64,000 nucleotides of DNA from Scleroderma bovista (Eukaryota > Basidiomycota > Agaricomycetes > Boletales > Sclerodermataceae): assembly GCA_037178675.1 (NCBI GenBank), contig JAYMGJ010000545.1, positions 1 through 64,000 on the forward strand, written 5' to 3'. A program made the translations under genes and the position numbers. Shown here one piece after another: positions 1 through 64,000 of the stretch; position 1 is the stretch's first letter, and the number at the start of each line of letters is the position of its first letter. The notes beneath the pieces are model-generated. The model saw only the letters and a program-made list of their open reading frames with translations. It was not told where the DNA came from and did no database searches.

Positions 1-20
1 GAATTTATTAATGAACATGG

Positions 21-406
21 TCAAAAATAGGCAGTATTGGGGCATACATGTGTTGGGCGTGCCAGGGCACCAGGGAGATACCAGAGTGCTACGGTCCCAC
101 CCTTCCCCAAAATAATAGAGGGTTCATCCAGGACACCAGAGAGCGTTGGAGCAAACTTGGAAAGAAAGGACTGTTCCCTATCCATATTGGTACCAGGCTC
201 CATTGCTGCCAATGCCTCCGCCAGTCTCAAGAGGTCCACCCCAGATTCAACTAGAAACACATAGGTACCTTGCCAAATAGATATTGGAAATACATACCAC
301 AATTTTGATATGCAGTGACCAAAGTGGCCACCATTTGATGCATCCCAACCGAAAGGTCAACAGGGAGATCAAGAGGAATGGGAGGTGCTGTGGGGAGTGA
401 GTCCGG
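21..406 (-). pseudogene. 3' part of a split gene of unknown function
   Basis: Reading leftward there is an exon (about 406-298), a 47-bp intron with GT at 297-296 and AG at 252-251, and a last exon from 250 to a TGA at 23-21. The last exon encodes a smooth sequence with motifs such as EPGTNMDREQSFLSKF and GTVALWYLPGAL. I do not recognise a catalytic motif; it resembles hypothetical proteins I have seen from mushrooms, but I cannot name a function. The upstream exon is cut at 406 by the 2.04 kb element at 407-2449 and appears to resume at 2450. The short intron is typical of Agaricomycetes. The gene is certainly broken by the insertion. Confidence 0.45.
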
Positions 407-881
407 TGTCACGCACCAAACAGGTTTGGTACAGTGAACATGGAAGATAACACCTAAATCGAATGATCCTTATGCGAAGGATAAGCACGACGGACCCTCA
501 TCGTAGCCATCTATCGCACGAGAACCGCCAAGAAGCAGAAGAAACTGAAGGAATAACGTCAATTGTGGTATGAGAAAGGAATGCACATGTCTGCAGTCCA
601 ACTCCCATACCAGAACGATCAAAGAAGCCGAAGAATTGATGGAGAAACGAAGGAGAAAGAGAAGAAATGATTTTTAGCGCCCAAATGTCATTTTTAGGCG
701 CCCAGTGCCGGCATTCCGATATTTTGAATAGCTCCGTCGTTTCTGAAGCTATCAGGCACGTGACTATACCATCAGAGAGCCTAGAACGTGGTCTATCTGC
801 CTGTCAAGTTCCGACGCAAATCCGTTCATTTCCCACGGAGATATTCCCCCTGCAATCCAGACGTTCGCTTCATCACTCACT

Positions 882-1274
882 ATGGAGTCCGTATTTTCTC
901 TGGATCATTTCTCCGCTATTGCTGCAGATCTCCACTATGTCCTGCTCTTAGGACAGCCTCTCCCAGAGTTCCCGTGCACTGCCTGGCACATATCTTCCCA
1001 GCCTGCTCCCTCAGTCCCTCTTGTTCTCGGTCAGCGTGTTCTCCTCGTCAGTCCTGCGTCAAGGACGTACTTTGGTCATCTTAGGTCTATTGTCAAGCTT
1101 GAGAAGTCTTCTCTGGTTGTCTCTGTGTCCCCTGAGCCCTCAGCCTATGGTCCCTTCCTCCCAGATACTTGCCATGTCCATCTTCCTCTGTCGTTTGTCT
1201 TGCTTCCCTGGATGCGTCGAATTCAATACTCTATCTGCTTCCCTACTTTCAGACGACGTCCCCCAGCACCATGA
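882..1274 (+). CDS. ORF embedded in the U3 of LTR copy A
   Basis: A 130-codon ORF in the sense orientation of the LTR. It starts MESVFSLDHF and ends FRRRPPAP, is rich in L, S and P, and shows no motif I recognise. The same ORF with the same length is open in copy B (22454-22062, minus strand), differing at only a few residues (for example R to H in VLGQRVLL). Its survival in two copies could mean coding function or simply youth of the copies. No TATA box is obvious immediately upstream; the element's own TATA lies downstream at 1889. Function unknown. Confidence 0.4.
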   Translation: MESVFSLDHFSAIAADLHYVLLLGQPLPEFPCTAWHISSQPAPSVPLVLGQRVLLVSPASRTYFGHLRSIVKLEKSSLVVSVSPEPSAYGPFLPDTCHVHLPLSFVLLPWMRRIQYSICFPTFRRRPPAP

Positions 1275-1664
1275 CAGTTATTCCCCCCACTTTATAGTGC
1301 TATTAGGAAGAAGAACCCTCTCTCATTCTTTCCCAGAAGAGAGCTTGTCAAGGGAGCCCATGGTTGCGCTTCAGCGGCGCTAGAACACATGCACTATACC
1401 TTAGTGTATGCTGACCCCCCAAAAAGACCTCTGGACCCCTGGTACCCTTCTTGTGGCTGTTTTGTCTCGGATCAATCCCCCTATTAATCCCAGATCTTCC
1501 CCATTGTTGTCCCATCAAATTCCTGATGGTACACAGCCCCCCATCAAACTTCTTAGGCTGTGCATCAATGACTCCTTCTGCTGTGCAGTGACTCATCCCT
1601 TGCTTACTGATGCTCTCTTGTCATCAGTATTACTCTATCCCTTTCGCATTTTTGGTATATTACT

Positions 1665-1855
1665 CAGCTGATGACTCACTCCCTTACCAATCAATCTTGT
1701 CATGCAGCTTACTCATTCCTTTACTCAGCAGCTTATTCATGCTTCCTATGCTTACTCATTCCTGCTTATCCCTTGCTTACTGATCGCTTACAAACCCCTT
1801 ACAAAGCTCTTACCAATCCCTTACCAATCCTTGACAAATTCTGCTTACTCCCTTC
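1665..1855 (+). repeat. CTTAC-rich tract upstream of the LTR TATA box
   Basis: About a dozen CTTAC or TTACT motifs recur at irregular 8-15 base spacing in the 190 bases before the TATTTAAA box of copy A. The same tract is kept in copy B, where it reads as GTAAG on the plus strand (21310-21500). Position and conservation suggest a cluster of regulatory protein sites in U3, but this is inference. Confidence 0.35.
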
Positions 1856-1888
1856 TCTTTTTGTACTTTAATGCTGTGCCCCCCCATG

Positions 1889-1896
1889 TATTTAAA
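1889..1896 (+). promoter_or_regulatory. TATA box of LTR copy A
   Basis: TATTTAAA in a C-rich context, about 560 bases from the right end of the LTR and conserved in copy B. It marks the likely U3/R transition and fixes the plus orientation of the element. Confidence 0.5.
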
Positions 1897-2449
1897 CCCC
1901 TGGGCTCAGCCCAGTGAAGAAGACCGAATAGCACGAAATTATCCCTCTCTCAGACTCTCTCAGTCAGTATCCCCTCAGCTCTTTGAGTCTTGTAGGCTTC
2001 AGTGAAGGTCTAAAGGCTCAATATTGTCAAGTTTATCCAAGTTATTCAAGATCTATTCTTTATACTAGGCTCAAGCGGAGTCTAGGCTTCATACCAGTCA
2101 ATCTTCCTCGCCTCTGGACATCAGAGGCATCCCTGCCCCTTTGCTGCACCAATCTCTAGGTGTAGTATCGCTGTTTCAGTCTCAGTCTACCCAATCCCCG
2201 CTTTGACACTTCCTAGGCTTTAGGAAGAGTCCAGACCCCTATCCCCTTCGTCTTCTATTACTCCTGTACCCCAGGAGTATCCTGCATCATCGTCTGCATC
2301 ACCCTGTTGGTGTAGATCCCCTTCCCCCCTCCTCAGCACATCCTCTCTGGACACTGCGGAGGTAAACCACCACTCGCACTTTTTCGTAGTCCTTTGTTGG
2401 TGTTGTGTTTGGGTTATTACTCCGACCCAAGTCCACACTTTGACTCACA

Positions 2450-2477
2450 CCGGGAATGCCAAGGAACAGAAGCACTG
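2450..2477 (-). pseudogene. Resumption of the split gene beyond copy A
   Basis: Directly after the right CCGG duplication the minus strand continues in a frame compatible with the exon at 406-298, and a CAG acceptor-like site lies at about 2478-2480. If one CCGG and the LTR are removed, the frame reading PDSLPTAPP runs through the junction. The exact upstream exons were not resolved. Confidence 0.25.
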
Positions 2478-2653
2478 TCACATGTATCCAGCAACACGTT
2501 GAGAAGCTCATAGTTGGTCGGATATGACACAGGATTAGCCATGGAGGGGATTGAACTGAGGAGAAAAGAAAGGAAGATATGCCAGAATATGTATTGACCT
2601 ATCCCGGGAGCCCATACTGCAGCAATCAGAATATGGCAGGAATCAGTCACCAA

Positions 2654-3429
2654 TTTCCTAAATCAGACACCAATTGAAAATAAATAAAAATAACAAAAAC
2701 TTCCAAATATCCTACCAATTCCAAAAATAGAATGTGGCCATGCCAAGGAACAACCTATATGCTGACCGCGGGTGGCCACTGCTGCACTGATATATCTAAT
2801 TCAGATTGGAACACTGAATGATAAACCAATCAGATTTGAATGAAAGCAATGTGGTAGTAATTTTGTGTCTGTGGGAATAACTAACTCTTAATGGTACCAT
2901 GATCATTGTTCCATGAACAATGGTCCAGTGGCACGTGGGAATACAGGAGATTCTATTATAAATATTCAACTTCAATCCTGATCCTGCATCAATGGATTCT
3001 GAAGCAATTGTTGCATGCAGGCTGTCCCTGACATTGCAATATGTTGGCATCTGATTCAGGCAGTTCATGTATTCTTTGCAGAAAAGCAGTGACCATGCCA
3101 TTCTGGAGAAGATGAACTGGTATGGACATGTTCAGGAAGAAGTGGTGTGTTCTTCTGTATTGAAACTTTGAATATGACCATATCCCCCATGTAGGCACTT
3201 CTGGAGTGGTTACTTGCAGCATGCAACAGAAAGGGGCTGGTGATGCAAGTCCCCGTGGTCACAGCCCATGTGATGGATTGGGTATCCGTGGCGGATCCAG
3301 ATGCAGCAACTTTGATGCAACAAATCAAAGAAACAAATGTATTCAAGGTGTATCATCGGCTAGGGTCCTAAGCACACACAGTACACCACAGGAGTGGTGG
3401 GTGTGGGGGAAGAGCTGAGATATACTGTA
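2654..3429. other. No gene recognised
   Basis: AT-rich sequence with scattered ORFs on both strands (for example minus 3101-2796, about 100 codons) that show no motif, no consistent exon structure and no repeat partner in the window. Possibly decayed host or transposon sequence. Confidence 0.3.
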
Positions 3430-3555
3430 GACAACCTTCACCCAGCTGGTCACAGAGGCGGAGAAATTCTTTGCCAAATATCAGGTAAGCTTACATTGAT
3501 GTGCAATGATAAGCTAATAAAAACTGTCAATAGCCTGGGGACTTTGTAATCCCAG

Positions 3556-3782
3556 CTCTATTTGATGTCCCCAAAACCCCCCACATCAGCCTCCAGGATC
3601 TCAAACTACAAACCGAGCAAATGTTGGAAGAAACTGATGAAAAGATCTTTCATCAAAACATGGTGTTGCAACATCTGGTTGACCGCATGGCTATGGTGGA
3701 ATATTTGACCGATGCAGGGGATGAGCTGGAAAACAAATGGGCGGCATCCGCGGATAAATTATGGAGAGGCACAAATGAGTAG
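3556..3782 (+). CDS. Candidate exon of an unidentified plus-strand gene
   Basis: After an acceptor-like TAATCCCAG (ending 3555) a 74-codon open stretch runs to TAG at 3780-3782. It is charged and helix-prone, with LQDLKLQTEQMLEETDEK followed by a stretch ending ADKLWRGTNE. A further candidate exon lies upstream, ending at 3484 before GTAAGC and encoding TQLVTEAEKFFAKYQ; the two do not join in a single frame with the splice sites I can see. I recognise no family. Codon-like order and splice sites support coding origin, and the frame conflict suggests decay. Confidence 0.35.
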
Positions 3783-3890
3783 TGGGGCCATCCCAATAGT
3801 AACACATCACAACAATCATTTTTTCCTTTCCACATTAAATGATAGTTGAATTATTTGACTGATAAGTTCCCCTAAAATTTGATACCGCAG

Positions 3891-4121
3891 CTATTTGGGT
3901 TATTGGAGGTATCCATTAAGATAAATGGAGAGGGTCACAAAGAGAGATCAGCTTTGAAGTACATATATCAGATGATGAAGTATATCAATAGACATTCCTG
4001 ACCCAATAGACCAATGACTACATTGGAGTGGCCGCCTGACCTGCAGCCACAGCCTTATGTAGTAAAAGGAGTATCCGGGAGGGACAATGAGGAAAGTCAC
4101 CAGTGGAAAAGTCATAAGTAA
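3891..4121 (+). pseudogene. Second candidate exon with an in-frame stop
   Basis: Follows a CCGCAG acceptor (ending 3890) and reads 76 codons to TAA at 4119-4121, with one internal TGA at 3999-4001. Residues include LFGLLEVSIKINGEGHKE and, after the stop, WPPDLQPQPYVVKG. The internal TGA could be a decayed CGA. It probably belongs with the exon at 3556-3782 but has no recognised homologue. Confidence 0.3.
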
Positions 4122-4459
4122 CGAAATACATTAATTAAAAGTTACTTGCCATTATTGGCCTATATGTATGTTGTATATATCCAATAGCACTCTCCCGTGG
4201 CATCATCCCACTCAGAAAGGTTGTACCATAATGAACAATACACCATCAAAAATTATGACTCAATAATATGCAGCAGTCATGGGACTACTGACAAAGTCTA
4301 CCCAATTTGTTATACATGTCATATTGCCTTGCTGCATAACATGCCTTGCTGCAGTCACCGGCTAATGAAGCCTCAGAGGCTTTTTCCTCCCAGCGATCTG
4401 CCCAATTCTTGAAGAAGGTATGTGTCCAACCTTGCTCTGCAGTTATCAACTCCATTTCC

Positions 4460-6351
4460 TCACTCCATCTGTCTCACGCTGCCTTTGCCCACAGCCAGTG
4501 GACACGGTAAACTGGTTGAATCATTATTCTGAAGGATATATGATGGTTCATGGAAAGGCTTACATTCTGACATCCAGTCATTTTTATCGGTGTCTTTGGG
4601 TATATCCATAGTCCAGAACCATGCCAAAGAGTCATGGTGGTGTCCCCTTGCATTAGGATCTGAGACCGCGGTGCTTACTGTGAGATCCTTTTTGGCAAGT
4701 ACTTTGTAGCGGTCCAGGATCCTTGGCTCAGCCTCCAAGGCAACCATTTGCTTTCGGCAACGGTGGTAGACTGCGGCATATCTTTTTACCATTGCATCCA
4801 GGTCAGCTACTTTTTTCCATGTGTGGGTGGTCCCCACATAGTTCCTTCCATGTCTGACCTCTGTCCAAAACAACACCGCTTTAAGCCAAAGTAATGAATG
4901 TATCATCTTCATCACTATCAGTGTCTGCTCGGTGAATCCCATTGAGTCTGCTGTCCCAGTCCAGGCCCAGAAATGTTGCTGTGGTCTGCACCAAACTATT
5001 GATCTGGGATTGTAGCCTGTCATGTCGGCATGAAAGGTCAAGCCTTTGGGTTTCAGTAGCCCTTGCATCAATTTTGGGTGCATCCAATGAGAGGACTACC
5101 TGTGCCTCTTCCACTCTCAGGGCTCTAGCCATCCACATGGTGGATCCCTGCGGTGAACCCGCAGTCGGCATTTCTAAGAGCTTCATCTCCACAGATTTAA
5201 TGCTTGGGGCTTACCCCACAAAGTCAAAACTGTTATCTACCTTCCACTGTGAGGCTTACCTTTTTCCAATTGGACTTCAAATATATCCATTGCCCTCAGA
5301 TTTGACATCCTGTCAAGAAGTGCCTTTGTCTCCTGGTCCTTCCAAATTTGACGGAGGTCCTCCGGAACTGTTGTGTCCAAATTTGCAAAGGCATCACTAG
5401 ATGATGTGAGATTCTGTCTTGCAATTGTCAGTTTTCTCTTCAAAGACAAAGCTGGAAATTGTGAATACCGCTTCAATATTGCACACTTGAGGACCACTCA
5501 CGCATGCGGACCATCTTTAAGAAGTTACTGTCGTTCCTTTGGAAGTCAAGCATTTCTTGCTGATGAGGGGCAGCCATTCCTCATGTAGAAGGGGAAACAA
5601 TATTTAAAGAAGCCCACAGAGTTTCCATTATTTCCCCATCCACATTGCCCACACCAGGCATGAAATTGGGGGAATACCTCACAAAACATTCACTTTTGTG
5701 TCTGTGGACATGCCAGATTCCAATGCTGGGTTGGATCCTTAACGCCGGTGGAAGAGAAATGAACCGATTGCCTTCTATCTGCCTTTGCAGATTTTTGCTG
5801 TATTGACAATTGATGTCATAGAAATTTACCACCTGCTGTTCCTGGCCCATTCCATGGTGCACTGTGTGCACCAGGGAATAGTCCATGTTGATTTGCCTAG
5901 TCACCAGTCAACATGAATATGTCATTATATACTGCGGACATAAAAATCCACCATGGCATGGGGAATAAAGCAGCCATGTCTTGCACAGGCACACCCACCA
6001 ATTCTGGTTGAAGCCAACTGACTTCTGTTGGAATTTGCCTGGTTGACTGCCTGGTGATTGCTGCAGTCCGATTTCTGACCGTGGCATCGACAGCCACCAC
6101 GGGTAGGTAAATAACCGCAACTCAATGGATGGATGACCTACCTCTATTCAATTTGCACTCCCTGCTAAATATGTTCTATAAGCCCCTGATGTTACCATGA
6201 ATCCCTTCCCATCCATCAACCAGACCTCATTAGGAGCTGATTTGAGCAACATATGCTTGGCTTTGAAATTTCCATCCATCACAATTATGCAAGCATATTT
6301 CCAGCTACCATTATCAGTAGGATTTGTCAAGGGTACAAGATCATAACTCAC
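4460..6351 (-). pseudogene. KDZ-type transposase pseudogene (first copy)
   Basis: KDZ transposases are DDE cut-and-paste enzymes abundant in mushroom genomes. In order on the minus strand: a VMDGNFKAKHM segment near 6280, the place of the first catalytic Asp in this family, with EVWLMDGKGFMV after it; YDINCQYSKNLQRQI and a GIWHVHRHKSECFVRY block (5820-5690); then DGEIMETLWASLNI (about 5630); then a C-terminal helical region containing WKKVADLDAMVKRYA and ARGHHHDSLAWFW (4830-4590). Several frame changes and stops separate these blocks, and the N-terminal cysteine-rich region was not found, so the gene is dead. Family assignment rests on remembered motifs. Confidence 0.75.
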
Positions 6352-6760
6352 TGCACTAGATCCACCTCTCCCACGGGTGAAAGATAGTCCATCCTAAATA
6401 TTGAAAAGAGTTGCTTTGTATCATATCATGGATATGTGGGCATAAAATACAGGTTGTGACATAAAGGACAACAATAATAGATGCTCACCAATGAATGTTT
6501 TGTCAAAGTCCAGCTATTGAATAATGATGTCATATTTTGTATTCATGTGCATTTTACTCCACACACTCTCATCAGTACTTTTTTTTTTCATTATAGTGCA
6601 TCAGGTGATAACACCCATATTGCACTCTACTTGGTACACATCAAACTACCAAACAACGAGTCTGAAGGATCTGACCACATGCCCACATAACCACCCAACT
6701 GGCAGGTACAGGCAGGGCTGGGCAGCCTAGGCTGCCTGAAAACACGCACTATGTAGCTGA
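6352..6760. other. AT-rich interval, no gene recognised
   Basis: Lies between the KDZ relic and the G-rich tract. Contains a short T run and no ORF with recognisable content. Confidence 0.3.
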
Positions 6761-6814
6761 GGGGGTGATAGGGGGGAGATAGGAGAGAGGGGGAGCGGAG
6801 GGGGTGGGGGGGGG
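6761..6814 (+). repeat. G-run cluster with quadruplex potential
   Basis: Five or more runs of 4-9 G separated by 1-13 bases on the plus strand, ending GGTGGGGGGGGGTAC. Such spacing can fold into a G-quadruplex. It lies just past the 3' end of the minus-strand gene at 6817-8031. Confidence 0.4.
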
Positions 6815-6816
6815 TA

Positions 6817-8031
6817 CTATGAGCAGACAAGCTCTCCAGCATGGGGAGCAGGGGACAGGGGGGCTCCTGGGGGGGCGACCATGGCTGCAATGACTATCTC
6901 AGGGTGGGCCCATATGGCAATGTAGAGATCGCCATTGGAGTCAAAACCCACAAAATGGGGCATGTCTACCTGGTAGATGACCTCGACAGCCTGTTGGCAG
7001 TCCTCAGGGAGATCAAAGGGGTAGTAGGGGACCATTGAGGAGTTAATGTGTTGGATGAAAGGGGGGCAGTGAGCATGATCAAGGACAGGCTGCAGCCACC
7101 TGTGATCGGGATGGGTAATGCCCTCCTGGGAAATGAACATGGATGAAGTGGATGAGGGGGAGTGGGGGGGATAGGCTGGCACCACCATAGGGGCAGTGCG
7201 GGGAGAGAGGGGGGGATCAAGGGAGGCCTCATGTAGGGCACAGAAAGCTGGCTGGGTAGGCCATTGAAAAGACAACAAAGTGTTTGGGTGGCTGCTCCCT
7301 CAGATGAGGTGCATTCGACCCAGGGGCTTCTGGAGGTCTGGCAAGAGCTCCCAGGGACTGGGGAGACTAGAGGAAACAGGGAGAGTAGTGGTGTTCAGTC
7401 ACTCCAGGACTGAGCTCAAACATATACAGAGGAAAGAGGGAGATTGCTTAGTAAGCTAGTACAAGCCTACATAAGCTAAGGTAGAGAGTCCAGTGTCAGT
7501 ACTACTATCGGCAACTCTACACACCTAGAGACAGGACAGTCTCTACACCATTTGGGTTTAAGGGGGGTGAGCCTTGGGGTGAGCCTGCTGGGCATGGAGG
7601 TGCAGCAGCATGTTATTCTGATAGATTTTGACATAGGTGGGCAGAACCCGACCCGATGTTGGATTGAGGGCCTGAGGGGCCAGCTGGGATTTAAAAGAAT
7701 GGAAAATGGAGACAACCCATTGGATCACCTTGGGACTGACCTTCCTGCAGGAGGTTGGAACAGTGGGGACAGAGAAGATTTTGCCCACATTGGGGCCAGC
7801 CTTGGTGGTCCAGGATCAGCAAGGCAGATGTGAAGCAACATAGCTGAGTACCGAGTGGGGTACAGCAGGGGGGGCAAAGTGGGCCTTGAATGTGCCCTTA
7901 GGGAAGAAGTGAAATCTCTTTCCCACCTCAGAGAGGAGGATCGAGCATGGGGATGATGTGGAACATTGGTGTTTGGGTTGGGGGGGTGACTTTCCCATGG
8001 GGGAAGGTGGTGGATGAGGAACAAGAGGCAT
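6817..8031 (-). pseudogene. Unidentified gene, probably multi-exon and decayed
   Basis: Minus-strand reading begins near 8031 (MPLVPHPPPSP), continues through EVGKRFHFFPKGTFKAHFAP (7925-7865), then in another frame RKVSPKVIQWVVSIFHSFK (about 7740-7680), and ends with a block 7278-6817 containing HRWLQPVLDHAHCPPFIQH, PYYPFDLPEDC and FVGFDSNGDLYIAIWAHP. The blocks are protein-like but no single frame or clean intron set joins them. They remind me of uncharacterised mushroom proteins; no function can be given. The opposite strand is notably G-rich. Confidence 0.4.
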
Positions 8032-8256
8032 TACCAGTACTTATTTATGTCATCTTGTGGACAATAAAAATGAAATTATTCATTTTATTAATCAATACTT
8101 AATTATGAATCCATTTTCAAGCATATGAACCAGGGAGATCTAAAGGTCACATTATCATTCATGCTATTATAGCAGTCAGCAGTTCTCTATGTGGATGAAA
8201 TGTTCAATCTTACATCATGGTACATCTTATGGATTTGTTTTTTTGCATGACAATGA

Positions 8257-8520
8257 GATGTCCCATGACAGCCCCAAAGCTATTATGGGACATCCCACTG
8301 GTCACAATTGGATGTCCCATGACAGCCCTCAAAGCTATTATGGATCATCCCACTTGTCTTCTTGCCTGACAATGGCATGTCCCATGGCAGCCCCAAAGCT
8401 ATTATGGGACATCCCACTGGTCTTCCTACCTGACAGTGGGATGTCCCATGACAGCCCCAAAAGCTATTATGGAAGATCCCATGATAACCCCCAAATCTAT
8501 TATGGAAAATCCCATTGGTG
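8257..8520. repeat. Minisatellite of palindromic units
   Basis: About five degenerate units of roughly 55-70 bases, each starting ATGTCCCATGACAGCCCC, continuing AAAGCTATTATGG and ending GGACATCCCACT. Each unit begins with ATGTCCCAT and ends near ATGGGACAT, so it can form a hairpin. Plus-strand translation is a repeat of MSHDSPK-like peptides, which I treat as incidental. Confidence 0.75.
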
Positions 8521-8762
8521 CCAATGAGGCATATTTCATCAAAACCTTCAAACCTATTACAAGACACCTCAGTGACTACTTTTTATGCAAATAGCACATC
8601 TCATCATAGGCTTGAAACTGTTATAGTATATAATCTTCATAAAAAATTCATATCAGACAATCAGTCACAGATAAATCCTTAATCCAGTTTATATGTTATT
8701 TGTATTGAAAAAAACAACAAGGTTCATTTCTATAACAATCTTTTACAACAATTAATATATAA
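8521..8762. other. AT-rich spacer after the second KDZ gene
   Basis: No ORF or repeat recognised. It follows the stop codon of the minus-strand KDZ gene and may hold its 3' UTR. Confidence 0.3.
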
Positions 8763-10771
8763 CTATTTACATGCTCTTTTGCTTGGAGATGATTGAGGAT
8801 CCATGTCCAATACATCATCCTCCCATTGCTCTATCCATGTAATTCCTTCCTCCAGACCATCTCCAATCTGATGATGATATTCATCAGCAAGAGCAAATTC
8901 CTCAGCTGCATCCAATAATTCATCATCTATAGGGAGCTCTTCTCTCCCATTCTCAGAATCTATATGATCTATAGTTTCCTCCTCAATGTCAACAACATGC
9001 ATAAAAGGAAAAATGCAAGTTGCTTTATGAAGATCCTCAGCACTAACACCCAATATCTCATCAGGATGTGATGACATTTCACTCAGCTTCATCTGCCATG
9101 CAAGACAAAGGCTTGCTAGCATAGAGCTTTGACAACCCAATTCATATTTGAGATCTTCATCTGTACATAAATGTTAGCATTGAATAGTAGTGTCTGATAA
9201 TATTGCTTACCAGCATTCAACTTTGCTTTCTGGAGCCGACTCCACTCCTCAGCAAACCACTCCACTAGTACTTTCCTTTCTTGTAGCAAACAGATCTCTT
9301 CCTCCTCACAACACCTCAGCTCCAGAAGAGATTTAATCCCTAGGCGAACCTTTTCATCAGCCAACCAGGCTGGTGGTAAGCCACCAATGCTGTCTCCTAG
9401 TCCAACATCCTGCCAAATATCATCATCAACATCTAGTTTGAATAATCCATCTTTGGAAATTGAAGGTGGTGCCACTGAGCTTTGGGGTGCCTTTCCCTGA
9501 TTTATCAGGGCCTTTATCTGTATACACAAGTTATTGTAGCTTGTTGCAAGCTTTTGAATACCTGGCTCCCTCTGCTTCAGATGCTTCTGTGTGATCATGA
9601 AGTTTTTTCATTGTTACTGACTTGAAGATAGGCATTGCTATGAAGTTTGGTGAGATCTGCATGCCCTTTCATCCCAAGAGCTGCTGTTTGCTTTTGGAGT
9701 GCCTGCCTAAAGCAAGTAATCTTACTGTGGCACTCTGCCAGTCGCACCTCTAAATTGATGATATCACCTCTTCCAAGCAAAATGTCCCTCTCCAGCTCAT
9801 GTAATTTTTGTTCATATCCCTCAAGCATTTTTTGTGTAGCTATTATTTGTCTAATTGCATTTTCACCAGCTTTTTGAGAGTGCCCTACAACACATTGGTC
9901 AAAAGAAATTTTAATGAATCCTGATAAAAATAATTACGAGGGGCTGGCTTAGTCTGAGCAGATACCTGTGCTTCCCATTCTAGCTGAAGTATCTCTCTAT
10001 TAATACCAGACATGGCTAGACCATGTTCAGCTGTAGTCTTTTTTTCTTGACAATGGCTCCATTGTCATTGAAGCCAGTGCCCCAGGCCTGCAAGACTCTT
10101 CTTGTCAAGATATTGTACTTGGAAGTCAATGACAAAGAGACACTGGTGAAACTTTAAGAAATGAAACGTCAGCACACTTATAGATGTAGTATAAGTAGAC
10201 ATACTCCTGAGACACGAAGAGATGGTATCAAAGACTTGATAGCACTCCAAAACCTCTCACAGCCCTCTCCATCAGTGAGCCCAAAGCCTTGGCACTTTCG
10301 AGGGTGGTAAATGAGTTGACAAGGCCACTGGTGCCCAAAAGCATGAAACACTGATATACCAAATGTAATCCTGGGAAGAAATGGCTTCAAAAAACCCCAT
10401 TTTCTGCAGCTTTGCTCCAGTTGACAGGCAATATCATATAGAATCCCCACTCAAAAGTCCTCTGGAAGTTGGCTGAAAAGTGCTTTAATAAGGGCAAGGG
10501 CATAGTGCTGTTTCTCCCCAGCAGATGTCATATTAACCAGGTGAATGACATGGTCATGACGACATAGGAGTGCCATGAGACCAGTATCAGAGAAGAAGCG
10601 AGTGCTTGCCTGAATATAAATTAGTCAGGCAGAGATAAAAATGTTAAGCATACCTTCTGGCACTTTTCATCAGCTGCAGTAAATGACTCATTACATCCAT
10701 CCAACACAGAAACAGGAACCCTCATCCCCTGCTCACATAGATCTTCTGATTCTTCCATGCCTCTATAAACC
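8763..10771 (-). pseudogene. KDZ-type transposase, second copy: C-terminal and core exons
   Basis: Minus-strand blocks in order: GMRVPVSVLDGCNESF and TGLMALLCRHDHVIHLVN (10740-10530), separated by a short intron; LYDIACQLEQSC then VFHAFGHQWPCQLIYHPRKC and GLTDGEGCERFW (10445-10240); a coiled region (9828-9595); then LDVDDDIWQDVGLG and PPAWLADEKVRLGI with EERKVLVEWF-like text (9440-9270); and an acidic tail ending SPSKRACK at 8763. These are hallmark blocks of mushroom KDZ transposases. A TGA interrupts the frame near 10445, just before LYDIACQ. The gene continues upstream beyond the solo LTR at 10772-12014. Confidence 0.8.
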
Positions 10772-12014
10772 TGTCAAGACCGGTTCTCCTCGACAATCTT
10801 ACTAGGAGGTCCAGAGGTGCAGGGAACTAATGAGGAGGTAAGTCCAGACACTAGTAGGTGCTAGTTAGTGCAGAGAGTCAAGTCCGGGTCAAACGAACAA
10901 AGTCCAGGAACTAGAGAAGCACAGGGAGTAAGTCTGGGTTTTTGCAGAGTAAGTCTGGACTGTGGGAAAGTGGTCCGGAGTTGAGTGCAGCTTGTCCGGA
11001 GTGAAGGACATCCCAGAGGTGGGATAAGTCCTGAGAGGTCTAGCATCGAGTCTGGGACAGAGGTGGCTTTTGCCCTTGTGCAAGTAGAAGACTTGCTAGG
11101 ATCGGACATAGGACCAAGGGGATGAGATAGGATGGAGGCTGGAGTTGGCTGGAGTTCAGGGATTAGGAGAGCATAGTGGGTAGTACAGAGTGGGGAGTAT
11201 CTTAGTCGAGATTTGATCTAAGGATCTACTAGGCCGGAGTACGGTAGTTTATATAGTAATGAGAACTAGGGTGAGTACATACAATGACAAGTAAACACCT
11301 TAGTTGGGACAAGGGATGGAGCAGAAGCAGACAGGAAAATAAACCAGGTACAAGAAAATAAAGCAGGGACAGGAAAATAAACTGGAGCGGAAGCAGAAAT
11401 GGGGAACTAGGATTACAGGGACGACGGAGCAGATGCAGGGACAAGTAGGTAAAGGGAACTAGGTTGGAAGAGGAAAAGTAAGGGTCAGAGGTGGACTATG
11501 TCCAGGACCGGAGGAAGTGGAACCGGAGGAAGTGCAAGAGCAGAGGGAGTGTACAAGCAGAGGGAGTGTACAAGCAGAGGGAGTGTACAGCTGGAGGAAG
11601 GGCAGAGTAGCTGGAGGAAGGTCCAGAGTTGGACATGGAAATGTCCAAGGCCATTGGTGGACCTGACAGAGGGAGTGGAGCGGAACAGGAGCAGACCTGA
11701 GCCAGAGTTGGATGTACCAGCCAAAGTTGGGCTACATTGCAGACAAGACCAAGGGAGTGGCCAGACTGAAACCGGAGTAGCGACAAGTGGTAGGTACAGG
11801 TTCAACATGGTGGAGTTAGACCGCAGATGTGTCTAGAGGAAGACAGGGGTTAGTCCTAAGGTGGAGATGGACGTAGTGACTGGAGTTGAGCTGGAGTGCA
11901 GCTATGGGGCTGGAGATGGCCGGACTAGATCCAGAGTTGCATCTATGCCTAAGGAGAGGTCAGGCAGGCCAGGGTTAGACCGGAGTTGTGACTGGGAAAA
12001 GTATGGATATGACA
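10772..12014 (-). mobile_element. Family-3 solo LTR inserted in the second KDZ gene
   Basis: TGTCAAGACCGGTTCTCC at the left and GTATGGATATGACA at the right (TG..CA). Flanks AAACC (10767-10771) and AAACA (12015-12019) are a near-perfect 5-bp duplication; removing the LTR and one copy rejoins the KDZ reading frame. Three other copies occur (19585, 45641, 60763) plus a tail at 62658. Promoter-like TATA sequence and similarity to the Family-1 LTR place its sense direction on the minus strand. It contains three 17-bp tandem units at 11542-11593. Confidence 0.85.
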
Positions 12015-12359
12015 AAACACTATTGTTCCTTCTTGAAGTTTTGGTCCCCATAAGTTCTTCCACCTCATGCTCCATTGCATCAACATCCTCTTGTCTAAGG
12101 AAGACAGTTGATGTTTGATTCAATGGATCATCTTGTTGACCACTACGATGTTTCTGAGTGAAGCAAGCATCTATACAGACAATTGCATCAACTGCATTGG
12201 CCTTGACAGAAGAGCTAAGCATAGAGTGAATCAACAGATAATCAGCTAAGAGTACAACTAACTCACCTATCTTGATTAATACCTTTCTATTTACAACACC
12301 CAAAGCATAATGGGCAGCGGTAACGCAAGTACTCAGAAGGCCACTTTCTTTGGTGGTTA
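12015..12359 (-). pseudogene. Second KDZ gene: middle exon block with a catalytic-region motif
   Basis: Between the two insertions the minus strand encodes TTKESGLLSTCVTAAHYA, then VCIDACFTQKHRSG, then FLRQEDVDAMEHEVEEL. IDACF is the family's first catalytic-Asp neighbourhood. The block is in frame with the upstream segment across the TTA site and with the downstream segment across the AAAC site, so the gene was readable when both elements landed. Confidence 0.75.
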
Positions 12360-13110
12360 CACTGCAAGCATTTGTGGATGTTTTGTGACAAAACATTGTA
12401 AAAAAAATAGAAGAAAGAGATACTCTTTTATTTGCAATTTTGTTTAACACAAAAGACAAATATTATACAACATAATCTTTGTCATTTTTATCTCAAGACA
12501 TGGTTTGAGACTATTTCTTATGTCAGGGCAGTAAAAAATTTAATCTTTTTCTTCTGCCTATCCTTTGCAAAACAAAATGAAGAAAACACAACATAACTTT
12601 CCTTGTATTTAGGGACTAAAAACCATAATGTTCTGTGAAAAAATATTGTGAATCACATACACTATATACTTAACAAAAAAAGCCTATAATCACAAGGTAT
12701 ATCCTAATAAATGCTACTCTAAATAAACATCCCTTGTTCTGGCCATAAACATTACATGCATAACATCATTTTATTGCACAAATCATCTTTAAAAAAACTC
12801 AACATGTTTTTGGCCAAAACATGGAGAATGCATTTTCAATGTTTTTTGTTGAAAAATGATATGGATACCTGTGAGACCTGACTATCTAAACATGGACTGC
12901 CTCAAACATGGTGGTGAGGAAGACACCTAGGTAGCTAGTGGAATAGTGATTGTTGTCATGCTGGTGGGTGGGGCTGTTGACATTTGTCAACAGGGGTGGT
13001 GGCAGTGGTGGTGCTGGTGTCAGGTGTCATTGTTGTGCTGATGCTGGAGGGACCATAGTTGTCATGCTGGTAGTGGGTAGGGCTGTTAAGTTGTCATTGC
13101 CTGGCTGGTG

Positions 13111-15029
13111 AGGCTTGTATATGCTGCAATACAATCATTTGTATCAAATATTGTTGCAGATGGAGGTGATGCTTACCCTCTGAAGAACCTCTGATGGATC
13201 TCCCCACAATGTTGTCAATCTTACTTGATAGACCCAATAGACTGGTGGGAGGGATGTGATACCCTCAGTGCACCTTCCTCACAATGTTGATTGGGCCCAT
13301 AGACTTCTGTCAGGGGCTCTCAACCATTTCGGGAATTGGCATTGGAAGAGGGCATATATTAGGTACATTGTCAGGTACACAAAAATTATTACATCTAAAG
13401 ACCATGGGAACACAAACAAACTGCTGCCAAAAGTGGTGCCATGCCACTGGTGTGTTACTGATCTTTCCTCAAGAGATCTGGGGGTCAGGTGTTGGCCTAG
13501 CATTAAGGCCAAGGTGCTATGTAGCATAGTTGTGCTTCCCAAAGATTAGAAAGGCTGAACAAATACTTAAGCATGAGACTGAAGGGTATGGTCAAAGACT
13601 GACTTAGTATGAGTGCAGACACAGTGAGGGGAAAAGGCACATTACATATGGTAAGAGTTCCCAAGATTGATTTAGCCATTGGCATTAAAGCTCCATGAAA
13701 AACTCTAGCTGGGAGTTATTGATGGAGTTATCTTTGATGTGCATCTCTCACTCATGATGACAACAATGATGGCAGTGGCCAGCCAACACCGCTATGACAA
13801 AAACCAACTTATGTGTTAATGTCAATGGCTCAACCACCTGTGAGCATGATGGCAAGTGCCAACACTACTCACTACAGACAACACCACTACTGTCCATGGC
13901 TGTTGATGTGGACAGCCTGACCACCACATGAGCATGCCAAGCATGAGTGCCACCACAGCTTATTGCTGATGACACCACTGCCCCAGCTATCAATAGAGTT
14001 CAGCACTACGATGACCATTGACATCTTTCAGCCCTGAGTTATTGACATGTTAATACTAACTAGTTAATAACGTGGGAGTTTTTCATGGAGCCATAATTGG
14101 CATTGTCCTCATGGTGAAGTAATGAGTAATGACTACAACTTGCTAACTCTGATGAGAAGTATAGTATTCACAATCACACTCAGTTAGGGAGTGGTACAGG
14201 TCAACTCATGGGTATCACCAGTCCTGACAGAACCCATGATCTGGCCAGGTTGCCAGTTATCTATATCCACAATCATGGCTACATGCCCACACCACCAATA
14301 CCATCAATACCACAGGTTACATCCACATCCACAGCCTTCTCCAGACAATTTTCAAATAACTCCAGACGTATTTCAGATTGAGCAGATACAGGACAAGCAC
14401 AGACAAAAGTCTGGTAATACTCATTATGGGAGACTGATATTAGACATATTTTCCACACTATTTTTAGAAAGTCAGGTCTCACAGATATCCATATCAACAC
14501 ATGTGATTTTTAAACCAAAAACATGAAAAATGCATTCTCCATGTTTTGGCCATAAACAGGACCATTAGTCATGTTATCGCTGTTGACAGCATTGTCTGGC
14601 ATGTGTGGGCTTTGGTGATGTTGTGACTCATCACCATCATCATTGATGTAGTACCAGGTACATGGGCATGGATGGATGTGCCTGGTGTACTACAAATATG
14701 TATGTTTGTGTTGCTATTGATGAACCTCAGTGAACATGACATACTCCAAAAAACACAGCCCTCACTGAGTCAGTTCATCCCTAGAAACTCCCTTGCCAAC
14801 ATACTCTATGTCATCACCTGCCTCATCTGCATCACCCCCCACACCAGCTGGCATCAAGGACCTTTTGGCCAAGATTGTGACAACCAGCTCTTAGTTAACT
14901 AACAACTGGCCTTCCAGCAGCAACCATTGCAGTGAACTTCCATAATCTTATTTGCCAGCTGTCATGATTCACACCATGTCTGTCCATGTATCTGACATCC
15001 CTTGTGCCCTCCACATGATGAAGATGTTG
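13111..15029. other. Central non-coding region of the long-TIR element
   Basis: No ORF with recognisable content. Short ORFs on both strands (for example 14191-14526 plus) are low-complexity. Around 14470-14560 a short stretch resembles the arm sequence near 12840-12890, suggesting internal duplication. Confidence 0.4.
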
Positions 15030-15091
15030 ATGGCCCTACCAGCTAGGCAATGACAACTTAACAGCCCTACCCACCATCGGCATGACAACTA

Positions 15092-15376
15092 TGTCGGAAA
15101 AAAGTTTTTTGGGTTGCTACTGGTTGTAAGCAATTGCAACTCCTAAATGTACAGGTGCCTTGCAATACTACCCGAAATTTACTGTAAGTAACTTGGAATA
15201 CCAGTCCAAATGAGGTTGCAATCAGGTTAGAATTTGGTTCCAAGCAATGGGCCTGAAATTGCAGCCCAATTTTTCCATTATAGTAAGGTGCCAAGCAAAA
15301 AATATGTAAATAAATGAGTCTAAATGGTGTCTAAATATGGTATGATTGCAACGGGGTGTTTGAAACTTCCAACATA
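15092..15376. mobile_element. Small insert in the right arm of the long-TIR element
   Basis: Comparing the two arms shows that this segment is absent from the left arm near 13050. It starts TCGGAAAAAAGTTTTTTGGG and ends with a degenerate inverse (GTTTGAAACTTCCAACA). TATG lies on both sides. It looks like a MITE of another family with a 3-4 bp target duplication; the exact edges are uncertain by a few bases. Confidence 0.55.
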
Positions 15377-16071
15377 TGGTCCCTCCAGCACTAGCACAAC
15401 AATGACAGCTGACACCAGCATCACCACTGCCACCACCCCTATTGACAAATGTCAACAGCCCCACCCACCAGCATGACAACAATCACTATTCCACTAGCTA
15501 CCTAGGTGTCTTCCTCACCACCATGTTTGAGGCAGTCCATGTTTAGATAGTCAGGTCTCACAGGTATCCATATCATTTTTCAACAAAAAACATTGAAAAT
15601 GCATTCTCCATGTTTTGGCCATAAACATGTTGAGTTTTTTTAAAGATGATTTGTGCAATAAAATGATGTTATGCATGTAATGTTTATGGCCAGAACAAGG
15701 GATGTTTATTTAGAGTAGCATTTATTAGGATATACCTTGTGATTATAGGCTTTTTTTGTTAAGTATATAGTGTATGTGATTCACAATATTTTTTCACAGA
15801 ACATTATGGTTTTTAGTCCCTAAATACAAGGAAAGTTATGTTGTGTTTTCTTCATTTTGTTTTGCAAAGGATAGGCAGAAGAAAAAGATTAAATTTTTTA
15901 CTGCCCTGACATAAGAAATAGTCTCAAACCATGTCTTGAGATAAAAATGACAAAGATTATGCTGTATAATATTTGTCTTTTGTGTTAAACAAAATTGCAA
16001 ATACAAGAGTATCTCTTTCTTCTATTTTTTTACAATGTTTTGTCACAAAACATCCACAAATGCTTGAAGTG

Positions 16072-16760
16072 TTAGGAACATTGGGGGAAAGAGTAGGGTA
16101 TGAGTTGCAGCTCAATGCAGGTAGACTGGAGTAGGCTTGAGTACATTGTTGAACATATTCATCTATTGTGATATCTAATATGCAGTACCAATGGTATGCA
16201 TTGCTAAATCTCCTTCGGATACCCTCCTATTCTTTTCATTAGCAAGTTAGTTAAGTATAACATAAAGTCCTACTTTTGCATCTACACTATACCCCATTCC
16301 TCTCAGATATGACTCAAGAGCCTCACACCAAGCTGAGGTATTTGGAGGTATATGCACAAGCAAGTGCTTGATGAAAGTCAAAACCTTGAGACTAACAGCA
16401 AGAGTAGGGGCAAGAGGTGCACATGGGAAGTAACCCATTTGAAGGAGTTGCAGTGCTGCTGGGGCACAAGAACACACCATAAGATCAATGGAGTGCATAT
16501 CTGATAGATGGTAAATACAATGTCCAAGGAAGGAAAGGAAACTTACTATCAAAGTTGATGCATAAAATCTTCAGGTGACAGCAGACACAATGGTTTTTGC
16601 ACATTAGGAGTTTTGGGGTGACATGGTCACATAGGTTCCTTGACAGTCATCGATACTTGAGGTATGGCTGTACAAGGGAGGGAATAATTTCATCGGACCA
16701 CCATTGCCACTGTCTCATTTTCTTGCAAGAGTTCCTGGATGGTGAAGAAAATGGGTCTTG
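16072..16760 (-). pseudogene. Second KDZ gene: N-terminal exon block
   Basis: Minus-strand blocks CKKMRQWQWWSDEIIPSLVQ (about 16735-16675) and, after a putative intron, DLMVCSCAPAALQLLQMGYF and LAPTLAVSLKVLTFIKHLL with PPNTSAWCEALESYL (16480-16310). This cysteine/Pro pattern is the CxC-like start of KDZ proteins. The reading continues to the TTA target at 16072. The true start codon was not determined; a Ser/Pro-rich open frame upstream (17279-16740) may be part of it. Confidence 0.6.
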
Positions 16761-18018
16761 ACTGACCTGAAGCCCATCTGTGAGGAGGTTGCCTTCGTGA
16801 AGCTCAGACCAGGGGCTAGGTGTGCCCTCAGAGTGGGGATAAGCATCAGCTGATGAGTTGCCAGCTGGGGTAGAGCTAGTTCGGGTTTGTTGTTCAGAGG
16901 GGAGATGGAGGTGTTGAGTAAAGGCACGATGGCCAGGCAGGGTCAAGAGGCACTCAATGGGAAGGTACAGTGAAGTTGTACCAGGAACACGGCAGATAGG
17001 TTTGATGGCATTACAATCAACAAGAATAGTGGGGTTGATTGAAGATAGGTCAGATGGGACCAAGGATGCAGAGGGGGCACAGGGTGCAGTGGCAGAGCAA
17101 GGTGCAGAGGGGGCATGAGGCGCAGCGGGGGTGCAGAACATGGACGTTGTGAGAGACAGAGATTGGGCGGAGGATACAGATGGGCTGGAGATGGACAGTG
17201 GATGTGCAGCCTGCGAAGATGGGTGGCACCTTGTGAACTGGGATGGCCAACGGAACGACATACTCATTGAAACTAGCACAGTGGATCAGCAAACTTAAAC
17301 TGAGTGAGACAGACCTAGCCAATTCAGAGACGAACCCACAGGACACCAAATCATGGTCTGACCAGTGCACAACACCAAATTGTCTCTGGTGATATCTGTA
17401 ACTCAGCCAGCTTTGAAAAGAGGACCAACCTTGAATAAAGAGCTTAAACAGGTATGAGAGACGGTGCACAGAGAAAAACAGGTGATTTCAGTGTGACAGA
17501 GGATACAATCGACATGGTTAAAGTGAAGTAAGAAGGGAGAAAGAAAAAGGGTAAATTATGTGAGCAACATGGAAGAAAAATCAACGACCCCCAACACTGA
17601 AGACAGGAGGGGGGGTTAGGGATGAGATGGCGGATGATGGGTGGTTGACCAAAACTGTCGAAGAATGATTGTGTGTAAAAATGTGCTAATTGTTTCTCAA
17701 CTACCCAGACACGTGTGGTGACTGCCGATGGCAGGAGAGCGGCTTCCAGATCTACGGGGAAAGCAGGCCAAGCTGAAAGGATAACACAAAATGTCTCTTC
17801 TCTTGTGACTCGTGCGAAGCCATGCCTTCATTCTTGATTGGGAACTGCTCTACACAGATGGTCAACTCCAAATCACCAGGAAAAATCTATAAAAATAGTG
17901 AAGTTCACACCACATTTATTACTGATAAACTTACCTGTTGGATTCGGTCAAGATGATCATTGTTTGGGTCCGACCAAATTTGAGGACATAGCAGGCGATC
18001 AAGTGCAACCAGTTCGAA
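16761..18018. other. Weakly supported interval between KDZ gene and next gene
   Basis: Minus frame 17279-16740 is open but low-complexity (Ser, Pro, Ala rich); it may be the N-terminus of the KDZ gene or chance. From 17300 to 18000 I see no gene, RNA or repeat. Confidence 0.3.
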
Positions 18019-19584
18019 TCAGAAGTTGTGCTCATAAAGGTCCCAAAGGATCTTCCCCTTTGTGATCCAGTCAAGTGTGCCCAATGAGGCGAGATTCAAG
18101 GTGAGATCCCGAAACTGTACCTCCGAAGGTTTTTCATGGGTAGTCTTGATGAAGGACAGACCAAAGATGTCGGCTGATGCTTGCAACTGCTGACCAGAGT
18201 GACTGGAAGCAAAGGTGGTGGGAATCAAGTTCAAGAAATCATGCCAAGAGCGTGGGGGGACAGGAGACGGATCAGATGCCGACAAGCATGTGATCCAGGC
18301 CAACTGAGACACAAGCCAATTATGAATATACCTCTCTTTATGCTCAGCCAAATCACCTCTCACAAATAAAGCTGGATGAGGGAAGAAGTAGGCCATCTTG
18401 GGTGCATTGGCACGAATCCGATTGGCATTCTTGTCAACATCCTGGAGTGTGGCATTCCAACTGAACATGAATGGAGGCACCGCCGGGTTGGTAGGGTCTT
18501 CCCACAACTCAGTGTTGGTGTTAACTATTCTGGGCTTCTTGCTGCCCCCAACAACAGGTGATTGAGTGTCTAAACTGGGTCAATAATTAAAAATGTAGAG
18601 TAATGATGTACTTACAGGGTTCTTGATGAGCATTGGACTTTTTTTGTGTCCTTGAAGGACCAATAGCTCTCCTTGTGGAATTAACAGGAGTCGACACTGA
18701 TCTTGAACTATTGGTATCATCAATGTCATACGTTGGCGGAGGATCAAATTGTTGAAGTCCAACTGTTGGACCGTGCCATGTCTGCCAATGCCATGACTCC
18801 CCTGCATAGTACCACCTGCTGTCCCATTTGAGGATCTGGCCAACAGAAAACTCCTGTGGCTCCATAACAATATCCAAGGGGTGGGTGATTTCAACTATCT
18901 TATGCACGTTGATGTCATTGGGGATGGTAGACCATTTTCAAATTAACCAAACCAGGATGCGTGACTCAAAGAGAGTTTGACAGTCATCAAAATCCATGGT
19001 GAAAACACCCATCCAGCGACCAAAAGCCGGAACAAAGTCGGCAGAAGGTGGAATGAGTGACGTCTCCAAATATTCGAGCATGGTGAAGGCATCGAGGCAG
19101 ACGCACTGGAAAAGTGTTACAAGCAAGACAGTATCACAGAATGTGAATGGCAGTCACTGATGGAGAAGTGAATAATCAGCAAACATGTCAGAAACAACTT
19201 CCTCAAGGCTCCAAGCCTTTTGTGCCATCTCAGAGCCCCAAACTCTGGACATACAAATTTGGAACATGCCAAGTGCTCTAAATTCACAGAATACCAAGAA
19301 AAAGTCACATACCTTCAGGCACATCAGGCATCGATGGCAGGACCACATCCATGCTTCCAGTTGGAGTGGGCCATTGTACTTGAGGGTCTCCTTCACCCAT
19401 TTCTGACCCCGTTCGTCCAGGCGCTTGTAAATGGCCTTCAGCCACTCCCATTTCGTCTCATGGATTCACCCAAGCTTGAACGAAGACCCTTTTTCGAGCA
19501 CAAAATTGCTTGACGATCAACTTATGTCCCACCACATCATACTGCACACTGGGTTGTGTCAATAGACTGACTGTCAAGGGACAC
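18019..19584 (-). pseudogene. Unknown mushroom multi-exon gene, downstream half
   Basis: Minus-strand exons encode EWMW-type text: WVKETLKYNGPLQLEAWMWS (about 19400-19340), FTMLEYLETSLIPPSADF and FGRWMGVFTMDFDDC (19095-18975), ITHPLDIVMEPQEFSVGQIL (18900-18840), PAVPPFMFSWNATLQDVDKN (18490-18430) and a terminal block ending KGKILWDLYEHNF at 18019. Putative introns separate the exons. I associate these phrases with a large family of uncharacterised Agaricomycete proteins; no domain function is known to me. The gene continues to the right of the nested LTR block (23127-23890). Confidence 0.55.
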
Positions 19585-21666
19585 TGTCAAGACCGGTTCT
19601 CCTCAATGATCTTACTAGGAGGTCCAGAGGTGCAGGGAACTAATGAGGAGGTAAGTCCAGACACTAGTAGGTGCTAGTTAGTGTGGAGAGTCAAGTCTGG
19701 GTCAAACAAACGAAGTCCGGGCACTAGAGAAGCACAGGGAGTAAGTCTGGGTTTTTGTGGAGTAAGTCCAGACCGTGGGAAAGTGGTCCAGAGTTGAGCG
19801 CAGCTTGTCCTGAGCGAAGGACATCCCAGAGGTGGGATAAGTCCTGAAGGTCTAGCATCAAGTCTGGGACAGAGGTGGCTTTTGCCCTTGTGCGAGTAGG
19901 AGACTTGCTAGGATTGGACATAGGACCAAGAGGATGAGATAGGACAAAGGCCGGAGTTGGCCGGATTTCAGGAGTGCAGATGAACAGATGGATTAGGAGA
20001 GCATAGTGGGTAGTACAGAGTGGGGAGTATCTTAGTCAAGATTTGATCTAAGGAAACTACTAGGCCAGAGTATAGTAGTTTATATAGTAACGAGACTAGA
20101 GGTGAGTATATATGGTGACAAGTAAACACATTAGTTGGGACAAGGGATGGAGGAGAAATGGACAGGAAAATAAAGCAGGTACAGGAAAATAAACCGGAGT
20201 GGGAGCAGACACGGGGAACTAGAATTACAGGGACGACAGAGCAGATGCAGGGACAAGTGAAGTAAAGGCTAGGTTGGAAGAGGACAGGTAAGGGTCAGAG
20301 GTGGACTTAACTAATGTTAAGTCCAGAGCAATGCCCAATGACCGGAGGAAGTGCAAGAGCGGAGAGAGTGTACAAGCAGAGGGAGTGTACAAGCAGAGGG
20401 AGTGTACAAGCAGAGGGAGTGTACAGCTGGAGGAAGGGCGGAGTAGCCGGGGGAAGGTCCAGAGTTGGACATGGAAATGTCCAAGGTCATTGGTGGACCT
20501 ATCAGGGGAAGCAGAGCGGAACAGGAGCAGACCTGAGCCAGAGTTGGATGTACCAGCCAGAGTTGGGCTACGTTGCAGACAAGACCAAGGGAGTGGCCGG
20601 ACTGAAACCGGAGTAGTGACTAATGGTAGGAACAGGTCCCACATGGAGGAGTTAGACCACAGATCTGTCTGTAGGAAGACAGGGGTTTAGTCCTAAGGCA
20701 GAGATGGACATAGTGACTGGTGTGAGTCAAAGTGTGGATTTGGGTCAGAGTAATAACCCAAACACAACACCAACAAAGGACTATGAAAAATGTGCGAGTA
20801 GTGGTTTACCTCCACGGTGTCCAGAGAGGATGTGCTGAGGAGGGAGGAAGGGGATCTACACCAACAGGGTGATGCAGATGATGATGCAGGATACTCCTGG
20901 GGTACGGGAGCAATAGATGACGAAGGGGATAGGGGTCTAGACTCTTTCTAAAGCCTAGGAAGTGTCAAAGTGGGGATTGAGGTGACTGGGACTGAAGTAG
21001 CAATACTACACCTAGAGGTTGGTGCAGCAAAGGGGCAAGGGGGCTCCTGATGTCCAGAAGCAATGGGATATGAAGGATAGACAGGCTAGACTCCGCTTGA
21101 GCCTAGAGAAATACTTGGACTTGAATAGATTGAATAAAACTTGAATATCAGAGTCTTTAGACCTTCACTGAAGCCTACAAGACTCAAAGAGCTGAGGGGA
21201 TACTGACTGAGAGAGTCTGAGAGAGGGATAATTTCATGCAATTTGGTCTCTCCTCACTGGGCTGAGCCCAGGGGTTTAAATACATGGGGGGGCACAGCAT
21301 TAAAGTACAAAAAGAGAAGGGAGTAAGCAGAATTTGTCAAGGATTGGTAAGGGATTGGTAAGAGCTTTGTAAGGGGTTTGTAAGCGATCAGTAAGCAAGG
21401 GATAAGCAGGAATGAGTAAGCATAGGAAGCATGAATAAGCTGCTGAGTAAAGGAATGAGTAAGCTGCATGACAAGATTGATTGGTAAGGGAGTGAGTCAT
21501 CAGCTGAGTAATATACCAAAAATGCGAAAGGGATAGAGTAATACTGATGACAAGAGAGCATCAGTAAGCAAGGGATGAGTCACTGCACAGCAGAAGGAGT
21601 CATTGATGCACAGCCTAAGAAGTTTGATGGGGGGCTGTGTACCATCAGGAATTTGATGGGACAACA

Positions 21667-21839
21667 TGTTGAGTGGTGTAATCTCAGCACCTCACCTCAC
21701 TAGTTCTCAAGCTAGTACTTGGGTTAAACCCCCCAAGTAAGCCATGTACCCTTGACCATATAGCTCAGTGGTTAGAGCACCTGGTATAGACCTAGGAGGT
21801 CTAGGGTTCAATTCCCTGTCTGGTCACATTACTTTTAAT
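21667..21839 (+). mobile_element. 173-bp SINE-like insert with a tRNA-like domain
   Basis: Copy A lacks this segment: its site reads the reverse of GGGACAACAATGGGG at about 1495-1510. Here ACAACA is present on both sides (21661-21666 and 21840-21845), a 6-bp duplication. The segment contains a tRNA-like region at 21754-21826 but no recognisable coding sequence. The tRNA part sits near the right end rather than the 5' end, which is unusual for a SINE if it is read in the plus direction. Confidence 0.75.
21754..21826 (+). tRNA. tRNA-like sequence (SINE-derived, probably non-functional)
   Basis: Acceptor stem GACCATA/TCTGGTC pairs 6 of 7. The D arm TAGCTCAGTGGTTAGAGC has a perfect 4-bp stem and an A box. 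The anticodon arm CCTGG-TATAGAC-CTAGG has a G-T pair. The T arm TAGGG-TTCAATT-CCCTG has a B box. Position 33 of the anticodon loop is A rather than the near-universal T, and the whole lies in a duplicated insert, so I favour a tRNA-derived SINE over a working tRNA gene. The nominal anticodon would be TAG. Confidence 0.55.
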
Positions 21840-22061
21840 ACAACAATGGGGAAGATCTGAGATAAACAGGGGGATTGATCCGAGACAAAACAGTCACAAG
21901 AAGGGTACCAGGGGTCCAGAGGTCTTTTGGGGGGTCAGCATACACTAAGGTATAGTGCACCGCTGAAGCACAACCATGGGCTCCCTTGATGAGCTCTGTT
22001 CTGGGAAAGAACGACAGAGGGTTCTTCTTCCTAATAACACTATAAAGTGGGGGCATAACTG

Positions 22062-22454
22062 TCATGGTGCTGGGGGACATCGTCTGAAAGTAGGGAAGCA
22101 GATAGAGTATTGAATTTGATGCATCCAGGGAAGCGAGACGAACGACAGAGCAAGATGGACATGGCAAGTATCTGGGAGGAAGGGACCATAGGCTGAGGGC
22201 TCAGGGGACACAGAGACGACCAGAGAAGACTTCTCAAGCTTGACAATGGACCTAAGATGACCAAAGTATGTCCTTGATGCAGGACTGACAAGGAGAACAT
22301 GCTGACCGAGAACGAGAGGGACTGAGGGAGCAGGCTGGGAAGATATGTGCCAGGCAGTGCATGGGAACTCTGGGAGAGGCTGTCCTAAGAGCAGGACATA
22401 GTGGAGATCTGCAGCAATAGCGGAGAAATGATCCAGAGAAAATACGGACTCCAT
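22062..22454 (-). CDS. U3-embedded ORF in LTR copy B
   Basis: 130 codons, the same start (MESVFSLDHF) and stop position as the ORF at 882-1274 in copy A, with a few substitutions (LPWMHQIQ here, LPWMRRIQ there). It is open despite two insertions elsewhere in the nest. No recognised domain. Confidence 0.4.
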   Translation of the reverse strand: MESVFSLDHFSAIAADLHYVLLLGQPLPEFPCTAWHISSQPAPSVPLVLGQHVLLVSPASRTYFGHLRSIVKLEKSSLVVSVSPEPSAYGPFLPDTCHVHLALSFVSLPWMHQIQYSICFPTFRRCPPAP

Positions 22455-23126
22455 AGTGAGCAATGAAGCAAATGTCTGGATTGCAGGGGGAATATCTCTG
22501 TGGGAAATGAACAGATTTGTGTCAGAACTTGACAGGCAGATAGACCACTTTCTAGGCTCTCTGACAGTATAATCATGTGCCTGATAGCTTCAGATACAAT
22601 GGAGCTATTCAAAATATCGGAATGCTGGCACTGGGCGCCTAAAAATGACATTTGGGCGCTAAAAATCATTTCTTCTCTTTCTCCTTTGTTTCTCCATCAA
22701 TTCTTCGGCTTCTTTGATTGTTCTGGTATGGGAGTTGAACTGCAGATGTGTGCATTCCTTTCTCATACCACAATTGACGTCATTCCTTCAGTTTCTTCTG
22801 CTTCTTGGCAGTTCTCGTGCAATAGATGACTGTCAGCATTGGCATTCATCTCTCACATCAGGATAGTCTTCTTGTGTGATAGATGGCTACGATGAGGGTC
22901 TGTCATGCTTATCCTTCACATAAAGATCATTCGATATAGGTGTTATCTTCCATGTTCACTGTACCAAACCTGTTTGGTGCATGACACCAGAGTTGAGCTG
23001 GAGTGCAGCTATGAGGCTGGAGATGGCTGGACTAGATCCGGAGTTGCGTCTATGCCTAAGGAGAGGTCAGGTGGGCCAGGGTTAGACCGAAGTTGCGACT
23101 GGGAAAAGTATGGATATGACAGACAC

Positions 23127-23890
23127 ACCCACTCCATGCATACAGCCCAGCATGTAACTGGGGCCACTGAAAGCAGTCAATTACACCAAAATGACCATCA
23201 CACAAGGGGTCAATGCGGTTGTCGTGGAAGATGTGAGGTTCAGGAACAATGTCGCTGTTGGGTGACATGATGATGAAGTCTTCATATGTTGTGGGAACCC
23301 ACACATTGAAAGGACCAAAGCAACCTAGCTTGCATACTGATATTTAGTAATGAGGTGGAATAAAAAGAATACATACCATCCCCGACACAAGTACAGACAG
23401 TAAAGTCTCCAGCAATACATTCCACCATGGTTCGTCTGATCCCAAAATTTAGTACTGAGATTGTGGAATAATAAGAGTGAGCAGCTTACTACACGCTGAA
23501 GGACTATGTACATACCACATATTCAATTAATCCAATGGGGTAGAAATATAAATCCCTGGTGGGGGAAAGAGTTACATCAGCGAGATATAAGTAAGATGAA
23601 CACATACCAACCACCAGCCATGACCAATAGATACCTGGCCTCCTTATACCCAACCAGTGAAATCCACTGTGCCACAGAAGCCCCAGTACCGATCTTCAAC
23701 ACCCCGGGTTGTGCTAAGAAGCACCTCTGAATGGAGTCCTGTCTGCACGACCAATACAGTGAAGGCACACCACGGGTTCTCTGAAGAGGCAACAAACCTC
23801 TCAGAGCATCCATGGGGCATCAAACCCCCAAACCCCAGTGGTGGAGGAACACTCCAAACGTTCCTCTCCATGGTGTGGTACTACTGTAAT
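23127..23890 (-). pseudogene. Unknown multi-exon gene, upstream half
   Basis: Minus-strand blocks FTVLVVQTGLHSEVLLSTT and FCGTVDFTGWV (about 23780-23650), then PNSDIVPEPHIFHDN and QWPQLHAGLYAWSGCV (23270-23125) directly before the LTR. They fit N-terminal to the blocks at 18019-19584 in the same unknown Agaricomycete family. Joining across the GACAC target leaves a frame conflict of about two bases, so the gene may have decayed before or after insertion. Start codon and intermediate exons not resolved. Confidence 0.5.
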
Positions 23891-23943
23891 TGACTTAGAA
23901 TGACACACATACCTGAAACATTGAAAAAATGTAAAGAGAATAA

Positions 23944-23967
23944 GAGAGAGAGAGAGAGAGAGAGAGA
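23944..23967 (+). repeat. (GA)12 microsatellite
   Basis: Uninterrupted GA dinucleotide run. Confidence 0.95.
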
Positions 23968-24148
23968 TGGTGAATGAAGTGAAGATAGAAGACATGCACA
24001 TTGGGTAAATATCAACCACATGACCTTGCTGCATTGATGTGGAATGTGCTTATGTCACAATGTGGGGTGAAATGAAATGTTGGACATGTCACATGACATT
24101 TTCAGTTCACACTGTCTAAGTGTCATCTGCAACTGTACTACCACAGCA

Positions 24149-24436
24149 TGTTGAAGCAATACCTATATACATAGAGGAACTGCTACTCCAACTCACCTGT
24201 TGGGTGGAGTGCACAACCAGAGATGGTAGTGGTAGCTGGTCAAGAGCTGTTATATTATATAAATGATGAATGCTGTTTATATACAACAAATAGTGTGATG
24301 TGTGACTGTGATGTGTGACATGTGACATGTGACATGTACTCTAAAGAGGACTATTACTAAGTCTACACTAATATGGGTCGCAGTCTTATGTGCACTTCAT
24401 CGATGGTTTACACCAGGTGCACGTGCGACTTCAACA
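24149..24436 (-). mobile_element. Copia-type solo LTR (family CopA)
   Basis: 288 bp, perfect 8-bp terminal inverted ends TGTTGAAG..CTTCAACA. It is the reverse-oriented sister of the LTR at 34244-35198, sharing the TAGTGTAGACTTAGTAATAG block and the TTGTTGTATATAAACAG TATA region. No clear target duplication (CAGCA versus GCTAC). It serves as the unoccupied reference for the nested insertion at 34494. Confidence 0.8.
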
Positions 24437-24441
24437 GCTAC

Positions 24442-24623
24442 TGTATTAGAGTAATACCTGTAGTAACTACTACAAGTTAGTATGTGTAAAAGAGTGTGTA
24501 AAGGACTACTTACCCTCAGTAGATGTTCAAGCTACTGAGGGACTAATGAAAATAGCTACTGTATAGTGCACTTGAAATGCTTATGTAAGTGTTGCACAGT
24601 CACATGCTGGTTAACTTTCAACA
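24442..24623 (-). mobile_element. Copia-type LTR (family CopB)
   Basis: About 182 bp, TG..CA in reverse, containing the CTCAGTAG hairpin (24513-24541) and the TATAGTGCAC and GCTTATGTAAGT blocks shared with 26990-27138, 32262-33348 and 63059-63120. It lies 5 bases from the CopA LTR. It keeps the unoccupied TACTGTATAGTGCAC site used to date the MITE at 32390. Confidence 0.6.
24513..24541. promoter_or_regulatory. Conserved CTCAGTAG hairpin in Copia LTRs
   Basis: CCCTCAGTAG and CTACTGAGGG form a 10-bp stem with a 9-base loop. Equivalent hairpins occur at 27022-27050, 32240-32263, 32336-32364, 33613-33641 and 62701-62729, some with paired changes in the stem. Probably an RNA structure of the LTR leader. 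Confidence 0.5.
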
Positions 24624-24639
24624 GGGTGACCTGAGATTC

Positions 24640-24900
24640 ATCTGAATGACCTGAGTGTCTGACCATGCATGGGAAATGTCTGAGGTCAGGACACAATCTG
24701 GAGCCAGGTCTGTCAGACAGAATTCATACACATGTAACAGGCATGATGTCAGACATTTGACAGATTCTGTTTCAGGCCATGTCAGGCCAAGTCAGTCCAA
24801 TCAGACCACTGTGATGACAGACATGCTTCCAGATGCCATTTCAGGTCATGTCCAGAGCCCATCAGACCAATCAGACCATCAGTTCAAGATGTGTCCAAAT
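24640..24900. repeat. Degenerate CAGACCA/GTCAGAC-rich region
   Basis: Short related words (GTCAGACA, CAGACCAT, TTTCAGGCCATGTCAG, TTTCAGGTCATGTCC) recur irregularly. No unit length is fixed and no ORF is meaningful. Confidence 0.4.
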
Positions 24901-24951
24901 AATGGACTGGACTGTCAAGCACACACCAGCACTTGGATTGGCAAGTTCCAA

Positions 24952-25616
24952 CTAAAATACAAGTATATTTGCATGGTGATCAATGTACTTATTAACATAG
25001 TAAGCCTTGAAAGCATCTAAAGTCTCAGAGAAATGGAGGTCAGCAGGAATAAACTCACTACCATAAACTCCTATAAGGTGTGCACCACACACCACTGATT
25101 CTAGAGAAATGACTGATTGCACACAATGTCCATTGTTATCCACCTCTGGTGTGACAATCCACATGCCCATCACTTCATCTGGCTCATCACCAATCAGGTT
25201 AAACCAGTCCACTAATGTACCCGAGTAGTTGTTGCCCACATGTACACAAGAAAAGAAGAGGCACACCCTTCCCACCAGTAGACTATGAAAGCCCTCTGTG
25301 TCCATACCTCCCTTGGCCACATATATGCAGTCATAATGTGGAGGGCCTCCTTGCCAAGATGGCATGGCATGTATTATTTCGTGGCACATCCCCCCTACAC
25401 CTGACTGATCACTTGGTGCACTGAATGTTGCTGCAGCGGAGTGAAATACTCGTATTTTCCTTGAAAGGGTGGGCAGAGATGGAGGTCCATGTGATCCCCT
25501 GGTATCTCAGCATCAGGGTTGACTTGGTCATAAAGGAAACAGCAGATTGCATCTTGCAGTCCTGGGAGACAAAGATGGTCTGCTACATGCAAGACCCTAC
25601 CAGATACACCAGACAC
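24952..25616 (-). pseudogene. Plavaka-type transposase relic, C-terminal part
   Basis: Minus strand: FLYDQVNPDAEIPGD and MDLHLCPPFQGKYEYF (25545-25430), then after a one-base frameshift near 25432 APSDQSGVGGMCHEIIHAMP, VCLFFSCVHVGNNYSGTLVD, GMWIVTPEVDNNG, SLESVVCGAHLIGVYG and LDAFKAYYVNKYIDHHA ending at 24952. This order matches the C-terminal domain of Plavaka transposases of mushrooms as I remember it. The catalytic core upstream is absent. It is a fragment with at least one frameshift. Confidence 0.7.
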
Positions 25617-25869
25617 TGCATGGATAGTATGTCACCCACACTGGCAACCAGTTGAAATGATAGACACACCTGTGCGAGATGCTAGTTTGACTGTATAAGT
25701 TGCCGGGTCATCATCCACCATGCCATCTTCTTTGTCTTCTACATCCACCCTCACAGCCTCCATTCCAACTGGGAGAAGCGGTCCCTCCAACATTCCCCAC
25801 TCTGTGGACCATCTTCATGCTGCAGCTAGCTTGTTGAGGTGTTGATTCATGATGAGCATCTGTCCAGTA

Positions 25870-25985
25870 CCAAAAAAGTGTAGTCAAAGTGTAATAAAAA
25901 TGTAATAAAAGTGTATCAAAAATGCATAGTAAATGCATAGTAAAAGTGTAATGAAAGTGTACCAGAAAGTGTAGTAAAAAGTGTA
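25870..25985. repeat. Short tandem AAAAGTGTAATA-like repeat
   Basis: About ten degenerate 10-12 base units built on AGTGTA(A/G)TAAAA or ATGCATAGTAA. Confidence 0.6.
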
Positions 25986-25989
25986 GTGT

Positions 25990-26165
25990 CAATTAGGAAG
26001 TGTTGTGTTGTGTTTGTGTTGTAGTGTTGATTACCAAAAATGTGTAGTAGTTATGTTGTGCTTGTGTTGTAGTGTTAATTACCAAAAATGCGGAGTAGTT
26101 GTGTTGTGTTTGTAGTGTAGTGTTGATTATCAAAAATGCATAGTACAATTGTTGTGTAGCAAAAG
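25990..26165. repeat. Tandem repeat, about 55-bp unit, three copies
   Basis: Units contain TTGTGTTGTGTTTGTGTTG, then TAGTGTTGATTACCAAAAA and TGCG/TGTG, then GTAGTAGT. Minus translation repeats LVINTT-like peptides, considered incidental. Confidence 0.75.
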
Positions 26166-26334
26166 TGTAGACCCAGTTGGTAGTTGTCACTGCCATTGTG
26201 GGTCTGAAATTTGACTAAGTGCCCAAAAATGTGAAAAATGTGATATTGTGGACACTGTTTGTCACACCTCTTGCGCAACATGGCAAACCAGACCAAACAA
26301 ATGCCTTTTCCTACTATGTAGGAGTGGGCTCAAC

Positions 26335-26524
26335 ACAACAAATGTTAGTGCCAGAGCTAATGGTAAGTTTCCTGGCACTACTACCATATTAACTTGTCTA
26401 ACAATGGTACAAATAGGTTATTTGACTACACAACAAATGCTAGTGCCAGAGCTAATGGTAAGTTTCCCACTACCATTACATATTAACTTGTCTAACAATT
26501 GTACTAATAGGTTATTTGAATATG
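26335..26524 (+). repeat. Tandem duplication, about 98-bp unit
   Basis: Two copies beginning CAACAAATG(T/C)TAGTGCC and sharing AGAGCTAATGGTAAGTTTCC and TATTAACTTGTCTAACAAT. They differ by a few substitutions and a short indel. Confidence 0.8.
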
Positions 26525-26989
26525 ATCAAGCATGATTAGAGGCTATTAGCCTGCTGGAAATTGACAACCACCCTGTAAGTTCTTTTTGTTTAGCTTGATC
26601 TAGCTTGTCACTAACTCAACCTTAGTATTGCTTCATTGGAGCAGTGTTTTTGGTACTAGTAGTCAACACACCATGTATGTAGTTAGTAATTGATAATATA
26701 TTTGATGCTATACAAACTACTATGAGTGCCATAAGAGTCTGAATGAGTGTTATTACTACTATGAGGGCTTTGAATTGGCTTTTGGACAAAGCCTAGTATT
26801 GGTGTTGCAAAGGAGTACTAAGGGTAAGTGTGTACTAGTTTTGCTAATGATTCTGTACATCTGGGGAGAACTGGGGAGAGCTGTACAGACTTCCACAGAA
26901 GTCCACAGTGTATGTCTATCTGGACTAAGCTGGGGGCTCTGTGGCTCTGTGTGGCACTGTTCAGAACTGTCCAGAACAAAGTGATTTGC
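26525..26989. other. No gene recognised
   Basis: AT-rich sequence with short ORFs only and no repeat partner noticed. Confidence 0.3.
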
Positions 26990-27138
26990 TGATGTGTGTG
27001 GTGGTTAGTAGATGGTACTCACCCTCAGTATGCTGGCAAGCTACTGAGGGACTATGGTAATAGACTCTACTGTATAGTGTGCTTTATGCTTATGTAAGTA
27101 AGTAAACAAACCATAACAGTCTGTTTATAACTCCAACA
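26990..27138 (-). mobile_element. CopB-family LTR fragment
   Basis: Contains the CCCTCAGTA..TACTGAGGG hairpin (27022-27050), the unoccupied TACTGTATAGTG site, GCTTATGTAAGTAAGTAAAC and the terminal CTCCAACA (27131-27138). The other edge is approximate. Confidence 0.55.
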
Positions 27139-27351
27139 GAATGATCCTGATGTGAAGGATGAGCATGATGGAGCCTCATTGTAGCCATCTATCACACAAG
27201 AAGACTATCCTGATGCAAGAGGTGACTGCTGATGTCTAGCAGTCATCACTCTCACAAGAACTGCCAAGAAGAAGAAGAATTGAGGGAATAATGTCCATTA
27301 TGGTATGAGAAAGGAATGCACACTTCTGCAGTCCATACTGGAGGCATTTCT
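27139..27351 (+). mobile_element. Fragment of the copy A/B LTR family
   Basis: Starts GAATGATCCTGATG and follows copy A from its base 459 to about 602. It retains a segment of about 70 bases (GACTATCCTGATG onward) that copy B also has but copy A lacks. The fragment abuts the CopB LTR. Confidence 0.65.
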
Positions 27352-27369
27352 CAATTTCTCTTCTAAAAA

Positions 27370-27440
27370 CACCTTGAAAAAATAAAAGAAAAAGATACTC
27401 TTTTATTTGATATTTTTTTTGGGTAAAACTTAATAACATA
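27370..27440. mobile_element. Degenerate arm fragment of the long-TIR MITE family
   Basis: GATACTCTTTTATTTGATAT and the following T-rich sequence resemble the TIR region GATACTCTTTTATTTRCAAT of the elements at 12360, 35913 and 47028. The AT-rich sequence to 27700 may be more of the same, unrecognisable. Confidence 0.35.
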
Positions 27441-28086
27441 CAAACTTTCTTTTATTTAATTGTCTTTGAAAAACCTATCAAAAGCATTAGAATTGTTTCT
27501 ATACTATACTTTATATATATTCCTCTCACATGTACTGTTGTAAAAAAAAGTAGAAACATGTTATATATTGCTTTGATGTATTTCATATGTTTTACAATAT
27601 AATATACTAATGTTTTAAGCCAAAGATTTAACCATATATTCAATATGTATGCTGCTAAAAGCAGAGTGATTTCATAATGAAATTTTTTCAAGTAGATATA
27701 CAAAAAACGTGAAGATTGTTCAAGATGTCTTTCCAGGCTGGGAGGACAATGGTTGTTGAGTGGACAATCTTGAAGGCAACCTTATGGAGCTATATGCCAA
27801 TGGTTAGATTCAGAGGTGTGTAGAGATCTAATAACCTGATCTTCACTAATGCCAACTTCACCAGTCATATGGACCTCTCTAGATTTTCTTTCATCTTATC
27901 AGTCAGGTTGTCCATCTCATCCACCCATCCTTCATTGTTGTCAACTTCCTCAACTGCCTCATCATATCTGCACCCACCATCCCACCTTGAAAAGCAGCTT
28001 CTTCATCTGCCAACTCCCTTCACAGCTCTGCCAGCTCACAGTCTCCCTTGACCATCATTTTCTTCAAATCAAACTGGCAGAGCAAC

Positions 28087-28697
28087 AACTTGGCATGTCC
28101 AACTCTGGACCCTTATCCAGTTACTCCGGTTGCATCACAGCTCTACAGCTCAACTCTGGATCTCTGCACATCACTCCAGTCCCAGATGTGCACATACCCT
28201 TCTGCTAAGTGTGACCCCTTGCATTAGTCTCTATCCAGTCATTACTTCACCTCTCCGTCAACCCTGTAGTACTGTGAGTTCTCTGTGTTCCATTTATGTC
28301 TCCTGCCTTGTAGTATTTTCTCTGGACCTTACTTATTTTCATCGGACCTGACCTAGTCCCAACTCTGGTTGTTCCTTGTCTGCCCTTTAGGATGTTTACT
28401 TGTCACCATAAATACTCGACCCTAGTTCTCCATAGTATAAGTGCCCTGTACTCTGTCCTGTACTCTTCAGTCTGAAATCAACCAAAGTCACTACTCCTGT
28501 TCCTGTCCATCTCCATCTGCATCTCCACCTGACTAGAACCTACACAAGGGAGCGATGCTCATTGTCCTTAGTCATTGAATCCAATCAGTCACCAACTCTG
28601 GCCAGACTAATCTCTTGTCCAGCATCTGCCCTCCTCCTTCATCCACTTTCATCTGGACTTGACCAGACCCCCTACCAGAGTAGACCCAGACTTGACA
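28087..28697 (+). mobile_element. Old, CpG-depleted Family-1 LTR
   Basis: Alignable along its length with the Gypsy-1 LTR (CATGTCCAACTC start region, TTTACTTGTCACC, CAGTCTGAAATCAACC, TAGACCCAGACTTGACA end) but most CCGG/TCCGG words are now CTGG or CCAG. The left end is obscured. No internal region is attached, so it is a solo or truncated LTR. Confidence 0.75.
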
Positions 28698-29583
28698 CCC
28701 AGCAAATTCAGGTATGCATTCTTAAAGCTCTTCAATCATGGTGTCATTGTTTGACATGTTGTTGCATGTCACAGACAGTATCTAGATTTGGTGTTGTCAA
28801 TCACACTGGCACAAGGTAAGTACACTTAAACCTACCTTATCTGTTATCCCAAAATCTTCCAGCATCCCTGCAAATACTGTGGCCATCTTGAGGCCTGTAT
28901 GAGACTGACTTTATGTCAGCACTCATGTGTTATGTGGAATGGTACATGGACTGACCTTTGCAACTTCAATAATATCTAATGGCATTGTCAGTGGTTTTCC
29001 TTCATGCTCCAAATGGACTGAGAACACAATGAAGGCTCTATGGTTGGGTGCTGTCCATGCATCCATATTGAAATTCATTTTCTGTCATATTTCTGGTATG
29101 TACCTCAACTTGACTTCTCAACAATATGTATTTGAACTGACCTGTAATATCTTAGCAGTGCATTTGTGTGTGCACACAAAGACAAGATGCACATCTCACA
29201 AAACTGTTGAGCAGGATGGTAAGTAATAGTTTTGTCTACAAATATTGGACATCATGAAAAACATATTATATTTTCTCTCCAATAACATTCTAGACTGGCC
29301 AATCAGCATCCAGGAAATCAGTGTCCTGACAAAGAGTCACCATTGATGGAGCACACCACTAGCCCCAATGTTGATAATGCCGACAGTCACCAGAACCCTC
29401 AGCATAGCGCCAATGACCATTCCCCTGCACATAGCCACCAGCCCCACCCCCAGCGTATTGACGCCAGTGTACTTTCTTTTTCGTGCTATCCTCGAGTCAC
29501 TGTTTTGGATTAGTGTAGGGCTATGTACAATCATTTACTTGTTTAGTGCTGTACTTTATTCTGAATACATTGTGTTTTATTCA
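28698..29583. other. No gene recognised; one MITE-like scrap
   Basis: Short ORFs only. At 29270-29325 the words CCAATCAGCATCCAGGAA and AACATTCTAG match the middle of the MITE at 35913 (36255-36290). Confidence 0.3.
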
Positions 29584-30455
29584 TTACCTGTGAGCTGAAC
29601 AAAAGTCTAGAATAGTAAAAATAAGTGGCAGATTGCATGATAATGACAATATGTTGCACTTAAAAAAGCTTAGATAGTCAGAAAAGATGTCAGGATAGAC
29701 GAAGGATCTACTTAAATAAGTCCCAGTACTATCGGTACATATGTGACAATCGGTGCCGAAATAGGTATGAATAGTACATAAAAAGTCCAGATAGACTTTT
29801 GCTAATTTCCTGATGCTTCTTTCATTTGGCTGATGTTTATTTGCTTGATCTTGAGCCTTCCGTGTCACTGTCGACACCTGACGTGTCCGTACGGACGCTC
29901 TTCGTGGTGGATGGGTGGCTGTGACGACAGAGGTAAGTTTCCCATTCGTGTTCTTCAGCTGTAGCGCACACGCTGACTTTCTCCAGCTAGCTGTGCTGCA
30001 TTGACTTGTGTCGGGTCAACGCTGCCACTGCTCATTGTGCCATCTACATCACTGTCATCTCCGTCGTCTCCATATCCATTGCCATTGCCATTGCTGTCAC
30101 CAGCCCTCTCGCTCTCGACAATTGGCACAATCGCCTCGACTCTGCTCTCAACCTCTCTGAATGCAAATATTCAGTTTGCGGTCTCGATTGCCACAACTGG
30201 CGCGTTCCGTGGTACATAGACGTCTCTGTCACCGACTCTGACCCTTCTCCATTGATAGGTATGCTTGGGCATCGCGATATTGTGCCCACTTGGTGAGTTT
30301 TGCAATTTCCGTTTGATTTGAGTCATTCTGATGTCCTCTGGCGCATTTACAGCCATCTTCGCATTGTTTCCAATGCATGATGTGTGGCTCCCATAGCCAT
30401 CTGGCATGTCTGGAGTCTGTTTCGCGGTCCCCATAGGTGAGTTTTGTGTTTTCAA
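29584..30455 (-). pseudogene. Copia polyprotein remnant, distal part
   Basis: Minus strand: LQNSPSGHNIAMPKHTYQW and DRDVYVPRNAPVVAIETAN (30330-30175), then in another frame a Gly/Asp/Asn-rich acidic stretch (30170-30045), then HPPRRASVRTRQVST (about 29920-29860). This succession is familiar from Copia-type gag/linker proteins of mushrooms. Frames change at least twice, and no protease, integrase or RT follows before 29584. Confidence 0.5.
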
Positions 30456-30461
30456 CTCGTT

Positions 30462-31616
30462 TCAGCTTGTTCTGACGATTTCCGGCGTGTTTGCAGTCAT
30501 CTTCGTGGTGTTTCCAATGCATGACGTGTCTGTGCGTCCACTCGAGCTGTCTGTGTGGTCTCTGAGTCCGTTTGACTTGTCTGGAGCGCATTTTGTGGCT
30601 TCCACAGGTAAGTCCAGTGGTTTCTTTCGCTTTGGGGTGATACTGACATTCTGGGTCGTGTTTGCAGTGTTTATTGCATCCGTATTGACACTTGGGACAT
30701 CCGAGTGCCCACTCGACGTGTCCACACAGCTTCCAACACCATCCGTTGCGTGTACGACGCGCTTCACATCCCCAACACGTAGGTACATGCTTCCACCGTC
30801 TCCATGGCTTATACCAGCTATTCCAGTGCCATTCGACACGTTCAGAGTGTCCATCCAGCCTCTCCGTCCATCCGCCTGGCCCTTCGACCCATCCGTCTCG
30901 TGTCCAGGACCATTCACGTCACCTGCACGCCAATTCGCACCTTGAAGGTGCATGCATGGTATTCCACCGCCGTCTGGCTCCTCCGACTGGATTGACATGA
31001 TTATGAGCGTCTCCGACTTGTTAACATCCGCAGGCTTGACTCCACGATCTCCATTGCCATCTGCCATGCATAATTGCTGGCAACATTCAATGATCGGCTC
31101 ATCAATGCACTCCCACTCAACAGCAGTCCTCTCGCAACCCTCTGATGAGTTCATCAGTCTGCCACTCGCACATACTGTCCACTCCCCCTCGAGTGGCAGT
31201 CTGTGTGCGCTAGGTACGTCCACATTTGCATTTGCGTTGTGCTGACAGTGTTTTTCACAGTAAAAAGTTGTTTGTTGGAGTCGTGACTTACTGTCGCACT
31301 CCATTTTGGTGCCCTCACCAACTTCACTGGCCCTCTCCACCAGTTCTCCACCCAGCAAGGCCGTTTCATCGATGTCCACATCCGATTTGTTTGGTTCGGC
31401 CATCTCGACCATCCCTTTCATGCACTCTACCATCATGATGCTATCCACCACCTCCTGCATGCACTCACTTGGCTTGCCCTCAGTTGGCAGCCTCAGTGTC
31501 ATCTGCAGTGAGTTCTGCAGTTGGTCTTGCATCTCGTGTGGCGTGGCTGTGCATAGGACTAGTGTCCCATTGGTGCTCTCGGTGCTGGTGCCCTTCGCCA
31601 AAGCTTCAGAGCTCAT
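30462..31616 (-). pseudogene. Copia polyprotein remnant, central linker region
   Basis: An open stretch of 384 codons with the phrases ATPHEMQDQLQNSLQ, TLRLPTEGKPSEC and LPLEGEWTVCASGR, plus long Asp/Thr/Gly-rich segments. These phrases recur in Copia gag-pol linkers of Agaricomycetes as I recall them. There is no enzymatic motif. It follows the gag block at 32090-31665 and probably belonged to one polyprotein. The plus-strand ORFs here are shadows. Confidence 0.6.
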
Positions 31617-31664
31617 GTGTGGGTCTTCACGTCCGACAATTCTGTCGTTGACATCTTCATTGCC

Positions 31665-32090
31665 TCAGGTGAGGTCTTTGGTACAAGGTAGGTCTTCTTT
31701 GTCCCTTTTTGCATTCGCAAGCCTCTCCATGGCTGCATTCTCACTCTTAGGATTTTCTGCTGACGAATAATGTTTGTCCTTGTTTTCTCTAGTCACGAAT
31801 TTCTTCACGCAGAGCTCTTGGATCAGATCATTGTCACAGAAACATTTTGCGAGGTAATTGTAATTTTGATGCACGGATTTGATATGAATTTGGTAGTAAA
31901 TAGAAGCTGGGACTGTTTCCATGAATAGAGAACATAGTAGTGTGTTGCACCATTCCCAGTTGTCCGTTCCATCATCTGGTCTGCCAGCTAGCACATCTAG
32001 ACAATGGTGTGTGGCTGTGACCTCGAGATACTTTGTGCGGTAAATTTTCCAATTTCGTCCATCAAGTTCGAGTGTGGGAATTTTGACCAT
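31665..32090 (-). pseudogene. Copia-type gag, N-terminal part
   Basis: Starts at ATG 32090 with MVKIPTLELDGRNWKIY, the L-D-G-x-N-W signature of Copia gag proteins, and continues for 141 codons to a stop. The 5' leader (32091-32261) separates it from the CopB LTR at 32262, so this is the start of a minus-oriented Copia element. A frame change follows near 31665. Confidence 0.65.
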
Positions 32091-32261
32091 TTCACTTGTT
32101 TGATCCAGTAGGTTCCTTTTCTCCTGGTATTCCTTTCCTCCTGGCTAGGCAGAGCCAGGGCTCATAACCTATAGAAAGGTGGTGGTCTGCACAAAGAAGG
32201 TCTAGCCTGAAAGAAGGGAGAAGGAGAGCTGTAGGGTAACCTCAGTAGTCTGGCAAGCTAC
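32091..32261 (-). other. Copia 5' leader with shared GGTTATGAGCCC block
   Basis: On the minus strand GTAGCTTG begins the leader immediately after the LTR, and GGTTATGAGCCC follows. The same two blocks in the same order follow the CopA LTR at 35199-35317, so both Copia families share leader architecture. Confidence 0.5.
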
Positions 32262-32389
32262 TGATATATTAGATATACCTGTAGGGTAACTACAAGGTAT
32301 CAGTAAGGAATAGACAAAATAGTCAGTGGTACTTACCCTCAGTAGTCTGGCAAGCTACTGAGGGAACTATAGTAATAGAAACTACTGTA

Positions 32390-33286
32390 CACAGCAAGGA
32401 AAAGTGTATGTCTGCAGGTTAAACTGTAGATAGATATCTGTAGGTTGTCCTGAAAACCTGAAGTGTGGGTTAAAAAAGGAGAGCATAATGTGGGGTGTGA
32501 TATGATATAAACATTGGGCATGAATTCTCACTACCAGTGTTTCTAATTAAAGTGTGCTACAACAGTGATGTACTACAACCATCCAAGTCAATGCAGTTGA
32601 ACCACCGTTGGATTGACAATCAACCTGGGTTCAAATTGGTGGTGAACTTTTGGACAGCTTCTTTCCCCATATAGAATTTTTATGTCAGAGGATCATGCTT
32701 CGGGCAGAGGAATTAAATACAAGACCAACAGTAGCCCTTGCACCATTACTGCTTATGCTGCTTGTCTTTAGAGAAATTGCAGTATAATGGTACCATACAT
32801 GATCAGAAATGTGAGGAGGAAAAGTAATGCTTACATTGAAATTTCTCTCTTCAAGCTACTCTTCATATATGGCAGGCTGACATTGATGCCAATGGTCCTG
32901 TGGCATAGTGGTTAATGTTGCTGGTGTGCTATTGAGCTGTGTCTTGTGTTTGATTCCTGCAGTGTCCTATTTTTTTGCCTTATTTTCTCTGACATAAAAA
33001 TTCTATATGGGGAAAGAAGCTGTCCAAAAGTTTGCCACCAATTTGAACCCAGGTTGATTGTCAATCCAACCAGTGGTTCAAACTGCACTGACTTGGATAG
33101 TTGTAGTACATCACTGTGGTAGCACACTTTAATTAGAAACACTGGTAGCGAGAATTCATGCCCAATGTTTATATCATATCGCATCCCACATTATGCTCCC
33201 CCTTTTTAACCCACACTTCAGGTTTGCAATACCCTACATATACCTATCTATGTTTAACCTGCAGACATCCACTTTTCCTTGTTGTG
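32390..33286. mobile_element. 897-bp Tc1/mariner-like MITE with about 300-bp TIRs
   Basis: Ends CACAGCAAGGAAAAGTG and its inverse CACTTTTCCTTGTTGTG are flanked by TA (32388-32389 and 33287-33288). Arms 32390-32691 and 32988-33286 are inverted copies with few differences. The unoccupied site CTACTGTATAGTGC is present in the CopB LTRs at 24560 and 27070, proving insertion at a TA dinucleotide, the Tc1/mariner target. No transposase. The centre holds a tRNA-like segment. Confidence 0.85.
32894..32966 (+). other. tRNA-like segment inside the MITE
   Basis: A-box-like TGGCATAGTGG (32901-32911) and B-box-like TGTTTGATTCC (32947-32957) at normal tRNA spacing. A degenerate inverted partner lies near 32715-32775 (B-box-like complement GGAATTAAATACAA). 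Stems pair poorly, so this is not a functional tRNA. Confidence 0.45.
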
Positions 33287-33493
33287 TAGTGCGATGTATG
33301 CTTATGTAAGTATATAAACAAACCATAACAGTCTGTCTATCTCCAACACAAAGTGCTGTATATCTGTCGCTATTTAATTGGAACACCTACATACTCCCTA
33401 GTATACAATGGTGGATCCGGTGCTGGCCTGATTGCATGCATGGACTCAGATTGGGGATCAGACCCTACCTCTCACCTCTTGCAGACAGGTTTC

Positions 33494-33641
33494 TGTTGAA
33501 ACTCCTATTTTTTCACTACCATTCCTTAGGCTTACTGATAGTTTCCTTATTCGTATGGCGAGTATCATTACATAAGCACAGACTATTTTTCATCCACTCG
33601 GGATTCTTTTCACCTCAGTGTTCGAAGATGAAGCACTGAGG
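33494..33641 (+). mobile_element. LTR fragment of a third Copia-like family (CopC)
   Basis: TGTTGAAACTCCTAT start, GGCTTACTGATAGTTTCC, and the hairpin CCTCAGTG..CACTGAGG (33613-33641). The reverse copy is at 62701-62849. A short repeat of its tail (GTGTTCAAAGATGAAGCACT) lies at 33721-33740. Confidence 0.6.
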
Positions 33642-33807
33642 TAAGGCACATACTCACATTCATTTAGTTACTCAGTACTAACCTACTTAGCTTATAGCCT
33701 CTGTCTAGGTTAGTTACATAGTGTTCAAAGATGAAGCACTGAGCTTATAGCCTCTGTCTAGTTCCCTGTGCAACCCAGCTAACAAAAGTTTCTACCTGAA
33801 ACTTGCA

Positions 33808-34197
33808 GATGGCTTGATCAGTTGGACTTCTTGTGCGCAGAAGACTATTGCATACTCGTCTACTGAGGCCAAATACATGGCTTTGAGTGATTGCGCTCGC
33901 CAAGTTACCTGGATTCGAAGTTTGCTTGGTGAGCTTGGCTATAAGCTGAAAGCTATCCCAATTTGCAGTGATAATCAGGGGTCCATATTCATGGCATCTG
34001 TAACGGAGCCTTGCTCCAAGCACATGGACATCCACTACCACTGAATCCGTGAGTCAGTTGTGAAAGGTAATGTGGAACTATTCTTTATTGATGGTGCTGA
34101 GAATCCTGCTGATCTGCTCACCAAGAACTTACCCTGTGAGAAATTCACAAAGTTCAGAGCTCAACTAGGCTTACAGTTTCCCTCTGGCAGCATCTAG
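33808..34197 (+). pseudogene. Copia RNase H, C-terminal fragment
   Basis: Encodes WTSCAQKTIAYSSTEAKYMA, WIRSLLGELG, ICSDNQGS, then HMDIHYH followed by TGA (34042-34044), then IRESVVKG and NPADLLTKNL to a stop at 34195-34197. STEAKY, SDNQ and ADLLTK are the classic Copia RNase H end. The upstream pol is absent. A purine tract (AGTGAGGGGGAG) and the CopA LTR follow directly, so this is the 3' end of a Copia element. Confidence 0.85.
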
Positions 34198-34243
34198 TGC
34201 CTTATTCGCTGAAGTGCTCTATGTGCAGCACAGTGAGGGGGAG

Positions 34244-35198
34244 TGTTGAAGTCGCACATGCACCCGGCATAAACCGTCAATGAAGTGCACACAAGACTGC
34301 GACCCATATTAGTGTAGACTTAGTAATAGTCCTCTTTAGAGTAGATGTTACATGTCACAGTCACACGTCACACTATTTGTTGTATATAAACAGTGTTCAT
34401 CGCTTATATAATATAACAGCTCTTGACCAGCTACTGCTACTGTCTCTGGTTGTGCACCCAACAGGTGAGTTGGAGTAGCAGTTCCTCTATGTCTGTCATG
34501 ACCGTGTGACGCCTCGTGACTCCGCAAGGCCTCTAGTCTGTTGTAAACTAAAGTCCGATCGTAATCGCACACCTCCGACGCTACATATCCATCTCCGCTC
34601 CGACAATTGACGCTCTGTCTCCTTTTAGTATATAGTTCCGCGTCTACGCCTCCAGTTATTGTATGCCTCCGTTCCGTTTCTGTTCCTGTTCCCTTTGTTC
34701 CCATTTTAGATTAGATAACGATTACTAATAGCTGTGATCCGTTAACCTTTTGATCCGTTACGCTTATCACTGACCTCCGTTCCGTGTATGTTACTCATCC
34801 GTTTGTCATCCGCAGACTCTTACCTACATCTCCGCTATGTTTCTCCCTGCTTCTCGGTTACTGTACATTCCCAATGTAAAGTATAAGTACTCTGCACGCT
34901 GAGGAAATTGTCCCTCAGTTCGAATATCAGCTTGAATACCTCCCGCGAACTCTCCTCTGTCCCCTCTGCCTTCTGGCAAACCCGACCTTCGTTGGACCTC
35001 CGTCTCTCCATTCCTTAGTCCTCCGAAATACGAGGACGCAGGTATCGCAAGGGCGCAGCACATACGCTGAAGCCAAGTCCTCAAACACTTCCGCATCTCC
35101 TCCGCCTGTCGTCGACAACCCTTCGTACTTATCTCCGTTCTCGTCGGAGTTCGTCGGAGGAAACGATTCTGACAATGTCTATAGGTATTGCTTCAACA
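34244..35198 (+). mobile_element. CopA Copia LTR split by a solo LTR
   Basis: TGTTGAAG..CTTCAACA ends (perfect 8-bp inverted). It follows the polypurine tract of the RNase H fragment, so it is that element's 3' LTR; it is also followed by a Copia leader and gag start (35199 onward), so it could equally be read as a 5' LTR of a second element. Without the nested insert it matches the solo LTR at 24149-24436. Confidence 0.8.
34494..35174 (+). mobile_element. 681-bp solo LTR nested in the CopA LTR
   Basis: TGTCATGACC..ATTCTGACA with TGTCA/TGACA inverted ends and perfect 5-bp duplication ATGTC (34489-34493 and 35175-35179). The unoccupied CopA site is CTCTATGTATATAGG (reverse of about 24160-24175). 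A TATAAGTACTCTG block at 34882 resembles that of the Family-1 LTR, suggesting another gypsy family (orientation plus). Confidence 0.85.
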
Positions 35199-35386
35199 GT
35201 AGCTTGAACATCTACTGAGGTTACTACGGGGTTACCAACATCCTACTACAGCTTCTGTCCTCTAGGTCCACTGCAGCAACCCCCAACACACTTTTTTCAA
35301 GAGGTTATGAGCCCCACTCTTGCCTGAAGGAAGAAGCAGACTTGTGGAAAACAGGATTTACCGTTACCTCGAAACAATCAAGTGAA

Positions 35387-35912
35387 ATGGTCCTTGAACT
35401 CCCTGGACTCGCGTGAGAAAATCAAAACTGGAAAATTTACCACACGCATATCCTTGATAGTGCAGCCACAGAAGGTGTAGTCAGCCACCTCACAGGTGCA
35501 GCACCAAAACCAGTCAATTCCTGTGAACTTGAAGCATGGAACCAGTCCAATGCAGTGGCTAAGTACATTATACTTGAAGTGATTACAGATTCTCTTCTTG
35601 AGTGACTCGTGCACCATGAGCTTGCCCACACTCTCTTCAGCCACCTCGCAGCCATCTTTGGCAACCTCAAACCCATAGCTCTTGAGACTCCAGTGGAACA
35701 GAGTGACCAAGACGAGCCTCTCTGCGAGGACTTGCACCTCAAGTCGGATGGTGCTGACTCAGCACACACCACAGAAATTGTCAAAGGAAAAGACGTTGAA
35801 GGAGCCGGCGCAGCCGTGTGTGTTGCGCACGACACAGATCAACTATAGTACTAGTCTACCATCCGAGCTCAAAATGACCCAAATCCATGACGAAAAGCCC
35901 AGCGGCACCACA
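35387..35912 (+). pseudogene. Copia-type gag remnant, first segment
   Basis: ATG at 35387 after a leader containing GGTTATGAGCCC. The frame reads MVLELPGLA then a TGA, NQNWKIYHT, a stretch through EGVVSHLTG and VAKYIILEVITDSLLE, another stop, then HHELAHTLFSHLAAIFGN and an acidic C-terminal part (35609-35848). LxxxxQNWKIY is the Copia gag signature. It is interrupted at 35912 by a MITE. Confidence 0.6.
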
Positions 35913-36636
35913 CACTGCAAGCATTTCTCAATGTTTCATGACAAAACATTGTAAAAAAATAGAAGAAAGTGATACTCTTTTATTTACAATTTTGTTTAAC
36001 AAAAAAGACAAATATCATACAGCATCATTTTCATCATTTTTTGTGTCAAAACATGATTTGAGATCATTTCTTATGTTGGGAATAAAAAAAAATTTAACCT
36101 TTTTCTTCTGCCTGTTCCTTGCAAAACAAATAAAGGAAAAACAATGTAACTTTTCTCACAGCAAGCATTTTCAATTTTCTGGAGTGAAAAATTGAATCAA
36201 AAGATATTCTATTCTGTAAAAATAAATGTTTAGGAAACATGCTATATATTTTTGGTTATAACACTCTAGCCAGCCAATCAGCATCCAGGAACAACCATGT
36301 TTCTTGAAGAAAAATTTGTTGTTTTCTTTCAACATGTTCTGAAGAACAATATGGTATCTTATTTCTAATGAAACATGCCAAAATGCTTACTATGAGAAAA
36401 GTTACATTGTCATTTATTTATTTGTTTTGCAAGGAACAGGCAGAAGAAAAAGGTTAAATTTTTTATATTCCCAATATAAGAAATAATCTTAAATCATGTT
36501 TTGACACAAAAATGACAAAAATGATGCTGTATGATATTTGTCTTTTTTGTTAAACAAAATTGTAAATAAAAGAGTATCACTTTCTTCTATTTTTTTACAA
36601 TGTTTTGTCATGAAACATTGAAAAATGCTTGCAGTG
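35913..36636. mobile_element. 724-bp palindromic MITE (PIF/Harbinger-like)
   Basis: CACTGCAAGCATTTCTC..GAAAAATGCTTGCAGTG with ACA on both sides (35910-35912 and 36637-36639), a 3-bp duplication. The arms are inverted copies for about 270 bases. Same family as 12360-16071 and 47028-47748. It sits inside the Copia gag remnant. Confidence 0.85.
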
Positions 36637-36720
36637 ACAGTAATTACTGTAACTACTGTCCCAAAATAAGGGATTTGCTGATGACTGACAATAGCAACCT
36701 CAGCAACAATGCCGATGACC
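36637..36720 (+). pseudogene. Copia gag remnant, short middle segment
   Basis: An 84-base stretch of Asn-coding-rich sequence between the MITE and Gypsy-1; it appears to continue at 45229 after Gypsy-1. Confidence 0.3.
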
Positions 36721-37357
36721 TGTTACGACCATGTCCAACTCCGGATCATATCCGGTTACTCCGGTCACATCGCAGTCCTACAGCTCAACTCCGGTTGTTC
36801 TCAGTTACTCTGGTCAATGGTCGCGCAGATAACCTTCCGCTAACTACGACCCTTGGTCTAGCCCGCATACAGTCTTTACCACACTTGCCCATCTACCCTG
36901 CCTTGACGTGAGTTCTCCATGAACTCGTTATATCTCATACCTTGTAGTATTTTCACCGGACCTGTTTTATTTTCATCGGACCTGACTTTATTTTCGTCGG
37001 ACCTGGTCTATCCCTTACTCCGGTCGTCCTTTGTCCGCCATTAGGCTGTTTACTTGTCACCGTATATACTCGTCCCTAGTTTGCACTTAGTATAAGTACT
37101 CTGTAGATTATCCTGTACTCCTCAGTCTGAAATCAACTATAGTCACTACTCCTGTCCCTGTCTCTGTCTCCATCTCCGTCATCGTCACCTTGACTGGAAC
37201 CTACGCAAGGGATCAACGCACTTTGTCCTTGTCGTTGAATCCAAGTGGTCACCAACTCTGGCCAGACTATCCCTTGTCCAGCCCTCTGCCCTCCTCCTTC
37301 GTCCGCCTTCGTCCGGACTTGACCAGACCCCCTACCAGAGTAGACCTGGACTTGACA
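36721..37357 (+). repeat. Gypsy-1 5' LTR
   Basis: TGTTACGACCATGTCC to GACTTGACA, 637 bp. Two TATA-like boxes (TATATACTC near 37064 and TATAAGT at 37091-37097), then AGTCTGAAAT at 37124-37133. Confidence 0.92.
37124..37133 (+). promoter_or_regulatory. Putative transcript 5' end / self-primer
   Basis: AGTCTGAAAT lies 33 bases downstream of TATAAGT, where transcription should start, and is the exact reverse complement of ATTTCAGACT at 37360-37369. In Tf1 the first bases of the RNA fold onto the primer-binding site to prime reverse transcription; the same arrangement is inferred here. Confidence 0.6.
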
Positions 37358-37359
37358 GT

Positions 37360-37369
37360 ATTTCAGACT
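37360..37369 (+). promoter_or_regulatory. Putative primer-binding site, self-primed
   Basis: ATTTCAGACT, two bases after the 5' LTR. It does not start with TGG as a site for a tRNA 3' end would, but pairs over 10 bases with the LTR sequence at 37124-37133. Conserved at 50721-50730 in the second element. Confidence 0.6.
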
Positions 37370-37427
37370 CACACTTGTGTGGGTTCACTGTTTCCATACC
37401 TCATACGCAAACTATTCTCCATCTCTT

Positions 37428-38396
37428 ATGACTATGACTACGCGCTCTCGCGCTCATACCACTGCAGCACTTGCTGAGGAAGCAGGTGCAGTAGACGACC
37501 TCCATCTCTCTGCCGCCCAACAAGCCCTGTCTAACCGCAGGCAACCTCTGGCTTCCGTTAGCCAATTCTGGAGCTTTACAGCTCGCAACCCAGCAGCGTC
37601 TTTGACTCCGCGTCGAGATGCTGCGTCCCAGAGCCTTCGTGGTTCTGTGGACTTTGGTCACCATGAATCCGTTTCTGGTGATCAATTCCCCTACCGTCGC
37701 GACCCCACTCTGGACCGTCGCGAACCTGCCCGTCACCAGTGGTTTGGCCCTGAGGACGGACCCAGAGCTGATCTGGATGACCCCGGAGATGGCGACAACA
37801 ATGACGACAATGACAATGACGACTTCGTTGATGCAATGGACGAGCTAGACCCTGGTCTAGCTGTTTTCCAAAATTTAGCAATCGCTGTCAATCGCCTCTC
37901 CCGCTCCTCCCGCCGGACCAATGACGCCTCTTCCTCCCGTGCCAAAGTCCATGAACCGGACACCTTCGACAGTACAGACCCAAAAAAGCTCAGGACCTTC
38001 TTGGTCCAGTGTGAGCTCTGCTTCCAGGACCGTGCCAAAGTGTTCCGCCTAGATAGGGCTAAGGTAACATTTGCCCAGTCCTATCTCAAAGGTATGACGT
38101 TGGAGTGGTTCGAACCGGACCTCCTCAACTCCGGTGATCTGGCTGACCGCCCACTTTGGATGGACAGTTGGGTCCATTTCGTCGCTGAACTCCAGAGTAC
38201 CTTTGGTCCTCACGACCCCATTGCTGATGCTGAACATCAGCTCGAGCATCTCCGGATGAAGGATGCTCACCGCGTTACGCGGTATATAGTAGACTTCAAC
38301 CGACTCGCCTCACAGGTCCAGGACTACGGGGATGGCGCGCTCCGCCGCCTGTTTTACTCTGGTCTCCCAGATCGTCTCAAGGATGAAATTGCTTGA
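37428..38396 (+). pseudogene. Gypsy-1 gag, N-terminal part ending at a nonsense codon
   Basis: I choose ATG 37428 (MTMTTRSRAHTTA), conserved at 50788 in the second element; an upstream ATG at 37377 is not. About 322 codons: a disordered N-terminus, an acidic linker (DDNDNDDFVDAMDELD), then a capsid-like core with LRTFLVQCELCFQD, WFEPDLLNSGD, FVAELQSTFGPHDP and RVTRYIVDFNRLASQV. The frame ends at TGA 38394-38396 where the second element has CGA. Gag forms the particle that carries the RNA. The remaining gag is cut by the solo LTR at 38468. Confidence 0.85.
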
Positions 38397-38467
38397 GTCG
38401 GGAAACCCCTGACTCTGCATGGGTTGAGGGCTCTTTGCCAAGAGATCAACGCACACTATTGGGAGTG

Positions 38468-39098
38468 TGTCAAGTCCGGGTCTACTCCGGTAGGAAGTCC
38501 GGTCAAGTCCGGATGAAAACAGATGAGGGCAGAGGTCAGAGGTTTGGGCAGAGGTTAGCCCGGGCCGGAGTTGCGACCGATTGGATTCAACGACAAGGAC
38601 AACGAGTGTTGATCCCTTGCGTAGGTTCCGGTCAGGTGGAGATGGAGACGGAGACAGACAAGGGGACAGGAGTAGTAACTTAGATGATTTCAGACTGAGG
38701 TATACAAGGTAAACTAGAGGGTACTTATACTAAGTAGAAACTAGGGTCGAGTACATACGGTGACAAGTAAACAACCTAATAGCGGACAAGGGACGACCGG
38801 AGTTAGGACTAGGTCAGGTCCGGTGAAAATAAAGTCAGGACCGGGTAAAATAAATCAGGTCCAGTGAAAAAGCTACAAGGTATAGGATATATCGAGTTCA
38901 CGGAGAACTCACGTCAAGGCAGGGTAGACGGCGAGGTGTAGTAAGAGCGAATGGAGTATAGACCAAGGGTCGTAGTTAGCGGAAGGTTATCTGCGCGACC
39001 GTTGACCGGAGTAACTGAGAACGACCGGAGTTGAGCTGTAGGCCTGCGATGTGACCGGAGTAACCAGATATGGTCTGGAATTGGACATGGTCGTAACA
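38468..39098 (-). mobile_element. Family-1 solo LTR inside Gypsy-1 gag
   Basis: Reverse-oriented TGTCAAGTCCGG..CATGGTCGTAACA, 631 bp, with perfect 5-bp duplication GAGTG (38463-38467 and 39099-39103). The second element shows the unoccupied site GGGAGCGCAAAG at about 51825. A member of the same family therefore jumped into Gypsy-1 and later collapsed to a solo LTR. Confidence 0.92.
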
Positions 39099-39103
39099 GA
39101 GTG

Positions 39104-42100
39104 CAAAGACGAGATCTCTTGCACGACGAAGAGTCAGCCCACCTTGTCCACAACCAAGTCCTCCAACTCCGGAGGCAACTCATCCAACTCCGGTCAGGAG
39201 AAATCCAAGACTGGAAACTCCTCCAGCTCTGCCAACCCCTCTGGCTCATCTAAAATGACCAGCAACCAGTCCTCCTCCGGTTCCAGACCGGACTTAACCA
39301 ACAAGCTTGGTAAGGATGGGAAGCTGACTGCTGACGAGCGCAAAAGGCGCCTGGACAATAACCTCTGCATGTTCTGCAGAGGCACCGGTCATTTCGCGGA
39401 CAACTGTCCAAAGAAGACCAAAAAGGCCAAGGCTCGTGCTGCGGCCATCTCTGCTGAGTCCGGTAAGACGGACTCCAACTTGGGTGCCAACTCCGAGTCA
39501 AAAAAAAGAGTAAGCAGCTCCCGGCCCTCCACACAACCGGCGAGCTGCATTGACTCCGGAAGTGCACCCAAGGAGGCCCGCCTCAACGTGTCCACTCTCT
39601 TAGATCCTAATTCCCTTATGCCTCATGTTCTCCTTTTGTCTTACGATTTACCAGAACTTCGTGTGCTTGTGGACTCCGGTTCCACACACTGTTTTGTAGA
39701 TACCCAATATGCTCTCGGACACTCTCTCTCCACTTACTCCGTTCCCCCAATTGTACTCCAGCTCTTTGACGGTACCTCGAATTTTGTAATTACTCAAGCC
39801 GTCGATCTATCAGTGAAATTTCCCGCATCTGGTGATGTCACCCCTATGACCTTCTACCTCACTCCGTTAGACTCTGAATGCTCGATTGTCCTTGGACATA
39901 ACTGGCTCACCCGCTACAATCTGTTGATTGACTGGGTACTGAGCAGTTTAACTTTCCGGACCCCTGCACCAAGTTTGCTAGCGCCCCCGTTGACCCCCTC
40001 TCCGGTTCAGTCCGGTAACCCTGTCTCCGGCCTCTCTGGCCAATCTGACCCCGGCCTCACGCCATCTGTTGACACTCCGGTTTGCACCCCTCCGCACATC
40101 TCTCTGATAAATGCAGCCGCATTCGTGCGTGCGTGCAAATTAGAGGGATCCACCAAATACCAACTTCAGCTGCGTCCTTCTGACACAGCAAGAGCTCGTT
40201 CTTCCTCCGCCTCTACTCCGCCGGACTTGGACATTGTCCCTCCGGAGTATCGCGATTATGCGGATGTGTTCAGCAAGGCAAAGGCCTCTGAACTTCCCCC
40301 ACATCGCGACTACGGCTTGAAGATCGACCTCGAAGAAGGTACCTCCCCTCCTCTGGGAACTCTCTACTCACTGTCTCCGGTTGAGCTCTCCGCTCTCCGG
40401 ACTTTCATTGACGAGAATCTTAATACAAGTTTCATCCATCCTACCGCCTCCTCCCACACTGCTCCGGTCCTCTTTGTAAAAAAGAAGGACGGCTCAGTCC
40501 GCCTCTGCGTTGACTTCCGAGGCCTAAACAAAATCACTAAAAAGGATCGCTACCCGCTCCCCCTAATCTCTGACCTATTAGACTCTCCCAGCCATGCTAA
40601 GATCTATTCAAAGATCGACCTCCGGCACGCGTACCATCTAGTCCGGATTGCTCCGGGCGATGAATGGAAGACCACCTTCCGTATGCGCTATGGGTCTTAC
40701 GAGTGGTTAGTAATGCCCTTTGGCCTCACTAACACCCCTGCAGCATTCCAGCGCTTTGTCAACACGATCTTTGCTGACATGCTGGATGTCTGCGTCGTCG
40801 TGTACCTCGACGACATCCTCATCTACTCCGAGGATATGGAGTCCCACCAGCAGCACGTCCGGGAAGTTCTCCGCCGACTCCGGTTACATGGCCTCTTCGC
40901 CAAACCGGAGAAATGTGAGTTCCACTCGGACTCGGTAGAGTACCTTGGCTATCGCCTCTCTCCGGACGGTTTAACAATGTCTCCGGACAAGATCCAAACC
41001 ATCTCCGACTGGCCTGAACCTCGAAAGGTGAAGGACATCCAGTCCTTCCTGGGCTTTGCCAATTTCTACCGCCGGTTCATATTCAACTACTCTGACATTG
41101 TGGTCCCTCTTACCCGGCTCACCCGGAAAGACGCTCCTTGGAACTTCTCTGAGGACTGTCGATGTTCCTTCAACGCTCTCAAGCATGCCTTCACCACTGC
41201 GCCCATCCTCACCCATTTCATTCCGGATACCCCTATCATCGTGGAAACTGACGCCTCCGACTACGCTGTCGCTGGTATCTTGTCTATTACTTGCGCCGAC
41301 GGAGAGATTCGTCCGGTCGCATACTACTCCCGGACCTTGACTGCTCCAGAGTTGAACTATGACACCCACGATAAAGAACTCCTTGCCATCTTCGAGGCAT
41401 TCCGGAACTGGTGTCACTACCTTGAAGGCTCTGCCTCTCCTATAGACGTTGTCATGGACCACAAGAATCTCGAGTACTTCTCAACTTCAAAAGTACTCTC
41501 CTGCCGGCAAGCCCGGTGGTCTGAGTTTTTATCACAGTTTAATCTTGTCATTCGCTTCCGCCCTGGTAAGCTCGGTGCCAAGCCTGACGCTCTCACTAGA
41601 CGATGGGACGTCTACCCCAAAGAGGGGGATAGTGGCTACGCCCGGGTTAACCCCCAAAACCTTAGGCCGGTGTTCACTCAAGAACAACTCTCTAACTCTC
41701 TTCGCGCTACTTACCTAGAGTTTCCAGTTCTCCATGCAGCCGCAATCATGGACGTGGAAACACTCCATAGCGACATCCTGTCCGCACTACCCTCTGATCC
41801 CATTGCCCAGATCCACCTCGCAGATCCACCGGACTCTCGCTGGTCCACCAACGAGGCTGGATTCCTTCGACTAGATGGTTGTATATACGTACCGGACTTG
41901 GACGACCTCCGTCTCCAGGTTCTCCGGTATCGACACGATCACCCACTCGCTGGTCACTTTGGGCAAAACCGGACTCTAGAACTAATCCGGCGTGAATATA
42001 CTTGGCCCGGTCTCAGGACCTTCGTCAAAGACTATGTCCGGTCCTGTACCTCCTGCACAAGAGCTAAGACACCATGCCATAGGCCCTACGGGTTGCTGAA

Positions 42101-43223
42101 ACAGCTCCCTGTACTGGAGAAGCCTTGGAACTCCATCTCAATGGACTTCATAGAGCAACTCCCTTCATCTACTGGCTTTACCGCCATCCTGGTCGTGGTA
42201 GACAGGCTTTCTAAACAAGCCATTTTCATCCCTACTCATGACACCATCACTAGCCCGGAGCTTGCAAAACTCTTCCTGCTCCATGTATTCTCCAAGCACG
42301 GTGTTCCCGCCCACGTCACCTCAGATCGCGGTACAGAGTTTGTCTCTCACTTCTTCCGGTCACTCGGAAAGGCCCTCGACATGCACCTCCACTTCACCTC
42401 CGGTTACCACCCGGAGGGCGATGGCCAGACAGAGCGGTCTAACCAGACACTGGAACAGTACCTCCGGATCTACTGCAACTACCAGCAGGACAACTGGGCA
42501 GACTTACTCCCACTGGCGGAGTTCGCATACAACAATGCACCTAGTGCTACCACCGGAGTCTCTCCGTTCTTTGCTAACAAGGGCTACCACCCTAACATCT
42601 CTGTCTACCCAGAACATGACATGACTTCAGCTCGGGCTCGTGACTACGCAGTCGACCTTGAGTTGCTGCATCAATACCTTCGAGAAGAAATGGCCAACGC
42701 GCAACTTGGCTACCAAGGTCCGGCTGATGCCAAACATACTCCGGCACCGGACTTCAAAGTAGGCGATCAAGTATACGTGAAAGCCAAATACTTCCAGTCT
42801 ACTCGACCATCCAAAAAGCTATCAGAAAAGAATCTTGGGCCCTACACTATCATAGCACAAGTAGGCTCTCTCTCTTTTATGCTACGCCTTCCAGATTCCA
42901 TGCGCGCCGTTCACCCCGTCTTCCACGTCTCCCAACTCGAACTGGCCATACCCAACACTATACCGGACCGGATACAGCCTCCTCCACCACCAGTCGAGAT
43001 AGATGGTGAACCGGAGTTCGAGATCTCTGAGATCCTCGACTCCAAGGTTGACCGTCGACGAAAATTGTGCAAACTGCTGTACTTGGTATGTTGGTCCGGT
43101 TACGAGGGAACTGACGAAGAAACCTCTTGGCTACTCGCCACTGAGCTAGGCAACGCTACGGAATTACTCGAAGACTACCATGTCTGGTACCCGGACAAAC
43201 CCGGACCACTCGCGTCCATGTAG
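39104..43223 (+). CDS. Gypsy-1 gag C-terminus and pol (PR-RT-RH-IN-chromodomain)
   Basis: The open frame continues from gag after the solo LTR. Zinc knuckle CMFCRGTGHFADNC (C-X2-C-X4-H-X4-C, 39366-39407); an eight-A run (39500-39507) that leaves gag and pol in one frame here; aspartic protease VDSGSTHCFVD (about 39670); RT with FVKKKDGSVRLCVDFRGLNK and YLDDILIYS (YLDD 40803-40814); RNase H with ETDASDYAVAG and YDTHDKELLAI; integrase with H-H-C-C (about 41937-42060) and D-D-E (SMDFIEQL, SDRGTEF, GDGQTERSN); GPY motif (about 42840); chromodomain ending in YLVCWSGYEGTDEETSW (43010-43190). No stop inside. The chromodomain likely steers integration to heterochromatin. Confidence 0.92.
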
Positions 43224-43375
43224 TAATACTCTCGTCTCCGTTTCTCTCTTATCTGTCTCTCCTTCTCTGTTTCATTTTGTCTGGTAATATCACTCACTAA
43301 ACTCAGGTCACTTTTCTTTATAAACAAAAAGTAAAACTAATTTACATTCTATTTACAAAGTCCAGACCGGACCAC

Positions 43376-43949
43376 TTACTCCGGCACAGCGCCGCCAGGG
43401 TTCTCTTGCTCCTCTTGGAGCCCCTGGACCTCCTGTTTGACCTCCTCCGGGTCAACCTCCAGCTCGCTATCCTCTGACTCCTCGTCTTCGTCCCAGGGCG
43501 CCGTGAAGAATTGGCACTCCTCGAGAAAGGTCTCGAGGCCGGCCATCAGCCGCTCGTTCCCTTTGGCCACAGAGCGGGTGGCATCCGCTACCCGGCGCAT
43601 CTGTCCAGTCATCTCTTCCACCGCTCCAGTCAGCCTGTCCAGCCGCTCTAGGAACGGTCCAGGGTCGAACCCGGACCATTGCCCAGACGGCCCCAGTACC
43701 TCGACAATGTCGTCGTCATTGTCGACCACCTTCGCAACCGTCTTCTTCTTTTTCCGCTTCTCCCCTCCTCGCGGCGACGTTGCGACCTCCTTCACCTTGC
43801 CCTTCCCTTTGTCCACTACCGGACCCGGACCTCCCACCTCCGGCCACTCGCACCGCTCCTTGAGCCCGGCGCACTTCATGCACACGCGTTGCTTGGGCTT
43901 TTCAGGGTCCCGTTCGCACTTGGCCTTGTGCTTGGCACAACAAACGCAC
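43376..43949 (-). CDS. Antisense gene of Gypsy-1, exon 2 (Zn2Cys6-like half)
   Basis: Starts at the acceptor after GGCAG (intron 43950-43998, 49 bp) and ends at TAA 43378-43376. With exon 1 the spliced ORF is 1002 nt (333 codons plus stop). The first residues form CVCCAKHKAKC, then 11 residues, then CMKCAGLKERCEW: the C-X2-C-X6-C pattern twice, the layout of fungal Gal4-type zinc clusters. A basic block GEKRKKKK follows (nuclear-signal-like), then an amphipathic region (LDRLTGAVEEMTGQMRRV) and a very acidic tail (WDEDEESEDSELEVDPEE). It probably acts in the nucleus on DNA or chromatin; this is inference. Two sister copies at 56109 and 59640. Confidence 0.75.
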
Positions 43950-43998
43950 CTGCCAGGAAATTAATGAAAAATCATAAAAGAAGATAAAGACTACTTAC
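43950..43998 (-). other. Intron of the antisense gene
   Basis: GTAAGTAG..CTGGCAG, 49 bp. The equivalents in the sister copies are 50 bp with the same ends, and in all three copies the total exon length is a multiple of three only if it is removed. Splicing places the first Cys codon directly after the junction. Confidence 0.8.
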
Positions 43999-44426
43999 TG
44001 GACTTCCTCACTCCGGTCACTACTCGGACCTGCCTCCGGCTCCTCCCTCATCCTCTTCTTTGACGCCTCCTGCGCCAGTGCCTTCTGCCTCGTGGCAACC
44101 TCTGCAGCCCTCCGCTGCACCTCCGCCTGGTCCTTCTCCGCCTGCTCACGCACTTGGCACTCCGCCTCCTCCCTTGCCCTACGCTCTGCCTCCTCGCGAG
44201 CTCTTGCCTCTGCCTCTTCGCGCGCTCGCCTCTCCGCCTCTTCCTGGCGTTGTTTCTCCTCCCTCTTGATCTGCTTGCGTCGACGCCTCTCCTTCGTCTT
44301 GGCATCGAGGACGGCCGCCTCGTCTTTGCTACCGGACTGGAGCTCCGGTGTTGATGCCTTGGTCCAGTCCTTGGACTCGACCGCAGAGGGGACAGTGGGG
44401 GTGGTGGACTTGGCAGTGTCAGACAT
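43999..44426 (-). CDS. Antisense gene of Gypsy-1, exon 1 (coiled coil)
   Basis: ATG 44426-44424 (MSDTAKSTTPTVPS), conserved as MSNTAK and MSATAK in the sisters. After a Ser/Thr/Pro start and LQSGSKDEAAVLDAKTKERR comes a long charged helix of repeated AEARAREEAERRAREE-type heptads, then KRMREEPEAGPS before the donor at 43998. A TATAAA on the minus strand (44483-44478) lies 52 bases upstream of the ATG in all three copies. The length differs between copies by in-frame changes in the helix repeats (428, 392 and 413 nt). Likely a dimerising or oligomerising arm. Confidence 0.75.
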
Positions 44427-44477
44427 ATTCAAAAATCAAAGGCAGGGAACTGGGGGTAAAGCAAAACCGGTCTGATC

Positions 44478-44483
44478 TTTATA
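44478..44483 (-). promoter_or_regulatory. TATA box of the antisense gene
   Basis: TATAAA on the minus strand in GGATCTATAAAGATC, 52 bases before the ATG. The same word sits at 57179-57184 and 60731-60736 at identical distance, supporting a promoter independent of the LTR. Confidence 0.6.
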
Positions 44484-44591
44484 GATCCAAGATTCGTACT
44501 CAGACAAAACACTCTGGACTCTGCATTGTTCTAGGCGACCACACTGCAGCCTCATTGGGGCCTCATGGGTTCGGCCCTAAAGGGGGGATAC

Positions 44592-45228
44592 TGTTACGAC
44601 CATGTCCAACTCCGGATCATATCCGGTTACTCCGGTCACATCGCAGTCCTACAGCTCAACTCCGGTCGTTCTCAGTTACTCTGGTCAACGGTCACGCAGA
44701 TAACCTTCCGCTAACTACGACCCTTGGTCTAGCCCGCATACAGTCTTTACCACACTTGCCCGTCTACCCTGCCTTGACGTGAGTTCTCCGTGAACTCATT
44801 ATATCTCATACCTTGTAGTATTTTCACCGGACCTGTTTTATTTTCATCAGACCTGACTTTATTTTCGTCAGACCTGGTCTATCCCTTACTCCGGTCGTCC
44901 TTTGTCTGCCATTAGGCTGTTTACTTGTCACCGTATATACTCGTCCCTAGTTTGCACTTAGTATAAGTACTCTGTAGATTATCCTGTACTCCTCAGTCTG
45001 AAATCAACTATAGTCACTACTCCTGTCCCTGTCTCTGTCTCTGTCTCCGTCATCATCACCTTGACCGGAACCTACGCAAGGGATCAATGCACTTTGTCCT
45101 TGTCGTTGAATCCAAGCGGTCACCAACTCCGGCCGGACTATCCCTTGTCCAGCCCTCTGCCCTCCTCCTTCGTCTGCCTTCGTCCGGACTTGACCGGACC
45201 CCCTACCGGGGTAGACCCGGACTTGACA
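44592..45228 (+). repeat. Gypsy-1 3' LTR
   Basis: 637 bp, same ends as the 5' LTR, preceded by the purine tract GGGGGGATAC. Differences from the 5' LTR seen by eye are mostly C/T or G/A. Confidence 0.92.
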
Positions 45229-45548
45229 GACCCCACCACCACCAATTTTGACAATGACAATGCTAATGACCAGACCCCACCACTGCTGGCAACAATGACA
45301 ATGACCTCATCACCACTGACGGTGATGGCAACAGTGACAATGTAATGAACCAACTTTTTATCTTATCTAATCTGCGGTTAGATAGTGTTTATCTTATCTT
45401 AGTGTACGGCCATATCTTATCTACCTAGTCTAGACCAGTGCCTCATGCTGCACACACTGCCACCCTTGATGTCATTCTGCATAGCCTTAGCTCCACTATG
45501 ACATCACTAACATAGCATTGTACAGTATGTAGCCTCATGGATAGCCTC
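45229..45548 (+). other. Tail of the Copia gag remnant and spacer
   Basis: GACCCCACCACCACC continues the sequence left of Gypsy-1; an open stretch to about 45345 is rich in Asn/Asp/Thr codons. The rest holds no gene. A TCTTATCT motif recurs four times at 45358-45420. Confidence 0.35.
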
Positions 45549-45640
45549 TGTCAAGTCCAGGTCTACTCCAGTAGGGGGTCCGGTCAAGTCCGGATGAAAG
45601 CAGATGAAAGGGGAGGTCAGAGGTTTGAGCAGAGGTTAGC

Positions 45641-46869
45641 TGTCAAGACCGGTTCTCCTCAACGATCTTACTAGGAGGTCCAGAGGTGCAGGGAACTAAT
45701 GAGGAGGTAAGTCCAGAGACTAGTAGGTGCTAGTTAGTGCGGAGAGTCAAGTCCGGGTCAAACGAACGAAGTCTGGGCACTAGAGAAGCACAGGGAGTAA
45801 GTCCGGGTTTTTGCAGAGTAAGTCTGGACTGCGGGAAAGTGGTCTGGAGTTGAGCGCAGCTTGTCTGGAGCGAAGGACATCCCAGAGGTGGGATAAGTCC
45901 TGAGAGGTCTAGCATTGAGTCTGGGACAGAGGTGGCTTTTGCCCTCGTGCAAGTAGGAGACTTGCTAGGATCGGACATAGGACCAAGGGGATGAGATAGG
46001 ACGGAGGCCGGAGTTGGCCGGAGTTCAGGAGTTCAGATGAACAGATGGATTAGGAGAGCATAGTGGGTAGTACAGAGTGGGGAGTATCTTAGTCGAGATT
46101 TGATCTAAGAAAACTACTAGGCTGGAGTATAGTAGTTTATATAGTAAATGAGAACTAGGGTGAGTATATACGGTGACAAGTAAACACCTTAGTCAGGACA
46201 AGGGATGGAGCAGAAACGGACAGGAAAATAAACCGGAGCGGGAGCAGACACGGGGAACTAGAGATACAGGGATGACAGAGGAAAAGCAGGGACAGTGAAG
46301 TAAAGGGAACTAGGTCGGAAGAGGACAGGTAAGGGTTGGAGGTGGACTTAACTAATGTTAAGTCTGGAGCGATGTCCAGGACTGGAGGAAGTGGAACTGG
46401 AGGAAGTGGGACCGGAGGAAGTGCAAGAGTGGAGGGAGTGTACGACTGGAGGAAGGGCAGAGTAGCCAGAGGAAGGCCCGGAGTTGGACATGGAAATGTC
46501 CAAGGCCATTGGTGGACCTGACAGAGGGAGTGGAGCAGAACAGGAGCAAACCTGAGCCAGAGTTGGATGTACCAGCCGGAGTTGGGCTAGGTCGCAGACC
46601 AGACAAAGGGAGTGGCCAGACTGAAACCGGAGTAGCAACTAATGGTAGGTACAGGTCCGACATGGAGGAGTTAGACTATGGATCTGTCTAGAGGGAGACA
46701 GGGGTTAGTCCTGAGGTGGAGATGGACGTAGTGACTGGAGTTGAGCTGGAGTGCAGCTATGGGGCTGGAGATGGCTGGACTAGATCCGGACTTGTGTCTA
46801 TGCCTAAGGAGAGGTCAGGCGGGCCAGGGTTAGACCAGAGTTGCGACTGGGAAAAGTATGGATATGACA
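45641..46869 (-). mobile_element. Family-3 solo LTR (third copy)
   Basis: TGTCAAGACCGGTTCTCC..TATGGATATGACA with perfect 5-bp duplication TTAGC (45636-45640 and 46870-46874). The unoccupied site is seen in the Family-1 LTR at about 38560. It has only one copy of the 17-bp unit. Confidence 0.92.
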
Positions 46870-47027
46870 TTAGCCTGGGTCAGAGTTGCGACCATTTGGA
46901 TTCAACAACAAGGATGGCGAGCATTGATCCCTTGCGTAGGTTCCAGTCAGACAGAGATGGAGACAGAGACAGACAGAGGAACAGGGGTAGTGACTTAGAT
47001 GATTTCAGACTGAGGAGTACAGGATAA

Positions 47028-47748
47028 CACTGTAAGCATTTTTCAATGTTTTATGACAAAACATTATAAAAATATAGAAGAAAGAGATACTCTTTTATTT
47101 ACAATTTTGTTTGACAAAAAACACAAATATCATACAGCATCATTTTGTCATTTTCTTTGACAAAACATCATTTGAGATCATTTCATATGTTAGAACTATA
47201 AAAATTTCAACCTTTTTCTTCTGCCTGTTCCTTGAAAAACAAATAAAGAAAAGAAAATGTAACTTTTTCATAGCAAGAATTTCAGTATGTTTTATTAGAA
47301 ATAAGATATCATATTATTTCTAAAAACATATTGAAAGAAAACAATAGATTTTTCTTCAAGAAACATGATGGTTCCTGGATACTGATTGGCTGGCTAGAGT
47401 GTTATGACCAAAAATATATAGCATATTTCCTAAACATTTATTTTTGTGGAATAGAATATTTTTTGATTCAATTTTTCACTGCAGAAAATTAAAAATGCTT
47501 GCTGTGGGAAAATTTACATTGTTATTTCTTAATTTGTTTTGCAAGGGACAGGCAAAAGAAAAAGGTTAAATATTTTATACTCTCAACATAAGAAATGATC
47601 TCAAATCATGTCTTGACACAAAAATGATAAAAATAATGCTGTATGATATTTGCCTTTTTTGTTGAACAAAATTGTAAATAAAAGAGTATCTCTTTCTTCT
47701 ATTTTTTTACAATGTTTTGTCATGAAACATTGGGAAATGCTTGCAGTG
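47028..47748. mobile_element. 721-bp palindromic MITE (PIF/Harbinger-like)
   Basis: CACTGTAAGCATTTTTC..GGGAAATGCTTGCAGTG flanked by TAA (47025-47027 and 47749-47751). The Family-1 LTR pre-insertion site AGGATAATCTACAGAG occurs at its place in the reverse of 37099-37115. Same family as 35913-36636. Confidence 0.9.
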
Positions 47749-48117
47749 TAATCTACAGAGTACTTATACTAACTGAAAACTAGGGACAAGTATATACAGT
47801 GACAAGTAAACAACCTAATAGCGGACAAGGGATGACCAGAGTTAGGACTAGATCAGGTCCGGTGAAAATAAAGTCAGGTCTGGTGAAAATGATACAAGGT
47901 AGGAGATATATCAAGTACACAGAGAACTCATGAACAGGCAGGGTAGATGGGGAAGTGTGGTAAGGACTGGATGCACACTAGACCAAGGGTCATAGTTAGT
48001 GGAAGCATATCTGTGCGACCGTGACCAGAGTAACTGAGAATGACCAGAGTTGAGTTGTAGGGCTGTGATGCGACCGGAGTAACTGGATGAGATCCAGAGT
48101 TGGACATGGTTGTAACA

Positions 48118-49530
48118 GCCTCGCATAGCCCTTGTGTGTAGTAGTATATATACCATGCAATCCAGCACCCAGAGGCTCTCCATTTGAGCTCATCTTGGGT
48201 CTTTGCCCTAGCCTCTCAACTCCTATCCTCTCAGAGTCTCTGCATGTAGTAAGGTCCTTGGTGTTTTCACCTAGGGTCATCTCACCTGAGCTCAAATCTA
48301 AACCACTACTTCACTCTACTACGTGCTCGTCTAGCCTTATATGACAACTATACCTGGACTCAGGGGTTAAGGAGCTTCATCTTCACACCCTTGCATTTCA
48401 TTTCATGGCCAGCCTTTAGTGCTGTTCCCTGTAGCCCATTTGGGTTTGGGAGTTTTTAGCACCATCTCTTTACATACTGTACACCAGCCCAGGGTTGTGC
48501 CTGGTGTCTGAAGAGCAGTGCCCGTTCAAGAGAGATTCACAACCTCAAGGCAATTGACATCAGCAAAACAGCACTTTTGCCACCCCAAGTTTTGACATAT
48601 CACATAAGCAATTCAGTTTCTACAGTCAAACCCAGTATGTAAAAAGCTTATTTTTGATACAAAGCAGGTTCAGTGATATTTTTAGTTTTTTTGTCCATTT
48701 TCTGTACAGCTCTGTATTATTGGGTACCTTGCTGTAATTTTCTGTAATCAGCTGTACAGACTGTACAGGGCATGGGTCAGTTTACTGATGGAGCTATAGT
48801 TACTCCGTAGTTCCTGCATCTGTGCAGAAGTAGACCTGTAATCTGCAGCCAGTGACCGTTTGTACTTTGCATAGCTGTGCCACTGCCCTGACCCGGCGAG
48901 AGCAACAGGCAAACAAAGTCTTATGCTTAGTTCATTGGAACACCTGTGGGGATCTAGTCCCATATAGCCCTATATCTACATCACCCCTTACGCTACAACC
49001 ATACCTTACCAGTTCCCTCATCATCTCATTGAAGTGCAACAGGAGTGCTTGGCAATCATTTACGGTCCCTGCCCTGTCACGAGCGCTGAAGTGCAAACAA
49101 GGGAGTCAGCAGTTGAGGAAGAATATCAGTTACCAATGCTGTCACCATCTACAGTCACCTTACCAGCGACTTCAAAATCCAAGTCCTCCTTGGCCTCCAC
49201 CATTCCCTTCCTGTCCCACCCCTGCCAGACCTCCCTCTCGCTCACTGCTGCACATTCCAGTCCTCCCTGTTGAAATTCCCAGTCCCTACAGTGCCATCTT
49301 TCCTTATCTTAGTATGGACATGCCGAGCATTCCTTACATAATCATGGTTGTTCTTTATAGGATGTTTTCTTTTGTTTCGTACCTCAGTCTCTGTTTGCAC
49401 AGAAGTACTGAGTCATTTGTGACTCTTGTCTAGTGTTGAGTTTTGCCAGTTCACCTCACAAAACTCCCATCTCCAACCAGTTCAGAAAAGACCTACCCCT
49501 TACTCCCATCTCCACCTGTACTAGTTCAGG
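48118..49530. other. Unassigned interval before a gypsy gag
   Basis: A TATA-like AGTATATATACC at 48147 and leader-like sequence suggest part of an LTR, but no partner or boundaries were found. ORFs 48852-49433 and 49034-49273 lack recognisable content. The sequence just before 49531 may be the leader of the gag element. Confidence 0.3.
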
Positions 49531-50067
49531 ATGGCAGACCCTCTCCAGGTGCTCCTCGCACAACTCATCCAGGGTCAGATTGACCTGCAGAACAATATCA
49601 CAGCCCTTGTGGCTGCACAGCCTGCACTGCCACCACCATCATGCAAGAAGGTGGTTGCAGATCCCAGCTCTTTTGATGGTTCTCCTGCAAAGTTCCATGA
49701 GTGGTGGAGTAAACTCAAGGTCTGGATTGAGATCTCAATGCAGGGAGCCAACAACGTGACAGTGGAAGCCACCATCTATTCTCGGCTCATGGGTCTGAAA
49801 GCTGGTCGATGGGCTCAGGTCTGCCTTGACCAGTGCATGGCGAACCACACTGCCCTCACAGCTGCCCTGCCGCTTGCCCTGGGAGCAGTACCCCTGCCAC
49901 CAGCATGGCCCACCAGGGTGGACCTCAAGGAAGAAATAGAAGGGTTCTTCCTCCCTGGGAACAATCAGGAGTGGGCAAGAGCTCAGCTTTTATGTCTCTG
50001 CCAGGGCCCTCATCAGCAAATTGACAAATTTTTAGCACAGTTCGAAGCACTTAGGATACAAAGTTGA
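49531..50067 (+). pseudogene. Gag of a different Ty3/gypsy element, truncated
   Basis: ATG 49531 (MADPLQVLLAQLIQGQI), then ADPSSFDGSPAKFHEWWSKL, the F-D-G-x-P-x-x-x-x-x-W start of gypsy capsid domains, then GRWAQVC, an aromatic/Pro linker, and FFLPGNNQEWARAQLLCLCQ with IDKFLAQFEAL. It ends at TGA 50065-50067 and 8 bases later is cut by the LTR at 50076. No pol of this family is in the window. Confidence 0.75.
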
Positions 50068-50075
50068 TGTGTAGA

Positions 50076-50718
50076 TGTTACGACCATGCCCAACTCCGGG
50101 TCTTATCCGGTCACTCCGGTCGCATCGCAGCTCTACAGCTCAACTCCGGTCGCTCAACACTTACTCCGGTCACGCTTGCACAGATATGCCTCTGTTAAGT
50201 ACAACCCTTGGACTATCCTCTGTTTGCTCGTTACCACACCTCGCCGTTTACCCTGCCTTGACGTGAGTTCTCCATGAACTCGATATATCCCATGCCTTGT
50301 GTTATTTTCACCGGACCTGATTTATTTTACCCGGACCTGACTTTATTTTCATCGGACCTGACCTAGTACTTTCTCCGGTTGTCCCTTGTCCGCCTTTTAG
50401 GCTGTTTACTTGTCACTGTATATACTCGACCCTAGTTCTTACTTAGTATAAGTACTCTGTAGTTTATCCTGTACTCCTCAGTCTGAAATCAACCATAGTC
50501 TCTACTCCTGATCTTGCCCGTCTCCGTCTCTGTCTCTGTCTCCCCTTCTTGACCGGAACCTACGCAAGGGATCAATGCTCATTGTCCTTAGTCGTTGAAT
50601 CCAAGCGGTCACCAACTCCGGCCAGACTAATCTCTTGTCCAGCCCTCTGCTCTCCTCCTTCGTCCGCTTCTGTCCGGACTTGACCGGACCCCCTACTGGA
50701 GTAGACCCGGACTTGACA
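50076..50718 (+). repeat. 5' LTR of the composite element
   Basis: TGTTACGACCATGCCC..GACTTGACA, 643 bp. AGTCTGAAAT at 50480-50489 and its complement ATTTCAGACT at 50721-50730 repeat the self-priming pair seen in Gypsy-1. Confidence 0.9.
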
Positions 50719-50787
50719 GTATTTCAGACTCACACTTGTGTGGGTTCACTGTTCCATACCCCGTACGCAAACTAGCTTCTATTTCTT

Positions 50788-52227
50788 ATGACTATGACTA
50801 TGCGCTCTCGTGCTCGTACCGCTGCAGCACTTGCTGAAGAAGCAGGTGCAGTCGACGACCTCCACCTCTCTGCTGCTCATCAAGCCCTGTCTAACTGCAG
50901 GCAACCTCTGGCTTCAGTTAGCCAATTCCGGAGCTTCACAGCTTGAAACCCTACAGTGCCTTTGACTCTGCGTCGAGATGCTGCGTCTCAGAGCCTTCGT
51001 GGTTCTGCAGACTTAGGTCACCATGAATCCGTTTCTGGTGATCGATTCCCCTACCGTCGCGACCCCACTCTGGAACGTCGCGAACCTGCCCGTCACCAGT
51101 GGTTTGGCCCCGAGGACGGACCCGGAGATGATCCGGACAACCCCGGAGATGGCGACAACGATGATGACGACGATGATGACTTTGTCGACACCATGGATGA
51201 GCTAGACCCTGGTCTAGCTGTCTTCCAAAATTTAGCAGTCGCCGTCAACCGCCTCTCCCGCTCCTCCTGCCGGACCAACGACTCTTCCTCCTCATGTGCC
51301 AAAGTCCGTGAACCGGACACCTTCGACGGTATGGATCCCAAAAAGCTCAGGACCTTCTTGGTCCAGTGTGAGCTCTGTTTCCAGGATCGAGCCAAGGCAT
51401 TCCGCCTTGATAGGGCAAAGGTAACTTTCGCCCAATCATATCTAAAAGGGATGACCCTAGAATGGTTCGAACCGGACCTACTGCACTCCGGCGATCCGGC
51501 TGACCGTCCACTCTGGATGGACAGTTGGGTCCACTTTGTCGCTGAGCTCCAGAACACCTTTGGACCTCACGACCCCATCGCTGATGCTGAACATCAGCTC
51601 GAGCATCTCCGGATGAAGGACGCACACCGTGTTACGCGGTATATCGTGGACTTCAACCGCCTCGCCTCCCAGGTCCAGAACTACGGAGATGGCGCGCTCC
51701 GCCGCCTATTCTACTCCGGTCTCCCGGATCGTCTCAAGGACAAAATTGCTCGAGTCGGGAAACCCCTGACTCTACATGGGTTGAGGGCTCTTTGTCAAGA
51801 GATCGACACGCGCTATTGGGAGCGCAAAGACGAGATCTCCCGTACGACGAAGAGCCAGCCTACCTCGTCCACCCCCAAGCCCTCCAACTCCGGAGGCAAC
51901 ACCCCCAAGCCCGGTCAGGCCAAGACCGGCAACTCCCCCAGCTCCGCCAACTCTGGCTCGTCCAAGACAACCAGCAACCAGTCCTCCTCCGGTTCCAGAC
52001 CGGACCTAACCAACAAGCTTGGTAAGGACGGGAAGCTAACTGCAGACGAGCGCAAAAGGTGTCTGGACAACAACCTCTGCATGTTCTGCGGAGGTACCGG
52101 TCATTTCGCGGACAACTGTCCAAAAAAGACCAAAAAGGCCAAGGCTCACGCTGCAGCCATCGCTGCAGAGTCCGGTAAGACAGACTCTACTAACTCGGGT
52201 GCCAACTCCGAGTCAAAAAAAGAGTAA
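50788..52227 (+). pseudogene. Gag of the composite element with an early stop
   Basis: ATG 50788 (MTMTMRSRARTAA). A TGA at 50944-50946 (codon 53) replaces the Arg codon CGC of Gypsy-1; the frame then stays open to TAA 52225-52227. Core blocks as in Gypsy-1, uninterrupted here, followed by a Ser/Asn/Gly linker and zinc knuckle CMFCGGTGHFADNC (about 52080). It ends in a seven-A run then GAG TAA. Pol lies in the -1 frame, so pol would need a -1 frameshift. Confidence 0.85.
52215..52221 (+). promoter_or_regulatory. Candidate -1 frameshift site between gag and pol
   Basis: In the gag frame the bases read TCA AAA AAA GAG TAA, so tandem AAA codons lie over A-AAA-AAA, a classic slippery heptamer, one codon before the gag stop. 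A -1 slip enters the pol frame (KKRVSSS). Gypsy-1 has eight A at 39500-39507 and needs no slip. Confidence 0.55.
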
Positions 52228-55200
52228 GCAGCTCCCGGCCCTCCGCACAACTGGTGAGCTGCGTTGACTCCGGAAGTGCACCCAAGGAGGCCCGCCTCAA
52301 CGTGTCCGCTCTTTACGATCCTAACTCTCTTATGCCCCATGTTTTCCTCTTGTCTTACAATTTACCAGAACTCCGTGCGCTTGTGGACTCCGGTTCCATG
52401 CACTGCTTTGTAGATACCAAATATGCTCTCGGACACTCTCTCCTCACTTACTCTGTTTCCCCGATTGTACTCCGGCTTTTCGACGGTACCTCGAATTTTG
52501 TAATTACTCAAGCCGTCAACCTATCAGTGAAGTTCCCCGCATCCGGTGATGTCACCCCCATGACCTTTTACCTAACTCCGCTGGATTCTGAATGCAAAAT
52601 TGTTCTCGGACATAACTGGCTCACCCGCTACAATCCGTTGATTGACTGGGTATTGAGCAGTTTAACATTCCGAACACTTGCAGAAAGTTTGCCAGCGCCC
52701 CCGTCGACTCCCTCTCTGGTTCAGTCCAGTAACCCTGTCTCCAGCCTCTCCGGCCAATCTGACCCTGGCCCCGTGCCATCTGTCGACACTCCGGTTTGCA
52801 CCCCTCCGCACATCTCCCTGATTAACGCAGCCGCATTCGTGCGTGCGTGCAAATTAGAGGGATCTACCAAATACCAACTTCAGCTGCATCCCTCTGACTC
52901 AGCAAAGGCTCGTTCTTCCTCCGCCTCTACTCCGCCGGACCTGGACATCGTCCCTCCGGAGTATCACGATTATGCGGATGTGTTCAGCAAGGCAAAGGCC
53001 TCTGAACTTCCCCCGCATCGCGACTACGACTTGAAGATCGACCTTGAAGAAGGTACTTCTCCACCTCTGGGAACCCTCTACTCACTGTCTCCGGTTGAGC
53101 TCTCCGCTCTCCGGACCTTCATCGACGAGAATCTTAATACAGGTTTCATCCGTCCTACCGCTTCCTCCCATGCTGCTCCGGTCCTCTTCGTAAAAAAGAA
53201 GGACGGTTCACTCCGCCTCTGCGTTGACTTCCGAGGCCTAAACAAAATCACCAAAAAGGATCGCTATCCACTCCCCCTAATCTCTGACCTACTAGACTCT
53301 CCAAGCCGTGCTAAGATCTACTTGAAGATCGACCTCCGGCACGCGTACCATCTAGTCCGGATTGCTCCGGGCGATGAGTGGAAGACCACCTTCCGTACGC
53401 ACTATGGGTCTTACGAGTGGTTAGTAATGCCCTTTGGCCTCACTAACGCCCCTGCAGCCTTCCAGCACTTTGTCAACACCATCTTCGCTGACATGCTGGA
53501 TGTCTGTGTCGTCGTGTACCTCGACGACATCCTCATCTACTCCGAGGATATGGAGTCCCACCAGCAGCACGTCCGAGAAGTACTCCGCTGTCTCCGGTTG
53601 CATGGCCTCTTCGCCAAACCGGAGAAATGCGAGTTCCACTCGGACTCGGTAGAGTATCTTGGCTACCGCCTATCTCCTGACGGTCTAACTATGTCTCCGG
53701 ACAAAATCCAGACCATCTCCGACTGGCCTGAACCTCGAAAGGTAAAGGACATCCAGTCCTTCCTAGGCTTCGCCAATTTCTACCACCAGTTTATATTCAA
53801 CTACTCGGACATTGTGGTCCCCCTTACCCAACTCACCCGGAAGGATGCCCCTTGGAACTTCTCCGAGGACTGTCGACGTTCGTTCAATGCACTTAAGCAT
53901 GCCTTCACTACTGCACCCATTCTCACTCACTTCATTCCGGATACCCCTATCATCGTGGAAACCGATGCCTCCGACTATGCTGTCGCCAGTATCTTGTCTA
54001 TTACCTGCGCCGACGGAGAAGTTCGTCCGGTCGCCTATTACTCCCGGACTTTGACCGCTCCGGAACTGAACTACGACACCCACGATAAGGAATTGCTTGC
54101 TATCTTCGAAGCATTCCGGAACTGGCGCCACTACCTCAAAGGCTCCGCCTCTCCTATCGACGTCGTCACGGACCACAAGAATCTCGAGTATTTCTCAACC
54201 TCAAAAGTACTGTCCCGCCGGCAAGCCCGGTGGTCTGAATTTCTCTCTCAATTTAATCTTGTCATTCGTTTCCGCCCCGGAAAACTCGGTGCCAAGCCGG
54301 ACGCTCTCACTAGACGATGGGACGTCTACCCCAAAGAGGGGGATAGTGGCTACGCCCGGGTTAATCCCCAAAACCTTAGGCCAGTGTTCACTCAAGAACA
54401 ACTCTCTAATTCTCTTGACGCTACTTATCTAGAGTTTCCGGTCCTCCGTGCAGTCGCAATCATGGACGTGGAAACACTCCATAGCGACATCCTCTCCGCA
54501 CTACCCTCTGATCCCATTGCCCAGGTCCACCTCGCAGATCCACCGGACTCTCGCTGGTCCACAGACGAGGCTGGATTCCTTCGACTAGACGCTCGCATAT
54601 ACGTACTGGACTTGGATGACCTCCGTCTCCGGGTACTCCGGTATCGACACGATCACCCACTCGCTGGTCACTTTGGGCAAAACCGGACCCTAGAGCTAAT
54701 CCGGCGTGAGTATACCTGGCCTGGTCTCCGGACCTTCGTCAAGGATTATGTCCAGTCATGTACCTCTTGCACACGAGCTAAGACACCGCGCCATAGACCC
54801 TACGGGTTGCTGAAACAGCTCCCTGTACCGGAGAAGCCTTGGAACTCCATCTCAATGGACTTCATAGAGCAACTCCCTTCATCTACTGGCTTTACCGCCA
54901 TCCTGGTCGTGGTAGACAGGCTTTCTAAACAAGCCATTTTCATCCCTACTCATGACACCATCACTAGCCCGGAGCTCGCAAAGCTCTTTTTACTCCATGT
55001 GTTCTCCAAGCACGGTGTTCCCGCCCACGTCACCTCAGATCGCGGTACCGAGTTCGTCTCACACTTCTTCCGGTCACTCGGAAAGGCCCTCGACATGCGC
55101 CTCCACTTCACCTCCGGTTACCACCCGGAGGGCGATGGCCAGACAGAGCGGTCTAACCAGACGCTGGAACAGTATCTCCGGATCTACTGCAACTACCAGC

Positions 55201-55937
55201 AGGACAACTGGGCGGACTTACTCCCATTGGCGGAGTTTGCATACAACAACGCACCTAGTGCTACCACCGGAGTCTCTCCGTTCTTCGCTAACAAGGGCTA
55301 CCACCCTAACATCTCTGTCTACCCAGAACGCGACATGACCTCTGCCAGGGCTCGTGACTATGCAGTCGACCTTGAGTCGCTGCACCAATACCTTCGAGAA
55401 GAAATGGCCCACGCGCAACTTCGCTACCAAGGTCCGGCTGATGCCAAACGTACTCTGGCACCGGACTTCAAAGTTGGCGACCAAGTGTATGTGAAAGCCA
55501 AATACTTCCGGTCAACACGACCATCCAAAAAGCTATCAGAGAAGAACCTGGGGCCCTACTCTATCATCGCGCAAGTAGGCTCCCTCTCTTTTACGCTCCG
55601 TCTTCCAGATTCCATGCGTGCCGTTCATCCCGTCTTCCACGTCTCCCAACTCGAACCGGCCACACCCAACACCATACCAGACCGGATACAACCTCCTCCG
55701 CCACCGGTCGAAGTAGATGGTGAACCGGAGTTCGAGATCTCTGAGATCCTCGACTCCAAGGTCGACCGTCGACGAAAATCGTGCAAGTTACTCTACTTGG
55801 TGCGTTGGTCCGGTTACGAAGGAACTGACGAAGAAACGTCATGGCTTCTCACCACTGAACTTGGCAACGCTACGGAGCTCTTAGAAGATTACCATGTCCG
55901 GTACCCGGACAAACCCGGACCACTCGCGTCTATGTAA
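52228..55937 (+). CDS. Pol of the composite element (PR-RT-RH-IN-chromodomain)
   Basis: Open in the -1 frame from upstream of 52215 to TAA at 55935; the first Met is at 52254 but translation would come from frameshifting. Protease VDSGSMHCFVD (about 52383), RT with VKKKDGSLRLCVDFRGLN and YLDD (53517-53528), RNase H ETDASDYAVAS, integrase zinc motif (54650-54775) and D-D-E (SMDFIEQL, SDRGTEF, GDGQTERSN), GPY motif (about 55553), chromodomain through YLVRWSGYEGTDEETSW (55727-55900). No nonsense codon, so this is potentially active enzyme coding sequence. Confidence 0.9.
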
Positions 55938-56108
55938 TAATACTCTTGCTCTCTGTTTCTCTTATCCGTTTCTTTACCTGTTTCCCCTATCCGTTTCACT
56001 CTGTCTCTGTAATATCACTCACTCTCAAATCCAGCCACTTTTCTCTGTAAACAAAAAAAGTAAAACTAAATTACATTTTCTATTTACAAGGAGTCCGGAC
56101 CGGACCAA

Positions 56109-56685
56109 TCACTCCGGCACACCGCTGTCAGGATTCTCCTGCTCCTCTTGGAGCCCCTGTACCTCCTGTTCGACCTCCTCCGGGTCGACCTCCGCCTCAC
56201 TATCCTCCGATTCCTCATCTTCGTCCCAAGGCGCCGTGAAGAAACGGCACTCCTCGAGAAAGGTCTCGAGGCCAGCGCTCAGGCGGTCGTTGGACCGCGA
56301 CACGGATCATGTGGAGTCCGCGATCCGGGCCATCTGCCCGGTCATCGCCTCCACCGCGGCTGTCAGCTGGTCCATCCGCTCCAAGAAAGGCCTGGTGTTG
56401 AAACCGGACCTTGACCCGGATGGGCCTGCCACCTCCACAACCTCGTCGTTGTCGTTGACGACCTTCGCCAGCTTCTTCTTCTTCCGCTTTTCACCGCCTC
56501 GCGGTGACGTCGCCACCTCCTTCTCCTTCGCCTTACCCTTGCCTTTGTCTACTACCGGACCTGGTTCCCCCACCTCCGGCCACTCACACTTCTCCTTTAA
56601 TCCGGCGCACTTCATGCACGCCCTCTGCTTGGGTTTCTCCGGGTCTCGCTCACACACTGCGTGGTGCTTCGCGCAGCGCACGCAT
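56109..56685 (-). pseudogene. Antisense gene copy 2, exon 2
   Basis: Acceptor at 56687-56686, stop TGA 56111-56109. Encodes CVRCAKHHAVC, 11 residues, CMKCAGLKEKCEW, then KRKKKK, a helix with LTAAVEAMTGQMARIAD, and the acidic tail. One in-frame TGA at 56304-56306 breaks it; copy 3 has CAA there. Apart from this the spliced ORF (969 nt) is in frame. Confidence 0.75.
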
Positions 56686-56735
56686 CTGCGTAACGGTTAG
56701 TAACGAAGATGAAAGAAAGAATTAAAGTTACTTAC

Positions 56736-57127
56736 CGGACCTCTCCAACCGGACCTGCCTCCGGCTCCTCCCTTGCTCGTTTCCTTGACGCCTCCTGCGC
56801 CATCGCTCTCTGCCTCGCCGCTACCTCTGCAGCCCTTCGCTGCACCTCCGCCCGTTCCTTCTCCGCCTGCTCGCGCACCTGGCGCTCCGCCTCCTCTTTC
56901 GCCTTGCGTTCCGCCTCCTCTCGTGCTCGTCGCTCCGCCTCTTCCCGGCGTTGCTTCTCCTCTCTCTTGACCTGCTTGCGTCGACGCCTCTCCTTTGTTT
57001 TGGCATCGAGGACGGACGCCTCGTCTTCGCTACCGGACTGGAGCTCCGGTGTTGGCGCCTTGGTCCAGTCCTTGGACTCGACCGCAGAGGGAACAGTGGG
57101 GGTGGTGGACTTAGCAGTGTTCGACAT
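56736..57127 (-). CDS. Antisense gene copy 2, exon 1
   Basis: ATG 57127 (MSNTAKSTTPTVPS), intact to the donor at 56735. The helix repeats are shorter than in copy 1 (392 nt) and end REEPEAGPVGEV. Intron 56686-56735 (50 bp). TATAAA at 57184-57179 (minus) lies 52 bases upstream. Confidence 0.75.
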
Positions 57128-57292
57128 GTTTGGATTAATGGCAGGAAACTGGGGGTAAAAGCAAGAACCGGTTTGATCTTTATAGATCCAAATTTCGTAC
57201 TCAGACATTCACTCCGGACTCCGCATTGTTTTAGGCGACCACACGACAGCCTCATTGGGGCCTCATGGGTTCGGCCCCTAAAAGGGGGATAC

Positions 57293-57931
57293 TGTTACGA
57301 CCATGTCCAACTCCAGACCATATCCGGTTACTCCGGTCACATCGCAGGCCTACAGCTCAACTCCGGTCGTTCTCAGTTACTCCGGTCAACGGTCGCGCAG
57401 ATAACCTTCCGCTAACTACGACCCTTGGTCTATACTCCATTCGCTCTTACTACACCTCGCCGTCTACCCTGCCTTGACGTGAGTTCTCCGTGAACTCGAT
57501 ATATCCTATACCTTGTAGCTTTTTCACTGGACCTGATTTATTTTACCCGGTCCTGACTTTATTTTCACCGGACCTGACCTAGTCCTAACTCCGGTCATCC
57601 CTTGTCCGCTATTAGGTTGTTTACTTGTCACCGTATGTACTCGACCCTAGTTCTACTTAGTATAAGTACCCTCTAGTTTACCTTGTACACCTCAGTCTGA
57701 AATCAACTTAGTCACTACTCCAGTCTCTGTCTGTCTCCGTCTCCGTCTCCGTCCCTATCACCTTGACTGGAACCTACGCAAGGGATCAACGCACGTCGTC
57801 CTTGTCGTTGAATCCAAGCGGTCACCAACTCCGGCCGGACTAATCCCTCGTCCAGCCCTCTGCCCTCTCCCTTCATCCGTGCTCGTCCGGACTTGACCGG
57901 ACCTCCTACCGGAGTAGACCCGGACTTGACA
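57293..57931 (+). repeat. Inner LTR of the composite element
   Basis: 639 bp, preceded by the purine tract AAAAGGGGGATAC, ending GACTTGACA. Its left part (CATGTCCAACTCCAGACC) differs from the outer LTR pair, showing it belongs to another copy. Confidence 0.88.
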
Positions 57932-59492
57932 GGTGTTCACTCAAGAACAGCTCTCTAACTCTCTTCGCGCTACTTATTTAGAGTTTCCGGTCCTCCGTGC
58001 AGTCGCAATCATGGACGTGGAAACACTCCATAGCGACATCCTCTCCGCACTACCCTCTGATCCCATTGCCCAGGCCCACCTCACAGATCCACCGGACTCT
58101 CGCTGGTCCACAGACGAGGCTGGATTCCTTTGACTAGACGGTCGCATATACGTACCGGACTTGGATGATCTCCGTCTCCGGGTGCTCCGGTACCGACACG
58201 ATCACCCACTCGCTGGTCACTTTGGGCAAAACCGGACCCTAGAGCTAATCCGGCGTGAGTATACTTGGCCCGGTCTCCGGACCTTCGTCAAGGATTACGT
58301 CCGGTCATGTACCTCTTGTGCACGAGCTAAGACACCGCGCCACAGACCCTATGGGCTGCTGAAACAGCTCCCCGTACCGGAGAAACCTTGGAACTCCATC
58401 TCAATGGATTTCATCGAGCAACTCCCTTCATCCACCGGCTTCACAGCCATCCTGGTCGTAGTAGACCGGCTTTCTAAACAAGCCATCTTCATCCCTACTC
58501 ATGACACCATCACTAGCCCGGAGCTCGCAAAACTCTTCTTGCTCCACGTATTCTCCAAGCACGGTGTTCCCACCCATGTCACGTCGGATCGCGGTACAGA
58601 GTTTGTCTCTCACTTCTTCCGGTCACTTGGAAAGGCCCTCAACATGCGCCTCCACTTCACCTCCGGTTACCACCCGGAGGGCGATGGCCAGACAGAGCGG
58701 TCTAACCAGACGCTGGAACAGTACCTCCGGATCTACTGCAACTACCAGCAGGACAACTGGGCGGACTTACTCCCATTGGCGGAGTTTGCATACAACAATG
58801 CACCTAGTGCTACCACCGGAGTCTCTCCGTTCTTCGCTAACAAGGGCTACCACCCTAACATCTCTGTCTACCCAGAACGCGACATGACCTCTGCCAGGGC
58901 TCGTGACTACGCAGTTGACCTTGAGTCGCTGCATCAATACCTTCGAGAAGAAATGGCCCACGCGCAACTTCGCTACCAGGGTCCGGCTGATGCCAAACGT
59001 ACTCCGGCACCGGACTTCAAAGTAGGCGATCAAGTATACGTGAAAGCCAAGTACTTCCGGTCTACTCGACCATCCAAAAAGCTATCGGAAAAGAATCTTG
59101 GGCCCTACACTATCATAGCACAAGTAGGCTCTCTCTCTTTTACGCTACATCTTCCAGATTCCATGCGCGCCGTTCATCCCGTCTTCCACGTCTCCCAACT
59201 CGAACTGGCCACACCCAACACCATACCGGACCGGATACAACCTCCTCCGCCACCGGTCGAAGTAGATGGTGAACCGGAGTTCAAGATCTCTGAGATCCTC
59301 GACTCCAAGGTTGATCGTCGACGCAGATCGTGCAAGCTATTGTACCTGGTGCATTGGTCTGGTTACGAAGGAACTGACGAAGAAACAGAAACATCATGGC
59401 TTCTCGCCACTGAACTTGGCAACGCTACGGAACTCTTAGAAGATTACCATGTCCGGTACGCGGACAAACCCGGACCACTTGCGTCCATGTAG
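57932..59492 (+). pseudogene. 3' half of pol from a second element
   Basis: Starts in mid-pol at GGTGTTCACTCAAGAAC (VFTQEQLSNSL) and continues through integrase to the chromodomain and stop at 59490-59492. A TGA at 58131-58133 replaces the CGA codon of the other copies. Integrase zinc region and catalytic D-D-E are present; a two-codon insertion gives EETETSW in the chromodomain. Not translatable as a normal pol. Confidence 0.88.
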
Positions 59493-59639
59493 TATTACTC
59501 TCGCCTCCATTTCCCTTATCTGTTTCCCCTATCTGTTTCACTCTGTAATATCACTCACTCCCAAGTCAAAGCCACTTCTCTTATAAACAGAAGTAAAACT
59601 AATTTACATTTCTATTTACAAAGACCTGGACCGGACCAA

Positions 59640-60216
59640 TCACTCCGGCACACCGCTGTCAGGATTCTCCTGCTCCTCTTGGAGCCCCTGTACCTCCTGT
59701 TCGACCTGCTCTGGGTCGACCTCCGCCTCACTATCCTCTGACTCCTCATCTTCGTCCCAAGGCGCTGTGAAGAAACGGCACTCCTCGAGAAAGGTCTCGA
59801 GGCCAGAGCTCAGGCGGTCGTTGGACCGCGACACGGATTGTGTGGAGTCCGCGATCCGGGCCATCTGCCCGGTCATCGCCTCCACCGCGGCTGTCAGCTT
59901 GTCCATCCGCTCCAGGAAGACCCCAGAGTTGAGTCCGGACTTGGAGCCGGACGGACCCGCCACCTCCACTATCTCGTTGTCGTCGATGACGGTCTTCGCC
60001 GTCTTCTTCTTCTTCCGTTTCTCACCGCCTCGCGGTGACGTCGCCGTGCCCTGCTCTTTCACCTTGCCTTTTCCCTTGTCTACTACCGGACCTGGTCCCC
60101 CCACCTCCGGCCACTCACACTTCTCCTTTAATCCGGCGCACTTCATGCACGCCCTCTGCTTGGGTTTCTCCGGGTCTCACTCACACACTGTGCGGTGCTT
60201 CGCGCAACGCACACAT
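59640..60216 (-). pseudogene. Antisense gene copy 3, exon 2
   Basis: Acceptor at 60218-60217, stop TGA 59642-59640. Same zinc-cluster and acidic-tail layout as the sisters. The codon at the splice junction is TGA and a second TGA lies in the zinc linker near 60180, both where copy 2 has CGA. Confidence 0.75.
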
Positions 60217-60266
60217 CTGCGTAACGGTTAGTAACGAAGATGAAAGAAAGAATTGAAGTTGCTTAC

Positions 60267-60679
60267 CAGACCTCTCCAACTGGACCTGCCTCCGGCTCCT
60301 CCCTTGCTCATTTCCTTGACGCTTCCTGCGCCAGCGCCCTCTGCCTCGCTGCAACCTCTGCAGCCCTCTGCTGCACCTCCGCCCTGTCCTTCTCCGCCTG
60401 CTCTCTCGCTTTCTGCTCCGCCTCCGCCTTGGCACGCTCTGCCTCCTCGCGAGCCCTTACCTCCACCTCTTCGCGCGCTCGCCTCTCCGCCTCCTCCCTA
60501 TGTTGCCTCTCCTCCCTCTTCACTTGCTTGCGACGACGGCGCTCCTTCGCTTTGGCGTCGAGAACGTCGGATTCGTCCTCGCTACCGGACTGTAATTCTG
60601 GTGTCGAGGCCTTCGTCCAATCCCTGGACTCGGTGGCAACGGGGGCAACGGGGCTGGTGGACTTAGCAGTGGCCGACAT
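60267..60679 (-). pseudogene. Antisense gene copy 3, exon 1
   Basis: ATG 60679 (MSATAKSTSPVAPV), coiled helix, then TGA at 60310-60308 where copy 2 has CGA. Intron 60217-60266 (50 bp). TATAAA at 60736-60731 (minus), 52 bases upstream of the ATG. Spliced length 990 nt, a multiple of three. Confidence 0.75.
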
Positions 60680-60762
60680 GTTAGGATCACGGAAAGAAAA
60701 CTGGGGGTAACAAGCAAAACCGGTCTGATCTTTATAGATCCATAATTTGTACTCAGACAACA

Positions 60763-61927
60763 TGTCAAAACCGGTTCTCCTCAACGATCTTACTAGGAGG
60801 TCCAGAGGTGCAGGGAACTAATGAGGAGGTAAGTCCAGACACTAGTAGGTGCTAGTTAGTGCGGAGAGTCAAGTCCAGGTCAAACGAACGAAGTCCGGGC
60901 ACTAGAGAAGCACAGGGAGTAAGTCCGGGTTTTTGTGGAGTAAGTCCAGACCGCGGGAAAGTGGTCCGGAGTTGAGCGCAGCTTGTCCGGAGCAAAGGAC
61001 ATCCCAGAGGTGGGATAAGTCCTGAGAGGTCTAGCGTCGAGTCTGGGACAGAGGTGGCTTTTGCCCTCGTGCAAGTAGGAGACTTGCTAGGATCGGACAT
61101 AGGACCAAGGGGACGAGATAGGACGGAGGCCGGAGTTGGCCGGAGTTCAGGAGTTCAGATGAACAGATGGATTTAGGAGAGCATAATGGGTAGTACAGAG
61201 TGGGGAGTATCTTAGTCGAGATTTGATCTAAGGAAACTACTAGGCCGGAGTATAGTAGTTTATATAGTAAATGAGAACTAGGGTGAGTATATACGGTGAC
61301 AAGTAAACACCTTAGTTGGGACAAGGGACAGAGCAGAAACGGACAGGAAAATAAAGCAGGTACAGGAAAATAAACTGGAGCGGGAGCAGACATGGGGAAC
61401 TAAAGATACAGGGACGACGGAGGAAAAGCAGGGACAGTGAAGTAAAGGGAACTAGGTCGGAAGAGGACAGGTAAGGGTTGGAGGTGGACTTAACTAATGT
61501 TAAGTCCGGAGCGATGTCCAGGACTGGAGGAAGGTCCGGAGTTGGACATGGAAATGTCCTAAGCCTTTGGTGGACCTGACAGAGGAAGTGGAGCAGGAGC
61601 AGGAGCAGAACTGAGCCGGAGTTGGATGTACCAGCCGGAGTTGGGCTACGTCGCAGACAAGGCTAAGGGAGTGGCTGGACTGAAACCGGAGTAGCGACTA
61701 GTGGTAGGTACAGGTCCGACACGGAGGAGTTAGACCGCGGACCTGTCTGTAGGAAGACAGGGGTTAGTCCTGAGGCGGAGATGGACATAGTGACCAGAGT
61801 TGAGCTGGAGTGCAGCTATAGGGCTGGAGATGGCCGGACTAGATCCGGAGTTGCATCTATGCCTAAGGAGAGGTCAGGCGGGCCATGGTTAGACCGGAGT
61901 TGCGACTGGAAAAGTATGGATATGACA
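60763..61927 (-). mobile_element. Family-3 solo LTR (fourth copy)
   Basis: TGTCAAAACCGGTTCTCC..TATGGATATGACA, 1165 bp, perfect 5-bp duplication CAACA (60758-60762 and 61928-61932). It sits between the antisense gene and the 3' LTR of the composite; the unoccupied sequence is at about 57205. It lacks the 17-bp tandem units. Confidence 0.92.
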
Positions 61928-62014
61928 CAACACTCCGGTACTCCGCATTGTTCTAAGCGACCACACGACAGCCTCATTGGGGCCTCATGGGTTTGGCCCC
62001 TAAAAGGGGGATAC

Positions 62015-62657
62015 TGTTACGACCATGCCCAACTCCGGGTCTTATCCGGTCACTCCGGTCGCATCGCAGCTCTACAGCTCAACTCCGGTCGCTCAACACT
62101 TACTCCGGTCACGCTCGCGCAGATATGCCTCCGTTAAGTACAACCCTTGGACTATCCTCTGTTCGCTCATTACCACACCTCGCCATTTACCCTGCCTTGA
62201 CGTGAGTTCTCCGTGAACTCGATATATCCCATGCCTTGTGTTATTTTCACCGGACCTGATTTATTTTACCCGGACCTGACTTTATTTTCATCAGACCTGA
62301 CCTAGTACTTTCTCCGGTTGTCCCTTGTCCGCCTTTTAGGCTGTTTACTTGTCACCGTATATACTCGACCCTAGTTCTTACTTAGTATAAGTACTCTGTA
62401 GTTTATCCTGTACTCCTCAGTCTGAAATCAACCATAGTCTCTACTCCTGATCTTGCCCGTCTCCGTCTCTGTCTCTGTCTCCCCTTCTTGACCGGAACCT
62501 ACACAAGGGATCAACGCTCGTTGTCCTTAGTCGTTGAATCCAAGCGGTCACCAACTCCGGCCGGACTAATCTCTTGTCCAGCCCTCTGCTCTCCTCCTTC
62601 GTCCGCTTCTGTCCGGACTTGACCGGACCCCCTACTGGAGTAGACCCGGACTTGACA
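62015..62657 (+). repeat. 3' LTR of the composite element
   Basis: 643 bp, preceded by TAAAAGGGGGATAC, with the same diagnostic variants as 50076-50718. Confidence 0.9.
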
Positions 62658-62697
62658 GTTAGACTGGAGTTGCGACTGGAAAAGTATGGATATGACA
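62658..62697 (-). mobile_element. Tail of a fifth Family-3 LTR
   Basis: GTTAGACTGGAGTTGCGACT to TATGGATATGACA match the right end of the Family-3 copies. The rest of this LTR is missing, so the composite element's outer boundary has been rearranged. Confidence 0.7.
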
Positions 62698-62700
62698 TTA

Positions 62701-62849
62701 CCTCAGTGCTTCGTCTTCAAACACTGAGGTGAAAAGAATCCCTGAACGGATGAAAAATAGTCCGTGCTTATGTAAGGATACTCGCCATATGAATAAGGAA
62801 ACTATCAGTAAGCCTAAAGAATGGTAGTGTAAGGATAGGAGTTTCAACA
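62701..62849 (-). mobile_element. CopC LTR fragment, reverse
   Basis: Reverse copy of 33494-33641: hairpin CCTCAGTG..CACTGAGG at 62701-62729, ending GAGTTTCAACA. Confidence 0.65.
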
Positions 62850-63058
62850 GGGACAGGCTATCATAGTGACCACAGTCTGTCCCAGCACTCTTAGGCTATC
62901 CCAGCATTCATAGCTCAATAACACTGGGACAGACTGTGGATACTGTGATAGTCCAAGAATTCTGGGGACAGACTATGGACACTGGGATAGTACTGTGAAA
63001 GCACTCCACAGGTGGACCTTGCTATGAGTACTATAACACTGGACAGCACTGGACAGCA
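62850..63058. repeat. ACTGGGACAGACTGTGGAYACTG-like repeat region
   Basis: Related words CATAGTGACCACAGTCTGTC, ACACTGGGACAGACTGTGGA, GGGGACAGACTATGGACACT and CACTGGACAGCACTGGACAG recur. Degenerate tandem structure, no coding content. Confidence 0.5.
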
Positions 63059-63120
63059 TGTTGGAGATAAACAGACTGTTATGGTTTGTTTATATACTTA
63101 CATAAGCATACATCGCACTA
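63059..63120 (+). mobile_element. CopB LTR fragment
   Basis: TGTTGGAGATAAACAGACTG through GCTTATGTAAG-complement to CATCGCACTA, where it stops abruptly at the same TA that carries the MITE in the copy at 33287. Confidence 0.6.
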
Positions 63121-63340
63121 TTGTCATTCTATTACGTAAGAGGCACGAGTAGGAATAGAATATTGTCTTCGCACGAGTGGCTGTGACGCCAGTTGTCTTT
63201 TCTTTCCGCACCTGCTCCAGCCAGCCCAGTCTGCGCATCAAGCAGCTCAACGCTTTCGTTTAGGTTTTTCCCGGTTTCTCTTCTTTCTCTCATACATCGT
63301 TCTTTCGTTCGTTTCACTTCCGTTTTAGTCACCCGCAACG

Positions 63341-64000
63341 ATGGACTTAGCGCAGCAGCGTCCACCCGACTTCACCCAACCGGGTTTCGCCGGACTAGTT
63401 GAACTCACCATGGCCGAAGAGCTACTGAACAGAGAGGAAGCCATCGAGCTCCTGAACCAGAACTGGGCAGCAAGAGGTGCGGCAGGCCTACAACCAGATA
63501 GAGGAGGCGGTCAAAGACCCCCAAACAACAACCCCCAAGAGGACCGTCAGCCCAACGAGGGCAACAACGCACAACATGAACAGCCAGCTGAGCCCAGGCC
63601 TCGATCTCCAACGCCCGGCCTGGAAGTGGACAAGGACCTCATCACCTTTGATGTAGCAGTGCGAGTCGCTTCGACGCTCGCCTCAAGACCAGCCGACTAT
63701 GCTATCAAAAGGCTAAACGACAAGAAACACGTTCCTCTATGGTACTTCACACGAGAAGGACTTCGTGAGGCAGCGCGCTCGGTACGCCGCGCAGACGAGA
63801 ACGAGACTTTAGCTATTACCCAAGCAGCGGAAGGCAATATGACGGTACGCGCAGCCAACTCCCTCACTGCGTCAAAAAACGCCAAACTAGACCATTGTCT
63901 AATCTACGCGGAGTACATGTTCGCCAAAAATCACTTCCTAACAGCTATCGAGAACGCGAAATGGGGCAATGAAGCCTTAGACACTTTCAATTGGTTCTTT
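63341..64000 (+). CDS. Unidentified ORF running off the window end (retroelement gag/ORF1-like)
   Basis: ATG 63341 (MDLAQQRPPDFTQPGF), 220 codons open to the last base. An N-terminal acidic helix (MAEELLNREEAIELLNQ), a Pro/Asn/Gln-rich linker, then a conserved-looking domain with VRVASTLASRPADYAIKRL, HVPLWYFTREGLREAA, SKNAKLDHCLIYAEYM and a final DTFNWFF. It recalls uncharacterised Agaricomycete proteins often annotated near retroelements; I suspect a gag or ORF1 but cannot prove it. A pyrimidine-rich leader (63240-63325) precedes it. The C-terminus is outside the window. Confidence 0.55.
   Translation, partial: MDLAQQRPPDFTQPGFAGLVELTMAEELLNREEAIELLNQNWAARGAAGLQPDRGGGQRPPNNNPQEDRQPNEGNNAQHEQPAEPRPRSPTPGLEVDKDLITFDVAVRVASTLASRPADYAIKRLNDKKHVPLWYFTREGLREAARSVRRADENETLAITQAAEGNMTVRAANSLTASKNAKLDHCLIYAEYMFAKNHFLTAIENAKWGNEALDTFNWFF

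Follow-up and report, generated by a model that had tools for sequence, protein, structure and literature searches.

A spliced antisense gene for a Zn2Cys6-like protein and family-specific CGG words in fungal Ty3/gypsy retrotransposons

Introduction

The VANC proteins of Arabidopsis VANDAL DNA transposons are anti-silencing proteins (PMC5735166, PMC10398659). In that system, a transposon-coded protein is paired with a short family-specific word for which its element is enriched, the word varies between related elements and occurs in tandem repeats, and VANC causes loss of DNA methylation. The fungal elements described here share these features of the words, each of the three families with the antisense gene being enriched for a word of its own. 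They differ in having another protein family, an LTR retrotransposon as carrier and an antisense spliced gene, and their CGG words also fill the pol coding sequence, whereas the words targeted by VANC are mainly non-coding.

Zn2Cys6 proteins typically read CGG triplets (PMC5559640), and for Gsm1 and Rds2 binding to CCGG and CCGGAGTTA, both published Zn2Cys6 sites, is reported (PMC12719309). The antisense protein resembles fungal Zn2Cys6 regulators (Gal4, Leu3, Gsm1/Rds2) in its cysteine spacing, coiled coil, acidic region and CGG words. It is unlike them in being encoded antisense in a retrotransposon, in a coiled coil that precedes the cluster, in a family A score below the Pfam cut-off and in words that spread across the whole element.

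The HBZ gene of HTLV-1 is an antisense gene near the 3′ LTR whose product is a nuclear regulator, like the fungal gene in position and presumed role, but a bZIP protein of an animal retrovirus. HBZ is mentioned in PMC11963269, one of two papers on the plant elements Retand, Grande and RIRE2, which carry antisense additional ORFs, often with a TRP28 domain (PMC11963269, PMC7264820). These ORFs share with the fungal gene the antisense orientation, the slot between pol and the 3′ LTR and the suspicion of being DNA-binding regulators; TRP28 is not among the Pfam matches listed for the fungal protein, and Retand is not a chromovirus. The available text of both papers describes no self-word for the three plant elements, and the latter calls the role of LTR-retrotransposon antisense ORFs unknown even in plants. 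TET/JBP genes, with a proposed role in relieving methylation silencing, are found in fungal DNA transposons, in an account that speaks of a lack of TET-bearing retrotransposons (PMC12730594); those genes encode enzymes, whereas the fungal antisense protein is a putative sequence-specific binder. The terms 'antisense' and 'zinc' are absent from the main text of a survey of fungal LTR retrotransposons (PMC3248453), and neither an antisense gene for a zinc cluster nor self-words were reported for fungal LTR elements in search listings of the open-licence literature.

Here we describe such a gene from Scleroderma bovista, together with its splice signals, its slot, the purifying selection acting on it and the family-specific CGG-word enrichment of its element, following up a sequence-only reading of the window, meaning the whole 64,000-nucleotide stretch analysed. 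We favour, with modest confidence, the reading that the antisense protein would be a self-recognising Zn2Cys6-like trans-regulator of its element.

Results

A two-exon antisense gene lies between pol and the 3′ LTR

The element, of family A, spans about 36721 to 45229 of the window. Its 5′ LTR (36721..37358, + strand) is 96.6% identical to its 3′ LTR (44592..45229, + strand), and its pol frame (39042..43223, + strand) encodes protease, RT, RNase H, integrase and a chromodomain-like end. RVT_1, RT_RNaseH, Integrase_H2C2 and rve score above their Pfam cut-offs in that order, and LTRs and pol domain order identify the element as a Ty3/gypsy LTR retrotransposon; the Chromo match (residues 1326-1380) sits at the integrase end, as in chromoviruses, and reaches 21.5 bits against a cut-off of 25.1, which makes the element a candidate chromovirus. 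This copy is interrupted between gag and pol by a reverse LTR of the same family (38468-39098, 85% identical), which supplies roughly 56 nt at the start of the pol frame.

Between pol and the 3′ LTR, the − strand carries a two-exon gene for a protein of 333 residues (43376..44426), its spliced frame being read from the sequence. The gene runs from an ATG at 44426 to a TAA stop at 43378-43376 and consists, on the − strand, of exon 1 (43999..44426), a 49-nt GT..AG intron (43950..43998, GTAAGT...CTGGCAG) and exon 2 (43376..43949), giving a spliced coding sequence of 1002 nt, that is, 333 codons and the stop. Exon 1 encodes a charged coiled coil (residues 45-127, 44046-44294); a six-cysteine cluster (residues 144-176, 43850..43948), the basic block TSPRGGEKRKKKK (residues 200-212, 43742..43780), a second helical segment that the predicted structure models as one long helix (residues 242-288, 43514..43654) and an acidic tail (residues 296-325, 43403..43492) follow on the same strand. 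The sequence-only reading had proposed this slot, the intron, the TATAAA discussed below and the order of coiled coil, spaced cysteines, basic block and acidic tail in the spliced ORF, and all were confirmed, as was the need for splicing: the unspliced frame meets a stop directly past the donor.

The TATAAA (44478..44483, − strand) stands 52 nt before the ATG and is identical in 45 of 45 aligned copies, two further loci (L044, L082) having given no upstream alignment. It is part of a block between the gene and the 3′ LTR (44427..44591, strand not assigned) that also contains a purine tract adjoining the LTR, and because this whole LTR-adjoining block is conserved, conservation of TATAAA alone is no proof of a promoter. 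In some copies (W56, at about 57150 of the window, and P0052) the frame extends upstream through the block (MSEYEIWIYKDQTG...), so that the conserved TATAAA could be partly coding there.

The gene belongs to the element and is under purifying selection

The antisense gene has 42 matching stretches in the genome by DNA and at least 150 by protein, copy counts of this kind being lower bounds. The window copy was aligned with 37 others. GT..AG is kept in all 38 copies, the intron length drifting between 42 and 54 nt; 24 copies have an open spliced frame and 14 a broken one, and every one of the 24 intact copies keeps all six cysteines.

Pairwise dN/dS was calculated among the 24 intact copies, leaving out the 14 broken ones, which gave 276 pairs that are not independent because the copies are related. 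After exclusion of one pair with a dS of 0, the 248 pairs with dS above 0.15 have a median dN/dS of 0.149 (0.07-0.31) and the 27 closer pairs one of 0.39, as post-insertion decay would give. A codon model yielded an omega of 0.201 at a log-likelihood of -5759.1; with omega fixed at 1 it fell to -6002.2, 243 units worse. A dN/dS near 1, which the earlier reading had named as evidence that would speak against it, is therefore rejected, and the antisense ORF is a real gene under purifying selection, at a dN/dS of about 0.15-0.20. A chance ORF is ruled out by these ratios, by exon indels that are mostly multiples of three and by an intron that drifts freely. Synonymous differences between copies are fewer at window 43742-44050 (residues about 127-215), around the basic block, the cluster and the intron, where mean pS is 0.11-0.18; the acidic tail has 0.23 and most of the remaining gene 0.33-0.36. 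A second constraint or exchange between copies may perhaps account for this.

The earlier proposal to look for the gene in related elements was borne out. Antisense exon 2 lies within 1.5 kb downstream of 119 of the 150 pol C-termini listed, at a median gap of 172 bp (range 144-888 in the 119 listed pairs), and families B and C have the gene in this slot as well; none of the matches listed for the 150 pol ends has exon 2 in the opposite orientation. The 31 unpaired ends may represent contig ends, true loss or an exon 2 beyond the matches listed. The antisense gene belongs to the element, and its intron is expected to outlast retrotransposition, since the element's genomic RNA has sense polarity.

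The cluster resembles Zn2Cys6 domains, with borderline membership

Classical Zn2Cys6 domains have the spacing C-X2-C-X6-C-X5-12-C-X2-C-X6-8-C. With cysteines at residues 144, 147, 154, 166, 169 and 176, the family A cluster reads C-X2-C-X6-C-X11-C-X2-C-X6-C and falls inside this range, and in families B and C X8 or X9 replaces the first X6. The B and C clusters (L096, L099, L097) have a longer first half and C-X2-C-X6-C as second half, the reverse of the usual order of halves in Zn2Cys6 proteins, and the second half in family B has an RSKxK-type basic stretch.

More relatives match Zn_clus than any other Pfam family, although weakly (nine of 25, best E 0.54, among the matches listed). In the profile search proposed in the sequence-only reading, the window protein scores 7.2 bits for Zn_clus (PF00172), below the cut-off of 21. 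Family B genes reached 12.3 and 18.8 bits, and one family B copy 20.2, rising to 23.2, above the cut-off, only with neighbours in frame; the family C gene had no Zn_clus match. A search of the genome placed no family A locus among 34 Zn_clus matches, and the genome holds 30 other Zn_clus places above the cut-off. Structure prediction, proposed earlier to see whether the six cysteines can surround two zinc ions in a two-helix fold, gave two low-confidence models (mean pLDDT 71 and 60); a Foldseek search of the first against the PDB, admitting E up to 10, returned only three chains of the Zn2Cys6 protein Leu3, at non-significant E values of 3.4-9.7.

Other assignments were pursued and set aside. 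PDB sequence matches to coiled coils, FEN-1, aspartate-tRNA ligase and RbcX had E values of 0.005 or worse, and NCBIfam gave coiled-coil-type matches only, far below cut-off. TRP28 (PF04195) is absent among the Pfam matches listed for the window protein and its relatives, one listing giving 25 of 43 families, and no relatives were found in IMG/VR by a search that may omit the window's own or near genomes. We call the antisense protein Zn2Cys6-like; its membership of Zn2Cys6 is likely but borderline, the family A score lying below the Pfam cut-off. Of the DNA-binding regulator proposed earlier, the real, selected and spliced gene and the Zn2Cys6-like cluster stand, and the Pfam match is weak.

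A CGG-core word fills the family A element

The earlier reading had not noticed a short word that is spread over the entire element, even through its coding sequence, and varies from family to family. In family A it is TCCGG/CCGGA, with 14 occurrences in the 3′ LTR against 1.2 expected from dinucleotide shuffles and nine in the 5′ LTR against 1.1. A 21-bp tandem repeat within the 3′ LTR (44819..44876, + strand) has a unit that holds CCGGA in the 5′ LTR and other copies and is here partly decayed to CAGA. The pol coding sequence carries 63 words, compared with 24 under synonymous-codon shuffling, which preserves protein and codon usage (z 8.6-9.7), and CCGGA is its most enriched 5-mer in this test. 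Trinucleotide shuffles predict 24.9, and against dinucleotide shuffles the two halves of pol hold 34 words versus 4.1 and 29 versus 5.0. Overall, the element carries the word about 13.5 times per kb on both strands, through LTRs and pol, with both orientations in excess and words in all three codon frames. A word read in RNA is disfavoured, since both orientations are in excess, though one weakly so in family C, and fixed dimer spacing showed no clear rule.

The same enrichment is found in all 37 family A loci, the window included (lowest z 3.9), and a second A copy repeats it (CCGGA 58 versus 21 expected); none of 12 copia loci of the same genome exceeds z 1.8 for the A word. A CGG-core word enriched in LTRs would fit the proposed control of the element's own LTR. 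LTR enrichment with its tandem repeat, and a gene that starts beside the 3′ LTR, would suit a classical autoregulator acting only at the LTR and its own promoter, with body words as decoys or tolerated extras; we consider this unlikely, as pol is enriched just as strongly as the LTR, at a cost in synonymous choice. Our preferred reading remains a protein that would recognise its element throughout.

Word density tracks elements along the window. Window 1-10 kb, our only host-side control, holds four words against 6.8 expected from dinucleotide shuffles; 10-20 kb (15 versus 4.1) and 20-30 kb (seven versus 2.8) are enriched, partly because of an old LTR at 28.1 kb and a repeat of ~1.1 kb, which accounts for lesser peaks at 10.9-12.0 and 19.0-20.6 kb. 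This different repeat (10770-11890 and 19585-20725, with relatives near 45640-46870 and 60760-61930) is unlike the element's LTR, pol or antisense gene, yet carries TCCGG words, and may likewise ride on this regulator. Genome-wide, there are 804 instances of the doublet ACTCCGGT-N0-30-ACTCCGG and six of the pattern read backwards, and a single strand of the window has 22 CCGGAGTT. At L095 (G000:C73:31700-33200), about 520-1000, we observed an array of ~30-bp units with ACTCCGGTC; this stretch has no match in the window, and 11 ACTCCGGT lie within the 1.5 kb.

The window has two further family A copies. In one, the LTRs lie at 50076-50719 and 57293-57932, the pol frame runs for 1247 aa from 52194, and exon 2 occupies 56112-56687; the other is partial, its pol running from 57932, its exon 2 occupying 59643-60218 and an LTR lying at 62015-62658. 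Both exon 2 frames contain a stop. The crowding of copies and LTRs in the window, with one LTR even lodged inside another copy, would agree with a protein that tethers new copies to old ones, the words marking safe landing sites. Such integration targeting is highly doubtful in our view: a target copy would gain nothing from being hit, so words would not be expected to accumulate by selection on copies. A regulator acting in trans on the copies themselves is the reading we retain.

Word conservation was compared across 36 family A copies aligned to the window, setting apart 195 cells of other CCGG contexts. Words keep their CG more often than other CpGs in 31 of the 36 copies, with a mean difference of 0.08, the copies behind the Wilcoxon p being related and not independent. 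Decay to TG/CA affects 235 of 1,357 positions in words and 955 of 4,826 at other CpGs (17% versus 20%), while other changes are rarer in words (13/1,357 versus 356/4,826). In the active lineage the words thus appear to be conserved. At 17% and 20%, there is no sign that they are shielded from decay of the methylation type after insertion. The old copies L082, L076 and L080 are strongly CpG-depleted (observed/expected 0.26, 0.45 and 0.55), and this depletion, with CG mostly changing to TG/CA, points to CpG methylation of the elements.

Families B and C have diverged clusters and other words

Four other pol ends were fetched in a search for gypsy elements without the antisense gene. Three of them (L096 and L099, family B; L097, family C) have an antisense coiled-coil/zinc-cluster gene in the same slot, with a diverged cluster and a retained TSPRGGEKRK, the part of the basic block common to families A, B and C. 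The fourth, gypsy D (L098), is 27-36% identical over short stretches and served as a word control only, its pol frame filling most of the stretch. Homology links the antisense genes of the three families (E 6.9e-6 and 5.0e-7), and the pol proteins of these families, in one genome, are 72-77% identical.

TCCGG is not enriched in L096, L097, L098 or L099, and words of their own had been predicted for B and C before looking. The word sample comprised one pol frame for B, two for C (C86 and C') and two frames plus the family loci for A. Family B pol has 93 CCGA against 48 expected and 37 CCCGA/TCGGG against 11.9, and family C pol 56 CGGAG against 25 and 45 GCGGA against 22; a relative of C (L102), with an antisense protein 63% identical, has 33 CGGAG against 13.5. 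In a cross table, each family is enriched for its own distinctive words and at or below expectation for those of the others, except that CTCCG, as a part of CTCCGG, is raised in A too. For the C words, the excess of the minor orientation is weak (z 1.8-2.3).

Total CGG is as expected in every family (found/expected: A 182/178, B 139/141, C 141/150), and the table of NCGGN shows unchanged numbers with redistributed flanks in each of the three: CCGGA 63/23 and CCGGT 34/16 in A, TCGGG 37/12 and TCGGT 30/14 in B, GCGGA 45/23 in C. Where amino acids agree between families, the A word is kept at three of 47 sites in B and two of 41 in C, versus 25% for other CG-holding 5-mers. B words are kept at one of 38 in A and five of 34 in C, and C words at five of 27 in A and two of 28 in B, both versus 19-26%; two of these six comparisons are weak. 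Word and zinc cluster differ together in three families, a small sample.

These data bear on whether the words are unrelated to the protein and come from a host factor or from a bias of mutation or context peculiar to each family. Four copia frames and gypsy D have top 5-mers at z 3.7-5.1 with no shared CGG theme, and at k=6 a non-CGG word, GTGCAC, is enriched in two copia frames (z 7.5 and 6.6, on seven and six occurrences), which, along with the A word in a different repeat that has no antisense-protein match, lends this account something. We nevertheless judge it rather improbable: within one genome, elements with pol 72-77% identical have different words, all of them CGG words at an unchanged CGG total, the dinucleotide, trinucleotide and synonymous nulls agree, and A words occupy all codon frames. 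Least probable, to our mind, is a copy-number repressor that silences its own family or rivals, a role for which plant antisense ORFs offer a precedent, being discussed as regulators of retrotransposition, antisense RNA included, in the accessible text of PMC7264820. Copies would then be selected to lose sites, and B and C, which are without the A word, would be unreachable as rivals through it.

Discussion

The reading we prefer, a self-recognising trans-regulator, can be set out as a chain of steps. The antisense gene would encode a Zn2Cys6-like DNA-binding protein, with coiled coil, presumed zinc-binding cluster, basic block and acidic tail, and is probably transcribed from a promoter in the stretch that separates it from the 3′ LTR. 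This protein may bind a short CGG-core word with family-specific flanks (C-CGG-A/T in A); most simply, the protein of each family would read the word of that family. It would act in trans on all copies, most likely keeping them transcribable, either as an activator or as an anti-silencing coat, in logic like VANC of VANDAL transposons. Coding sequence is expected to become loaded with words only if bound copies fare better, which favours activation or anti-silencing over repression or targeting. Counting against the proposal are Zn_clus scores below the cut-off in A, the lack of a match in C, the low confidence of the models and the three families as a small sample, with B represented by one pol frame. 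The weak minor orientation in C, the GTGCAC enrichment of two copia frames, the lack of any sign of shielding and, unlike VANC targets, the words in coding sequence count against it too.

In its widest form, to which we give an even chance on the sequence comparisons, a clade of fungal LTR retrotransposons would have recoded its own genome, synonymous pol sites included, into a dense site array for an antisense-encoded Zn2Cys6 protein. A change in the cluster would entail a new CGG flank element-wide, making a self/non-self barcode with a reader of its own that would serve to escape silencing.

One slot, one protein kind and three family-specific words would make up a lock-and-key system that bears on how retrotransposons of methylating fungi escape silencing. 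If the match between protein and word holds, these families would offer zinc-cluster proteins whose specificity has been switched in nature, and a case in which selection has turned coding sequence into an array of protein-binding sites.
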